From a virus: 41,908 nucleotides of DNA. The position numbers and the translations under genes are program-made. The stretch spans positions 1 to 41,908 of the IMG/VR virus record IMGVR_UViG_3300049432_000209. The stretch is one strand, 5' to 3'. The first letter of the stretch is position 1. The number at the start of each line of letters is the position of its first letter. Of the stretch, positions 1 to 41,908 are shown one piece after another. The notes beneath the pieces were generated by a model that saw only the letters and a list, made by a program, of their open reading frames with translations, was not told the origin of the DNA and searched no databases.

Positions 1-177
1 CGCAACCAGGGTCGCGAACGGCAGCGCCAGCAGCGCGATCCGGAAATCGCCGGGGGCGCCGGCGATCTTGTCGACGACGGGCTGAAACAGCGGCGTCAGA
101 ATGCCGGTCAGGATGCCGGCGGCGGCGATTTTGAGCACACTGCGGCTTCGGTCAGGGAAGATGATCGTATCGGTCAA
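1..177 (-). CDS. Membrane protein, host flank, partial
   Basis: This is the N-terminal part (59 residues) of a host gene reading leftward off the window edge. The frame is open from a TTG at 177, preceded by a purine-rich GGGGAGGGG. It encodes a short polar start and then a hydrophobic stretch (AAAGILTGILTPLFQPVV), followed by a second one at the edge, so a multi-pass membrane protein is likely. The family is not recognisable from this fragment. High GC and codon use match a chromosomal gene rather than the phage to the right. A start further upstream cannot be excluded. Confidence 0.5.
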   Translation of the reverse strand, partial: MTDTIIFPDRSRSVLKIAAAGILTGILTPLFQPVVDKIAGAPGDFRIALLALPFATLVA

Positions 178-483
178 TGCCCCTCCCCTTGTTCCAAAGA
201 CAATCCGAACGAACAGGCGCGGGGTGTGACCGAACATAGCCCCAGGCGACTCCAATCCGCACAGATATCTACCACGTTCTGAAGTGATTCTCCCCAAGTT
301 GCGTACCAGTTCCGGAAAACCGATCCGGCGCAGCATATCGCTGACGATCCTGCATCGCGATCAATGCCTGTGACTCAGCCAGAGCGTTTAGCTCAACAGT
401 TCAACTGCCGCCAAAAAAGAAGCCGCCCGAGGGCGGCCTCTTTCAGTGCTGATGGCGGCGCAGCAGATAGCTCGTCGGAGTCG
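178..483. other. Host intergenic region
   Basis: About 300 bases between two leftward host genes. Apart from the terminator hairpin near 422-437, no convincing gene or site is visible. An open frame on the plus strand running into 750 is the antisense shadow of the small secreted protein gene. Confidence 0.4.
413..446 (-). terminator. Intrinsic terminator of 484-732 gene
   Basis: GCCGCC (422-427) and GGCGGC (432-437) form a strong stem with a CGAG loop. Read leftward it is followed by a T-rich tract (TTCTTTTTT), so it should end transcription of the minus-strand gene just to its right. Confidence 0.8.
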
Positions 484-732
484 TCAGTCGCGCTCGTGGA
501 CGATGACCTTTTCGCGCGGTTCCCGGCGCTCTTTCCGGATCACAACGGCCGAATCGCGGGGCTCACGCTCCTTGATGACCGTGGTGCGGCGTTCGTAACT
601 CGGGCTTTGGCCGACCGTTACGCCAGCACCAACCGGGCCGACGCCCACACCGATACGAGCTTCTTCCGCGGTCGCAACGCTCGCAGCCAGGGTAATACCC
701 GCCGCGGCAACGAAAATAAGAGTGCGTTTCAT
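484..732 (-). CDS. Small secreted basic protein, host flank
   Basis: Encodes 82 residues. Residues 1-22 form a clear Sec signal peptide (basic MKRT, hydrophobic core, cleavage expected near ATA-EE). The mature part has a glycine/valine-rich stretch (IGVGVGPVGAGVTVG) and then a charged Arg/Glu-rich tail with repeated KEREPR-like segments, so it should be periplasmic or secreted. Proteins of this pattern are common and mostly uncharacterised in Bradyrhizobium and relatives; this is recall, not a search. A GAGGAAC Shine-Dalgarno lies before the ATG and a terminator follows. It is the best clue to host identity. Confidence 0.8.
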   Translation of the reverse strand: MKRTLIFVAAAGITLAASVATAEEARIGVGVGPVGAGVTVGQSPSYERRTTVIKEREPRDSAVVIRKERREPREKVIVHERD

Positions 733-859
733 CGTTCAGTTCCTCAATAGGCTGCCCGACGAAATAACCGCGCTCCGCAAACTCAGTTCCGCTTTTTTTC
801 CGGGCGAACCAAGGGAACAAATTTGCAAATCGACCTCGGGATTCGCGCTCGCATCGAGT

Positions 860-903
860 TGGAGCGGGCGAAGGGAATCGAACCCTCGTATGCAGCTTGG
901 GAA
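860..903 (-). other. attL: 3' remnant of tRNA-Gly(CCC)
   Basis: Read on the minus strand this is the 3' part of a tRNA: loop TTCCCAA (anticodon CCC), the 3' anticodon stem, variable loop, T-arm (GGGTTCGATTCCC), acceptor strand CGCCCGC, discriminator T and encoded CCA. The 5' half is missing. The bases before the loop (AAAATAA) cannot pair with GCTGC, so the gene is cut at the anticodon loop, a typical crossover point for tyrosine integrases. An integrase lies 143 bp away. The intact tRNA should sit at the other end of the element, outside the window. Confidence 0.85.
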
Positions 904-969
904 TTATTTTTTAGCACCATACCGTAGCAAGCCCAAGCACCACAAAGCCCACGTTTTATAGGCACTTCT

Positions 970-989
970 TACGTGTTACGATACACGTA
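970..989 (+). promoter_or_regulatory. Dyad over candidate integrase promoter
   Basis: TACGTGT (970-976) and ACACGTA (983-989) are perfect inverted arms around TACGAT (977-982), which itself looks like a -10 hexamer. The site lies 57 bp before the integrase ATG. A protein binding the dyad would cover the promoter, so it may be an operator, or an arm-type or excisionase binding site. Confidence 0.45.
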
Positions 990-1046
990 GCAGCACCTCT
1001 CCAAACCCCTCACCACGCGCGTCCCGGTGCCTAGGGAGTGCCTAAG

Positions 1047-2195
1047 ATGCCTAAGAAAGTCAGTCTCACCGATGCCGGTATTCGGGGCCTTGTTGCCCCT
1101 GCTACCGGGCAGAAAACTGTGTGGGACAAAGGCTCACCCCTTGGTGTGCGTGTCTCACAGGGAGGATCAAAAACGTTCGTTGTCATGCTCGGCAGCGGTT
1201 CCCGACACACTATCGGCCGGGTTGGCATTGTCAAACTGACCGATGCCCGCGAAGAAGCGAAGCGGCTCATCGCCGCCAAGACCCTTGGCATGATCCAGAA
1301 GGAGAGCATCGTCACGTTCGGGGAGGCTCTTCCACTGTTCCTAGAGGACAACTACCGCCCTCCCAAGAAGCCCAGGACGAAATCGGAAGCCACCCGATGC
1401 TTGGAGGGCCACTTTCCGGCGCTCCGCAAGAAGCAGCTATCCGCAGTCACGGACGGCGATATCAGCACAGCCCTCGCCAAGCTCGACCATGTTCCAAGCG
1501 AACAGCTGCACGCCTTCCGCTTCGTCAGGACGTTCCTGAAGTGGTGTACCCGGCCCCCGCGCCGCTACATCAAGATTAGCCCTCTGGACGGCTACGCAGC
1601 CCCCAGCGAGGACGTAAAGCGGTCCCGCATCTTGACCGACGTTGAACTGGTCAAAATCTGGCACGCATGCTCAGGAATGTTCGGGGATATGGTTCAGTTG
1701 CTCATCCTCTGGGGAACCCGAAACGGTGAAACGGGCCGCCTTTCCCGCAAGTGGCGGGAGGCTGACGTGCTGACCATACCGGGCAAGTTCACGAAGAATA
1801 AGCGTGCGCACGCCATCCCGCTCTTACCGATGGCATGCGCGATCCTCGCTCGCCAACCCGAAGCCGGAGACTATTTCTTTCCCGGCAAGTTTCCCGGCAC
1901 CCACTTCAATGACGGTTCCTGGGGCAAGTGCAAACTTGAATTGGAGAAGGCGAGCGGAGTGTTCGACTGGCAACTTCGGGACATCCGCCGCACGTTTCGC
2001 TCAAACATGCCGAAGCTCAAAGTGAGCCGGGACATCGCCGAAATCCTGCTCAATCACGTTTCGGGAAACAAGAACGAACTGGACGAGATTTACGACAGGT
2101 ACGACTACATCGAAGAGAAACGCGAGGCGCTGCAAAAGTGGGAAGCGAGGTTGAAACTTCTCCTACGCTCTCCACAACTTTCAGCCGTCGCATAG
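1047..2195 (+). CDS. int: Tyrosine-recombinase integrase
   Basis: Phage integrase of 382 residues that catalyses site-specific recombination between attP and the tRNA-Gly attB. The N-terminus (about 1-80) matches the DUF4102-type arm-binding domain of P4-like integrases, followed by a core-binding region (about 90-170). Catalytic residues can be placed: R225 (GTRNGE), K250, R314 (RDIRRTF), H337 (LNHVSG) and Tyr349 (IYDRYDY). The first position of the usual HxxR box is Arg311 instead of His. ATG 1047 is preferred over the in-frame GTG at 1038 because AGGGAG lies 8 nt upstream of it. The gene abuts attL and ends in its own terminator. Confidence 0.93.
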   Translation: MPKKVSLTDAGIRGLVAPATGQKTVWDKGSPLGVRVSQGGSKTFVVMLGSGSRHTIGRVGIVKLTDAREEAKRLIAAKTLGMIQKESIVTFGEALPLFLEDNYRPPKKPRTKSEATRCLEGHFPALRKKQLSAVTDGDISTALAKLDHVPSEQLHAFRFVRTFLKWCTRPPRRYIKISPLDGYAAPSEDVKRSRILTDVELVKIWHACSGMFGDMVQLLILWGTRNGETGRLSRKWREADVLTIPGKFTKNKRAHAIPLLPMACAILARQPEAGDYFFPGKFPGTHFNDGSWGKCKLELEKASGVFDWQLRDIRRTFRSNMPKLKVSRDIAEILLNHVSGNKNELDEIYDRYDYIEEKREALQKWEARLKLLLRSPQLSAVA

Positions 2196-2216
2196 CCCGC
2201 CTAAAGCGGGTTTTTT
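2196..2216 (+). terminator. Integrase terminator
   Basis: CCCGC-CTAAA-GCGGG followed by six T begins directly after the integrase stop codon. Confidence 0.85.
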
Positions 2217-2284
2217 GTTGACGTGCGCTTTGTGGTGCTTCGTGGCCTTGTCCTGCACCGCCACCACCCCTTACAGTCCACCCT

Positions 2285-2302
2285 GCCCGCTGAGAAGCGG
2301 GC
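2285..2302. promoter_or_regulatory. Hairpin before excisionase-like gene
   Basis: GCCCGCT and AGCGGGC form a perfect 7-bp stem with a GAGA loop. No T-run follows. It could be a second transcription barrier or an mRNA leader structure 44 bp before the next ATG. Confidence 0.45.
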
Positions 2303-2345
2303 TTCATTCGACACCCATCGTTGGCGGGTCTGAAAGGACACGACA

Positions 2346-2558
2346 ATGGCAAGTTCGATGAGGCTCGACGATGAACGACTGTACACAAGACAGGAGTTGC
2401 GCAAGTTTGGTCTGAACTATTCCTCAACTCAGTTCCAGAGGTGGGAAGAAGCGGGGTTGCTCACACCGGTCAAGCCAGGAGGCACCCCATCGTCCCGCGT
2501 CCATTACTGGGGGCGGAACGTGAATGACTTTCTTGCGGCTCGGTTGCAGGCCGCTTAA
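2346..2558 (+). CDS. Excisionase-like helix-turn-helix protein
   Basis: Small 70-residue DNA-binding protein. The segment LYTRQELRKFGLNYSSTQFQ, then RWEEAGLLTPVKPGG and RVHYWGRNVNDFL, has the layout of MerR-like winged helix-turn-helix proteins of the AlpA/Xis type, with a wing and a final helix. Its place just downstream of the integrase supports a role as recombination directionality factor or regulator of integrase expression. An AAGGA lies upstream of the ATG. It is followed by a strong terminator, so it forms a single-gene unit. The exact family is not certain. Confidence 0.6.
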   Translation: MASSMRLDDERLYTRQELRKFGLNYSSTQFQRWEEAGLLTPVKPGGTPSSRVHYWGRNVNDFLAARLQAA

Positions 2559-2583
2559 CAGCGACCTCTCCTTTCCCACGGGT

Positions 2584-2620
2584 AAACCCTCGCCCTACCG
2601 AACCCCTGGGCGGGGGTTTT
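2584..2620 (+). terminator. Strong terminator after excisionase-like gene
   Basis: AAACCCTCGCCC (2584-2595) pairs with GGGCGGGGGTTT (2608-2619) over 12 positions with one G-T pair and is followed by T residues. Confidence 0.8.
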
Positions 2621-2737
2621 CCTTTGCCTGCACCGTACCCGCCGAAGGCTACAGCGCACAGCCCCCTACTAGGTACCGCTCCAAAATTGGAAAAGAGGCG
2701 CATAGCGCACAATTCCGTCAACTCGTTCGCGTGGCTG

Positions 2738-2874
2738 AAGCCCCGACCAAATACTCTTTCTGCACCTTCCTCTTTCACTTACGTTCTATCGTCGGGCACG
2801 GGATGTCCTTGATGTCTGTGAGTTACCACTACACAGCCCCCGGCCACCCTAGACAGAGTATTTGGTCGGGGCTT
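2738..2874. repeat. 20-bp perfect inverted repeat, 97-bp spacer
   Basis: AAGCCCCGACCAAATACTCT at 2738-2757 is repeated exactly in inverted orientation at 2855-2874. The identity stops sharply at both ends. The spacer has no gene. In DNA this could be a paired binding site; in RNA it would be a long-range stem. Its place upstream of the relaxation-type gene block makes an origin one possibility. Confidence 0.8.
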
Positions 2875-2892
2875 ACGCCCCAGACTCACTCG

Positions 2893-2918
2893 TTGACGGA
2901 CAAAACATCTGGTACAAT
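2893..2918 (+). promoter_or_regulatory. Promoter, TTGACG and TGG-TACAAT
   Basis: An extended -10 (TGG TACAAT, -10 hexamer 2913-2918) with TTGACG upstream at 2893-2898. The 14-nt spacing is shorter than usual. It is one of a family of similar sites in this element. No gene follows before the terminator at 2957-2990. Confidence 0.5.
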
Positions 2919-2924
2919 TAACAG

Positions 2925-2990
2925 TGCGAGGAAACTCGTAATTTTGGAAATCGCCGAAACCGCCTTGCTTCATTGCGAGCGGTTTTTGCG
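2925..2990 (+). ncRNA. Candidate small RNA, about 65 nt
   Basis: A promoter-like site ends at 2918 and a terminator ends near 2990, with no usable open frame between. The predicted RNA starts with a short stem closed by a GAAA tetraloop (GCGAG-GAAA-CTCGT) and ends in the terminator stem. Expression is not shown by the sequence alone. Confidence 0.3.
2957..2990 (+). terminator. Terminator hairpin
   Basis: AAACCGC and GCGGTTT form the base of the stem. Inner TTGC and GCGA can extend it, and a T-run follows. Confidence 0.65.
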
Positions 2991-3040
2991 TTACACTTCA
3001 CAGATGCGCGGAAGAGTTGCCGCGCTACTTGTACCGCTCA

Positions 3041-3062
3041 CAGTCGCTTCGGCGGCTGTTTT
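3041..3062 (+). terminator. Terminator with UUCG tetraloop
   Basis: CAGTCGC-TTCG-GCGGCTG is a 7-bp stem (one G-T pair) closed by a stable UUCG tetraloop, followed by TTTT. Confidence 0.7.
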
Positions 3063-3178
3063 GCGTTCCGATGTTAAAATTAAGTTGGACGGCTCTTTCG
3101 TTCAAACCTTGCTGCACAATACCGAACGGCGTTCCACCAAAAACAAGGTTACGGGTCGCGCGGCAAGCTTTTAACGGA

Positions 3179-3187
3179 TGATATGAT
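3179..3187 (+). promoter_or_regulatory. Extended -10 promoter
   Basis: TGA TATGAT ends 8 nt before the ATG at 3196. If used, transcription would start at or next to the start codon. A GGAGG also lies between the two, so a start site further upstream is equally possible. Confidence 0.4.
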
Positions 3188-3195
3188 TGGAGGAT

Positions 3196-3357
3196 ATGAA
3201 TGACGACACGATAACCGTCGAAGAGTTTTTGAGCAAAGTCAGCGCAAAGAAGTTTACCGATCCACGCGGGCAAGACTGGTACTCGTTTATCACAGGCGGC
3301 ACGTTGCGCGTCTTTGAAGGGCTAGGAACTCTCGTCGCTTTTGCCACGCTACAATAA
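3196..3357 (+). CDS. Small protein of unknown function
   Basis: Encodes 53 residues (MNDDTITVEEFLSKVSAKK at the start). The ATG follows GGAGG at ideal spacing. The N-terminal half is acidic and likely helical. The C-terminal half is more hydrophobic (FITGGTLRVFEGLGTLVAFA) and could be a weak membrane or protein-contact segment. It ends 3 nt before the GTG start of the ATPase at 3361, so the two are probably translated together; this gene may be a partner or regulator of the ATPase block. No family was recognised. Confidence 0.6.
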   Translation: MNDDTITVEEFLSKVSAKKFTDPRGQDWYSFITGGTLRVFEGLGTLVAFATLQ

Positions 3358-3360
3358 AGT

Positions 3361-4416
3361 GTGCATCTCGAAATCATTGGGCGATCACGCTACGGCAAGT
3401 CTACATTTCTAGAACACGAGATCCTCAACGCTCCGGGTGGCTTTGTATTTCTTGACCCGCACGGCCACAGCGCCGAGCGTATCGCTGACACCATTCCCTG
3501 CGTCTATTGGGACGCGTCAGAGACAGGCATCGGTTTTAACCCGCTCAAAGACACTAAAGGACAAGCGCACGTAGTCGCGAGCCAGGTGGTCTACGCAATC
3601 AAGGCAGTAGCGGGAGAACAGAGTTGGGGGCCAAGGCTCAATTGGTTTTTGTATCAAGCCGTCCGGCTGGCGATCGACAACAACGGCACGCTCTTGGACA
3701 TCCCGAAAATCCTAACGGACAAGTCCTTTAGACAGAAATGTCTTAGACGCTCCACGTACTCTTCTTTTTGGGAACAACAGTTCGAGCCGCTGGACGACCG
3801 CTACCGAAACGAAGCCATCGCGCCAATTCTAAACAAGGTCGGCATGTTTGATGCAAATCCGCTGCTCAATGCGATCCTCAGCCACAACACCATCAACTTC
3901 TCGAAGGTCATGGAGAAGGGCCAGCGCGTCGTCGTGAACCTCGCGAAGGGCAAACTTGGCGAAGAGCCGTCGTATCTTTTGGGAGCGCTCATCGTGTCGA
4001 GCCTCTACAGCGCCGCGCAGTCCCGGCCAGTCGGTTCCCCGCAGTTCGATTTGTTTGCAGACGAGTTCCAGAACTTCGCCACGCAGTCTTTTGCAGACAT
4101 CCTCTCGGAAGCGGGGAAGTACGGATTGAACCTCACCTTGTGCCACCAGTACCTTGACCAGCTCTCGGAGGAGCTTGTTCCAGCCGTCTTTGCCAACGTC
4201 TCGAAGATCGTCGCCTTCAACGTATCGGCCGAAGATGCGGAATTTCTGGGGAAGGAAATGGACTTGGCCCCGGAAGCCCTCGCAGACCTTCCACCTTACC
4301 GAATCTGGGTTAAGGTGGGCATCGGGCGCGATTGGCGCGATACCGAGCCTCCAGTGCCCGTACAAGGCCGCCTAGAGGCCAACAGGAGGCATACGAGAGC
4401 GAATTATGTCCCGTAG
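3361..4416 (+). CDS. VirD4/TraG-type coupling ATPase
   Basis: A 351-residue ATPase of the FtsK-HerA superfamily, related to conjugation coupling proteins that pump or recruit DNA. Walker A is at residues 7-15 (GRSRYGKST), Walker B at 230-235 (DLFADE), and the following QNFATQSFADILSEAGKYGL segment with CHQYLDQL matches the TraD/TraG C-terminal region. No membrane segment precedes Walker A, so it should be soluble, unlike full-length VirD4. The start is a GTG 3 nt after the previous stop. Its end overlaps the next ATPase gene by 11 nt. The pair suggests a two-ATPase complex, with membrane anchoring supplied by the partner. A packaging or defence role is possible. Confidence 0.75.
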   Translation: MHLEIIGRSRYGKSTFLEHEILNAPGGFVFLDPHGHSAERIADTIPCVYWDASETGIGFNPLKDTKGQAHVVASQVVYAIKAVAGEQSWGPRLNWFLYQAVRLAIDNNGTLLDIPKILTDKSFRQKCLRRSTYSSFWEQQFEPLDDRYRNEAIAPILNKVGMFDANPLLNAILSHNTINFSKVMEKGQRVVVNLAKGKLGEEPSYLLGALIVSSLYSAAQSRPVGSPQFDLFADEFQNFATQSFADILSEAGKYGLNLTLCHQYLDQLSEELVPAVFANVSKIVAFNVSAEDAEFLGKEMDLAPEALADLPPYRIWVKVGIGRDWRDTEPPVPVQGRLEANRRHTRANYVP

Positions 4417-7030
4417 CCGCGTCTTCGAGATTCTTTCTCCTCTTCTTGGCCTCCCGCTATTCACCCTCTTCTGCTATTTCTTTTTCAGTTGGGCGTTCGC
4501 CGACGATCCCGAACTACTTCACGTATTTCTTGTTTGCACAGGCATAGCGGTGTTCCTTGTAAGCGCGGGCTTTATTTGGCTCGGTGTTTCGGCGACCCGT
4601 CCCATCCAAGCAACTGACCTTTTACCACCAATACCACCAATCCAGCCGGTAGAACCTACGACGTCATCACCGGTGGAATGGCGTCGTGATGCCACGTCGC
4701 CGAAAGTTTATCTCGCCCTACTGCTGCTGTTCGGCGGAATGCTTTGGGCGTTATACCTGCTCCCCTCTAAAATGCGCATGTATGTAACGAAGCCGGGGAG
4801 CACCGACGCGAACGGCAACTGGATTTGTTTTGGCGATTCCGTACTGCGCGACGGCATGTGTCATTCGCTCTACCCCACAGATGCGATGAGCGATGGCGGC
4901 CGAATGTTAGGCATGCTCCTCTACGCCGGACTGGCGGCATTGCTGTACTACGCCTTCGTCAACGGACGCTGGTACGCCAAGTGGCGTCAAGGCGACGCCG
5001 AGGCGAAGGTCGAGAACATGCTCGTTGAAGGCCGAGCAGAACACCAAACTTTGATGGACAAGCGGAAAGCTGAATGGGAAGCCCGGCCGCCGCCATCGCG
5101 TGCCGAACTTGAACGCTCACTCAACGCCGCCTTCACTTCCATTGTGTGGCCCAGAAAGAGCGAGTTGGTAGCCATCGTAGCGCAGGGCTATCCGAGCGGG
5201 AGCTTGAACTACGTCACGCACACGCCGGATGAAGCCCTCGCCTTTTATAAACTGTACTTGGACGCTGCCATCGAGGGACTGAGTGCTTACTTCGACGGCC
5301 TCGCTTCTACGGACATCAGCTCGCCTTTTGTCGCACACCGCTTTCCTGAACAGGAAGAAGTTGCAGAGCGGCTCCGCGCACTTGCCCGGCCGTTCAAGGA
5401 AATCTACCACCAACACGAAAAATACCGGAACTTGTTTGGCAGTATGCTTCCCGAACTCCCCCCGCGCATCCGTTGGCGCGACTACGAAGGCAAGACAGAA
5501 AAAGAGTACGATCGGGACTTGAAGCAGTGGGACAAGCAGTGTGACAAAATCATAGACGCCCTCCCACCCTTCGAGCGAGCACTCATGGGAACGCCAATGT
5601 ACCCTTATGCACAGCAATTTGAGATTACCGAAACAAAATCAACCTTCACCTTCCCGGAAGACGCACGATTCTTCGGCCAGTGGATTATTGGCGAACCCGG
5701 CGCAGGCAAGACCACCTTCATTTCGACCATGATAGAGGAGGACTTGCAGAAGGTTGCTCGCAACGAAGCCTCTGTCTTCGTCATGGACAGCCAGAACGAA
5801 CTCATCCCCGACATCGCAAAGCTAGAACTGTTTGCGCCGGGACGGCCCTTGCACGGCAAGCTCATCTACCTTGAGCCGAACCCTGACTATCCACTTGGCC
5901 TCAACATTTTCGACATTAACAAGTCGCGGCAAAGTTCGCTCTCTTCTTCCGAAGAACGCATGATGCTGCAAAACGGCGTCGAGTGGATGGTGGACTTCTT
6001 TTTAAGCTCATTGGTCAAGTCTGACGAAACCTCACGACAAGGAACGTTCCTGACCTACCTGATACCGGCTATTCTCGCAATTCCCGATGCTACAGTTTTT
6101 ACCCTTCAAGACTTGCTAGAACCCGCTAGAACAAAGGGCGGCGAAACCGGCTACGACCGCTACAAGCAACACTTCGGCGGCTTGCGGGAGAATACGCAGA
6201 AGTGGCTTCGAGAGCGGATGCACTCAATAGAACTTGCAGTAACCCGCAACGGCATCCGCGACCGGCTCGAAGGCTTTGTTGCCCGCGATCTGTTCCATGA
6301 CATGTTCAAGCATCCTCACAACAAGCTCGATCTGTTCCAGGAGTTACAGAGCGGCAAGGTGATATTGGTAAATACGAAGGGCGCGTTGCTCAAAAAGAAC
6401 CTTGAGCCATTTGGCCGCTACTTCATTGCTCGGCTTTTACAGGCCGCTGAGGAGCGCATGTTCACCGAGCGAGGCAATCGCCTTCCGGTCTATGCATACA
6501 TTGACGAGGCGCACGACTACATAGCCGAAGAAGAAAACATTGAAGAACTGAAGAACAAGGCGAGGAAACAGAAGGTCGCGCTGATTATTGCGAACCAGAT
6601 GGAATCGCAAATTACCATGCCGCTTGTGCGGGAAGCACTCGGGCGCATGGCGATACAGTGTCGCGGCGAGCCTCCGGTAGCGAAGGACGAGGCTCCCGTG
6701 TGGCATGTGTCACTCGGAAAACAAGAGCCGGTGCGGGTGAGCTTTCCCGATACGCAATTTTCCAAGATGCCAAAAATGTCCGAAGGCGACTACCAAGCAA
6801 TGTTACAGAAAATGCGGGAGAGATTTTCTACCCGCTCAGGTCATACACCGAGTGCACAGAGCACCGATACGCCGGTTAGCGAGGAACCTACTCGGAGCCT
6901 TAGCGAAGCGGATTTAGATTATTACCCAGAATGGATTTTAGAGGCCCAGGGAGTGCCACGCGACCGCACATCAGCAGCTCCGAAACCGCCGCCGAAGACC
7001 CCGCCCAAGTCCGACCTCGACTTTGGATAG
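4406..7030 (+). CDS. Membrane-anchored HerA/VirD4-like ATPase
   Basis: An 874-residue protein. Four hydrophobic segments occur at about 9-31, 37-62, 101-120 and 167-185. The loop 121-166 between the last two holds two cysteines (C141, C152) and probably faces the periplasm. The large cytoplasmic part has Walker A near 428-435 (GEPGAGKTT) and Walker B near 695-700 (YAYIDEAHDYIAE), then ARKQKVALIIANQME, typical of HerA/TraG-type motors. The C-terminal 70 residues are Pro/Ser-rich and likely disordered. Membrane topology plus ATPase matches a T4SS coupling protein that moves DNA across the inner membrane. No other T4SS channel genes are in the window, so its substrate is unknown. There is no Shine-Dalgarno; the start overlaps the previous gene. 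Confidence 0.75.
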   Translation: MSRSRVFEILSPLLGLPLFTLFCYFFFSWAFADDPELLHVFLVCTGIAVFLVSAGFIWLGVSATRPIQATDLLPPIPPIQPVEPTTSSPVEWRRDATSPKVYLALLLLFGGMLWALYLLPSKMRMYVTKPGSTDANGNWICFGDSVLRDGMCHSLYPTDAMSDGGRMLGMLLYAGLAALLYYAFVNGRWYAKWRQGDAEAKVENMLVEGRAEHQTLMDKRKAEWEARPPPSRAELERSLNAAFTSIVWPRKSELVAIVAQGYPSGSLNYVTHTPDEALAFYKLYLDAAIEGLSAYFDGLASTDISSPFVAHRFPEQEEVAERLRALARPFKEIYHQHEKYRNLFGSMLPELPPRIRWRDYEGKTEKEYDRDLKQWDKQCDKIIDALPPFERALMGTPMYPYAQQFEITETKSTFTFPEDARFFGQWIIGEPGAGKTTFISTMIEEDLQKVARNEASVFVMDSQNELIPDIAKLELFAPGRPLHGKLIYLEPNPDYPLGLNIFDINKSRQSSLSSSEERMMLQNGVEWMVDFFLSSLVKSDETSRQGTFLTYLIPAILAIPDATVFTLQDLLEPARTKGGETGYDRYKQHFGGLRENTQKWLRERMHSIELAVTRNGIRDRLEGFVARDLFHDMFKHPHNKLDLFQELQSGKVILVNTKGALLKKNLEPFGRYFIARLLQAAEERMFTERGNRLPVYAYIDEAHDYIAEEENIEELKNKARKQKVALIIANQMESQITMPLVREALGRMAIQCRGEPPVAKDEAPVWHVSLGKQEPVRVSFPDTQFSKMPKMSEGDYQAMLQKMRERFSTRSGHTPSAQSTDTPVSEEPTRSLSEADLDYYPEWILEAQGVPRDRTSAAPKPPPKTPPKSDLDFG

Positions 7031-7032
7031 CG

Positions 7033-7041
7033 TGATATTAT
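7033..7041 (+). promoter_or_regulatory. Extended -10 promoter, TGA-TATTAT
   Basis: CGTGATATTATTTTA closely follows the CGTGATATAATTTA pattern seen elsewhere in this element. It begins 2 nt after the ATPase stop codon and would give a leader of about 90 nt for the next gene. Confidence 0.5.
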
Positions 7042-7137
7042 TTTACTAGTGCGCGGTACCACCAAGCACTACTCCCCGCAACAGGAGTGAGCAGAGCGAC
7101 CTTCGACAGCAAAAGCGTTTTTTATTATTTAGGAGGC

Positions 7138-8025
7138 ATGAAAAAGAGTTTTACAGCAGCACTCGAAGTTTTGAACCGACGCCGCTTGGCGCGTCGTAAC
7201 TTCCTGACCGACTACCTGGGCGGCAGCGCGGACAATCGCCGTAAGGAAATTTACGACCTTTCTGCGCTCGAATACCTCACTTGCTACCCGCCCGATGGCG
7301 ACGGCGTTTTTGAACGCTCCTATCCCCGCCAATTCTTCCGTATCTACAGCAAGGGATTGAAGGCTGACCGCGCTCTAAGAGCGGTAGGCATCGAGCCTAT
7401 CAAGCATCCTGATATTGGCGAGCAGTTCTGGCACCAGATGCTCATTGACGACATCGTTATGTCGTTTGAAATCGCAGCCAAGCAAGCCGGGCTTCCCTTT
7501 AAAGACCAGTACGAAATCTTAGGCGACAAGCCGCTAGAGCTGCCCTGCAAAATATCTTTCACGTTTCCGTCTACCGGCAAGACTCATACCTCAGAGCGTG
7601 CGCTGTGTCCTGACGCGCTCTTTGCGATTGGCGACACCTACTTTGCGGTAGAGGCTGACCGCGGCACCGAGCCGATAGAGCGCTCCAACCTCAACCAGAC
7701 GAGCTACCTGCGAAAGTTTTTGCAGTACGCCTACGCCTTGAAGGGCGGGACGTACAAAACCGAATGGGGCATCCCAAACTTGATGGTGCTGCACATCTCG
7801 ACCAGGCCAGAACGCACCAAAGGCCTCATGGCTTTCATGGAGAAGCTGGGAGCCAAGTCGCAGAGCCAGTGCTTCAAGCCCGCGCCGTCGCTGTCTTCAA
7901 CTGTGAAGGCGCCCAAGCCCTTTCTTACCCTGCTTACCGACCCGTACGAGCGAGTCGGCCACCCGCCGTTCATCATAGGAGAGAACCATGGACGACAAGA
8001 TAAATCGACTGATCGAGCTGCGTGA
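7138..8025 (+). CDS. Replication-relaxation family protein
   Basis: A 295-residue protein resembling the Replic_Relax family (PF13814), found on plasmids and conjugative elements and thought to act in DNA relaxation or replication initiation. Supporting motifs are an N-terminal winged-helix-like region (about 1-50), WHQMLIDDIV (98-107), then PDALFAI (159-165) and YFAVEADRGTEP (168-179) followed by YLRKFLQYA. The PD...ExD spacing recalls nuclease-like folds, but I make no catalytic claim. ATG 7138 with TAGGAGGC is preferred over the GTG at 7087. The last 38 nt overlap the zinc-knuckle gene. It probably works with the two upstream ATPases on element DNA. Confidence 0.65.
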   Translation: MKKSFTAALEVLNRRRLARRNFLTDYLGGSADNRRKEIYDLSALEYLTCYPPDGDGVFERSYPRQFFRIYSKGLKADRALRAVGIEPIKHPDIGEQFWHQMLIDDIVMSFEIAAKQAGLPFKDQYEILGDKPLELPCKISFTFPSTGKTHTSERALCPDALFAIGDTYFAVEADRGTEPIERSNLNQTSYLRKFLQYAYALKGGTYKTEWGIPNLMVLHISTRPERTKGLMAFMEKLGAKSQSQCFKPAPSLSSTVKAPKPFLTLLTDPYERVGHPPFIIGENHGRQDKSTDRAA

Positions 8026-8164
8026 CATCCGCAACAAGGCGACGGCTGAAATCGAAGCCATACTCGGCGGCGGCGAAACGAAAGAAAGGAAGGCCGTTAC
8101 GTGTTCGGCCTGCGGAACCGCAGGACATACTGCGCGGACATGCCCGACGAAAGCGGGGACGTGA
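7988..8164 (+). CDS. Small CCHC zinc-knuckle protein
   Basis: Encodes 58 residues. Residues 1-35 are helical and charged. The C-terminal CSACGTAGHTARTC (39-52) is an exact C-x2-C-x4-H-x4-C zinc knuckle, a fold that binds single-stranded nucleic acid. The start overlaps the replication-relaxation gene and has AGGAGAG upstream, so the two are probably coupled. A nucleic-acid-binding accessory role in DNA relaxation or transfer is a reasonable inference. The stop codon overlaps a promoter-like element. Confidence 0.7.
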   Translation: MDDKINRLIELRDIRNKATAEIEAILGGGETKERKAVTCSACGTAGHTARTCPTKAGT

Positions 8165-8170
8165 TATAAT
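8162..8170 (+). promoter_or_regulatory. Extended -10 promoter, TGA-TATAAT
   Basis: CGTGATATAATTTAA is a perfect extended -10. It overlaps the stop codon of the zinc-knuckle gene. The only thing downstream on this strand is a terminator at 8197-8220, so any transcript would be about 45 nt. Confidence 0.55.
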
Positions 8171-8176
8171 TTAAAG

Positions 8177-8220
8177 GCTCTTACGGCATGAAAAATCCCG
8201 CCTCAACAGCGGGGTTTTTT
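8177..8220 (+). ncRNA. Candidate very short RNA
   Basis: Predicted from the perfect extended -10 at 8162-8170 and the terminator ending at 8220. It repeats the arrangement at 2910-2990. It could be a tiny regulatory RNA, or the promoter could serve antitermination-dependent readthrough. There is no direct evidence of transcription. Confidence 0.25.
8192..8220. terminator. Bidirectional terminator
   Basis: CCCGC (8197-8201) and GCGGG (8209-8213) with A-rich and T-rich flanks. It separates the rightward block from the leftward gene ending at 8226 and can serve both strands. Confidence 0.8.
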
Positions 8221-8225
8221 GTTAT

Positions 8226-8432
8226 TCAAGCCTGACTAATAAACATCTCCGCTCTTTCGAGCACCTTCGCTGCGTTCAGCAGATCGCCAGCACCGAGTTG
8301 GTCGGTATCCTTCCAGTCCTCGCCGTCCTTGTAGGCTTTTGAAAGCACCGTGTTGTAGTGTTCACCGTTGAGCCACACGGTAGCGGTGACGTAACCGAGG
8401 CGATACTTCGCGACGGGTTGGTTTTTTGCCAT
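8226..8432 (-). CDS. Conserved small protein of phages and plasmids
   Basis: Encodes 68 residues. It has a compact beta-rich N-terminus (AKYRLGYVTATVWLNGEHYN) and a C-terminal helix (GAGDLLNAAKVLERAEMFIS). Proteins with this layout and a central YKDG..WKDT segment recur in mobile elements of many bacteria; I recognise the pattern but know of no function. An AAGGAGA lies before the ATG. It is the only leftward gene in the first 12 kb, convergent with the zinc-knuckle gene across a shared terminator. Confidence 0.75.
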   Translation of the reverse strand: MAKNQPVAKYRLGYVTATVWLNGEHYNTVLSKAYKDGEDWKDTDQLGAGDLLNAAKVLERAEMFISQA

Positions 8433-8574
8433 AGCAATTCTCCTTCCCGCTGTTGGTTGACGTGCGGGCGGCTGGGATTGGCCGCCGAGTGTTAGCCAGA
8501 GGCCATCCTAGCTTCACGGCCGTTTGCTTGCGTCTGTTCCCAGCAGTCCACACACCAACCGCCATCTGCCTGAA

Positions 8575-8583
8575 TGGTACAAT
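8575..8583 (+). promoter_or_regulatory. Extended -10 promoter, TGG-TACAAT
   Basis: AATGGTACAATG fits the element's recurring promoter pattern and would give a leader of about 38 nt for the primase-like gene at 8627. Confidence 0.45.
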
Positions 8584-8626
8584 GAAAGGAGAAAAGTACC
8601 CACCGCGTTGTCAACAGGAGGAGGCG

Positions 8627-9412
8627 ATGCCATTCGTAGATTTTGCAGCAGTCAAAACGCGTGTGACCATCGAAGAAACCGCCCACAAGCTAGGATTAGA
8701 GCTAAAGCCGTCCGCTGGAAAACTACGGTGCGCGTGCCCCGTACATGGCGGCGGCGACCGTGCAATCGTCATCACGCCTGAGAAGGGATTGTTTTGTTGC
8801 TTTGGCAGCAAGCCCATGGCCGGTGGCGATCAGATACAGCTTGTCGCGCACATCAGGCAAATTCCGGTTAAGGAAGCAGCCGCGTTTTTGGATGGTACTG
8901 TTCCGCAGTCGCGGAATGACAGTCCACAACACAAGGCTTCTTCAACACTTCCCACAAGCCCCCCGGGAAGGAAGCCAGGGTTCGACGTAGACGCTTATGC
9001 GTCGAAGTTGGATCCTGGTGCTCCCGCCTTGGTACCGCTTGGCATCTCTGCGGAAACGCTGAAGGCATGGAGGGCCGGTTATTCAAACTCCGGTACCAAC
9101 CGAGGACGCCTGGCGATCGCGCTGCATGACCGCGACGGCAATACCATTGGCTTTGCCGGTCGAGCGCTCGGCAACGAACAGCCAAGCATCACGATCCCCA
9201 ACGGCATCAATCCGCAGGAGATCATCTTCGGCAGCGAGCGTGTAGAGGAAGGCACCCTGTACCTGGTGCGCGACGTGCTCGACGTGCTGAAGGCTCATGA
9301 AAGCGGCGTGACCAACTGCGTCTGCTTTTTGACCGAAATATCGGCCCTGCAGGTCGAAATGCTTGCGGCGCTTATGACGAATAAACGCTGTGATTCCATC
9401 GAGTTGTTTTGA
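8627..9412 (+). CDS. Degenerate DnaG-like primase
   Basis: A 261-residue protein with the DnaG layout. The CHC2-type zinc-binding region spans about 33-75, but with C37-x2-H40 and C58-x2-Ser61, so the fourth ligand is missing. A linker (90-130) is followed by a DnaG core-like N-terminal segment with RLAIALHDRDGNTIGFAGRAL (161-181). The toprim start reads LVRDVLDVLKAHESG (213-227) where active primases have VEG..D, so the catalytic Glu is absent. The chain ends before the usual DxD. It may bind DNA without making primers. The ATG at 8627 follows AGGAGGAGG. A terminator follows the gene. Confidence 0.75.
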   Translation: MPFVDFAAVKTRVTIEETAHKLGLELKPSAGKLRCACPVHGGGDRAIVITPEKGLFCCFGSKPMAGGDQIQLVAHIRQIPVKEAAAFLDGTVPQSRNDSPQHKASSTLPTSPPGRKPGFDVDAYASKLDPGAPALVPLGISAETLKAWRAGYSNSGTNRGRLAIALHDRDGNTIGFAGRALGNEQPSITIPNGINPQEIIFGSERVEEGTLYLVRDVLDVLKAHESGVTNCVCFLTEISALQVEMLAALMTNKRCDSIELF

Positions 9413-9418
9413 ACTTTT

Positions 9419-9446
9419 GTCCCCACCATGAGGGGACTGTTTTTTG
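9419..9446 (+). terminator. Terminator after primase-like gene
   Basis: GTCCCC (9419-9424) and GGGGAC (9432-9437) with a 7-nt loop, then TG and a run of six T. Confidence 0.75.
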
Positions 9447-9488
9447 GACGCAACTTGCGGTATGCTCTGTACCGAGTTGAGGTTTTCA

Positions 9489-10085
9489 ATGCAGAAACGG
9501 TCGTCCAGAAGGTATCGGCTGTGGGGTCATAAGATCGGCTTCGGCTTAGCGCTGTCCTTCATTTCAACCGTGTTCGTCACATATCCCACCGTCAAAGGGT
9601 TAGACGCTCTGACAACGACGTTGTTCGGGCCGTCGGCATCATCCCAACAAGCTGCGGTCGCGCCGTCGTTAAATCCAGGTCATACAGATTACAAATACAA
9701 CGATCCCGGTCACACGGACTACAAATACGTAGGTTCAAGCGTTGGCAGTTCCGACAGTGTGCGCCGAGCCTCCTCTGACACTCGCACATTCTATAGCCCT
9801 GACACTCGCACATTCTATAGCGGCTCGTCTGATATCAGCGCCTTCGACAGCGGATCGTACGACATCAGCCCCTTCGATAGCGGCTCGTATAACATTTCAC
9901 CTAAATCTAAACCTCCCGCCCTTCCCCCGAAAAAGAGTTCGGCCAATAATGCAATTAATTATGGTGGCAGTTTCGCAGATTTAGCTGTTTACGTGTCCGC
10001 CCCAGTTCGCCGTAATTATGGCTCTTACAGCTCGACGCCACTTGACTACGGGTCTTACGTTTCAGCGCCTATAAAGCGTCTCTAG
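9489..10085 (+). CDS. Tyr/Ser-rich repeat protein, membrane-anchored
   Basis: A 198-residue protein. The basic N-terminus (MQKRSSRRYRLWGHK) and a hydrophobic helix at about 17-36 anchor it in the inner membrane or act as an uncleaved signal. The rest is low-complexity and made of four short repeat types: GHTDYKY twice, DTRTFYS twice, SGS-DIS-FD about three times, and YGSY-S-P near the C-terminus. Tyrosine is strongly enriched. The region is probably disordered and surface-exposed. The start has GAGG 6 nt upstream. I recognise no family. A role in cell-surface alteration is only a guess. Confidence 0.65.
   Translation: MQKRSSRRYRLWGHKIGFGLALSFISTVFVTYPTVKGLDALTTTLFGPSASSQQAAVAPSLNPGHTDYKYNDPGHTDYKYVGSSVGSSDSVRRASSDTRTFYSPDTRTFYSGSSDISAFDSGSYDISPFDSGSYNISPKSKPPALPPKKSSANNAINYGGSFADLAVYVSAPVRRNYGSYSSTPLDYGSYVSAPIKRL
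9676..9903 (+). repeat. Consecutive short coding tandem repeats
   Basis: Three unlike tandem duplications lie side by side in one frame: two GHTDYKY units (9676-9729), two nearly exact DTRTFYS units (9778-9822), and about three units of 36-39 nt encoding SGS-DIS-FD (9823-9903). Third-position differences in the first and third sets show they are older; the middle pair is almost identical and looks recent. Confidence 0.75.
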
Positions 10086-10170
10086 CTCAACCTTCATCTC
10101 GGTAGAACGATGCCTGCTCTTGACAGAACGTCGGAAACAATCCCGCGTGTGCAAAAGGGGACAACTTTTC

Positions 10171-10198
10171 TTGACGAGTTTTGTCTTAGCGGTAAGAT
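10171..10198 (+). promoter_or_regulatory. Sigma70-like promoter of small-gene chain
   Basis: TTGACG (10171-10176), a 16-nt spacer and TAAGAT (10193-10198). It lies upstream of the chain of small genes starting at 10232. It is the most canonical -35/-10 pair on the plus strand of the element. Confidence 0.55.
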
Positions 10199-10231
10199 GA
10201 GTAGGTACAAGGTTTTTAATTAAACAGATTT

Positions 10232-10336
10232 ATGGAAAAGAAGATTGCAGTTTGGTGCAAGTGCCAGGACGAGCTTGAAGGGGACCGTTCGGCAGTAGAT
10301 TACGCAGACGCTAACCCTGACATGTATGAAGGCTAG
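10232..10336 (+). CDS. Very small protein, first of chain
   Basis: Encodes 34 residues (MEKKIAVWCKCQDELEGDRS at the start) with one CKC pair and an acidic tail. No Shine-Dalgarno is visible before the ATG; the leader is AT-rich (TAAACAGATTT). Its stop overlaps the start of the next gene by 11 nt, which supports it as a translated member of the chain. Function unknown. Confidence 0.55.
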   Translation: MEKKIAVWCKCQDELEGDRSAVDYADANPDMYEG

Positions 10337-10556
10337 CGACTGGGCCGCGTATCAAAGACGCGAGCGCGAGCGGGAAGAAATGACGGAGACCCTCAACCGT
10401 GGTGTCCGCGAGATAAATAAGAACTTGAACGAACTGGAGGGCTGGGGCGACCGCATCATGCGGGCGATACTTGCTCCAGCGGGCAAGGATGCGAAGCTGT
10501 GGTTCAATAACCAATCAACTAAAAACGGAGGCGCACATTACAAGCGCGAACAATAA
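10326..10556 (+). CDS. Small charged helical protein
   Basis: Encodes 76 residues. Positions 5-50 are rich in Arg and Glu with heptad-like spacing (YQRREREREEMTETLNRGVREINKNL), predicting a coiled coil. It starts inside the end of the preceding gene without a Shine-Dalgarno, so translation is probably coupled. No family was recognised. Confidence 0.6.
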   Translation: MKASDWAAYQRREREREEMTETLNRGVREINKNLNELEGWGDRIMRAILAPAGKDAKLWFNNQSTKNGGAHYKREQ

Positions 10557-10559
10557 TCT

Positions 10560-10763
10560 ATGGACTACCAAATACTAGCAGCGCATCTCTCGAAGTTCAT
10601 CACACAGCAAGAAGAAATAGCAGGGCTTTGGGATGGCGATAAGCCAGGCACCGCCGAGGACAACGCGCACACCGCGTCTGACCTCATCGAGTTGGCACAG
10701 CCACTCCTCGACCAATTAAAAAAACTAATCGCCAACGAGGATTTTACGCCTCCGCTAAAATAA
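10560..10763 (+). CDS. Small acidic phage protein
   Basis: Encodes 67 residues, acidic and helical, with a central DGDKPGTAEDNAHTASDLIELAQ and a Leu/Lys-rich C-terminus. It begins 3 nt after the previous stop with AT-rich sequence and no Shine-Dalgarno, the usual pattern in this phage. Small helical proteins like this are common in phage early regions; the function is unknown. Confidence 0.6.
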   Translation: MDYQILAAHLSKFITQQEEIAGLWDGDKPGTAEDNAHTASDLIELAQPLLDQLKKLIANEDFTPPLK

Positions 10764-10765
10764 TT

Positions 10766-10954
10766 ATGGACACCAAAGAAGCAGGCCGCCTAGGCGGTAA
10801 AGCACGAGCCGCGAAACTCTCACCGGAGCGCCTCAAAGAGATAGCAACGAAGGCTTCTCACTCTCGTAAGAACTGGCCGGAGAAGCTTTACACGGTCGAG
10901 TGTGATGTAGAGGGATGCAAGATTACCAACGGTCACGAACACACGAACGTATGA
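10766..10954 (+). CDS. KGG-like small protein with Cys/His tail
   Basis: Encodes 62 residues. The N-terminus (KEAGRLGGKARAAKLSPERL) resembles stress-related KGG-type motifs and the GGxARAxxLSPERR segment common in phage and plasmid proteins. The tail VECDVEGCKITNGHEHTNV has two Cys and two His and could bind a metal. The start follows a TAATT leader with no Shine-Dalgarno. The TGA overlaps the next ATG by 4 nt. Confidence 0.6.
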   Translation: MDTKEAGRLGGKARAAKLSPERLKEIATKASHSRKNWPEKLYTVECDVEGCKITNGHEHTNV

Positions 10955-11496
10955 ACCAAGAGAACTGTTGTGATAAATGCATAGGGCCAGGGAACTTAGC
11001 GAACGAGTGTACCAACCCTTCTTGCCCCTGCCATTTCCCCAGTAGCCGAGAGAAGCAGGAGTGCGATTGTTCCAAAGACGTAAATATTGGCCTTTGCCAT
11101 GACCACTATGCACAACCATCCGCAGAGTGGGAGAAGGAGTTCGATAAAGTTGCACTCGAAAGTTTTTGGATGGAACTAAAAACTTCCAAAGAAATATACG
11201 CGCTCTGTCTACCTCTCAAATCTTTCATCCGCAAAGTAGTTGAGCAAGCAGAACACTCCGCCATGCTCCGACAGCGACAGTACGACGACAGGTTGTTTGA
11301 AAAGGCAGTTGAACAGGCGCGTGCCGCTACTCTTAAAGAAGTGGTGGAGATGATAGAGGGGATGACGAATAACGGCGACAAAAAAGAGTTGTCATACTTG
11401 GACGTGGTGCTTACCGACCCGTACCAACTTCTCGGCTACAACTCCGCCCTCTCCGACCTCAAGCAGTCCATTACACGCTTAACTGAAAAGAAATGA
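10951..11496 (+). CDS. Cys-rich N-terminus, helical phage protein
   Basis: Encodes 181 residues. The first 55 contain many Cys and two His (CCDKCIG, CTNPSCPCHF, CDCSKD, LCHDHY), suggesting one or two structural zinc sites. The remainder is helical and charged and includes a likely coiled coil. ATG 10951 is chosen because it overlaps the previous stop (ATGA); the longer frame from 10915 would run inside that gene. No family was identified. A DNA- or protein-binding adaptor is plausible. Confidence 0.6.
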   Translation: MNQENCCDKCIGPGNLANECTNPSCPCHFPSSREKQECDCSKDVNIGLCHDHYAQPSAEWEKEFDKVALESFWMELKTSKEIYALCLPLKSFIRKVVEQAEHSAMLRQRQYDDRLFEKAVEQARAATLKEVVEMIEGMTNNGDKKELSYLDVVLTDPYQLLGYNSALSDLKQSITRLTEKK

Positions 11497-11762
11497 ACAA
11501 AGACACACTAGGCGGGAGGTTAGAAGAAGCGTTAAAGCGAGCTTGGTTTATTTCTGCAACAGGAAAAACAGAAGTACCGCCTATAGTTGCGAGCGTAGTA
11601 ACATCCTTTCTAAGAGAAGAACTGGAACGGCTGGCGGTGGAGGTGGAGGGCTGTAAAATTCCCGTAATGAAAGGACACGTTGACCCCGAAGAATATGAAA
11701 ATATTATTGGCAATAACGCAGCACTTGCAACAGCCGCCGCCCTTATGCGCTCTAAGGCATAA
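11493..11762 (+). CDS. Small phage protein
   Basis: Encodes 89 residues with helical segments (SFLREELERLAVEVEGCKI and NNAALATAAALMRSKA) and an acidic VDPEEYENIIG motif. Similar short proteins are frequent in phages and have no known function. It overlaps the previous gene by 4 nt, consistent with coupled translation in the chain. Confidence 0.6.
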   Translation: MNKDTLGGRLEEALKRAWFISATGKTEVPPIVASVVTSFLREELERLAVEVEGCKIPVMKGHVDPEEYENIIGNNAALATAAALMRSKA

Positions 11763-11770
11763 GAACTTAT

Positions 11771-11914
11771 ATGACCGACCTTATCAAAGAAAAATATGGC
11801 GGAGAGTTAAGTGCGGTACCTCCTACGTCACCAGCTGACTGGTTTGCAATATTGAACCGCCTTTACGGAGAAGCTTACGACAAGATATACGACTATAAAA
11901 CAAAAGAACTATGA
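11771..11914 (+). CDS. Very small protein
   Basis: Encodes 47 residues, with aromatic and charged content (PADWFAILNRLYGEAYDKIY). It sits 8 nt after one gene and overlaps the next by 4 nt (ATGA), the same spacing rules as its neighbours, which is the main support. No Shine-Dalgarno is visible. Function unknown. Confidence 0.55.
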   Translation: MTDLIKEKYGGELSAVPPTSPADWFAILNRLYGEAYDKIYDYKTKEL

Positions 11915-12228
11915 TTCCAAAACTTGCGATTGAAAAGGCGATAGAGGGAGGGTGGGAACACTCAATAGGTGGAGTGCAATTAGGTATTGAAAATGGAGAA
12001 GCTGGCCACTCACTTTTTGAGTATGCTTTTGTTCTTGACCCAAACTTCTGGACTTGTCTCGGTAAAAGTTTGGGATGGAAGGATACAGATAGCTACGACA
12101 CAGCCCAGGGTTGGAGAACCGTAATGAGGGGAAAACAAGAGTGGGTTTATCACGCCTACCGTTTCTACGACCTCACCCACCAAGGCAAAAGCACCGACGA
12201 ATTCTGGCAAGAAATCTTGGCCGTATAA
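11911..12228 (+). CDS. Conserved phage hypothetical protein
   Basis: Encodes 105 residues. It has a helical start (IPKLAIEKAIEGGW), then DPNFWTCLGKSLGW and a C-terminal HAYRFYDLTHQGKSTDEFWQEIL. Proteins ending in this FWxxxL pattern recur in phages and have no assigned role as far as I know. Its start overlaps the previous stop by 4 nt. Confidence 0.65.
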   Translation: MIPKLAIEKAIEGGWEHSIGGVQLGIENGEAGHSLFEYAFVLDPNFWTCLGKSLGWKDTDSYDTAQGWRTVMRGKQEWVYHAYRFYDLTHQGKSTDEFWQEILAV

Positions 12229-12264
12229 TTAACCACAGTCGTTCCTCGTACCGTGGAGGTGACT

Positions 12265-12426
12265 GTGGCAGAACGCATCGCAAACTTTCTTGGCTGGCTT
12301 CTCACCCTTCTCTTAGGCGTGTTCATCGGCATGCTGTACATCTTCGCGGCGAATCCGAAGTGCTACTTCGAGCCGAACGACCTCATCCGCATTGCAGTCG
12401 CGATATTGTCGAATCTGACACCTTGA
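12265..12426 (+). CDS. Small single-pass membrane protein
   Basis: Encodes 53 residues from a GTG start with GGAGG 5 nt upstream. A transmembrane helix spans about 9-29 (LGWLLTLLLGVFIGMLYIFAA). The last 14 codons lie antisense to the end of the serine recombinase gene, so the original C-terminus may have been replaced when that gene arrived. Function unknown. Confidence 0.55.
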   Translation: MAERIANFLGWLLTLLLGVFIGMLYIFAANPKCYFEPNDLIRIAVAILSNLTP

Positions 12427-12934
12427 AGTCCTTGGCTATCGAAGCCACCTGCTCACCGGCAACCTTCCGCACACAGGCAAGGCGGCGCTGCTCTTGATCT
12501 AGCTTCGGACGACGGCCCAGCCGAACCCCCCTAGCAACCGCCCGAGCGCGGCCCTCGGCTGTCCTCGTCAGTATCAGCTCCCGCTCAAACTCTGCCAATC
12601 CGCCCAGGACTGTCAGCATCAGTCGGCCGTGCGCCGTCGTGGTGTCGGCCCAGATGTCGCCGAGGGACCGGAAGCCCGCGCTACGATCGCTCACGAGCGC
12701 CAGGATGTTTAGAAGGTCGCGGGTTGACCGTGCGAGCCGATCCAGCCGCGTTACCAGCACCAGGTCGCCGTTTCTTAGGCCGCGTAGCAGCTTCTTTAGC
12801 TCTGCGCGGTCTGTTTTTGCTCCGCTGACCTTTTCCCTGAAGATACGGGCGCAGCCAGCCGCTTCGAGCTGAGCCACTTGGTGCTCAAGCGCCTGCCCGT
12901 TGGTGCTGACCCGCGCGTAGCCGTAGAGATTCAT
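12383..12934 (-). CDS. Serine recombinase (resolvase/invertase)
   Basis: A 183-residue small serine recombinase. The N-terminal domain opens with LYGYARVSTNGQALEHQ, containing the catalytic Ser of the YxRVS motif. It continues with LVTRLDRLARSTRDLLNIL, containing the conserved Arg pair, and a long E-helix (AEFERELILTRTAEGRARA). The C-terminal helix-turn-helix is VASIAKDFKVSDSTISRL. It recombines DNA through a phosphoserine link at dimeric sites. ATG 12934 is chosen because the family starts there. A 20-bp repeat lies 6 nt upstream of the gene and its inverted copy 136 bp further on, so it may invert that segment or use it as a res site. It is GC-richer than the chain to its left and looks acquired. 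Confidence 0.88.
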   Translation of the reverse strand: MNLYGYARVSTNGQALEHQVAQLEAAGCARIFREKVSGAKTDRAELKKLLRGLRNGDLVLVTRLDRLARSTRDLLNILALVSDRSAGFRSLGDIWADTTTAHGRLMLTVLGGLAEFERELILTRTAEGRARAVARGVRLGRRPKLDQEQRRLACVRKVAGEQVASIAKDFKVSDSTISRLQCG

Positions 12935-12940
12935 AGGCGT

Positions 12941-13116
12941 GCAAAATTCTTGATTTCTGCAAGCGGCAGTTGAGAGAACGGTGAAAAAATCCGAAATGGC
13001 GAGCATTGGAGCCAGAAAAGCGGTTGTGCTGTAGCGTAGGAACCCATTCAGGTAGTTTATCAAATCTTTAGCAAATACAATGCTTTATGGGTGCGTCAGA
13101 AATCAAGAATTTTGCA
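12941..13116. repeat. Inverted 20-bp repeats bounding 136 bp
   Basis: TGCAAAATTCTTGATTTCTG at 12941-12960 has an exact inverted copy at 13097-13116. Each copy is itself an imperfect dyad around a central TT (CAAAATTC-TT-GATTTCTG), like crossover sites of serine invertases. The 136 bp between them has no gene but contains promoter-like hexamers in both orientations, for example TACAAT rightward and TTGTAT with TAAACT leftward. It lies between the recombinase and the divergent gene at 13154. Confidence 0.7.
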
Positions 13117-13153
13117 TCTAATCGTCCCTCGGTTGCACCGAAGGAGATTACGC

Positions 13154-13372
13154 GTGACAGTCCCATTCATCAGAACTCCGCTTGCTTTCCAGTGTGACGA
13201 CATCGATTGCGGGAAGCCTTTGGACAAGCCCGGCGTTACCTCGCCGTTAGACGGACGTGTGTTTTGCGATCACCGATGCGCCCTGCGGGATCACATTCGG
13301 ATGCGTTTGGTGGTCGCACCTCATCTAGTGCCGCTGCCTATTCCTCCGGCGCTGAAGCCTCGTCGCCACTAG
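13154..13372 (+). CDS. Small zinc-binding protein
   Basis: Encodes 72 residues from a GTG with AAGGAGA upstream. Four cysteines are spaced as two pairs (CDDIDC at 14-19 and CDHRC at 38-42), predicting a zinc ribbon-like fold; the rest is basic and Pro-rich. It reads away from the recombinase across the inverted-repeat segment, so its expression could depend on that segment's orientation. Its 3' end overlaps the convergent gene by 35 nt. Family unknown. Confidence 0.55.
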   Translation: MTVPFIRTPLAFQCDDIDCGKPLDKPGVTSPLDGRVFCDHRCALRDHIRMRLVVAPHLVPLPIPPALKPRRH

Positions 13373-13652
13373 GCTCTTGCGTAGCCTCTAGGAAGCTTTC
13401 CTGAGAGAACTGCGCGGCTGCTTCACGGTCGGCGCGCTCTTGACCTGTCTCGCCGAAGTGTTCGCGCTGATAGGCGTCGGTCTTTGCCGCCTGTCTGTCA
13501 GCCGAGGCGATTGCGCGGTCTTGCCGAGGATCACAAGCACCAAGGTACGTGCTGATAGAGCGGACGCGCTTCCCCTCACGCACGCGCTCCTCGCGGTAGA
13601 GGTAGCGATACGAACGGCCATTTTTCTTTATCGTTTTGATTCTGAGAAACAT
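13338..13652 (-). CDS. Small basic protein, transposase-N-like
   Basis: Encodes 104 residues. The first 40 (MFLRIKTIKKNGRSYRYLYR and a following RVRSISTYLG) resemble the N-terminal beta domain of IS1634-like transposases. Here that domain stands alone, followed by a charged Gln/Glu-rich tail (QFSQESFLEATQEPSGDE). Stand-alone versions are often seen near ArdC genes in alphaproteobacterial mobile elements; this is recall. It is divergent from the ArdC gene. No Shine-Dalgarno is visible. A DNA-binding role is possible but unproven. Confidence 0.55.
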   Translation of the reverse strand: MFLRIKTIKKNGRSYRYLYREERVREGKRVRSISTYLGACDPRQDRAIASADRQAAKTDAYQREHFGETGQERADREAAAQFSQESFLEATQEPSGDEASAPEE

Positions 13653-13704
13653 TGCACAGAGATATGAGCGGCGTTGTCCCACGTCTACGCCACAAAGCGC
13701 ACCG

Positions 13705-13731
13705 TGAAGATTGGATGATAAAATTAGTAGC
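13705..13731 (+). promoter_or_regulatory. Extended -10 promoter of ardC
   Basis: GTGAAGATTGGATGATAAAATTA: TGA TAAAAT with -10 hexamer at 13719-13724. The upstream part is almost the same as at 41572-41593 (GTGAAGATGGCGTGATAAAATTA), so the similarity reaches beyond the -10. Confidence 0.55.
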
Positions 13732-13758
13732 GGACTGATCCTACGATGGAGGTTCGCT

Positions 13759-14616
13759 ATGAAGCTCAACGAGCTTTACGATACCGTCACCGCCAACATC
13801 ATCAGACAGCTTGAAGAAGGGACGCCGACCTGGGTACGCCCATGGAAGTACGGCAAGAGCGTGGGGGCACTCCCTACCAACATTGCTACCAAGCGAAGCT
13901 ACTCAGGCATCAACGTGCCGATCCTGTGGTGCCAGAAGGAGACGATGTTCTACCCGACGCACCACTGGCTGACCTTCAAGCAGGCGCTCGACCTGGGCGG
14001 CTGTGTCAGGAAGCACGAGCGGTCAACCACCGTCGTCTTTACCAAGCCGCTCCTCTACCATGAGGGCGAGGAGACGCGGAAGGTAAGCATGCTGCGAACA
14101 TATAATGTTTTCAACGTCGCGCAGTGTGACGGGCTAGATCCTTTTGAAGAACCGCCGCTCATGACCGACCACGCCCGGCACGAAGGAGCGGACACGTTTA
14201 TCAAGTCTACCGGCGCAGACATCAGGTACGGGGGCGATCGAGCTTGCTACGTCCCCCTGCTCGACTTCGTCTCCATTCCGCACAAGCCTCTCTTTCTCAC
14301 CACCGAGAGCTTTTACGCCGTCTCACTTCATGAACTGGTTCATTGGAGCGGGGCCAAGAAAAGGCTCGACCGGGATATGCAGGGTCGCTTTGGCACCAAG
14401 GCATATGCAGCCGAGGAGCTGGTAGCGGAGTTGGGAGCAGCGTTCTCTTGCGCTCATCTCCGCATAACGGGCGAGCTACGCCACGCTTCCTACATCGCAA
14501 CGTGGATTGAGCTTCTTAAGGAGGATAACCGGGCGATCTTCGTTGCCGCAGCAAAAGCCGCTGTTGCAGCGAACTACCTGCGCTCGTTCTCGGAGCCGCC
14601 CGAAGAAGACGAGTAG
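13759..14616 (+). CDS. ardC: ArdC-type antirestriction protein
   Basis: A 285-residue protein of the ArdC family, which protects incoming DNA from host restriction. The N-terminal domain (about 1-125, DUF1738-like; LYDTVTANIIRQLEEGTPTW and the later TYNVFN) binds single-stranded DNA. The C-terminal zincin-like metallopeptidase domain carries HELVH (191-195) and a downstream YAAEELVAELGAAF supplying a third ligand. ATG 13759 follows TGGAGG; an in-frame ATG further upstream lies at the promoter and is unlikely. ArdC is typical of conjugative plasmids and fits the conjugation-like block in this element. A terminator follows the stop. Confidence 0.9.
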   Translation: MKLNELYDTVTANIIRQLEEGTPTWVRPWKYGKSVGALPTNIATKRSYSGINVPILWCQKETMFYPTHHWLTFKQALDLGGCVRKHERSTTVVFTKPLLYHEGEETRKVSMLRTYNVFNVAQCDGLDPFEEPPLMTDHARHEGADTFIKSTGADIRYGGDRACYVPLLDFVSIPHKPLFLTTESFYAVSLHELVHWSGAKKRLDRDMQGRFGTKAYAAEELVAELGAAFSCAHLRITGELRHASYIATWIELLKEDNRAIFVAAAKAAVAANYLRSFSEPPEEDE

Positions 14617-14640
14617 CCCCGCCATGAGCGGGGTCTTTTA
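14617..14640. terminator. Bidirectional terminator after ardC
   Basis: CCCCGC-CATGA-GCGGGG with a T-rich 3' side, placed between the convergent ardC and the moron at 14644. Confidence 0.8.
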
Positions 14641-14643
14641 TTG

Positions 14644-15294
14644 TCAAACTTTAATTTCGCCACTGTCTAATTTTTTCTTTAACATACTCAGCGTTATGAG
14701 GAGGTAACCGGCCTGGCGCAAGTACTCAAGTGTCTCGCTTCGATCCGGTGCCATCTGTGCATGAGAAAGTAAATTACGAGCGTCCCGGAGGGTGTCATAC
14801 AAATCTGAAAGCTCTTGGCTGACCAGCCCTGATGCGGCGAGGCTGTACATAACGGAGAGAGGACTAGCAGCGTCAATTCCGATCTTGTCACCGATGTCGA
14901 AAAGTAATGTGTTTACCTGTTCAAAAATGTCGATCACCGCCGTAGCGGTGTCCCTATTCCTATTGACTGCCTCAGCACGTTTTCGTCGGCGATCGATTGT
15001 CCGAGTTATCGTTTTCGGGACAATCTCCTTCATCTCCGGCTCGGGAGGCTCAGGCAAGTTTAGCTGCGGCTCCTCAGGTGGTTTTGGCGCATCGGGTGGA
15101 GGAGTCTGCTCAATGAGTTCAGCACCCTTCTGCAATATCTTGTCGAACGTGACCTTTGCCCCGCCGAAGCTGAACTCCAATAGCCGATCGGCCAATGCCC
15201 CCATATGCTTCCGGAGGATGATAAACAGCGCCACCAGTACCGAAGGCCACGCGAGATGCCCGATGATAGCTGCGGTGAATTGTAACCAGTCCAT
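14644..15294 (-). CDS. Membrane moron with RNxxxH motif
   Basis: A 216-residue protein on the opposite strand to the phage genes. A transmembrane helix at about 7-28 is followed by a Pro/Glu-rich linker (62-92), a basic stretch, and a helical C-terminal domain. That domain contains LRDARNLLSHAQM with R173 and H178, matching the Rx4H motif of HEPN-like and DUF4145-like domains. A GGGAGAG Shine-Dalgarno and its own convergent terminator make it a self-contained unit. Such cargo often acts in lysogens, for example in superinfection exclusion; that role is inferred. It is not an essential virion gene. Confidence 0.6.
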   Translation of the reverse strand: MDWLQFTAAIIGHLAWPSVLVALFIILRKHMGALADRLLEFSFGGAKVTFDKILQKGAELIEQTPPPDAPKPPEEPQLNLPEPPEPEMKEIVPKTITRTIDRRRKRAEAVNRNRDTATAVIDIFEQVNTLLFDIGDKIGIDAASPLSVMYSLAASGLVSQELSDLYDTLRDARNLLSHAQMAPDRSETLEYLRQAGYLLITLSMLKKKLDSGEIKV

Positions 15295-15332
15295 GATGCT
15301 CTCCCGCCTCCAGCATCGCGCGGATTCGCGGG

Positions 15333-15341
15333 TGATACAAT
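15333..15341 (+). promoter_or_regulatory. Extended -10 promoter, leaderless rusA
   Basis: TGA TACAAT ends 6 nt before the GTG start of rusA at 15348. Transcription would begin at the start codon itself, giving a leaderless mRNA. No Shine-Dalgarno is present. Confidence 0.6.
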
Positions 15342-15347
15342 TGGGCA

Positions 15348-15704
15348 GTGAAAACTATCGTCCTGTCGGGCGAGCCTAAATCTACCCAGCACATCTACCG
15401 CAGCACCTGCCGGGGCGGTTTTTCAACCACCTACATGACCGCTGAAGGCAAGGCGCTTAAAGAGCAGTACCAGTGGGATGCGAAGTCTCAGTGGAAGGGG
15501 AAGCCGCTTGAGAGTGATATTGAAGTCTCAATCACACTCTACTTCGGCACCAAGCGCCGCGCTGACCTCGACAACTTCAACAAGCTAAGCTTGGATGCCC
15601 TCACCGGCATTGCGTACCTGGACGACAGCCAGATAGCGAAGCTAACGATTGAGCGCGGTTACGATAAAGCTAGGCCCCGAATTGAAATATTGGTGCAGAA
15701 CTAA
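15348..15704 (+). CDS. rusA: RusA-like Holliday junction resolvase
   Basis: A 118-residue endonuclease that cuts four-way junctions during phage recombination and before packaging. The conserved RRADLDNFNKLSLDAL segment provides D73, D75 and K79, and YLDDSQI provides D92/D93, with spacing like E. coli RusA (D70, D72, K76, D91). The length is typical. The GTG start sits 6 nt after a -10 element, so it is probably translated from a leaderless transcript. It is flanked on both sides by antisense morons. Confidence 0.92.
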   Translation: MKTIVLSGEPKSTQHIYRSTCRGGFSTTYMTAEGKALKEQYQWDAKSQWKGKPLESDIEVSITLYFGTKRRADLDNFNKLSLDALTGIAYLDDSQIAKLTIERGYDKARPRIEILVQN

Positions 15705-15711
15705 AAGATAC

Positions 15712-16284
15712 CTAAGCTGGCTCCAGCTCGCTTCCTTTTTCGCTGTCATTTAGACGAATATCCTTGATCATTCCAAGATGTTTCAACCGTTGGAGATGCA
15801 TGATTTCACTTACGTGTCTTTCTAAAAATGATTTTGTCTCCTCAACAGTAACGAACTCAACTACCTTGGGGTTTTGCAGTTGAACGTTCGTTATTTGCCG
15901 AGCCCAGTTCAGCAGAAGTTCAGCCCTCGCTGCCTCTAGTTCCTGCCGCTTCGCATTGGCCAGAAGAACTCGATTTTCGATCTCCATCCTTTGACGAATA
16001 AGGTCGCGATCTAGCAGGTACATAAGGATTTCCTTAACCTGCTTCATTGCATCGCCGAAACCTAGCAAGCTAAAATGGCCCGGAGAACCGTATTTGATGG
16101 ATTCAACACGCAATCCGAAACGCGGACGGAATGACACCTCTCCCGAACGCCAACCAAAGGTACTGCTGATCTGGTATAAGTCAGAAATAAATGACCAGGT
16201 TGCTGCAAAATCGTCCGTCGACCAAGCGCCGTCGATCGAAACGGTTAGAGCAACCTGGGCGGTCTTAGAACGCACGTCAGCCAT
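15712..16284 (-). CDS. Moron protein of unknown function
   Basis: A 190-residue protein. The N-terminal half has alternating beta-like patterns (VALTVSIDGAWSTDDFAATW). A long helix follows (LLDRDLIRQRMEIENRVLLANAKRQELEAARAELLLNWA), and the C-terminus is charged. ATG 16284 with GGGAGTG upstream is chosen over 16314. It is antisense to its neighbours and convergent with rusA, 7 nt apart. I recall similar uncharacterised bacterial proteins without a known role. No membrane segment is seen. Confidence 0.55.
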   Translation of the reverse strand: MADVRSKTAQVALTVSIDGAWSTDDFAATWSFISDLYQISSTFGWRSGEVSFRPRFGLRVESIKYGSPGHFSLLGFGDAMKQVKEILMYLLDRDLIRQRMEIENRVLLANAKRQELEAARAELLLNWARQITNVQLQNPKVVEFVTVEETKSFLERHVSEIMHLQRLKHLGMIKDIRLNDSEKGSELEPA

Positions 16285-16323
16285 ATTCACTCCCAATCTG
16301 TTGCAGTCCAGCATATTCGCCCG

Positions 16324-16332
16324 TGGTACAAT
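16324..16332 (+). promoter_or_regulatory. Extended -10 promoter of packaging operon
   Basis: TGG TACAAT ends 6 nt before an ATG (16339) that opens a 7-residue frame. The terminase genes follow, so this is a likely promoter of the packaging operon. Confidence 0.6.
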
Positions 16333-16338
16333 TTGGCA

Positions 16339-16362
16339 ATGGCCGACACCGGCTCTGATTAA
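16339..16362 (+). CDS. Possible 7-residue leader peptide
   Basis: MADTGSD followed by a stop. It begins exactly where a transcript from the 16324 promoter would start. The terminase small-subunit gene begins 15 nt after its stop, so reinitiation could link them. It could also be chance. Confidence 0.25.
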   Translation: MADTGSD

Positions 16363-16377
16363 ATATCAAAAAATTCT

Positions 16378-16647
16378 ATGGCTAGAGGGGGAGCACAACC
16401 CGGCGCAGGCAGACCTAAAGGCTCAACCAACGTGCCGAAATTCCGGGAATATGTGAGCGTTGAAGAGCGTGCGAAGTTTGTTGAATTCATTTTAGATCAG
16501 TACATGGGCGATATGCGCCTTGCTCTTTGGCTGGGCGATCAGTTGTTTGGCAAGGCCGTGCAGGCGGTTGAGCTTGGCGGCCCGGACGGCACACCAATCA
16601 ACGTTCAAATATCCGAGGCGATCGCATTAAAAAATAAGCTGACGTAA
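16378..16647 (+). CDS. terS: Putative terminase small subunit
   Basis: An 89-residue protein opening with MARGGAQPGAGRPKGSTN, a basic segment common at the start of phage terminase small subunits and related DNA-binding proteins. A helical region follows (VEERAKFVEFILDQYMGDMRLALWLGDQLFGKAVQ). Small terminase subunits recognise phage DNA and load it on the large subunit. The position two genes before the large subunit agrees. It is short for the family, so the call rests on context and the N-terminal motif. Confidence 0.55.
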   Translation: MARGGAQPGAGRPKGSTNVPKFREYVSVEERAKFVEFILDQYMGDMRLALWLGDQLFGKAVQAVELGGPDGTPINVQISEAIALKNKLT

Positions 16648-16650
16648 TTT

Positions 16651-16842
16651 ATGCAGCAGCAATTCCTCTACGTATTTACGAAGAACGGCAAAGAGGCAAC
16701 TTGGAAATTGAAGCCAGAGGATACTTACGAGGCGCTAGAGCAGAAGGCGCGCGAAGCCATACCAGCGGGTGACGAGGTAATCGGCTTCGCAAGGAGCATC
16801 CCGGAGTACAACGCGTTTTATAAAGCTAATCCTTATGTGTGA
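16651..16842 (+). CDS. Small protein between terminase genes
   Basis: Encodes 63 residues (MQQQFLYVFTKNGKEATWKL at the start). It begins 3 nt after the previous stop behind AATTT, with no Shine-Dalgarno. Its TGA overlaps the GTG of the large terminase by 4 nt, so they should be coupled. Mixed beta/alpha pattern; function unknown, perhaps a packaging accessory. Confidence 0.6.
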   Translation: MQQQFLYVFTKNGKEATWKLKPEDTYEALEQKAREAIPAGDEVIGFARSIPEYNAFYKANPYV

Positions 16843-18044
16843 TCCTCACACCCGCTCAAAACATAATAGCGGCCGATACTCATAGATTCCGCGTACTGAA
16901 TTGCGGAAGGCGTTTTGGAAAAACCTCACTCGCGGTTGAAGAGATCAAGGGCAAGGCGTTAGCGAAGCCCAACCGCATTGGCTACACCGCCCCCACCTAC
17001 CAGCAAGCTAGAGACATCGCCTGGGCAGCCCTGAAGAAGGAGCTGCACGGCATTATCCTTTCCGCAAACGAAGCGCGGCTTGAGATCACCACCCGAGCAA
17101 TGGGCGGCGGCGAGAGCACGATCATCCTGCGCGGCTGGGAGAGCATCGAGACACTTAGAGGCCAAGCACTCGACTTCATCATTCCGGACGAGGTTGCGAT
17201 GTACCGCAACTTCTGGCCGATGTGGAACGAGGTTATCCGCCCTACTCTCACCGACCGCCGCGGCGAAGCGCTCTTCCTCTCTTCACCGAAGGGCTTCAAC
17301 CATTTTTATGACCTCTACAATCTTCAGGAGACGGACAAGGACTTCAAGAGCTTCCACTTCACCACGTACGACAACCCATACATTCCCGTTGATGAAATTG
17401 AAGCGGCCAAGCGCCAGCTCCCCGAGGATGCATTTGCCCAGGAATATCTTGCAGACTTCCGAAAGCGCCAGGGTCTTGTCTACCCGGAGTTCGACCGCTC
17501 CCGGCACGTCTACAGCGAGTTTCCAGAGGGCACCACGATTGTTGAGAGCATAGCGGGCGCTGACTTCGGATTCGTTCACCCGTGCGCCGTCCTGAAGCTT
17601 GAGATCGACAAGGCAGACGGCATCTGGGTATCGAGCGAATTCTACGAGACCGGCCGCACCGACTTGGAGGTTGCCGAGTACACCGCCGCATTGGGCGTGA
17701 GCCGCGTCTATCCCGACCCTGAAAGCCCGTCAGCGATCGAGGACACGCGCCGTAAAGGCGTCAACGTCCGGCCTGTAGTCAAAGGCAAGGACAGCGAGAA
17801 GAACGGCATCGACAAGGTGCGGGAGTTGCTCAAAGCGAGGAAGCTGCATATTCACCGCTCATGCAAAGGCCTCATCAGCGAGTTTGAGACACACGCCTAC
17901 AAGGAAGGGACCGGCGAGCCGGAGGAGACGGGCGAAGATGCGTTGGACGCGCTTCGCTATCCGATCATGATGATGCAGCCGCACATCGAGATCATTGATG
18001 ACTTCAAGGAAGAGGAGCCGCTATTTAGCGATATCGGGATTTAG
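16839..18044 (+). CDS. terL: Terminase large subunit
   Basis: A 401-residue packaging motor with an N-terminal ATPase and C-terminal nuclease. Walker A is CGRRFGKT (22-29) and Walker B DFIIPDE (112-118). The RNase H-like nuclease carries acidic residues at D242 (AGADFGF), D293 (VYPDPES) and D367/D370 (GEDALDAL). All key residues are present, so it should be functional. The GTG start overlaps the preceding gene by 4 nt. The last 24 nt overlap the antisense moron at 18021. The family is closer to compact podovirus and siphovirus terminases than to T4 gp17. Confidence 0.92.
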   Translation: MILTPAQNIIAADTHRFRVLNCGRRFGKTSLAVEEIKGKALAKPNRIGYTAPTYQQARDIAWAALKKELHGIILSANEARLEITTRAMGGGESTIILRGWESIETLRGQALDFIIPDEVAMYRNFWPMWNEVIRPTLTDRRGEALFLSSPKGFNHFYDLYNLQETDKDFKSFHFTTYDNPYIPVDEIEAAKRQLPEDAFAQEYLADFRKRQGLVYPEFDRSRHVYSEFPEGTTIVESIAGADFGFVHPCAVLKLEIDKADGIWVSSEFYETGRTDLEVAEYTAALGVSRVYPDPESPSAIEDTRRKGVNVRPVVKGKDSEKNGIDKVRELLKARKLHIHRSCKGLISEFETHAYKEGTGEPEETGEDALDALRYPIMMMQPHIEIIDDFKEEEPLFSDIGI

Positions 18045-18602
18045 GGGGTTGCTCAGTTGAGAGGGCACTTGCGCTACCCATTTCACCAACCCTTCAATCA
18101 CCGGAACAAGTTCTCTCATCTGCGCGGCATCCGCCACGCTGTAGAGCATATGGTTCAGTTCGGGGAACTCTCCCGCAACCCGCTTGTAGTCGTACGCGCT
18201 CTTGGTTGTGAACATATAGGCATCGTCGTTAGGAAACCGCAGGATGACAAAATGCGCCAGCATGTTTCGCAGCTTCCTATTCTCCTCGATGCGTTGGAAG
18301 GCGACGAGATGGGATTCGTGCCATATGCCGCTCGACCGTATCGCCTTCATGACGTCGCCGACTGAGAGCCGCCTGATCTTGCCTGCCCACTTTTCACCGA
18401 GCATGCCGCTGTCGTCCATAATCTGCACGACGTAGTTCAGTGAAAAGTCGATCTTGCTGAAGGCGTGAATGATGTAGCCAAACAGGCGTAAGTCGTCGTC
18501 GGTCAGCTTTGGCCACTTGGCATGATCCGCAGAGTCAGTCGCTTCAACGATTCCACGCAGGTAAAGCGTCCGTCTGGTTTCGGTTGAGAGGGGCAGAGCC
18601 AT
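18021..18602 (-). CDS. Moron with HEPN-like RNxxxH motif
   Basis: A 193-residue soluble, helical protein on the opposite strand between terminase and portal. The central IEENRKLRNMLAHFVI holds R112 and H117, the Rx4H signature of HEPN domains, many of which are RNases in toxin-antitoxin or abortive-infection systems. The upstream DDLRLFGYIIHAFSKIDFSLNYVV helix also fits. ATG 18602 with AGGTGG upstream is chosen. It overlaps the terminase 3' end by 24 nt. An RNase or antiviral role is inferred only from the motif; many Rx4H proteins are not nucleases. Confidence 0.6.
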   Translation of the reverse strand: MALPLSTETRRTLYLRGIVEATDSADHAKWPKLTDDDLRLFGYIIHAFSKIDFSLNYVVQIMDDSGMLGEKWAGKIRRLSVGDVMKAIRSSGIWHESHLVAFQRIEENRKLRNMLAHFVILRFPNDDAYMFTTKSAYDYKRVAGEFPELNHMLYSVADAAQMRELVPVIEGLVKWVAQVPSQLSNPLNPDIAK

Positions 18603-18639
18603 GTTATCCACCTTCTGAAGCTGTTGACTTCGCAGCCCG

Positions 18640-18648
18640 TGATACAAT
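18640..18648 (+). promoter_or_regulatory. Extended -10 promoter of head operon
   Basis: TGA TACAAT ends 4 nt before ATG 18653. TTGACT lies upstream at 18624-18629. It is divergent from the moron at 18021 and would drive the head genes. Confidence 0.6.
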
Positions 18649-18652
18649 TTGC

Positions 18653-18796
18653 ATGAGAATTACAAATAATCTCATCAAATTCATGTCCCCAGACGAAAAT
18701 GTAGACGTTCCCGCAGTTGAAACACCCGTTGAAGAGGCCCCGGTAGAAGAAACACCAGCCGCAGAGGCTGAAGAGGACGTTCCCGCCGCTGAGTAA
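18653..18796 (+). CDS. Small acidic protein upstream of portal
   Basis: Encodes 47 residues. After a short hydrophobic start (MRITNNLIKFM) the chain is almost only Glu, Pro, Val and Ala in a loose PVEE/PAAE repeat, so it should be disordered and very acidic. It starts 4 nt after a -10 element. The scaffold-like gene at 21670 begins with a similar acidic Pro/Val-rich run, which may mean a shared assembly role. Family unknown. Confidence 0.5.
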   Translation: MRITNNLIKFMSPDENVDVPAVETPVEEAPVEETPAAEAEEDVPAAE

Positions 18797-18817
18797 GCAC
18801 CAGAGCGGGGGTTCTAA

Positions 18818-20803
18818 ATGCTTTCAAAGACTAAACGAGATGAAATTGTAGCGCAGGCTCTTCAAGAGCTGGTCTTTGCCCGCCGTTACAAGCAGGGCAA
18901 GGTAGCCAACTGGCAGAAGAACGAGGAGCTGTACTACGGCAAGAAATCTACCCCTTTGGAGAGTAGAGCCAACGTCGATTTGAGCCGTATGCAGGAGTTT
19001 GTGCACACGCTTCTCTCGAAGATCGACAACCCGCTTGTGTTTAAATACGTGAAGCGGAAGGAAAGCCAGCTTAAGCGCGTTGCACGTTTGAATGCGCTTA
19101 GACAGACTGACCAATCGAACGGCGACTGGGATATCAAAGACCTCGTAGGCAAGAAGCAGGCGGTGATCTACGGCCGCGCCATCTACTCCTACTACGCCGA
19201 CAGCTACGACGGCTACCAGAGCCACCTCGACAACGTGGACGTATACGACTTCCTCGTTGACCCGGCAGGCGGCGGCATCGACCTGGAGCGTGCCCGCTAT
19301 ATGGGACGCTACGGAGTGGTGAAGGATAAGCGCGAACTCAAAGAAGGCGCGAAGAGCGGGCTGTACCTGAAATACGAGGTGAACACGCTCATAGGAGGCG
19401 ACGGCAACGCCAGTGAGGTGAACCAAGAGGAGACCAACAAGCTCCCGCGCTCCATGGACACCAACATCACCCGTGGACAAAAGGAAAGCGGCGTTGAGAC
19501 CGACAAGTACAAGTTCTGGGAATGGTACACGACCTATGAAGGCGAGCGCTACTACCTGCTTCTAACCGAGCGCGGAGGCACGGCAATACGCGTAGAACCG
19601 CTCGTTGATATATTTACCCCCACGAAAGAGTTTCCGTTGGGCGCATGGCCGTTCTGGACCTGGGCCGCATTCCCTGACCTCACTGAGTTTTGGACACCCT
19701 CGTATTCTGACTACGTGCGCGAGATCTTCATGGCGCAGTCAGTGTCCATAAACCAGATGCTCGACAACGCCGAGCAGATCAACAAGCCCCAGACCGCAGT
19801 AGACGTAGGAGCCGTAGCCAACCTCGCGCAGCTGAAGTACCGGCGCAACGGCCGCATCGACATGAAGAGCGGTACGGACGTGAACAAGGCTATCCAAATC
19901 ATCCGCCCACCTTCGATCGACACTCCTATGGGCGTGTTCAACATCCTCGAAGGCATCCAGCAGAAGGCTGGGGGCGTTACCGCGGGCGTAGAAGGCATTG
20001 AGAAGACCGACGGCAAGGTAGGCATCTACGAGGGCAACCAGGCCGCCGCCGCTGACCGATTCGGCCTCCTCAACAAATCCTACTCGTTCGGCTACAAGCG
20101 CTTTGGCAAGCTCTACGTCTTAGGCGTGAAGGACAATTTGAATAAGAAGACCGCCGTAGACATGATTGGCCCCAACGGCGTTGAGACGGAGGAAATCTCT
20201 AAGCGCGACATCTTCCACAAGGACGACGATTTTAACGTGACCGTTGAGGCTTCCGACGCTGAAGACCAAGCATCGAGCGTTGAGCAGAAGGACAAGCTCC
20301 AATTCATAACGGAGACCTTCGCGAATCCAGCATTCGCGGGGATACTCAATCCTAAGAAGGCCTTTGAAATACAAGCCAAGGTCGCGGGCCTAACCGAGGA
20401 CGATATCAAGCAGCTCCTCGACACCAGCGAGTACGGCAACGCTGAGCTTATCTCTGAGGCGGCGCTGGACCTTGAAGCGTTGCTCGAAAACAAGAAGGTC
20501 AGGCCGAACAAAGCGGCCAACCTTGTCTACAAGCAGTACTTCGTAGACTTCCTCACTGACCATGAGGACGATATCGACCACCAGCAGTTTATGAAAATCT
20601 CTGCCTACGTCACCTCGCTTGAACCCATCATCATGCAGAACGTGGTCCGGGAGATGAACCAGAAAATAGCAGCGATGCAGGCAAACCAGCCACCGAGCGC
20701 AACGCCAGGCGCACCAACACAAGACCCAACAGCGAGCGCGGGGGCTCCGGGTTTACCAATAAGCCCCGCACCACAACCAAATGTTCAGCTACCGATTGGT
20801 TAA
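18818..20803 (+). CDS. Portal protein
   Basis: A 661-residue protein matching the size of P22-like portals, which form the dodecameric ring for DNA passage. Visible features are an N-terminal helical domain with a YYG.KS motif, an aromatic-rich wing (YKFWEWYTTYEGERYY), the segment FMAQSVSINQMLDNAEQINKP, and a stem/crown-like region (GGVTAGVEGIEKTDGKVGIYEGNQAAAADRFG, split here by its Gly-rich turn). The C-terminal 50 residues are Pro/Ala/Gln-rich. Assignment rests on size, position between terminase and scaffold, and this layout. Its end overlaps the next gene by 23 nt. Confidence 0.75.
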   Translation: MLSKTKRDEIVAQALQELVFARRYKQGKVANWQKNEELYYGKKSTPLESRANVDLSRMQEFVHTLLSKIDNPLVFKYVKRKESQLKRVARLNALRQTDQSNGDWDIKDLVGKKQAVIYGRAIYSYYADSYDGYQSHLDNVDVYDFLVDPAGGGIDLERARYMGRYGVVKDKRELKEGAKSGLYLKYEVNTLIGGDGNASEVNQEETNKLPRSMDTNITRGQKESGVETDKYKFWEWYTTYEGERYYLLLTERGGTAIRVEPLVDIFTPTKEFPLGAWPFWTWAAFPDLTEFWTPSYSDYVREIFMAQSVSINQMLDNAEQINKPQTAVDVGAVANLAQLKYRRNGRIDMKSGTDVNKAIQIIRPPSIDTPMGVFNILEGIQQKAGGVTAGVEGIEKTDGKVGIYEGNQAAAADRFGLLNKSYSFGYKRFGKLYVLGVKDNLNKKTAVDMIGPNGVETEEISKRDIFHKDDDFNVTVEASDAEDQASSVEQKDKLQFITETFANPAFAGILNPKKAFEIQAKVAGLTEDDIKQLLDTSEYGNAELISEAALDLEALLENKKVRPNKAANLVYKQYFVDFLTDHEDDIDHQQFMKISAYVTSLEPIIMQNVVREMNQKIAAMQANQPPSATPGAPTQDPTASAGAPGLPISPAPQPNVQLPIG

Positions 20804-21179
20804 GCCTAGTGCGAATTACAGAGAGGCAGTCATAGAGAAAGGCGGGATCACCGCTGAGTTTACGCTGCTTGAAGTGGAGCAGATGCAGGAGCGCAATAGA
20901 AAGGCGCTTATGGAGCTACAGGGCCAGCTGAAGATCGAGGAAGCGAAAATAGACAACATTAACCGCCACTACCCGGCGGTGAAAGACATGCCCGGCGTGA
21001 TCCTCACGGCCGCAGCCCTCTACAAAGAGAGCCAGAGTATGATTGCCGAGCTGAAGCCGAAGATCATCCAAGTCGATACGGCGATAAACGAAAACAACAT
21101 CATGGTGGCCGAAGTGATGGAGCAAATTAAAGACCTCAAATCAGATGGCAAAAAGACTCGCAAAACTCGCAAAGGATAA
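20781..21179 (+). CDS. Coiled-coil head-region protein
   Basis: A 132-residue, mostly helical protein with a predicted coiled coil (VEQMQERNRKALMELQGQLK, then EEAKIDNIN) and a strongly basic tail (DGKKTRKTRKG). It starts inside the portal gene without a Shine-Dalgarno and overlaps the next gene by 35 nt. The position suggests a minor head or assembly protein. Not assigned to a family. Confidence 0.6.
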   Translation: MFSYRLVKPSANYREAVIEKGGITAEFTLLEVEQMQERNRKALMELQGQLKIEEAKIDNINRHYPAVKDMPGVILTAAALYKESQSMIAELKPKIIQVDTAINENNIMVAEVMEQIKDLKSDGKKTRKTRKG

Positions 21180-21474
21180 CCCAAACCTCGCCAACCGCGA
21201 GGAGGTCAAGGAAGTAGCCGGGGACATCGACACCTACGCCGCGCTTGCCGCTTTTGCATCCTCTGAGGCGGGCAGCATCCTGACGGCCTCGTACGGCAAG
21301 GAAATCGCTGCGACGGTGCAATTGATAGCAAACGGGTATAAAACGCTGCCAGAGGCCGAATTGCGCGCCCTGGGGGCACAATTAGAAGCGCGTCTCAACT
21401 TCTTACACAGCCTTTCGCGCGCTCGCACCAACTTGGACGACGCCGAGGCCATCTTGAAGGAGCTGATTGTTTAG
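21145..21474 (+). CDS. Small helical head-region protein
   Basis: Encodes 109 residues, nearly all helix. The start is basic (MAKRLAKLAKDN) and the C-terminus is LHSLSRARTNLDDAEAILKELIV. It overlaps the preceding gene by 35 nt in another frame, a compact arrangement typical of phage head genes. Function unknown; a minor structural or chaperone role is possible. Confidence 0.55.
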   Translation: MAKRLAKLAKDNPNLANREEVKEVAGDIDTYAALAAFASSEAGSILTASYGKEIAATVQLIANGYKTLPEAELRALGAQLEARLNFLHSLSRARTNLDDAEAILKELIV

Positions 21475-21553
21475 TGCCGCATGGGCAGGTTATCCCCGTT
21501 CCCTGCCCAGCCGATACCGAGTAATCCACAGTGCGAATGCAAAGTGAGTTGCG

Positions 21554-21562
21554 TGGTATAAT
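21554..21562 (+). promoter_or_regulatory. Extended -10 promoter of scaffold/capsid genes
   Basis: CGTGGTATAATTTAA is a near-perfect extended -10, placed in the 195-bp gap before the scaffold-like gene. It would provide extra transcription for the most abundant head proteins. Confidence 0.6.
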
Positions 21563-21576
21563 TTAATCATCACGGG

Positions 21577-21600
21577 GCGTCGGAGGACGCAAATCTTTTT
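21577..21600 (+). terminator. Attenuator-like hairpin in leader
   Basis: GCGTC-GGAG-GACGC followed by AAATCTTTTT lies about 10 nt after the expected transcription start. It could end transcription early or be bypassed by antitermination. The loop and stem also contain GGAGG. Confidence 0.45.
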
Positions 21601-21669
21601 CCAGCTTTGCACGCTGGGCCGAAAGGCGAAAAAGGCACGGTGTGCGACACCGACAACAACGTGACTGTT

Positions 21670-22383
21670 ATGGAGGAATCCAAACAAGCCGAGCCAGTAG
21701 TAGCGACACCAGCACCAGAGCCAGTAGTCGAAACGAAAGAGCCGGTCGCAGAGACAATAGGACAGGTTTTAGACCCGAAGCCCGAAGCGAAAGTTGTTCC
21801 TGAAGCTGCCTTCCTCGAATTGAAGAAGGAGAACAAGGAATTCAAGAAGGCCATATCGGCGCTTGAAAAGACGATCGCGGAAGGTGGCTCACAGGCTGAA
21901 GTGTCATCCGACATTGAAGCTATCGGCGAAGAATTTGGCGTTGATAAGAAGTTTTTGAGCAAACTTGCAGGTGCCATCGAAAGAAGCACTGAGCAGAGGT
22001 TTGAAAAGAAGCTTGAGCCAATCACCGCGAAGGAAAAGGCAGACCGGATTGAGGGCGTTTTCAAGACCCACTTCGAGAAAGCGATGGCAGAGATGCCGGA
22101 GTTTAGCGGAGTCGTGAACCGAGAGGTTATCAAGACTCTCTCGCTTGATCCTTCCAACGCAAACAAAACCTTCCAGCAGCTCATTGAAGAAACTTACGGG
22201 AACGCTCTTGGCGGAAAGCGCACTCTTGAAACAACGACGCCGCGCGGAGGCAAATCAATCGACAAAGTAGACTTCGCACTTGCAGGCCGCGACCAGAATT
22301 ATCTCAAAGAAGTTCTCTCGAACCCTGACACCAAGAAGGAATACAACGACGGATTGGCCGAGCGCCTAGGACAGAACTTATAG
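21670..22383 (+). CDS. Capsid scaffold-like protein
   Basis: A 237-residue protein just before the major capsid gene, the usual place for a scaffold. It has an acidic Pro/Val/Glu-rich N-terminus (1-40), a coiled coil (FLELKKENKEFKKAISALEK), a middle helical region with EEFGVDKKFLSKLAGAIE, and a charged C-terminus that could contact coat protein. ATG 21670 is taken; an in-frame GTG at 21661 and a TTG at 21607 also exist and none has a clear Shine-Dalgarno. Function is inferred from position and composition. Confidence 0.65.
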   Translation: MEESKQAEPVVATPAPEPVVETKEPVAETIGQVLDPKPEAKVVPEAAFLELKKENKEFKKAISALEKTIAEGGSQAEVSSDIEAIGEEFGVDKKFLSKLAGAIERSTEQRFEKKLEPITAKEKADRIEGVFKTHFEKAMAEMPEFSGVVNREVIKTLSLDPSNANKTFQQLIEETYGNALGGKRTLETTTPRGGKSIDKVDFALAGRDQNYLKEVLSNPDTKKEYNDGLAERLGQNL

Positions 22384-22392
22384 AAAATAACG

Positions 22393-22416
22393 GGGGTTAT
22401 TATTTTATTTTACCCC
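22393..22416 (+). promoter_or_regulatory. Hairpin in scaffold-capsid gap
   Basis: GGGGT (22393-22397) and ACCCC (22412-22416) can pair across an AT-rich loop just before the capsid ATG. It may stabilise or separate the capsid message. Confidence 0.3.
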
Positions 22417-22420
22417 TTTC

Positions 22421-23632
22421 ATGTCTCTCACAAATTATAAAATCGCTTTTGATAACGCCTACGAAGAGGTGTTTCAGAAGGTTCTCGTAGCCAAGAAATC
22501 AGTAGCGAACACCCGCTTCCAGCCGAACCTAAAATTCGGCGCATCGGTAGAGCGCTTCTCGTACGACATCTCAGGAGTTCGCGTTCGCACGGTTACCCGT
22601 GGCGCAGCTTCGACCATCGACACCGTATCTGACAGCAACGAGCTGCTTACTATCAACCTTGAGAAGGAAGCAGTCTTCCACATCTCTGATGGTGAAGTAA
22701 CGCAGACCGGCCCGCTTAACCCGGGCGAAGTTATCGGCGCGCAGGTTGCTATCAAAGTTGCACTCGACCTTGACGGCCGCGTGTTCTCTGAAGTCACCAA
22801 CGCTTACCAGACCTTCGACAATGGCGACCTTACAACGCTTTCTTCTACCGGTTCCTCGATCTCCCTTTCGAGCACTACGGTGCCGCAGATGGTGTCTCGT
22901 ATGCCTGCGAAGCTCCGCCGTGGTGCCAATCAGGAAATCATGAGCAACATGATCTTCGTTGTTGACAGCTTTGGTGCTTCCGACGTTGCACAGTACCTCT
23001 TGGGCAAAAACATTGACCTCGCAGGTTCCGTCTTCAAAAACGGTTACACCGGCGACATCTCGAATGCTCAGGTATTCGTTTCGGAGAAGCTTAAGTCAAC
23101 CGCAGTGCTCTCAATCGCTACTACGCCTACAGACGGCGATACGGTAACTATTGGCGGCGTTGTGTTTACCTTCAAAACTACGCTTGGCTCAACCGCAGGC
23201 AACGTTGCGATCGGCGGCTCAGCAGACGCAGCGCGCTTGAACCTCTCGGAGCTTATCAACGCTCCAGGCACAACCGATGCAGGTCAAGTAGCTCTTTCAG
23301 CAGCGAACCAAGCTATCATCTCTGACACCCTCGGCCTTACCGCCGTTGATGATGCAGCTGGCAACACCATGACCCTTACCGGAGTTGGTTCGGGCCGCTT
23401 GGTATTGGCAGAAACGTTGACTGATGCAACTGACGCTTGGACCAAGAATTACATCCACGCTTACTTCGGTAAGAAGGGTGCTATCGACTTGGTGGTTCAG
23501 GACATCTCTTCAGTTGATATGCGCCAGACCCCAGATCGCCGTGGCACTAACGTCTTCAGCTCGTACCTTGCAGGTGTCAAAACCTTCTCAGACGGCGCTA
23601 AGAAGTTCCTCGACGTTTGGATCACTGCGTAA
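22421..23632 (+). CDS. Major capsid protein with inserted domain
   Basis: A 403-residue protein, most likely the major coat protein forming the icosahedral shell. The start (MSLTNYKIAFDNAYEEVFQK) and the body (residues 1-228 and 336-403) look like a HK97-fold coat of the P22-like type. Residues about 229-335 form an inserted module (TTPTDGDTVTIGGVVFTFKT, then SELIN and DAAGNTMTLTGVGSG). This repeat-like domain is often seen in phage structural proteins and is probably exposed on the capsid surface. It starts without a Shine-Dalgarno after a CCCCTTTC leader. Position after the scaffold agrees. Confidence 0.8.
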   Translation: MSLTNYKIAFDNAYEEVFQKVLVAKKSVANTRFQPNLKFGASVERFSYDISGVRVRTVTRGAASTIDTVSDSNELLTINLEKEAVFHISDGEVTQTGPLNPGEVIGAQVAIKVALDLDGRVFSEVTNAYQTFDNGDLTTLSSTGSSISLSSTTVPQMVSRMPAKLRRGANQEIMSNMIFVVDSFGASDVAQYLLGKNIDLAGSVFKNGYTGDISNAQVFVSEKLKSTAVLSIATTPTDGDTVTIGGVVFTFKTTLGSTAGNVAIGGSADAARLNLSELINAPGTTDAGQVALSAANQAIISDTLGLTAVDDAAGNTMTLTGVGSGRLVLAETLTDATDAWTKNYIHAYFGKKGAIDLVVQDISSVDMRQTPDRRGTNVFSSYLAGVKTFSDGAKKFLDVWITA

Positions 23633-23635
23633 TCA

Positions 23636-23662
23636 TTCTTAGTTTGTTTTACCAGCTAAGAA
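23636..23662 (+). promoter_or_regulatory. Hairpin after capsid gene
   Basis: TTCTTAG (23636-23642) and CTAAGAA (23656-23662) form a perfect 7-bp stem directly behind the capsid stop. It could slow 3' decay or partly terminate. Confidence 0.45.
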
Positions 23663-23669
23663 AAATCCC

Positions 23670-24317
23670 ATGCGTTCAATACCCTCAACATCAATCGTCA
23701 GCTTCGTAGATAACGCCCAGAACCTTTTGGTTTCAGGCTCTATCGACAACATCGGTTCTGGCATTCCTACGACTGCCTCGACCTTTGCAATCGGAGCTAG
23801 CATCACGGACCTCTCGACCGGCTACACCTACATCAACAGCGGCACCGTCGCGGTTCCTGTCTGGTCCCGCCAGGGCGCGAGTGCCGTGACTGACCCCGCT
23901 CAGATGAACTTGGCTACCGTATCTCTTACGGCTGCTGACCTTATCGACACGGCCACAGGCAAGCTAAGCCACGCAAACGGCTTGATTGTCGTACCCGCAG
24001 CACCGACCGGCTACGTGAACGTGCTTCACCGCGCTATCGTATCCTTCACGTACGCTACCGCAGCCTACACGGGCGGCGGCAACACGACGTTTAACATCGG
24101 CGCAGGCGGCGCAGCTTTAACCGGCCTCATCGCGACGACTACTCTTTGGCAGAATGCTTCAAGCATCATCCAGGAGTTCGTACCGCTCTCGACCGTCGCG
24201 TTCCCGATCACCAAGGAAACGTCTGTCAACCTGAAGACGGCTTCTGCAATAACGAACCCTGGCACCGCAGCTGGCACCGCCAAGGTGTACGCGTGGTACT
24301 CGCAGGTCGCTATTTAG
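23670..24317 (+). CDS. Head decoration-like protein
   Basis: A 215-residue beta-rich protein dominated by Thr, Ala, Ser and Gly, without charged helices. The first 80 residues contain FAIGASITDLSTGYTYINSG, and the second half is a likely beta-sandwich (LHRAIVSFTYATAAYTGGGN). Located directly behind the major capsid gene, it may decorate the head or form a neck or fibre component. No family could be named. It is bracketed by hairpins on both sides, so it may be expressed at its own level. Confidence 0.5.
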   Translation: MRSIPSTSIVSFVDNAQNLLVSGSIDNIGSGIPTTASTFAIGASITDLSTGYTYINSGTVAVPVWSRQGASAVTDPAQMNLATVSLTAADLIDTATGKLSHANGLIVVPAAPTGYVNVLHRAIVSFTYATAAYTGGGNTTFNIGAGGAALTGLIATTTLWQNASSIIQEFVPLSTVAFPITKETSVNLKTASAITNPGTAAGTAKVYAWYSQVAI

Positions 24318-24326
24318 TTCTCCCCC

Positions 24327-24349
24327 TCTGCGCCTTACGGGCGCGGAGA
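24327..24349 (+). terminator. Hairpin between head and connector genes
   Basis: CTCTGCGCC and GGCGCGGAG pair over 9 positions with one G-T and a 5-nt loop. There is no T-run, so it may be a partial terminator or an RNA stabiliser. Confidence 0.5.
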
Positions 24350-24367
24350 TGGGCGAATTAACACCAC

Positions 24368-25003
24368 ATGCTAGTCTCTGAAATCATCACCAAGTTTGAA
24401 TTGTACGTAGACGACAGCACGGAGCTTTCCTCTGTCCAAGAGCTGGCGCTGTGCCAGAAGATTTACAGCAAGATTTGGAATGATCGCCCGTGGGAGTTTG
24501 CAAAAACTTCCGCGACAGGCACGCTTTCAACCAGCGTTCCATACGTCTCCTTGCCTGCTGACTTCGGCTCTCTCACCGAGAACAACCAATCGACCGACAA
24601 CTCGGTTGAAATTGATAACAACGCCGTTCCGAAGGTTGTCTACGTCGGCTCTTCCTACACTCCTTATCAGATTGTGAATTGGAGCGATCGCCGCAAATAC
24701 CTCAACAAGAGCGGCTATGCGTACCTCGACATCCCGAACTCCCGCCTTGTCTTCACAGTGCAGCCGACGATCGCGGAGAGCTACGAGTTTGACTACTTCA
24801 AGATTGCCGACACTCTGACGACGAGTAGCACACCGGCTTTCCCTGCCCGCTACCACGACGCGCTCTATCACGGCATGGCCGCTGACCACGACATCATTCT
24901 TTTGTTCCCGCGCGCCAATTCGTATGCGCCGGAGAACACGGCTAAATACAATTCGTACCTGCAAGATATGGCGCTGTGGAATGCCTCATTGCAGGCGAAT
25001 TAG
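24368..25003 (+). CDS. Head-tail adaptor protein
   Basis: A 211-residue protein with the pattern of P22 gp4-like or podovirus connector adaptors. The N-terminus is helical (LVSEIITKFELYVDDSTELSS, split across a turn) with ALCQKIYSKIWNDRPWEFAK. A beta domain follows (VPYVSLPADFG), and the C-terminal helix is HDALYHGMAADHDIILLF. These proteins bind below the portal. The call rests on this layout and on its place between head and hub genes. No Shine-Dalgarno is visible. Confidence 0.6.
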   Translation: MLVSEIITKFELYVDDSTELSSVQELALCQKIYSKIWNDRPWEFAKTSATGTLSTSVPYVSLPADFGSLTENNQSTDNSVEIDNNAVPKVVYVGSSYTPYQIVNWSDRRKYLNKSGYAYLDIPNSRLVFTVQPTIAESYEFDYFKIADTLTTSSTPAFPARYHDALYHGMAADHDIILLFPRANSYAPENTAKYNSYLQDMALWNASLQAN

Positions 25004-25006
25004 AAA

Positions 25007-26893
25007 ATGCCCGACCATGAGATAAACGCATTCACGAAAGGAGTACACAATCTGCTCAGCGCGGAGCTGATACCCGCTGACGCGGCGAGCGACAGCAGCA
25101 ATTGGTACACCCAGGACGGCCGGATAAAACTGATACCCGGCCGCTTTAAGATTGGTGCTGAAGGAACGACCGGCTCTATCCAAGCAGAAATCTGGGGTTA
25201 CAAGGTTGACGGGACGAAGATCCATTGGCGCAAGACCGGCACCAAAATCCAGTACTACAACGGGTCTGCTTGGACCGATGTAGTCACGGGGCTGACCTCG
25301 ACCGCCGATTACACGTTTACCAACTACTCCTCATTGTCGGGCACGTTCACCTACGCTTTCGGAGTGGACGGCATCTACAAATTTCATAACGCGGTGCCCG
25401 GCTCGTACAATTCGATGTACGACAGCGCCAAGAACTTCAAAGGATTTGCGTTCATCAACCAAGGCCGTTCGATCCTCTGGAATCGGAAGGAGGATAAGAC
25501 CGGCCTCTACGGCTCCTATATCGATCGCCAGGACAGCACCGTTTACACCAGTGTCTCGGGAGAGGCGACCACTTCGCTCACCGGCACACTGGCCTTTAAA
25601 GCGGGTGGAGCCACGCGCAACTGCTTTGGCGTGACCATCACCCTCACCGGCACGGGCGAGGTTTACACCGACGCGTACCTCGGCGTCTTGACTGGCTCCC
25701 TCGGCGGCACCGGCACCATCAACTACCTCACCGGTGCCTACACCCTCTCTAACGCTGGCGTAGGCACCGCAGCGTACCAATGGGAGGACAGCAACATAAA
25801 AGGCGTCACTGATTTCTCGAAGAGCGGGACGCGCACGGCCGGGCAAGGCTTCCAGTTCCCCCAGGACGAGGGCGGAGATGCGATACAAACCGTGCTCATC
25901 GGCCAGGATGGCGCGTACTACTCAATGAAGAGCCATTCAGCATACGCGCTGAATCTCGATCCTACGGACCTTAGCGCCACCAACCTTGTGTACCGCAGGA
26001 GCATGGGCGTCCCATTCTTTAGAGCCGCGACCTCTACTTCAAAAGGCATCGTGTTCGTGAACACGGCCAACCCTGAGAAGCCAGAGCTGACCATCCTCCA
26101 AAGAAATCCCGTAGGCGGCGAGATTGAACCGTTGGTGCTCTTCCCTGCTTTCAAGTTCTCCAACTACGTGTACGACGACTGCGCGATAAACGACTACGAA
26201 CGCTACCTTCTAATTGCTTGCAAGACTGCCAACGCGACCGCGAACGATACTATTCTTTTGTGCGACCTCACCGACGGTACGGTAGACATCCTTTCATTCA
26301 ATGCACGAACCTTCGCCCCCGACAGCGGCTATCTTTACATTGGCTCTTCCGTCACCCAGACCGTCTACCAGCTCTTTTCCGGCTTTGATGACGACGGACT
26401 GGCGATAGATAACTACTGGATTTCCAAAGATGAAAACCTGCGGCCCCACCTCAGAAAATACGTTCCTGAAGTCCTAAAGAAGGTTCGCTACCTGCGCCTT
26501 CGAGGGAGGATCGACCCCAACCAGTATTACGAGGTGTATGTTTCCTACGACGACTCCGGCTTTCAGCTGGTAGGAACGGTGCGAGGCACGGGCAGCTATG
26601 TGGACAGCTCGGAGCCGCAGGAAATAGGAGCAAACATTATAGGCGGCAGCCAAATTGGAGGCGATGTGGTGACGACCATCTTCCCGTACTACCTGCAACT
26701 GAAGTTGAAGAGTCCGAAATTCCGCAAGCGCATGGTGAAGTTCGTTGCAAAGGGCATTGGCTACGTGGACATAGAGGCGATGGTGGATCACCAGATACTG
26801 CCGTTTGAAAATCGGATTCCAAAACGTTTCCGCATCGACCAAAATCTTTCACTGGACGGTTTATCAACAGATCAAGCAAATCCTTCATATTAA
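25007..26893 (+). CDS. Tail hub / tubular protein
   Basis: A 628-residue, beta-rich protein. It opens with INAFTKGVHNLLSAELIPADAASDSSNWY, a segment typical of phage proteins that start with a count-your-copies N-terminal motif (shown here split by its Leu run). Regular beta-propeller-like units follow in the middle (YAFGVDGIYKFHNAV, ILWNRKEDKTGLYGSY). The end has FRKRMVKFVAKGIGYVDIEA. This resembles podovirus tail hub proteins such as P22 gp10. The ATG is 3 nt after the preceding stop. No long-tail genes follow, which supports a short tail. Confidence 0.55.
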   Translation: MPDHEINAFTKGVHNLLSAELIPADAASDSSNWYTQDGRIKLIPGRFKIGAEGTTGSIQAEIWGYKVDGTKIHWRKTGTKIQYYNGSAWTDVVTGLTSTADYTFTNYSSLSGTFTYAFGVDGIYKFHNAVPGSYNSMYDSAKNFKGFAFINQGRSILWNRKEDKTGLYGSYIDRQDSTVYTSVSGEATTSLTGTLAFKAGGATRNCFGVTITLTGTGEVYTDAYLGVLTGSLGGTGTINYLTGAYTLSNAGVGTAAYQWEDSNIKGVTDFSKSGTRTAGQGFQFPQDEGGDAIQTVLIGQDGAYYSMKSHSAYALNLDPTDLSATNLVYRRSMGVPFFRAATSTSKGIVFVNTANPEKPELTILQRNPVGGEIEPLVLFPAFKFSNYVYDDCAINDYERYLLIACKTANATANDTILLCDLTDGTVDILSFNARTFAPDSGYLYIGSSVTQTVYQLFSGFDDDGLAIDNYWISKDENLRPHLRKYVPEVLKKVRYLRLRGRIDPNQYYEVYVSYDDSGFQLVGTVRGTGSYVDSSEPQEIGANIIGGSQIGGDVVTTIFPYYLQLKLKSPKFRKRMVKFVAKGIGYVDIEAMVDHQILPFENRIPKRFRIDQNLSLDGLSTDQANPSY

Positions 26894-26900
26894 CAACACG

Positions 26901-26909
26901 TGATATAAT
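26901..26909 (+). promoter_or_regulatory. Extended -10 promoter of tail genes
   Basis: CGTGATATAATTG, a perfect TGA TATAAT, 21 nt before the GTG at 26931. A GCCCC-AC-GGGGC hairpin lies between. Confidence 0.6.
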
Positions 26910-26930
26910 TGCCCCACGGGGCCAAACTTT

Positions 26931-28277
26931 GTGGCTACTAAATTAGGAAAAATTGTTGCAGATTTTACGACGCAATTAGCAACGGCAATGGCAGTCGGAG
27001 CCACTTCCGTTACCTTGCAGTCTGCAACTGACGATGACGGCGTTGCGTTGCCCGCAGGCGTATATTTCTTTGCTATCGACGGGAACAACTCTCAGAAGGA
27101 GCATATTGTTGCGACGCTTTCGGGCACGTCGCTTACCGGCATTTCGTCAGTCTCACGCCAGGGCGCACAGACCTCAGGCGTAGTTCGTACCCACCGCGTC
27201 GGCTCGACTGTCACCCTTACCGATTTCGCCCATATCAAATACCATAACGACCTTTTAGACGGCACGACCAACCTCAATGCCTCTACGCCGTTGGGCTACG
27301 ACGGCACGGCTAGCATTTCTACCGCTAACCAGCTTGCGACCAAGGCATATGTGGACGGCGTAGCTATCGCAGGCGGCGCTGACGCCTCTACGACGGTCAA
27401 GGGCATCACAAAAATGTCCGTCGCTCCCGCGTCTGCAACTGCACCTATCGCAGTGGGAGATAACGACACTCGCGTTCCTACGGTCGGCCAGACCGCTTCT
27501 CTAGTCGGCAACAACACTGACATCGCCGTGGGTTCAGGCAACAAGGTGGTGACGCAGACCGGCTTGCAGCACAACGCGGAAAAGTACGCGGCAGACACAT
27601 CGGGTTCAACCACGGCATATGTGATTACGCTCTCGCCAGTCCCCACTTCCTATACCGCTGGCATGGTCATTTACGCCAAGATTGTAAGCGCTAATACCAC
27701 GACGACCCCAACCATCAACGCCAACTCGCTTGGCGCAAAAACCATCGTTAAAGGAACGAGTACCGCACTTCTCGTTGGCGACATCGGCGCAAACTCATTT
27801 AACACTTTCATCTATGACGGCACAAACATGGTGCTTCAAAGCCCTGTTGCCGTTACCGGAACAACTTACAAGGTTGGTACCGCAACTCGCGCGGGCAACG
27901 CTGCTTCAAGTTCACAGACTATCGCACACGGGCTAGGAACCACTCCGAGGTACGTCCGCATCAGCGCCATGCGCAACGATTTTATAAATTCCAGTGGCGG
28001 TTCTAACGTAAATACTCAGCAGTCCATCGGGGTCTACAACGGCACAACAACGTCATGTACTTGGCTGTCGGCCGTACAAGGCGGTACGGGGGCTACGACT
28101 TCCAATTCCGGCGTAGATACCGTCATTGTCCACATCGAGTACGACTTGGCCAGCAACAACAGCACCCAGACGGCAAGCGTTGCCGTAGACGCAACCAACA
28201 TAACTCTGACATGGACACTTTCCGGAACGGGGTTCACCGCCAACAACATCAACATGATGTGGGAAGCAAGCAATTAA
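26931..28277 (+). CDS. Tail fibre or appendage protein
   Basis: A 448-residue, Thr/Ser/Gly-rich protein. The N-terminal part (1-115) includes MAVGATSVTLQSATDDDGV and TLSGTSLTGISSVSRQGA, a beta module common in phage adhesion proteins. A TKAYVDG motif follows (STANQLATKAYVDGVA), often found in tail fibres. The C-terminus has GLGTTPRYVRISAMRNDF and ends in a beta-sandwich. It starts with GTG behind its own promoter. It is likely a virion-attached fibre or spike component. Confidence 0.6.
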   Translation: MATKLGKIVADFTTQLATAMAVGATSVTLQSATDDDGVALPAGVYFFAIDGNNSQKEHIVATLSGTSLTGISSVSRQGAQTSGVVRTHRVGSTVTLTDFAHIKYHNDLLDGTTNLNASTPLGYDGTASISTANQLATKAYVDGVAIAGGADASTTVKGITKMSVAPASATAPIAVGDNDTRVPTVGQTASLVGNNTDIAVGSGNKVVTQTGLQHNAEKYAADTSGSTTAYVITLSPVPTSYTAGMVIYAKIVSANTTTTPTINANSLGAKTIVKGTSTALLVGDIGANSFNTFIYDGTNMVLQSPVAVTGTTYKVGTATRAGNAASSSQTIAHGLGTTPRYVRISAMRNDFINSSGGSNVNTQQSIGVYNGTTTSCTWLSAVQGGTGATTSNSGVDTVIVHIEYDLASNNSTQTASVAVDATNITLTWTLSGTGFTANNINMMWEASN

Positions 28278-28283
28278 ACTTTT

Positions 28284-29663
28284 ATGACTACTCCTACTTA
28301 CATCCCCGGCGGCTCATCAATGACGATACAACCCGGCGTTCAGTATTCGCTAGAAAATAACACCGGTTCGCCTACCCCGGCTCCTACGGCCCCCACCATT
28401 TCCAGCCTCTACGGCACCGTCAGCGATACGGATAAGACGATAGACAGCATGACGGGCATCTACGCCCAGCAGGCCAATGCGCCCGTGGACGAACAGGCTA
28501 TTCGAGACGCTACTACCGCACGCTTGCAGTCGGAGATCGACGCTACGAACCGCGTCTATGATCAGAAGCTCGCCCAGGCGAAAGTCGCAGGCGAAGGCAA
28601 CCTCGGCTCAAACGCTGCTATCTCGGCACGGCGAGGATTGCTTGGTTCAGATTTCGGCAATTCTCAAAACCAGAAGGTAGTCACCGACAACAACGACGTG
28701 TACTCGGGCATTGGCGACCAGCGCCAGCTAGCACTCGCCGGTATAACCGATAAGGGATACGCCGCTGCCACCGCTGAAATCGCCGCTAAGAACGCCGCCA
28801 AGCAGCAAAGCGCATCGAACTACATCACCTTCCTTTCGCAGCAGGAAGAGCGTCGTACAAAGCGCACGAACGACGCTGCACAGGCTGCACTTGCAGCAGG
28901 ATACGACCTCTCAACCGGCTCTGACCTCAAAGCGATCGCTGACAGTTACCAGATATCTCCCGACGCGCTTCGCAGCGCCTACATTGGCCTGAAGCAGACG
29001 CAGCAAGCTGCCGCAACCGAAGCCGCACAAAAAGCTATAGCAGCTACCGACACGCATAATGCTTCCGTCTCAACCGTTGAAAACAACAAAGCGACACAAG
29101 CGCTTGCCCAGAAAAAGTTTGAAGAAGACAAGCGCCAGTTCGGCCTCAAGTACGCGCAGGACCAGCAAAAGATTGATATTGATAAACAGAAGGCCGGTGG
29201 CAGCACTTCTGGGTTACCCGACAGCGCCCTCCGCAGCCAGCCCGCTTACAAGGGCCTCAATTCACCGCAGAAAACAGCGGCCGACGGCGCGAACACGCTG
29301 CTCAATTCTCTTAAAGAATACAGGAACGCCTACGCGGCAAGCGTCGATAATTCAGGCGGCAACTTCTTTGGTGCGGATGCAGCGGCGCTCGGTTCCAAGC
29401 AAGCCGCTCTCGTATTCCAGTACTCAGTTGCTGCTGGCAGCGGCGCGGTGCAAAAGGCCGACGCAGAACAAATCGCCAAGATCATACCGAACCCTACGAC
29501 CGTCGGCGGAGTGCTCGGCGGTGCGATTAAAGGAGGCAAGACCGGCGGACTGTCCGCCATCGACAGCCAGATAGATAAGTTCACCAGGCAGTTGCAAAAC
29601 TACGGCCTTACTCCGACTGAGCTTGGCTCAGGCAACAGCGACCCGTTAGGGCTCGGGATTTAA
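28284..29663 (+). CDS. Putative internal/ejection virion protein
   Basis: A 459-residue protein. The first 60 residues are Pro/Thr-rich. The rest is long helix rich in Ala and Gln (DATTARLQSEIDATNRVYDQ and later QQAAATEAAQKAIAATDTHN), then a Gly-rich C-terminus (GGVLGGAIKGGKTGG). Such Ala/Gln-rich helical proteins in podoviruses are often ejected into the cell with the DNA. The gene sits in the tail module, 6 nt after the preceding stop, without a Shine-Dalgarno. The function is inferred from composition and place. Confidence 0.5.
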   Translation: MTTPTYIPGGSSMTIQPGVQYSLENNTGSPTPAPTAPTISSLYGTVSDTDKTIDSMTGIYAQQANAPVDEQAIRDATTARLQSEIDATNRVYDQKLAQAKVAGEGNLGSNAAISARRGLLGSDFGNSQNQKVVTDNNDVYSGIGDQRQLALAGITDKGYAAATAEIAAKNAAKQQSASNYITFLSQQEERRTKRTNDAAQAALAAGYDLSTGSDLKAIADSYQISPDALRSAYIGLKQTQQAAATEAAQKAIAATDTHNASVSTVENNKATQALAQKKFEEDKRQFGLKYAQDQQKIDIDKQKAGGSTSGLPDSALRSQPAYKGLNSPQKTAADGANTLLNSLKEYRNAYAASVDNSGGNFFGADAAALGSKQAALVFQYSVAAGSGAVQKADAEQIAKIIPNPTTVGGVLGGAIKGGKTGGLSAIDSQIDKFTRQLQNYGLTPTELGSGNSDPLGLGI

Positions 29664-29664
29664 T

Positions 29665-31284
29665 ATGCTGACTACGGACCAATTCGCGGAGAGCGTCAAA
29701 GCCAAATACCCCGAATACAAAAATGTAGATAACGCTACCCTCGCGCAGAAAATGATAGCGAAGTATCCGCAGTACGCGGAAAAAGTTGCTACGACACCCC
29801 CACCGACCCTACCTCAGCAAGCTGCAACTGCCGTCACCAACTACGGCAAAGGAATACTCGACAACGTTAAAGCAGGCGCGCAGCATTTCGTGGAAGGCGT
29901 GACAGAAGCTGCCCCAAACGGACACGGCACCGGTCTTGTAGAGGGCGTAGGCAAGATCCTCGGCGGCGCAGCGCAAGTCGTTACCGCGCCTATTGCACCT
30001 GCTATGGCCCCCGTCATGAAGCCCGTAGGGGCCGCAGTGAAAATCGCGGGTGACAAGCTTTCGGACACTCCGCTCTTACAAGCCTACGGGAGGGATACGG
30101 TATCGCTCCCTGCCAATGTCCCTACGGCTCCTGAGAGAGCCGCTTCGACCATTGCTGACTACGCTAACGCCGCAGGCACCGTAGCCGGATTTGCAGGAGC
30201 GCCGAGCGTAAAGGCAGGCGTTCAAACCACGTTGCCTAAGGTCAAGACGGCCATCGAGTCAGTCGGCAAACCGGCGCAACTCTCGCCGCAGGCCTTCGAG
30301 AACTCAACCTTCAAGAACTACCAGACGGCCGTCAAGCCGACGATCGCAGGGAAGAACACTCTCGCTGCTACCAACAAGTACAAAGCCGACACCGTGCAGG
30401 CGGTGCAGACGATCACGGAGAACAAACCGAACCTGAAATTCACGACTGAAGACGGCACCATAGAAACGGGACGCACCCCACGGAGCCGCGCAGAGCTTGC
30501 CCAAGCAGTAGACCAAACGAAGAAGAGCATCTACTCGCAGTACGACGCGCTCGCCCAGCAAGCGGGAGAAGCGGGCGTAACTGTGGACGGCGCATCGCTT
30601 ACCGGCGGGCTTGTTGATGTGGTAAATAACAAGGCGCTTCAACTCTCGCATCCCGAAGCAGTCTCTTATGCCAAAGCGAAGATCGACGCGTACCAAAATG
30701 CAGGACCGCTCGACACTAAGACCACGCAAAGCATCATCGAGAACTACAACGCCGAACTGCAATCTTTTCATAGAAACCCTTCATACAACCAAGCCTCACG
30801 CGTTGCGATTGACGCGGCTATTGTCCGTGCCGCTCGCGAACAACTGGACGCCGCCATCTCGAGCGCCAAGGGGCCGGGCTACCAACAACTCCGCAGCCAG
30901 TACGCAGCACTCAAAGCGATTGAAGCTGATGTGGTGAAAAGCGCCAATCGTGCCGCACGTTTAAATAATAAAGGGTTGGTCGATTACACCGACATCTTTT
31001 CAGGCGGCGATACTGCAGCAGGCATCCTCTCGCTAGAGCCGACGCTTTTTGCCAAGGGCATTGCCCAGCACGGCATCAAGGAGTGGTTCAAATACTTGAA
31101 CGATCCTGACCGCGCTATCACGCATATGTTTCAGCGTTCGGAAGTCCAAACGTCGAGAGCTACGAAGGCTATTTTGCCTAAGAGCACCCCGAGCGCGACT
31201 GCGAACACCTCCCCGATAAATTCCATACCCGCAAGCGTACCAAAGAAAGGAAATAGCGCAAGCAAGCTGCCCCCATCCAAATAA
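29665..31284 (+). CDS. Putative ejection protein with KYPEY repeats
   Basis: A 539-residue protein. The N-terminus holds two related units, VKAKYPEYKNVDNATLAQKM and IAKYPQYAEKV, a motif seen at the start of phage internal virion proteins. A Gly/Ala-rich amphipathic region (about 50-130) could insert into membranes. A long helical body follows, with QLRSQYAALKAIEADVVKSA, and a Ser/Pro-rich tail. It starts 1 nt after the previous stop. I place it with the ejection proteins; a structural tail role is also possible. Confidence 0.5.
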   Translation: MLTTDQFAESVKAKYPEYKNVDNATLAQKMIAKYPQYAEKVATTPPPTLPQQAATAVTNYGKGILDNVKAGAQHFVEGVTEAAPNGHGTGLVEGVGKILGGAAQVVTAPIAPAMAPVMKPVGAAVKIAGDKLSDTPLLQAYGRDTVSLPANVPTAPERAASTIADYANAAGTVAGFAGAPSVKAGVQTTLPKVKTAIESVGKPAQLSPQAFENSTFKNYQTAVKPTIAGKNTLAATNKYKADTVQAVQTITENKPNLKFTTEDGTIETGRTPRSRAELAQAVDQTKKSIYSQYDALAQQAGEAGVTVDGASLTGGLVDVVNNKALQLSHPEAVSYAKAKIDAYQNAGPLDTKTTQSIIENYNAELQSFHRNPSYNQASRVAIDAAIVRAAREQLDAAISSAKGPGYQQLRSQYAALKAIEADVVKSANRAARLNNKGLVDYTDIFSGGDTAAGILSLEPTLFAKGIAQHGIKEWFKYLNDPDRAITHMFQRSEVQTSRATKAILPKSTPSATANTSPINSIPASVPKKGNSASKLPPSK

Positions 31285-31287
31285 TCT

Positions 31288-32568
31288 ATGCCTGAAGACC
31301 CACTACAACCACATAACCCAGACCTCGAAGCAATTGCACTCAATGGCGTACAACACACTGCCAAGCTTGATGACATTCATGCTGCTGCTGAGGCGCATAT
31401 CGTAGCCCAGGACGGCACCAAGAAGGCCGTAGAAGGCTTGGAGCCTGTCCTAGACGCCATCGCCATCAACACGCAGCCCAAAGACGTTCAGAAGGTTCAG
31501 ATTGAAACGGGCGACGAGAACGAGCTTGCTAAAACTTTTTGGCAGATGCTTCGCGGCCAGACCGGTCCGCAAGGCGAACAAGGTATTCAAGGAGAGAAAG
31601 GCGACACTGGCGAGCAAGGACCGCAAGGCGAAGTCGGCCCGCAGGGAGAGAAAGGAGCCGACGGGTTAAACGGCGCAGACGGACAATCAATCGTTGGCCC
31701 GCAAGGACCGAAGGGAGAGTCAGGAGAGCAAGGACCAGTTGGTTCGGAAGGAAAGCAAGGCAAGCCGGGCAAAGACGGATCACCTGACACCGCCAAAGAA
31801 ATCCTAAAAAAAGTTGCAGGCAAGATTTCTTACGACGACCTGACCGACCTTCCTAACCTCGACACCTTCAGAGGCGCGCGCGGAGGCGGCGGCGAGCTAA
31901 AAGTTAAAGCCGGTTCTACGACCGTCAACCAAGCATCCCTCATCGAATTTACGGGAGCCACTGTCACCGATGGCGGCGGCGGTAAGGTCACCGTCGCTGT
32001 CACGGCTGGCGGCACCGGAGACGTAGTTGGTCCCGCTTCAGCGGTAAACAACCGCGTAGCTTTCTTTGATGGGGCCACCGGAAAACTCATCAAAGACAGC
32101 GGCCTGGCCCTCTCTGGAAGCAACACGGGCGACCAGACGATAAGCGATGCAACGCTTACCACGTCGGACATCACGACCAACGACGTTACAACCTCGAAGC
32201 ACGGTTTCGTGCCGAAGGCGCCGAACGACACCGCCAAGTATTTGCGCGGGGATGGCACCTGGGCGACCCCAGCGGCCGGAGCATCGGGCATCACCCGAAC
32301 CGTCGCCAGCATTTCATCAGATACGACCGCAGGCGCTACCGCCTCAATTGATTACGTCTACTACGTCTCGGGAGCCACGACGCTGACGCTCCCTACAGCG
32401 GTAGGAAACACGAACATGTACCGCGTCATTCGCACCGGCACTTCGACCGTGGCAATCCAGACCACCAGCAGCCAGACCATCAACGGGGCCGCTGCACCTC
32501 TCAACCTCATCACTCGCTACACGTCGGTAGACTTAGGGAGTGACGGTGCGAACTGGTTTATACATTAA
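31288..32568 (+). CDS. Collagen-like tail fibre
   Basis: A 426-residue protein. Residues about 90-165 are Gly-X-Y collagen repeats (GQTGPQGEQGIQGEKGD and onward) with one short break, predicting a trimeric triple helix. The N-terminal 85 residues are helical and probably attach to the virion. The C-terminal 250 residues contain HGFVPKAPNDTAKYLRGDGTWA, a phage fibre motif that precedes receptor-binding tips, and end in a beta domain. The repeat DNA is purine-biased and translates oddly on the other strand. It likely binds the host surface. Confidence 0.8.
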   Translation: MPEDPLQPHNPDLEAIALNGVQHTAKLDDIHAAAEAHIVAQDGTKKAVEGLEPVLDAIAINTQPKDVQKVQIETGDENELAKTFWQMLRGQTGPQGEQGIQGEKGDTGEQGPQGEVGPQGEKGADGLNGADGQSIVGPQGPKGESGEQGPVGSEGKQGKPGKDGSPDTAKEILKKVAGKISYDDLTDLPNLDTFRGARGGGGELKVKAGSTTVNQASLIEFTGATVTDGGGGKVTVAVTAGGTGDVVGPASAVNNRVAFFDGATGKLIKDSGLALSGSNTGDQTISDATLTTSDITTNDVTTSKHGFVPKAPNDTAKYLRGDGTWATPAAGASGITRTVASISSDTTAGATASIDYVYYVSGATTLTLPTAVGNTNMYRVIRTGTSTVAIQTTSSQTINGAAAPLNLITRYTSVDLGSDGANWFIH

Positions 32569-32586
32569 AATTAATACGTACCCTTC

Positions 32587-34323
32587 ATGAGTAACATTCC
32601 ACAAAACGCAAACGGGCAGGGAACGATGGCGAACAGCGAGCCTGTCGTCATTGCCTCTGACCAATCAGCATTCCCCGTTACTGTTTCAGGCGTATCGACC
32701 GCCGCGAAGCAAGACACCGGCAACACCTCAGTTGCTTCGATCGACACTAAGACCCCAGCACTCGGCCAGGCGCTCGCAGCCGCGTCAGTCCCCGTTATTC
32801 TTCCCTCGGCCACAGTAACAACCCTTACGCCACCCGCTGCCATTACCGGCTTCGCAACAAGCGCCAAGCAGGACACGCTCCTTACGGAGCTTCAGCTAAA
32901 AGCGGACTTGACCGAGACGCAGCCAGTCTCTTTGGCCTCTGTCCCTTCACACGCGGTAACAAACGCGGGCACCTTCGCAGTTCAAGCAGCTGAGAGCGAC
33001 GGCGCGAATGTAACCTTGGGAGCCAAGGCTGACGCGAAGAGCACGGCTACCGACACCACCGCCGTAACCGCTATGCAGGTGCTGAAGCAAATTTCCGCTT
33101 CTGTTCAAGCCCCACCTTCGCAAGCTGTCACGAACGCAGGAACCTTCGTTACCCAGGAAAACGGCGCAGCCCTCACGTCGCTTCAGTTGGCAGACGACGT
33201 AGTAGCCACCCTTGGCACGACGACCTACACCGAAGCCACCACTAAAGGCACGGTCATTGGTGCAGTCCGCAGAGACGCGAACACCACCTTAGTGGACACC
33301 ACGAACGAAGTTGCACCGCTCCAAGTCAATGCCACGGGCGAGTTGAAGGTAGCTCAGATACAGGCTCTTCCCGCAGGCTCGGCTGTCATAGGCAAAGTCG
33401 GCATTGACCAGACCACCCCCGGCACCACGAACCTTGTTGCTATTGCAGCAAACCAATCCGTGAACCTAGCCCAAGTGAACGGCGTAACTACACTTACGGG
33501 CACGGGAGCCACGAACACAGGCGCACAACGCGTGACCGTCGCGGTAGACAGTGCAACCGTTGCTGGCTCCGCCTCCCTTCCCGCAGGAACGAACGCCATC
33601 GGTAAGTTAGCCGCCAACTCTGGCGTAGACATCGGAGACGTGGACGTAACCACAGTAGGAACGATTACCCCCGGCACCGCAGCCACTTCACTTGGTAAAG
33701 CGGAAGACGCAGTACACGCATCGGGTGACGTAGGCGTATTTGCCCTTGGCGTAGCGAACGCGGCCCAGACCACTCTTGCCGCAGACGGTGATTACATCGC
33801 GCAGGCAACCGACGTGAAGGGCAATAGCCTCTCTGTTGGAAACATCGCCCACGACGGTGTGGACGCGGGCAATCCGATGAAAACGGGCGGCCGGGCCAGA
33901 ACTTCGGAAATAGCAGCGGTAGCCAGCGATGACCGCGTTGACTTCATCGCCGACGTTACGGGCAAGCAGATCGTGCTTCCCTACGCGAATCCTGAAAACT
34001 TTGTCTCGGGCGCGATCACTACCGCCATGACCGGAACGACCTCTACTTCTTTGGTCGCAGCTCCAGGCGCAGGACTCCGCAATTACATCACGACCATTAT
34101 TGTATCCAACACGCACGCGACCGTAGGAACAGACATCGCTATTCAGGACGGCTCGGGCGGCACCACCCTTATGACCATCCCGGCCGCAGCTGTTTATGGC
34201 GGCGCAGCCATCTCGCTAAATGTCCCCCTCCGACAGCCGACGGCAAACACGGCGCTCTTCTGTGCAAACGTTACGACCGGCGCGAGCACGAAGGCGAGTG
34301 CGGTCGGATACAAGGGCGCGTAA
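32587..34323 (+). CDS. Large repetitive virion surface protein
   Basis: A 578-residue, Ala/Thr/Val-rich protein. N-terminal signature: EPVVIASDQSAFPVTVSG and KQDTGNTSVASIDTKTPALG, a pattern I recognise from many phages, usually in virion appendage proteins. Related units recur (AVTNAGTFAVQA and AVTNAGTFVTQE). The C-terminal 130 residues form a compact domain with GLRNYITTIIVSNTHATVGT and end in SAVGYKGA. There is no Shine-Dalgarno before the ATG. It probably forms part of the fibres with its neighbours. Confidence 0.6.
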   Translation: MSNIPQNANGQGTMANSEPVVIASDQSAFPVTVSGVSTAAKQDTGNTSVASIDTKTPALGQALAAASVPVILPSATVTTLTPPAAITGFATSAKQDTLLTELQLKADLTETQPVSLASVPSHAVTNAGTFAVQAAESDGANVTLGAKADAKSTATDTTAVTAMQVLKQISASVQAPPSQAVTNAGTFVTQENGAALTSLQLADDVVATLGTTTYTEATTKGTVIGAVRRDANTTLVDTTNEVAPLQVNATGELKVAQIQALPAGSAVIGKVGIDQTTPGTTNLVAIAANQSVNLAQVNGVTTLTGTGATNTGAQRVTVAVDSATVAGSASLPAGTNAIGKLAANSGVDIGDVDVTTVGTITPGTAATSLGKAEDAVHASGDVGVFALGVANAAQTTLAADGDYIAQATDVKGNSLSVGNIAHDGVDAGNPMKTGGRARTSEIAAVASDDRVDFIADVTGKQIVLPYANPENFVSGAITTAMTGTTSTSLVAAPGAGLRNYITTIIVSNTHATVGTDIAIQDGSGGTTLMTIPAAAVYGGAAISLNVPLRQPTANTALFCANVTTGASTKASAVGYKGA

Positions 34324-34328
34324 CATCT

Positions 34329-35018
34329 ATGGCACTACTTACCAACATAAAAGGATATTGGAAGCTGGACGAGGCAAGCGGAACCGCAGCCGACGCATCC
34401 GGCAACGGCAATACCCTCACGAACAACAACACCGTCACTTACAGCACGGGCAAAATAAACAACGGGGCGGTATTCAACGGCACTACCAACTTCCTCAGCC
34501 TTGCTAACGGCTCCTCGTTAGTTCAGGGCGGTCCCATGTCTATTGCCGGTTGGGCGAAGTTTACGACAGTGGGTAGTGCCTGGGGTTTCCGTAACGACTC
34601 CAACTGCGATTTCTACCTCAACCCGTTCAGCGCCACCCAAGCTGAAGTCCGTTACCGCAACAGCTCGGGCACGGCCTTCACCTTCACCGGGGTAAGCAAC
34701 TACGACACCACCTTCCGCCATTACGCAATAACGTGGGACGGCACTACAGCTATTTTGTACGTCAACGGCTCGTCGGTTAATAGTGTTGCGGGCGGAGCGA
34801 ACACCTACTTCACCAACACCGCAGTCACCTTCACTATCGGCAAAAACGAAGGCTCCGGCAGCTTTATGGCGGGCACCGTGGACGAAGTCGGCCTCTGGGC
34901 GCAGTGTCTCTCTTCTGGCGACATCACCAGTCTCTATAACGGCGGGACGGGTATTCAGTACCCATTTTCTTCCGGCCCTACCGCTCCGCGAAGGCTGTCA
35001 TTACTAGGAGCCGGATAA
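34329..35018 (+). CDS. LamG/concanavalin-like fibre protein
   Basis: A 229-residue protein that is nearly all one LamG-like jelly-roll domain. Hallmarks are GYWKLDEASGTAADASGNG near the start, GAVFNGTTNFLSL, MSIAGWAKFT, and VDEVGLWAQCLSSGDITSLY near the end. Such domains bind carbohydrates and are common at phage fibre tips. The position between the fibre genes and the lysis cassette suits a receptor-binding role. The start is 5 nt after the preceding stop with no Shine-Dalgarno. Confidence 0.75.
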   Translation: MALLTNIKGYWKLDEASGTAADASGNGNTLTNNNTVTYSTGKINNGAVFNGTTNFLSLANGSSLVQGGPMSIAGWAKFTTVGSAWGFRNDSNCDFYLNPFSATQAEVRYRNSSGTAFTFTGVSNYDTTFRHYAITWDGTTAILYVNGSSVNSVAGGANTYFTNTAVTFTIGKNEGSGSFMAGTVDEVGLWAQCLSSGDITSLYNGGTGIQYPFSSGPTAPRRLSLLGAG

Positions 35019-35026
35019 ATGAATTT

Positions 35027-35353
35027 ATGTCACGACCGCAAACAGCTACATGGAACAGAGAGGATCGAGACCTTCTCATCGAACTAAAAACCCAGATGCA
35101 AACGATGTTCGGCGAGATCGCCGCAGCGAGAGTTGAAATCAAGGAAATAAACACGGGGATTACCGCGCGCCTCCTTAACTTAGAGAGCAACGCCGTCAGC
35201 AAGATACGCGTAGACGCGCTGGACGAGCGTGTAGACACACTCGAAGACAGCCGCATCGAGTACCGAGCGACGATAAAAGCGTGGCTTATAATTGGAGGTA
35301 TCGTTCAATTCCTCTTCGCCACCGGATTAGCAATATATTTTCACTACTACTAA
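35027..35353 (+). CDS. Coiled-coil, C-terminal membrane protein
   Basis: A 108-residue protein with a long coiled coil (about 15-80, with heptads such as LLNLESNAVSKIRVDALDER) and a single C-terminal transmembrane helix (about 86-106, IIGGIVQFLFATGLAIYF). This is the topology of haemolysin XhlA-like and holin-associated phage proteins. It begins the lysis cassette, so it probably helps permeabilise or tether at the inner membrane. It ends 1 nt before the next gene. Confidence 0.6.
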   Translation: MSRPQTATWNREDRDLLIELKTQMQTMFGEIAAARVEIKEINTGITARLLNLESNAVSKIRVDALDERVDTLEDSRIEYRATIKAWLIIGGIVQFLFATGLAIYFHYY

Positions 35354-35354
35354 C

Positions 35355-36359
35355 ATGGAACCACACACGTTTGAAAACCTAGGAGGCACTCAAAGACCTG
35401 AAGACCCTCACGACATTAAGCTCGGTGCGATAGCTACGCCTGTTTATACTTTTGCGCCAGTACTCACAAACGCTGATGCTTGGGCTATGCCTGTCGAATA
35501 TCAGGGAAAGCAACCAGCCTGCGGTGCACACTCAGGTGGAGCGTTGCAAGGCATCAGAAAGCAGTCTCGGTTTTCTCCGCGCTTTCAGTGGGCGGGCATC
35601 AAGACCTTTGATGGCTCCCCGATAGAAGCTGGAACCGACATACGTTCTATTTTTAAGAGCCTTACAAAAGCAAACGGGTCGCTTGACTTCGACAGTATGG
35701 GCAACGAGGTCAGCCTGTCTCTTGAAGACTACGCTCACCCGGCCATATCACAAGCGCAAGTAGACCTTGCCTCGAAGAGCAAAGGCGACGGCTACGGCTT
35801 TGCACACGAGATGTCCTTTAACGGCATCAAACAATTTATAAGCGACCACGGCCCCTGCATTTTGCTTATCCAAGTAGGCCCCGAATTTTGGACAGCACCT
35901 AACGGACAAATCTCTTGGCAGGAAAAGGACATTTTACCATTGCGTCCTCCGTCGAAGATAATCTCTGGCCACTTCGTAGTCGCACACTCCTTTGACGAAG
36001 ACTACGTCTACTTCCTCAACTCTTTTAGCGACGCGTGGGGTCGCAAAGGCCACGGTTACTTCGGCCTAAATTATATACAGTGGGTACGCGACGCGGGCAC
36101 GCTCTTCCCATTGGCGTTCACAAAAGACCTCTCGTTCGGCATGACCGACCCTGACGTACTTCGCTTACAGAAGGTCTTGAACCAGCAGTTCATAACGCGA
36201 GTAGCGGCCTTGGGGCCAGGATCTCCAGGGCAAGAGACAGAATACTTCGGGCCTAAGACCAAAGCCGCCGTGCAACGCTTCCAGACCCTTCACGACTTGC
36301 CTTCAACCGGCTTCGTCGGCCCGCTTACCCGCGCCCAATTACAGATATATGGCGCTTAA
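35355..36359 (+). CDS. Papain-like peptidase with PG-binding domain
   Basis: A 334-residue protein with two parts. Residues about 45-250 match the C1 (papain) fold: Q50 and C56 (YQGKQPACGAHS), H206 (SGHFVVAH) and N222 in FLNSFSDAWGRKGHGYFG, so the full Gln-Cys-His-Asn set is present. Residues about 262-334 are a PG_binding_1 domain (DVLRLQKVLNQQF and FGPKTKAAVQRFQTLHDL). It lies in the lysis cassette, so it may be the endolysin, cutting peptide cross-links after release by the holin. A C1 peptidase is unusual for that job. No signal peptide is seen. Confidence 0.75.
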   Translation: MEPHTFENLGGTQRPEDPHDIKLGAIATPVYTFAPVLTNADAWAMPVEYQGKQPACGAHSGGALQGIRKQSRFSPRFQWAGIKTFDGSPIEAGTDIRSIFKSLTKANGSLDFDSMGNEVSLSLEDYAHPAISQAQVDLASKSKGDGYGFAHEMSFNGIKQFISDHGPCILLIQVGPEFWTAPNGQISWQEKDILPLRPPSKIISGHFVVAHSFDEDYVYFLNSFSDAWGRKGHGYFGLNYIQWVRDAGTLFPLAFTKDLSFGMTDPDVLRLQKVLNQQFITRVAALGPGSPGQETEYFGPKTKAAVQRFQTLHDLPSTGFVGPLTRAQLQIYGA

Positions 36360-36525
36360 CATACACCTCGCAGGATTAGAATTAACGGCATCGGCGGCGG
36401 CAGGCATCGGCTACGCGCTACTGTGGTACGTCCCCTTTTTGATCCTGGACTGGCTGCGAAAGACACCTCACCCTGTACTTTCGGGCAGCCAGTCAGACGG
36501 GGTGCAAATTAATAGCGTGAATTAA
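36349..36525 (+). CDS. Small membrane protein of lysis cassette
   Basis: A 58-residue protein that overlaps the end of the peptidase gene by 11 nt. It has one or two hydrophobic segments in residues 9-37 (ELTASAAAGIGYALLWYVPF), then a polar tail. Placed between the peptidase and the holin-like gene, it may be a lysis regulator or accessory holin. No Shine-Dalgarno is visible. Confidence 0.6.
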   Translation: MALNIHLAGLELTASAAAGIGYALLWYVPFLILDWLRKTPHPVLSGSQSDGVQINSVN

Positions 36526-36534
36526 CGTAACTAC

Positions 36535-36819
36535 ATGACTCCAATTATCATCGCACTGACCCCGTTCGTAGTGAATCTGTTGATGAGCCTCGGCAAGATG
36601 CTCACCGACGTTAAGGACACCGCAGGCAAGCGCATCCTTCTTGGCGTTCTCTCCCTCATCGGAGTAGTCGCTGGAAATGCGCTCGCAGGCACGCCCATCG
36701 ACCCCACCAGCCTTGGAGGGCTGGTACAAGAGGTTCTATTGGCTGTGGCGACGTTCCTAGCGTCCCACGGCTCCTACAGCCTGTTCGCCTCGAAGCCTTC
36801 CCCGCTCCCAAACGCCTAA
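36535..36819 (+). CDS. Holin-like protein
   Basis: A 94-residue protein with hydrophobic segments at about 3-22 (IIIALTPFVVNLLMSLG), 33-50 (ILLGVLSLIGVVAGNAL) and 63-82. The size, the number of segments and the position after the peptidase fit a phage holin that opens the inner membrane. Assignment is by topology and context, not by a recognised signature. A hairpin follows the stop at once. Confidence 0.6.
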   Translation: MTPIIIALTPFVVNLLMSLGKMLTDVKDTAGKRILLGVLSLIGVVAGNALAGTPIDPTSLGGLVQEVLLAVATFLASHGSYSLFASKPSPLPNA

Positions 36820-36837
36820 CCCTCGACTATACGAGGG
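36820..36837 (+). terminator. Hairpin after holin-like gene
   Basis: CCCTCG-ACTATA-CGAGGG, a perfect 6-bp stem next to the stop codon, without a T-run. It may protect the message end; the stronger terminator follows at 36911. Confidence 0.5.
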
Positions 36838-36910
36838 ACAGCGCCAAGTCCCGTACCCGCTAGGGTGCCCCAGATCGCTCAAAATTGAGCCAGGAGCGCA
36901 CTAAACGCAC

Positions 36911-36943
36911 AAACCGCTCCAGGTATCGTCCTAGGGCGGTTTT
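36911..36943 (+). terminator. Late operon terminator
   Basis: AAACCGC (36911-36917) and GCGGTTT (36936-36942), with extra CC-GG pairs inside and T residues after. It is the likely end of late transcription. A small GCTCAA-AA-TTGAGC hairpin precedes it at 36877-36890. Confidence 0.7.
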
Positions 36944-37035
36944 GCCTGTGTAATCCCGTTCAATCGAACCGCTAGAGTAAATCTTCGGGTTCATGGACAC
37001 ATGCTACCAAGAGCGCTTGAAGGGAAAATGAACGC

Positions 37036-37497
37036 TCAAATATTCCCGAGCTTCAGATACGGCTTAAACAGCTTGATGAGGCGCTGAAACTCTTCGGACA
37101 TCGCAGTTTCAGTCGCGGCTAGTTGATCGGCAAGCTCGCCACGCTGCTTATCATCCGCAGCTCCCTTCAACTGTGCGACCACTTTGCGGTAATTGTAAAT
37201 CTTCCCTCGCAACTCTCCCAAGTACTGCGGCACCTCTTCGTCAAACAAAAAGACCGCTTCAGATGTCGCAGCCATAAATTTTACGAATTCATCCGATTCA
37301 TATTTACCGGCTGTCAAAAAGGCAGTTACGAATGCCCGCGTCGCTTCAAACACCTTAAACCTGCGATCGTACAAATCGAGGTTGAGCTTCGCTGTCGCGA
37401 TCCGGGACTGTTTGTAAGCGATAAACACGCCCGCAGCAGATATAACCCCGATTCCTATTGCTTGCGCCCACTGCATCCACCACGGCAAATAATACAT
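37036..37497 (-). CDS. Membrane-anchored helical moron
   Basis: A 153-residue protein on the opposite strand. A transmembrane helix at about 10-29 (WAQAIGIGVISAAGVFIAY) is followed by a long cytoplasmic helical region, including SRIATAKLNLDLYDRRFKVFEAT, a segment I recognise from many uncharacterised bacterial proteins. The middle contains an acidic FLFDEEVPQYL. It starts 1 nt after the stop of a short upstream frame, so translation may be coupled. A lysogenic-conversion or exclusion role is plausible, not shown. Confidence 0.6.
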   Translation of the reverse strand: MYYLPWWMQWAQAIGIGVISAAGVFIAYKQSRIATAKLNLDLYDRRFKVFEATRAFVTAFLTAGKYESDEFVKFMAATSEAVFLFDEEVPQYLGELRGKIYNYRKVVAQLKGAADDKQRGELADQLAATETAMSEEFQRLIKLFKPYLKLGNI

Positions 37498-37498
37498 C

Positions 37499-37594
37499 TC
37501 AAATATCTCCCATCAGGCAAGCCTCTTTATACCCTTCAGTAGCAGGATGCTCTTGGTTCTCTGTGTCTTTATGTAGAGCGTAGGCAGTCCGCAT
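37499..37594 (-). CDS. Possible short frame upstream of moron
   Basis: Encodes 31 residues (MRTAYALHKDTENQEHPATE at the start). Its TGA lies 1 nt before the ATG of the 37036 gene, and GGGAG near its end could serve that gene as Shine-Dalgarno. This spacing is the main support for translation. The frame stays open upstream to 37738, but that part is Pro/Ser-rich and unconvincing. Confidence 0.3.
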   Translation of the reverse strand: MRTAYALHKDTENQEHPATEGYKEACLMGDI

Positions 37595-37597
37595 TTC

Positions 37598-37958
37598 AGT
37601 ATCTTCAGAGCCTACCCTAGGAGGATGAAGAGACAAATGCTGGAAAGTGAATTTAAGCGGCGAAAATTGAAAAATTGCTGGTGGGGAAACCGTAGGTCCT
37701 GACCCTACGGATTTTGCGCCAACAGGACGATGTCGCAATCTTCTACCCCCATCAACAATCTTTCAAAGTGCACCGTCTCGCATCCCCATGAAGTCGCCAG
37801 TCGTCAGGGCTAAGACGTTGCTGGCGATTGCGGGAGACACGAGAACAACTCCAAAGTTTTTCCGGTGATTGTGAGTGATAGCACCGCTACGCTCGTTGTA
37901 GACAGCTTTAGAGCCGCCACCCTAGAAGGATGCGCGGCTCGTAAGCTGAAATGATTTT
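37598..37958. other. Gene-poor region with hairpins and a repeat
   Basis: No convincing gene. It contains CCGTAGG-CCTACGG (37690-37710), the stem TCGCCAG-CTGGCGA with inner GTC-GAC pairs (37794-37830) and GAGCCGC-GCGGCTC (37912-37941). A diverged direct repeat, CCCTAGGAGGATG and CCCTAGAAGGATG, follows AGAGCC both times (from about 37608 and 37911). It may encode a structured RNA or hold regulatory sites for the flanking morons. Confidence 0.45.
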
Positions 37959-38090
37959 ATGTCGAACCCTAATAGTATAACATTTCGCGTTACGCTCTCA
38001 GGGCACGACACCGATTTTGTTCGGGTAAAAACCATTTCCTTTCTATTGTCTCACAGGGCGGAATCGACGCAACATGCGGTCTGGGGATAA
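37959..38090 (+). CDS. Possible 43-residue protein
   Basis: An open frame of 43 residues (MSNPNSITFRVTLSGHDTDF at the start) ending 17 nt before the lipoprotein gene. There is no clear Shine-Dalgarno and no known motif. Composition is protein-like but the evidence is weak. Confidence 0.25.
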   Translation: MSNPNSITFRVTLSGHDTDFVRVKTISFLLSHRAESTQHAVWG

Positions 38091-38107
38091 CGCCGAGGAT
38101 AGCCGCC

Positions 38108-38461
38108 ATGAGGATCGTTACCGCACTTGCCCTTGTTGCTTTCGCCCTTGCGGGATGTGGTGAACGGAAGCCCAAAGACCCAGCGCAAGCAGAATTTGAA
38201 AAGAAGTTCGAGCGTGAGGCAGTTATCGTAATGACCTGCCCAGGCGATGCGAGATGGGCTAGTGGTCCAACGGCCGCCACTCAACGGGTGTTTCGTTACG
38301 AAAAAGAGCTGTGGGTTGAGGCCGTCACGAACAGCGGCGCCAGCCACCAACGGGTCGAAGCCACACCGGAGACGGTCTGTAGCGTGCTCGTGCCGCCTGC
38401 ACCTCCAGACAAACCCACAACACTGGAAAAGATTATACCTAAGTTAATTCCCCCGAAGTGA
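38108..38461 (+). CDS. Small lipoprotein
   Basis: A 117-residue protein with a lipoprotein signal: basic start, hydrophobic core ALALVAFALAGC, and lipobox LAGC with Cys17 as the acylation site. The mature part begins GERKPKDPAQ and has two more Cys (in VMTCPGD and TVCSVL) that could form a disulfide in the periplasm. A GAGG Shine-Dalgarno is present. Prophage lipoproteins often block superinfection or act as spanins; here the size and position outside the lysis cassette favour a moron. Confidence 0.65.
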   Translation: MRIVTALALVAFALAGCGERKPKDPAQAEFEKKFEREAVIVMTCPGDARWASGPTAATQRVFRYEKELWVEAVTNSGASHQRVEATPETVCSVLVPPAPPDKPTTLEKIIPKLIPPK

Positions 38462-38498
38462 ACGGATTGCGCCGAGTTGAACGGCGATCGTCCCGGCT

Positions 38499-39029
38499 TC
38501 AGTCGAGCTGTGTGTTGCCCTGCAAGTTAAGTCCGGCACGTCCCTCAGGGAACGGACCAGTCTTTGTAATTAAAAAGAGAGCAAGCCGATGTACAGAAAT
38601 GCTGAATAAACCCCTCGCACTGATTTCGGCGTACTCTCGCAGGTCCTTCAAACAGTGAAATTGAGAACACATCTTGGTCAATTCTGGTGTTTCAAATGAC
38701 AAGTCTCTCAGTGTATGAGCAAAACCATTTCTGATCTCTCTAACCAGCTCAATGTCGTGCCGGGTTCGTTTTCCAATAATTCCTAACGCGTACGAAACTC
38801 GAATTTTTGCCGAGAACGTCGCTAGTGGAGCGTTCCCTGTGAATAATCCATCACTGTCCTCCTTATTGAGTTCAACCAACCGATACGAAATCGCACCCTT
38901 CAGCAATTCATCCATCAGCGCCCCCGCGAGCATCGCCGCTGCGCGCGGGCTGTCCTCCCTAATGCCCTCGAAGATATGTTCCGTACCTTCTTCGGTTGGC
39001 CTGGCCTTTAAGAACTTTCTAAATGTCAT
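38499..39029 (-). CDS. MtlR-like protein with RNxxxH motif
   Basis: A 176-residue helical protein resembling the mannitol-repressor-like (MltR/MtlR, PF05068) family. DSPRAAAMLAGALMDELLKG (26-45), FTGNAPLATFSAKIRVSYAL (63-82) and ELVREIRNGFAHTLRDLSF (94-112) follow the family order. R100 and H105 form an Rx4H motif as in HEPN proteins. It has its own promoter and Shine-Dalgarno (GGGGGAG). No mannitol genes are nearby, so sugar control is unlikely; as phage cargo it may act on RNA or proteins. Function inferred only. Confidence 0.7.
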   Translation of the reverse strand: MTFRKFLKARPTEEGTEHIFEGIREDSPRAAAMLAGALMDELLKGAISYRLVELNKEDSDGLFTGNAPLATFSAKIRVSYALGIIGKRTRHDIELVREIRNGFAHTLRDLSFETPELTKMCSQFHCLKDLREYAEISARGLFSISVHRLALFLITKTGPFPEGRAGLNLQGNTQLD

Positions 39030-39049
39030 CTACTCCCCCACGTCCTTCC

Positions 39050-39077
39050 ATCCTAACCTGACTACCCGACCTTGCAA
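39050..39077 (-). promoter_or_regulatory. Sigma70-like promoter of MtlR-like gene
   Basis: Read leftward: TTGCAA, a 16-nt spacer and TAGGAT, 20 bp before the gene's ATG. It has a proper -35, unlike the phage promoters. Confidence 0.45.
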
Positions 39078-39105
39078 GTCCGGCAGTCACTGTCAGGAGG
39101 CGATT

Positions 39106-39666
39106 TTAGAACGCTGGCTCTTCGCTACCGTCGCTGAGCAATTCTGTTGGGCGACCTTCCTCAGCCTCAAACGGGTTGCCGCCAGTGAATAGAGCCTCAA
39201 GTTTTATTGGCTTCTCTTGGTATGCCTTCAATATCGGTTCTGGCGTCGGTTGAGCCGGGGACGGTACGACGCTGTACTCAGTTTCTAAGTTCTCTCCCTT
39301 GCGGTTGACCGTGATGCTGTAGCCCAGCGGATCGCCCCACTCTTCCGAATGGATAAGCTCTTCGAGAGCGGTTTGAATGGTCGTCTGCGTAATCTCCAAA
39401 ATCTCAACCGCCTTGGTGTCGAAATTCCAGACGACGAACGCCCAGAAATGTTTTGGATTCCAGCCGTTCTTCCCGCTGATATCCGCGTCAACCGGGATGG
39501 TGGTCCAGCGCTCTTTTGCGCGAACCGGCTTTTTGCTTTCAGTCCAATACTCCCAGCCCATGACCGGGGCGCTCAGAATGCGAAACTTGTTCGCACCCTG
39601 CTTGAACTTCATGTATCCGCCGCCGCTTGTCTTAGGAACCTCGTATCCTTCCGGTAGAAATGTCAT
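39106..39666 (-). CDS. ssDNA-binding-like phage protein
   Basis: A 186-residue protein. The start (LPEGYEVPKTSGGGYMKFKQ, then GANKFRILSAPVMGWEYW) is a pattern I know from phage single-stranded DNA-binding proteins of the gp32/SSB-like type. The OB-fold-like core is about 10-110 and the acidic tail is ELLSDGSEEPAF, as in many SSBs where the tail recruits partners. It should coat ssDNA in replication or recombination, alongside RusA and the primase-like protein. It is the last gene of the leftward operon; no Shine-Dalgarno precedes the ATG. Confidence 0.7.
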   Translation of the reverse strand: MTFLPEGYEVPKTSGGGYMKFKQGANKFRILSAPVMGWEYWTESKKPVRAKERWTTIPVDADISGKNGWNPKHFWAFVVWNFDTKAVEILEITQTTIQTALEELIHSEEWGDPLGYSITVNRKGENLETEYSVVPSPAQPTPEPILKAYQEKPIKLEALFTGGNPFEAEEGRPTELLSDGSEEPAF

Positions 39667-39678
39667 ATTGTTTTTTTA

Positions 39679-39846
39679 TTATTGATCATCGCGCCCCGTG
39701 TGATTGTCTACTCGCACCGCCTGTGCTTCCCAAAAATCGTACTCCCTACTCTTCATCGACCTGAGAGTTGATTTGTTGTGTGCATCGAGCGTCATCTTCT
39801 TTTCCTGCTCGGCTACTTCCTTTTCAACCCACTCTCCCTTTGTCAT
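39679..39846 (-). CDS. Small charged protein
   Basis: A 55-residue protein (MTKGEWVEKEVAEQEKKMTL at the start), highly charged and helical. Its ATG overlaps the stop of the preceding leftward gene by 4 nt and it ends 12 nt before the SSB-like gene, which supports it as part of the operon. Function unknown. Confidence 0.55.
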   Translation of the reverse strand: MTKGEWVEKEVAEQEKKMTLDAHNKSTLRSMKSREYDFWEAQAVRVDNHTGRDDQ

Positions 39847-40031
39847 TTCGAGTAGGCCATCATGTCTTGATACAGAGCAGTTTTTGCTCCCCGTGCATCC
39901 ATGAGACGCTTTCGAGCTGCTCGAACCTTCAAACTTGCTGCGGTTTCTTTTGCGCTCGCGTCTGCAAACTGTTTCATCGCGGCGGCTTCTTCTTCAATCG
40001 CCGCGTCTAGCTCGTTGTTACTGGGTGCCAT
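39843..40031 (-). CDS. Small coiled-coil protein
   Basis: A 62-residue protein, Ala/Glu/Lys-rich and almost fully helical (LDAAIEEEAAAMKQFADASA and on). It overlaps the HNH gene by 25 nt and the next gene by 4 nt. The leader (AAATAAAAT) is AT-rich with no Shine-Dalgarno. It may be an assembly or regulatory partner in the replication operon. Confidence 0.55.
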   Translation of the reverse strand: MAPSNNELDAAIEEEAAAMKQFADASAKETAASLKVRAARKRLMDARGAKTALYQDMMAYSK

Positions 40032-40501
40032 ATTTTATTTATTTTAGTCCTATATTTTCCGATGCAGATTCCACCGACCAACTGAAACGAAACACCTACC
40101 ATGTCGCCTATTTGCTTGTACGTCAGACCTTGTTTTCTTAATTGTTTGATTTCGAGAACAGTCTGGTCGCTTATTTTGTGACGGGGATGGTTTTCACCGA
40201 AGTGGGGATTTGAAACAACCCGCCCCCGTCTGACCTTATCGTTATGGTTGGTTCGACCGTTCCCAACGTAAATATGTTTTGGTCTTACACATATTTTATT
40301 GTCGCACTTGTGGCAGGCCATCAACTTGCTGTCTGTCAGCTCAAGCCCATGAAACAGATGGGCGACAACTCTGTGAGCACCTTGATTTACTCCTTCAAAC
40401 GAGATGCGCGAGTATCCTCTCTTATCAATCGCCTGCCTGCGTTCCCAGCATCCTCTTTTTGTGACTGCGACCTTTCCGAACAGTCTGACCTTTACGTCCA
40501 T
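40007..40501 (-). CDS. HNH endonuclease with C-terminal HTH
   Basis: A 164-residue protein. The HNH_3-type nuclease region spans about 18-90, with AHRVVAHLFHG, CHKCDNKICVRPKHIYVGNG and a final TNHND. A helix-turn-helix at about 112-145 (TVLEIKQLRKQGLTYKQIGD) should bind DNA. This is the layout of homing-type phage endonucleases that cut and copy themselves into related genomes. It is a free-standing gene heading a leftward operon. ATG 40501 is preferred over 40522. Cysteines in the nuclease part may bind zinc. Confidence 0.8.
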   Translation of the reverse strand: MDVKVRLFGKVAVTKRGCWERRQAIDKRGYSRISFEGVNQGAHRVVAHLFHGLELTDSKLMACHKCDNKICVRPKHIYVGNGRTNHNDKVRRGRVVSNPHFGENHPRHKISDQTVLEIKQLRKQGLTYKQIGDMVGVSFQLVGGICIGKYRTKINKIWHPVTTS

Positions 40502-40560
40502 AATTATTTCGCAGTATCGCAAGGGCCACTCAGCGCGACCCTGGCGGCACTACGTCTGAG

Positions 40561-40701
40561 TTAAATTAAACCTGCTAATTTTGTTATGAAGAACCCGAGG
40601 GCTAGAAAGCAGAACAACAGAAGGGCCATCTGCCAACGCGCCATCGGTTCCGGATTGTAGTTCTTTACGAACTTCATCCCATCTACTTCTTTTTCTTCCA
40701 T
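40561..40701 (-). CDS. Small single-pass membrane protein
   Basis: A 46-residue protein. The polar N-terminus (MEEKEVDGMKFVKNYNPEPM) is followed by a transmembrane helix (about 22-44, WQMALLLFCFLALGFFITKL). It lies at the head of the leftward group, 59 nt before the HNH gene. The leader is AT-rich with no Shine-Dalgarno. Function unknown. Confidence 0.55.
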   Translation of the reverse strand: MEEKEVDGMKFVKNYNPEPMARWQMALLLFCFLALGFFITKLAGLI

Positions 40702-40760
40702 ATATTGAGTTGTTGATTGCTAATGCTCGACCTCACCAACAATACCACGCCACAAAAATG

Positions 40761-40795
40761 CGACAAGGCGACTATCCACAGTTCGACACGGCGAC
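40761..40795. promoter_or_regulatory. Two-copy operator before RHH gene
   Basis: CGACAAGGCGAC (40761-40772) and CGACACGGCGAC (40784-40795) match at 11 of 12 positions and are 23 bp apart, about two helical turns, so on the same DNA face. The second copy covers the expected -35 region of the next promoter. Confidence 0.55.
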
Positions 40796-40806
40796 ATTTT
40801 GGGCTG

Positions 40807-40815
40807 TGCTATACT
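40807..40815 (+). promoter_or_regulatory. Extended -10 promoter, leaderless RHH gene
   Basis: TGC TATACT ends 6 nt before ATG 40822, so transcription should start at the start codon. The operator-like repeats lie directly upstream. Confidence 0.6.
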
Positions 40816-40821
40816 GAGAGC

Positions 40822-40971
40822 ATGAAGAAGAAAAAACAGACCAAACAGGTTCGCATTTCGTTGAAACATTATGAGCTAATCCGCCGAGTGGCGTTCAGGG
40901 CGCACAAGCCGATGACCGCTATACTGGAGGAAATAATCAATCGACATGAGCCAAGAACAAAAAGTAATTGA
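40822..40971 (+). CDS. Ribbon-helix-helix-like regulator
   Basis: A 49-residue protein with the Arc/MetJ layout: a basic N-terminus, a beta strand (KQVRISLKH), and two helices (YELIRRVAFRAHKPMTAILE, continuing to EIINRHE). Such proteins bind DNA as dimers with the strands in the major groove, often at tandem repeats, and often repress their own gene. The two-copy repeat upstream fits this well. It heads a rightward set of small genes. It overlaps the next gene by 26 nt. Confidence 0.7.
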   Translation: MKKKKQTKQVRISLKHYELIRRVAFRAHKPMTAILEEIINRHEPRTKSN

Positions 40972-41158
40972 GATGCTCTCTGACGGCGAGTGGCATTGCC
41001 AACTTGAGTTTCGGCAAGCCTTCATGTGGTCGCCCCACAAGCGCCGCGAGGAAGCGGAGAAAAGCTCGAAGCGTTCGATTGAGTTTCGCGCGTGCACCCA
41101 CGGCCTCAAGCGTAGCCGGGATTATCGTTTCAAACCGGTAGTGACGACACTCTTCTAA
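40946..41158 (+). CDS. Small winged-helix-like protein
   Basis: A 70-residue protein. The N-terminal QKVIEMLSDGEWHCQLEFRQ fits a winged helix-turn-helix in which a short loop (SDGEWH) precedes the recognition helix. Similar small proteins occur near phage repressors. It starts inside the preceding RHH gene in another frame, so the two are likely coupled. Confidence 0.55.
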   Translation: MSQEQKVIEMLSDGEWHCQLEFRQAFMWSPHKRREEAEKSSKRSIEFRACTHGLKRSRDYRFKPVVTTLF

Positions 41159-41161
41159 TTT

Positions 41162-41293
41162 ATGCTGCGAAGTTGTCTGCACTGTAAGAAGCGAACGACG
41201 CAGACCAAGCGGTTTGATTTGATGACGTATCAGTGGATTTGCCGCAGGTGCAATAGGGTGGCGTGGGTTGGGACGATGCAGGTTATTAAATAA
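41162..41293 (+). CDS. Small zinc-ribbon protein
   Basis: A 43-residue protein with two CxxC pairs (CLHC at 5-8 and CRRC at 27-30) separated by 18 residues, a classic zinc ribbon. It starts 3 nt after the previous stop behind AATTT and without a Shine-Dalgarno, as in its neighbours. It may bind DNA or RNA polymerase; the role is unknown. Confidence 0.6.
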   Translation: MLRSCLHCKKRTTQTKRFDLMTYQWICRRCNRVAWVGTMQVIK

Positions 41294-41304
41294 CGACAAG
41301 ATTT

Positions 41305-41574
41305 ATGAACTACGAGTTGGCTAAAAGTTTGAGGGACGCGGGGTTTCCTGAAATGGGAGGGTGGGTTGACGGCGCAACGCCGACCCTCGAAGAACTTATA
41401 GAGGCGATAATCCAAGGACATGCCGGGGGTAACTTTCATATCAGAAATGGAAAATACTCGGATGGTGTTTGGAAAGCTGAGGTGTTCGGCAGCAATCGCA
41501 GAATAGGCATCGGCTCGACCCCCACCGAAGCAGTAGCGAGACTGTGGCTCGCGTTGCAGACGAAAGCCAAGTGA
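41305..41574 (+). CDS. Conserved small phage protein
   Basis: An 89-residue protein of a type common in phage genomes. The start is helical (YELAKSLRDAGFPEMGGWVD), then TPTLEELIEAI, a beta region, and the closing GSTPTEAVARLWLAL. I recognise the pattern, but it has no known function. It starts 11 nt after the zinc-ribbon gene with an AT-rich leader. Confidence 0.65.
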   Translation: MNYELAKSLRDAGFPEMGGWVDGATPTLEELIEAIIQGHAGGNFHIRNGKYSDGVWKAEVFGSNRRIGIGSTPTEAVARLWLALQTKAK

Positions 41575-41591
41575 AGATGGCGTGATAAAAT
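41572..41591 (+). promoter_or_regulatory. Extended -10 promoter, TGA-TAAAAT
   Basis: TGA TAAAAT (41583-41591), preceded by GTGAAGAT as at the ardC promoter. It lies at the end of the 41305 gene and would transcribe the last two genes of the window. Confidence 0.55.
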
Positions 41592-41633
41592 TAATGGGAA
41601 CGGTTCTTTTCTCGATTGGAAAGGAGGTGGCCC

Positions 41634-41735
41634 ATGAGTACACGTGTGCAAGATATGCTCTGCTGGGCAGCGCTGTTTCTTAATACTACTGGCATCGGGA
41701 CTCTCATTGCTTTTGCAGCGAAGGGAACCCTCTGA
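41634..41735 (+). CDS. Very small membrane protein
   Basis: A 33-residue protein (MSTRVQDMLCWAALFLNTTG at the start) with one hydrophobic helix. AAGGAGG lies upstream, a full anti-Shine-Dalgarno match and rare among this phage's genes. Its stop overlaps the next start (TGATG), so the two are coupled. Function unknown. Confidence 0.5.
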   Translation: MSTRVQDMLCWAALFLNTTGIGTLIAFAAKGTL

Positions 41736-41908
41736 TGCAGCTCGCACCAAAACCGCTCTGCGCAGAATGCGAGATACCCGACGCGAAAATCCTCTCCCTC
41801 ATCACACGTGAGTCCTACTGCGGGAAGGCTTGCTGTGTCGAAGGACACCTCAAACATTACCGTTGGATTCAGCGTCAAAGAGCGGAGGCCGCACATGAAG
41901 CACTGTGA
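41735..41908 (+). CDS. Small Cys-rich protein at window end
   Basis: A 57-residue protein whose stop is the last codon of the window. Cysteines at 9, 12, 29, 33 and 34 (CAEC and CGKACC) plus nearby His suggest a zinc-binding fold. It overlaps the preceding gene by 1 nt. No family was recognised. Confidence 0.55.
   Translation: MQLAPKPLCAECEIPDAKILSLITRESYCGKACCVEGHLKHYRWIQRQRAEAAHEAL

Follow-up and report, generated by a model that had tools for sequence, protein, structure and literature searches.

A candidate mobilization module with paired VirD4-like ATPases and a relaxase-family protein in temperate tailed phages

INTRODUCTION

Transfer by phages and transfer by conjugation are generally regarded as alternatives. 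What, then, does a series of genes resembling coupling-protein ATPases and a relaxase do in the early region of a tailed phage? The question arises from the 41,908-base IMG/VR record IMGVR_UViG_3300049432_000209 (positions 1 to 41,908), the whole of which is referred to here as the window. The original prediction described a plus-strand series of four open reading frames (ORFs), namely, a soluble ATPase (P1), a membrane ATPase (P2), a Replic_Relax-like protein (RR), and a CCHC zinc-knuckle protein, all of which are present (Table 1). Here, we examine how far this block extends across phages, islands, and plasmids and weigh what it may do.

RESULTS

The window holds a tailed-phage prophage that is cut at its right end. 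The gene order runs from the integrase through an excisionase-like ORF, P1, P2, RR, the zinc-knuckle ORF, and a CHC2 primase to the resolvase, ArdC, terminase, portal, adaptor, and tail genes. Consistent with the prediction that terminase, portal, capsid, and ArdC belong to the same element, family searches recognized terminase, portal, and ArdC; the adaptor was likewise found by family search, and the capsid was assigned by position and homology to relatives, which together mark the element as a tailed phage. The element also has an integrase beside the 3' half of a tRNA gene and a gene of the relaxase family, as an IME would. Neither a complete tRNA nor a second attachment site (attR) occurs within the window, and the right end of the prophage is therefore missing. 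The 70-aa excisionase-like ORF had zero Pfam matches; about 0.6 kb without recognized genes separates it from the P1 region, and a search for relatives of the 53-aa ORF that opens the series found none. In the early region of the window, no replication initiator or replicative helicase other than the module itself was recognized.

Table 1. Positions of the main features in the window
Feature	Position	Strand	Basis
3' half of tRNA gene (GGTTCGATTCCCTTCGCCCGCTCCA end), marking the left prophage attachment site; host DNA further left	860..904	-	Sequence
Tyrosine integrase, Arm-DNA-bind_3 + Phage_integrase	1038..2195	+	Domain search
Small excisionase/AlpA-like DNA-binding ORF, 70 aa	2346..2558	+	Inferred from position
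Conserved inverted repeat, candidate RR site (origin of transfer or replication)	2738..2874	.	Arms 2738-2761 and 2851-2874 (24 nt), 89-nt spacer
53-aa ORF, first of the series, 5' of P1	3196..3357	+	Sequence
P1, soluble VirD4/TrwB-like ATPase, 351 aa	3361..4416	+	Profiles, motifs
P2, membrane-anchored coupling-protein (T4CP)-like ATPase, 874 aa	4406..7030	+	Profiles, model, motifs
RR, winged helix + PD-(D/E)XK protein of the Replic_Relax/MOBC relaxase family, 295 aa	7138..8025	+	Profile, model, conserved residues
CCHC zinc-knuckle protein, 58 aa (CSACGTAGHTARTC), overlaps the end of RR	7988..8164	+	Sequence
DnaG-type CHC2 primase, next conserved gene 3' of RR	8627..9412	+	Family search
Serine resolvase/invertase	12383..13063	-	Family search
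ArdC-type antirestriction protein	13711..14616	+	Family search
Terminase large subunit	16839..18044	+	Family search
SU10-like portal	18818..20803	+	Family search

P2 resembles a coupling protein, and its partner P1 has often lost its ATPase motifs. P1 was predicted to be a soluble VirD4/TraG-like ATPase with a Walker A motif from residue 7, and this was borne out: both motifs are intact (Walker A, GRSRYGKS; Walker B, LFADE), and no transmembrane helix was predicted, so that P1 alone lacks the N-terminal membrane domain of T4CPs. The window P1 falls just under the Pfam cutoff on its own (TraG-D_C, 20.5 versus 22 bits); P1 of its relative L066 exceeds the cutoffs for TrwB_AAD_bind (33.9 versus 20.5), DUF87 (31.6 versus 23.2), and TraG-D_C (22.2 versus 22), and a P1 profile matches the sequences of DotL (7e-9) and TrwB (3.5e-8). 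P2, which overlaps P1 by 11 nt, is indeed the four-helix membrane HerA/VirD4-like ATPase that had been described. Its hydrophobic helices (residues 9 to 27, 40 to 58, 101 to 119, and 167 to 185) all precede Walker A, which starts at residue 429, and its Walker B reads YIDEA. P2 of L066 passes the TrwB_AAD_bind (PF10412) cutoff (27.7 versus 20.5), and the structure model of P2 (core pLDDT of about 90) gave TrwB as the best fold match (E of 1e-8, probability of 1.00), followed by DotL and HerA. Judged by sequence and model, P2 has two features of T4CPs, a predicted RecA-like NBD of the VirD4/TrwB group, in which both Walker motifs are present, and an N-terminal transmembrane domain. Sequence searches of the PDB with the P2 and RR profiles returned no matches.

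In nine phage-type loci (G004, L057, G031 to G034, and G036 to G038), the gene 5' of P2 is a P1 homologue (profile-profile probability of 99%, E of 4e-18) without Walker A or B, which we call pseudo-P1. The window, G005, and G035 have an intact P1; that of G003 is cut by the contig end and has Asp-Cys at its Walker B, and the P1 region of G002 is cut off. P2 keeps its motifs. In most of these phages, the soluble partner thus appears to be a pseudo-ATPase, and because P1 loses its catalytic motifs yet keeps its gene position, a mixed P1/P2 assembly is suggested, in which P2 would act as a pump with P1 as its pseudo-ATPase partner. The split into a soluble and a membrane-anchored ATPase, taken as unusual in the original prediction, is real but, going by the sequences compared, is the rule across the whole P1/P2 family rather than peculiar to the window phage. 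In a P2 tree, the phage rows sat on very long branches, and clades were not drawn from it.

RR probably belongs to a relaxase family. The protein starting at position 7138 was rightly predicted to be Replic_Relax-like. The window RR scores just under the Pfam cutoff (Replic_Relax, 22.4 versus 25.3 bits), and its homologue in L033 reaches 71.8 bits with PF13814, the best score among RR relatives. PF13814 is the domain of MOBC relaxases (PMC5357655, Table 1 therein), which are PD-(D/E)XK enzymes such as TraX of pAD1 and MobC of CloDF13 (PMC12857230). The RR model (pLDDT of 91.7) comprises a winged helix (MarR-type, probability of 0.99) and a PD-(D/E)XK domain, for which Foldseek matched SdaI, McrC, XisH, and the nickase N.BspD6I (best E of 5.7e-3). 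In an alignment of 48 rows, the acidic residues D159 and E172 are invariant, and D174 is kept in 44. Hence, RR is predicted to have the PD-(D/E)XK fold with conserved acidic residues, as MOBC relaxases do.

P1, P2, and RR recur in phages with different heads. Viral contigs gave no matches when searched with P1 or P2 as single proteins, and profiles were needed. Profile searches yielded G002 to G005 and G031 to G038, making 13 phage contigs with the window; adding locus L057 of a Bauldia MAG gave 14 phage-type loci. Contig G001/L012 is an island whose P2 is identical to that of Phaeobacter L033 and was left out of the phage count. Among phage isolates, the sole tblastn matches to P1 were in Microcystis phage Mwe-JY31 and phage G (gp156), and P2 and RR had none. 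The order integrase, P1 (or its relic), P2, RR was found in all phage contigs with the 5' end present (in L057, the integrase was judged only within the stretch examined), and a homologous integrase lies at the equivalent place in eight other module-bearing phage contigs. A CHC2 primase follows RR in 12 of the 14 loci, none being recognized in G005 and G033, and ArdC also occurs in four other phage contigs and in L057.

The head genes of these phages differ. SU10-like portals are encoded by the window, G004, G034, and G036; phrog_2662/12 portals by G002, G005, and G035; a phrog_1216 portal by G031; and a phrog_113 portal by G037. G032 and its relative G033 combine a phrog_675 terminase with a phrog_156 portal, G003 combines a phrog_979 terminase with a phrog_267 capsid, and the terminase of G038 is window-like. 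Across different heads, the module proteins share 22 to 54% identity, with open frames, P2 Walker motifs, and RR catalytic residues kept. The closest head/tail relatives of the window, G039 and G040, both of which may be fragments, carry no P2, RR, or window-type integrase. Since phages of different head types share the module and the closest head/tail relatives are without it, the module behaves as an exchanged, retained unit. As delimited by these sequences, the conserved block consists of P1, P2, and RR, with the primase, and occupies the early part of temperate tailed-phage genomes whose heads are of several unrelated types. Of the four genes whose order the original prediction proposed to survey, P1-P2-RR recurs with and without phage genes, but the zinc knuckle does not: no CCHC ORF follows RR in any relative scanned, and we rejected this gene as a part of the module. 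A CCHC relative does occur in G039, at a different place.

The trio also resides on islands and plasmids. A scan with the P2 profile, limited to one genome per species, gave 80 loci, nearly all from Alphaproteobacteria. RR lies directly 3' of P2 in about half of them, and this adjacency was seen on about 50 islands and plasmids, where a soluble P1 of about 390 to 450 aa is often found on the same island. A third layout, P1 followed by a small gene and a P2 of about 900 aa, is without RR. The islands contain tyrosine and serine recombinases and restriction-modification cargo, and most of those with the trio carry no primase. In Sulfitobacter and Methylomagnum, plasmids with P2 and RR also have separate genes for replication. 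A Replic_Relax or Replic_Relax-like gene comes after a VirD4-like one in Staphylospora and Embleya plasmids and in Microcystis phage Mwe-JY31; in Embleya (NZ_CP108778), a PrgI conjugation locus contains the series VirB4-VirD4-Replic_Relax.

Family searches covering part of the ORFs of the window, itself cut at the right prophage end, recognized no T4SS genes other than the VirD4-like pair, and no T4SS family was among the 25 most frequent families listed for 96 island neighbors. The element therefore appears not to be an ICE, as judged from a window lacking one prophage end, since no VirB4-type T4SS of its own was recognized. We accordingly rejected the ICE as the leading explanation; the idea of a phage hybrid survives, with the VirD4-plus-MOBC mobilization pair of plasmids and IMEs as the closer match. 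Among 25 island host genomes, 12 had a VirB4 match, a count without a baseline and for this reason not taken as support, and 13 had none, so that a helper is often not resident.

A covarying inverted repeat precedes P1. An inverted repeat of about 20 bp lies 5' of P1 in 10 phage contigs, including the window, and its core, CGACCCAAT, is common to the window and most of the other nine. A repeat of the same build is the strongest inverted repeat of the matching region in G004, G005, G031, G032, G033, G035, G036, and G038, and scores reach 15 to 21 compared with 7 to 12 in simple shuffles. Compensatory changes affect 10 of 14 consensus pairs. A covariance model trained on nine contigs found the repeat of G037, which was outside the training set (E of 0.026; arms, AGCCACGACCCAATAC/GTATTGGGTCGTCGCT), and the window repeat folds as single-stranded DNA (z = -5.45). 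Covariation by itself is no proof of a hairpin, because two copies of a protein site also coevolve. Rfam had no match for the repeat, and it is absent from the RR-bearing Bauldia locus L057 and from the RR-less G039. About 9 of 22 RR-type islands tested have a comparable repeat 5' of an XRE gene (arms, 13 to 23; spacer, 38 to 84), compared to 0 of 8 RR-less layouts 5' of P1, a contrast that is suggestive only, because the searches used different anchor genes. We regard the repeat as a candidate nick or transfer site; alternatively, it could serve as an operator, as an arm site for the integrase, or as an origin of replication.

DISCUSSION

Taken together, the sequences, the models, and the analogy with known systems suggest that the block is a MOB module, made up of its own VirD4 coupling protein and a MOBC-family relaxase, in temperate tailed phages that would be phage-IME hybrids. 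We give this reading a probability of about one half. By analogy with VirD4-plus-MobC plasmids, IMEs, and CloDF13, we propose that RR nicks the DNA and that P2 and P1 hand it over to a helper channel. After excision of the prophage as circular DNA, the winged helix of RR would bind the inverted repeat and RR would nick this DNA. From its anchor in the inner membrane, P2 would form a mixed ring with P1, whose part would be structural or in contacting the substrate and often would not involve ATP hydrolysis; the pair would take the nicked DNA and dock it on the T4SS channel of a coresident conjugative element. The primase and ArdC, which resemble genes aiding incoming single strands, may help the arriving strand to establish. 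The element would then travel in capsids and, given a helper, by conjugation.

Since the module and a matching candidate hairpin site recur in a dozen otherwise different phages, conjugative spread beside virus particles is possible. Tentatively, these phages might be dual-mode elements in which a complete conjugal mobilization system (cis site, MOBC relaxase, and heteromeric pump with a pseudo-ATPase) has been selected alongside capsid transfer. If so, conjugation would leave a prophage a way out when it is prevented from lysing its cell or from infecting a new host, and genome annotation could no longer separate prophages sharply from IMEs. The P1/P2 pair with its pseudo-ATPase provides a testable case of a heteromeric coupling protein, and the small module with its candidate nick site makes the question accessible to experiment. 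Several points count against mobilization: the best RR fold match has an E of only 5.7e-3, there is no known oriT for comparison, the repeat is absent in L057, 13 of 25 island hosts had no VirB4 match, lytic Bacillus phages encode Replic_Relax proteins too, and the adjacent primase fits replication equally well.

Because the primase adjoins RR, replication is the main rival, albeit an unlikely one. The block would then be a replication or partition module in which RR nicks a phage origin at the repeat; at the membrane, a hexamer of P1 and P2 would unwind the DNA or move it, with the primase making the lagging strand. On this view, phages took over plasmid machinery to replicate their own DNA or to persist as plasmid-like prophages. 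The primase in 12 of 14 phage-type loci and an early region with no other recognized initiator or replicative helicase fit this well. The module-free relative G040 has its own P-loop/helicase-type genes in that region, and the authors who described Replic_Relax proteins in Bacillus phages read them as plasmid replication/relaxation. On the other hand, trio-bearing plasmids have separate Rep proteins, most islands carry the trio without a primase, G005 and G033 have no recognized primase, and P2 resembles the membrane pumps of the VirD4 type, among which the known relatives transport DNA through membranes.

Export or uptake of DNA by P1 and P2 as a stand-alone pump, in the manner of TdtA of Thermus ICETh1 or Streptomyces TraB, is improbable. 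No T4SS genes were seen near the trio and 13 of the 25 host genomes had no VirB4 match, as such a device would allow, and TdtA, an ICE-borne FtsK/VirD4-type ATPase with a nuclease neighbor, needs no T4SS (PMC5365140). However, Gram-negative hosts offer no known outer-membrane route, RR is MOBC-like and thus of a family known with T4SS, and the neighbors of TdtA differ (NurA and a type IIG enzyme).

Antiphage defense, for which the original prediction had allowed, or superinfection exclusion by a HerA-like ATPase and a nuclease is very improbable. A HerA-type ATPase with a PD-(D/E)XK nuclease is a common defense build, and restriction-modification cargo occurs on the islands, but PADLOC gave only a weak match of P1 and P2 to a single protein, mad8 (31 to 62 bits), none for RR, and no system-level match to HerA-nuclease systems or MADS. 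Fold and profile put P2 nearest to TrwB, the module is fixed beside the integrase and primase, unlike variable defense cargo, and defense leaves pseudo-P1 and the repeat unexplained. Finally, we disfavor as scarcely credible a functionless, decaying relic of a conjugative element captured by a phage, which would account for the lost P1 motifs in nine loci but not for the covarying repeat or for the open frames, P2 Walker motifs, and RR catalytic residues kept across phages with different heads at 22 to 54% identity.

Several known systems outside phages resemble the block. The few mobilizable plasmids that have a VirD4 of their own also encode a MobC relaxase, and two Streptococcus IMEs (PMC5704250) show this pairing as well. 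These IMEs resemble our element in having an integrase, a VirD4 coupling protein, and a PF13814 protein, which in the IMEs is the MobC relaxase; they are nonphage elements of Firmicutes, with no P1 partner described. The coupling protein MobB of CloDF13, whose large membrane domain of three helices is needed for mobilization, also assists relaxation (PMC7431656). The CloDF13 mobilization region (the T4CP MobB and MobC, MOBC) likewise sets a VirD4-type ATPase with an enlarged membrane domain beside a PD-(D/E)XK relaxase with no T4SS genes, but it has no second soluble ATPase and belongs to a small plasmid, not a phage. The mob reading frames being broken in the CloDF13 record, the comparison covers published features. 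The Embleya locus (NZ_CP108778) also has a VirD4-like ATPase directly 5' of a replication-relaxation protein, but within an actinobacterial PrgI-type T4SS locus. Transjugation by TdtA/ICETh1 is similar in its tRNA integration, integrase, hexameric VirD4/FtsK-type pump, nuclease, and independence of a T4SS; it differs in its nucleases, has no Replic_Relax protein, and works with natural competence.

Among phages, Replic_Relax proteins are known from the lytic Bacillus phages Novomoskovsk, Bolokhovo, Izhevsk, and Kirov, two of which also encode an FtsK/SpoIIIE-family protein; there, the genes were reported as plasmid replication/partition genes, and no integrase-adjacent P1/P2/RR cassette was described. 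Mobilizable plasmids derived from phage-plasmids, P1-like plasmids with a gained oriT/mob, mix phage and mobilization functions as well (PMC10879196), but phage transfer is mostly lost there, whereas here the mob genes belong to phages that encode packaging functions and have been conserved in phages of different types. Our search of the open-access literature turned up no account of a VirD4-MOBC module that tailed phages have in common, or of the P1/P2 pair, the pseudo-ATPase, or the repeat. Within that literature, Replic_Relax phages and mobilizable plasmids derived from phage-plasmids are thus already known, and the conserved VirD4-MOBC phage module, the P1/P2 pair, pseudo-P1, and the repeat are new.

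Phage contigs and the right end of the window

The possibly fragmentary contig G039, one of the two closest head/tail relatives of the window's phage, retains genes for pseudo-P1 (a homologue of the soluble VirD4/TrwB-like ATPase P1 with neither Walker A nor Walker B) and a CCHC zinc-knuckle protein; the membrane VirD4/TrwB-like ATPase P2, the Replic_Relax/MOBC-family protein RR, and the inverted repeat are all absent from it. In the window, a perfect inverted repeat at the serine resolvase gene is a possible resolution or inversion site. Near the right end, SSB-like and HNH-like genes, read from the sequence, suggest that the phage extends beyond its structural genes up to the contig end.

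Coordinates of repeats and genes
Feature	Location	Details
Inverted repeat, perfect, 20 nt	window 12940-12959 / 13097-13116	137-nt spacer
SSB-like gene	window 39106-39666	minus strand
HNH-like gene	window 40007-40522	minus strand
Pseudo-P1 gene	G039 (L147) 2881-3627	
CCHC zinc-knuckle gene	G039 (L147) 6062-6472	
Second long inverted repeat	L028 18426	
Second long inverted repeat	L032 8054	
Second long inverted repeat	L037 34	
Second long inverted repeat	L040 5271	
Second long inverted repeat	L060 6674	

Islands and the RR-less layout

IMGVR_UViG_2898945296_000003 (L012), labelled viral in IMG/VR, resembles an integrated island. This contig and the Phaeobacter island L033 encode identical P2 proteins, and a check of the contig for phage genes like those of the window gave none. 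Several islands carry a second long inverted repeat (arms of 22-27 nt, for example TGCAACACTATTCCCAATTTTG; spacer of 106-114), which a tyrosine-recombinase gene adjoins in most cases and which is perhaps an attachment-site structure. Islands of Roseobacters and sphingomonads also bear small conserved partner genes (clusters c4, c5, c8, and c9): a 119/147-aa gene with no Pfam match immediately upstream of P2, a 231-aa membrane protein, a 161-aa protein, and DUF3768. A c8-like gene lies between P1 and P2 in the phage contig G035.

A third layout has no RR and consists of P1, a small gene (c2), and a P2 of about 900 aa (L066, L082, L086, L087, L090, and others), with beta/gammaproteobacteria, Acidobacteria, and one MAG labelled Patescibacteria as hosts. 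This layout may have a different function, because the P1 and P2 of L066 are the strongest matches to the defence protein mad8 (61-62 bits).
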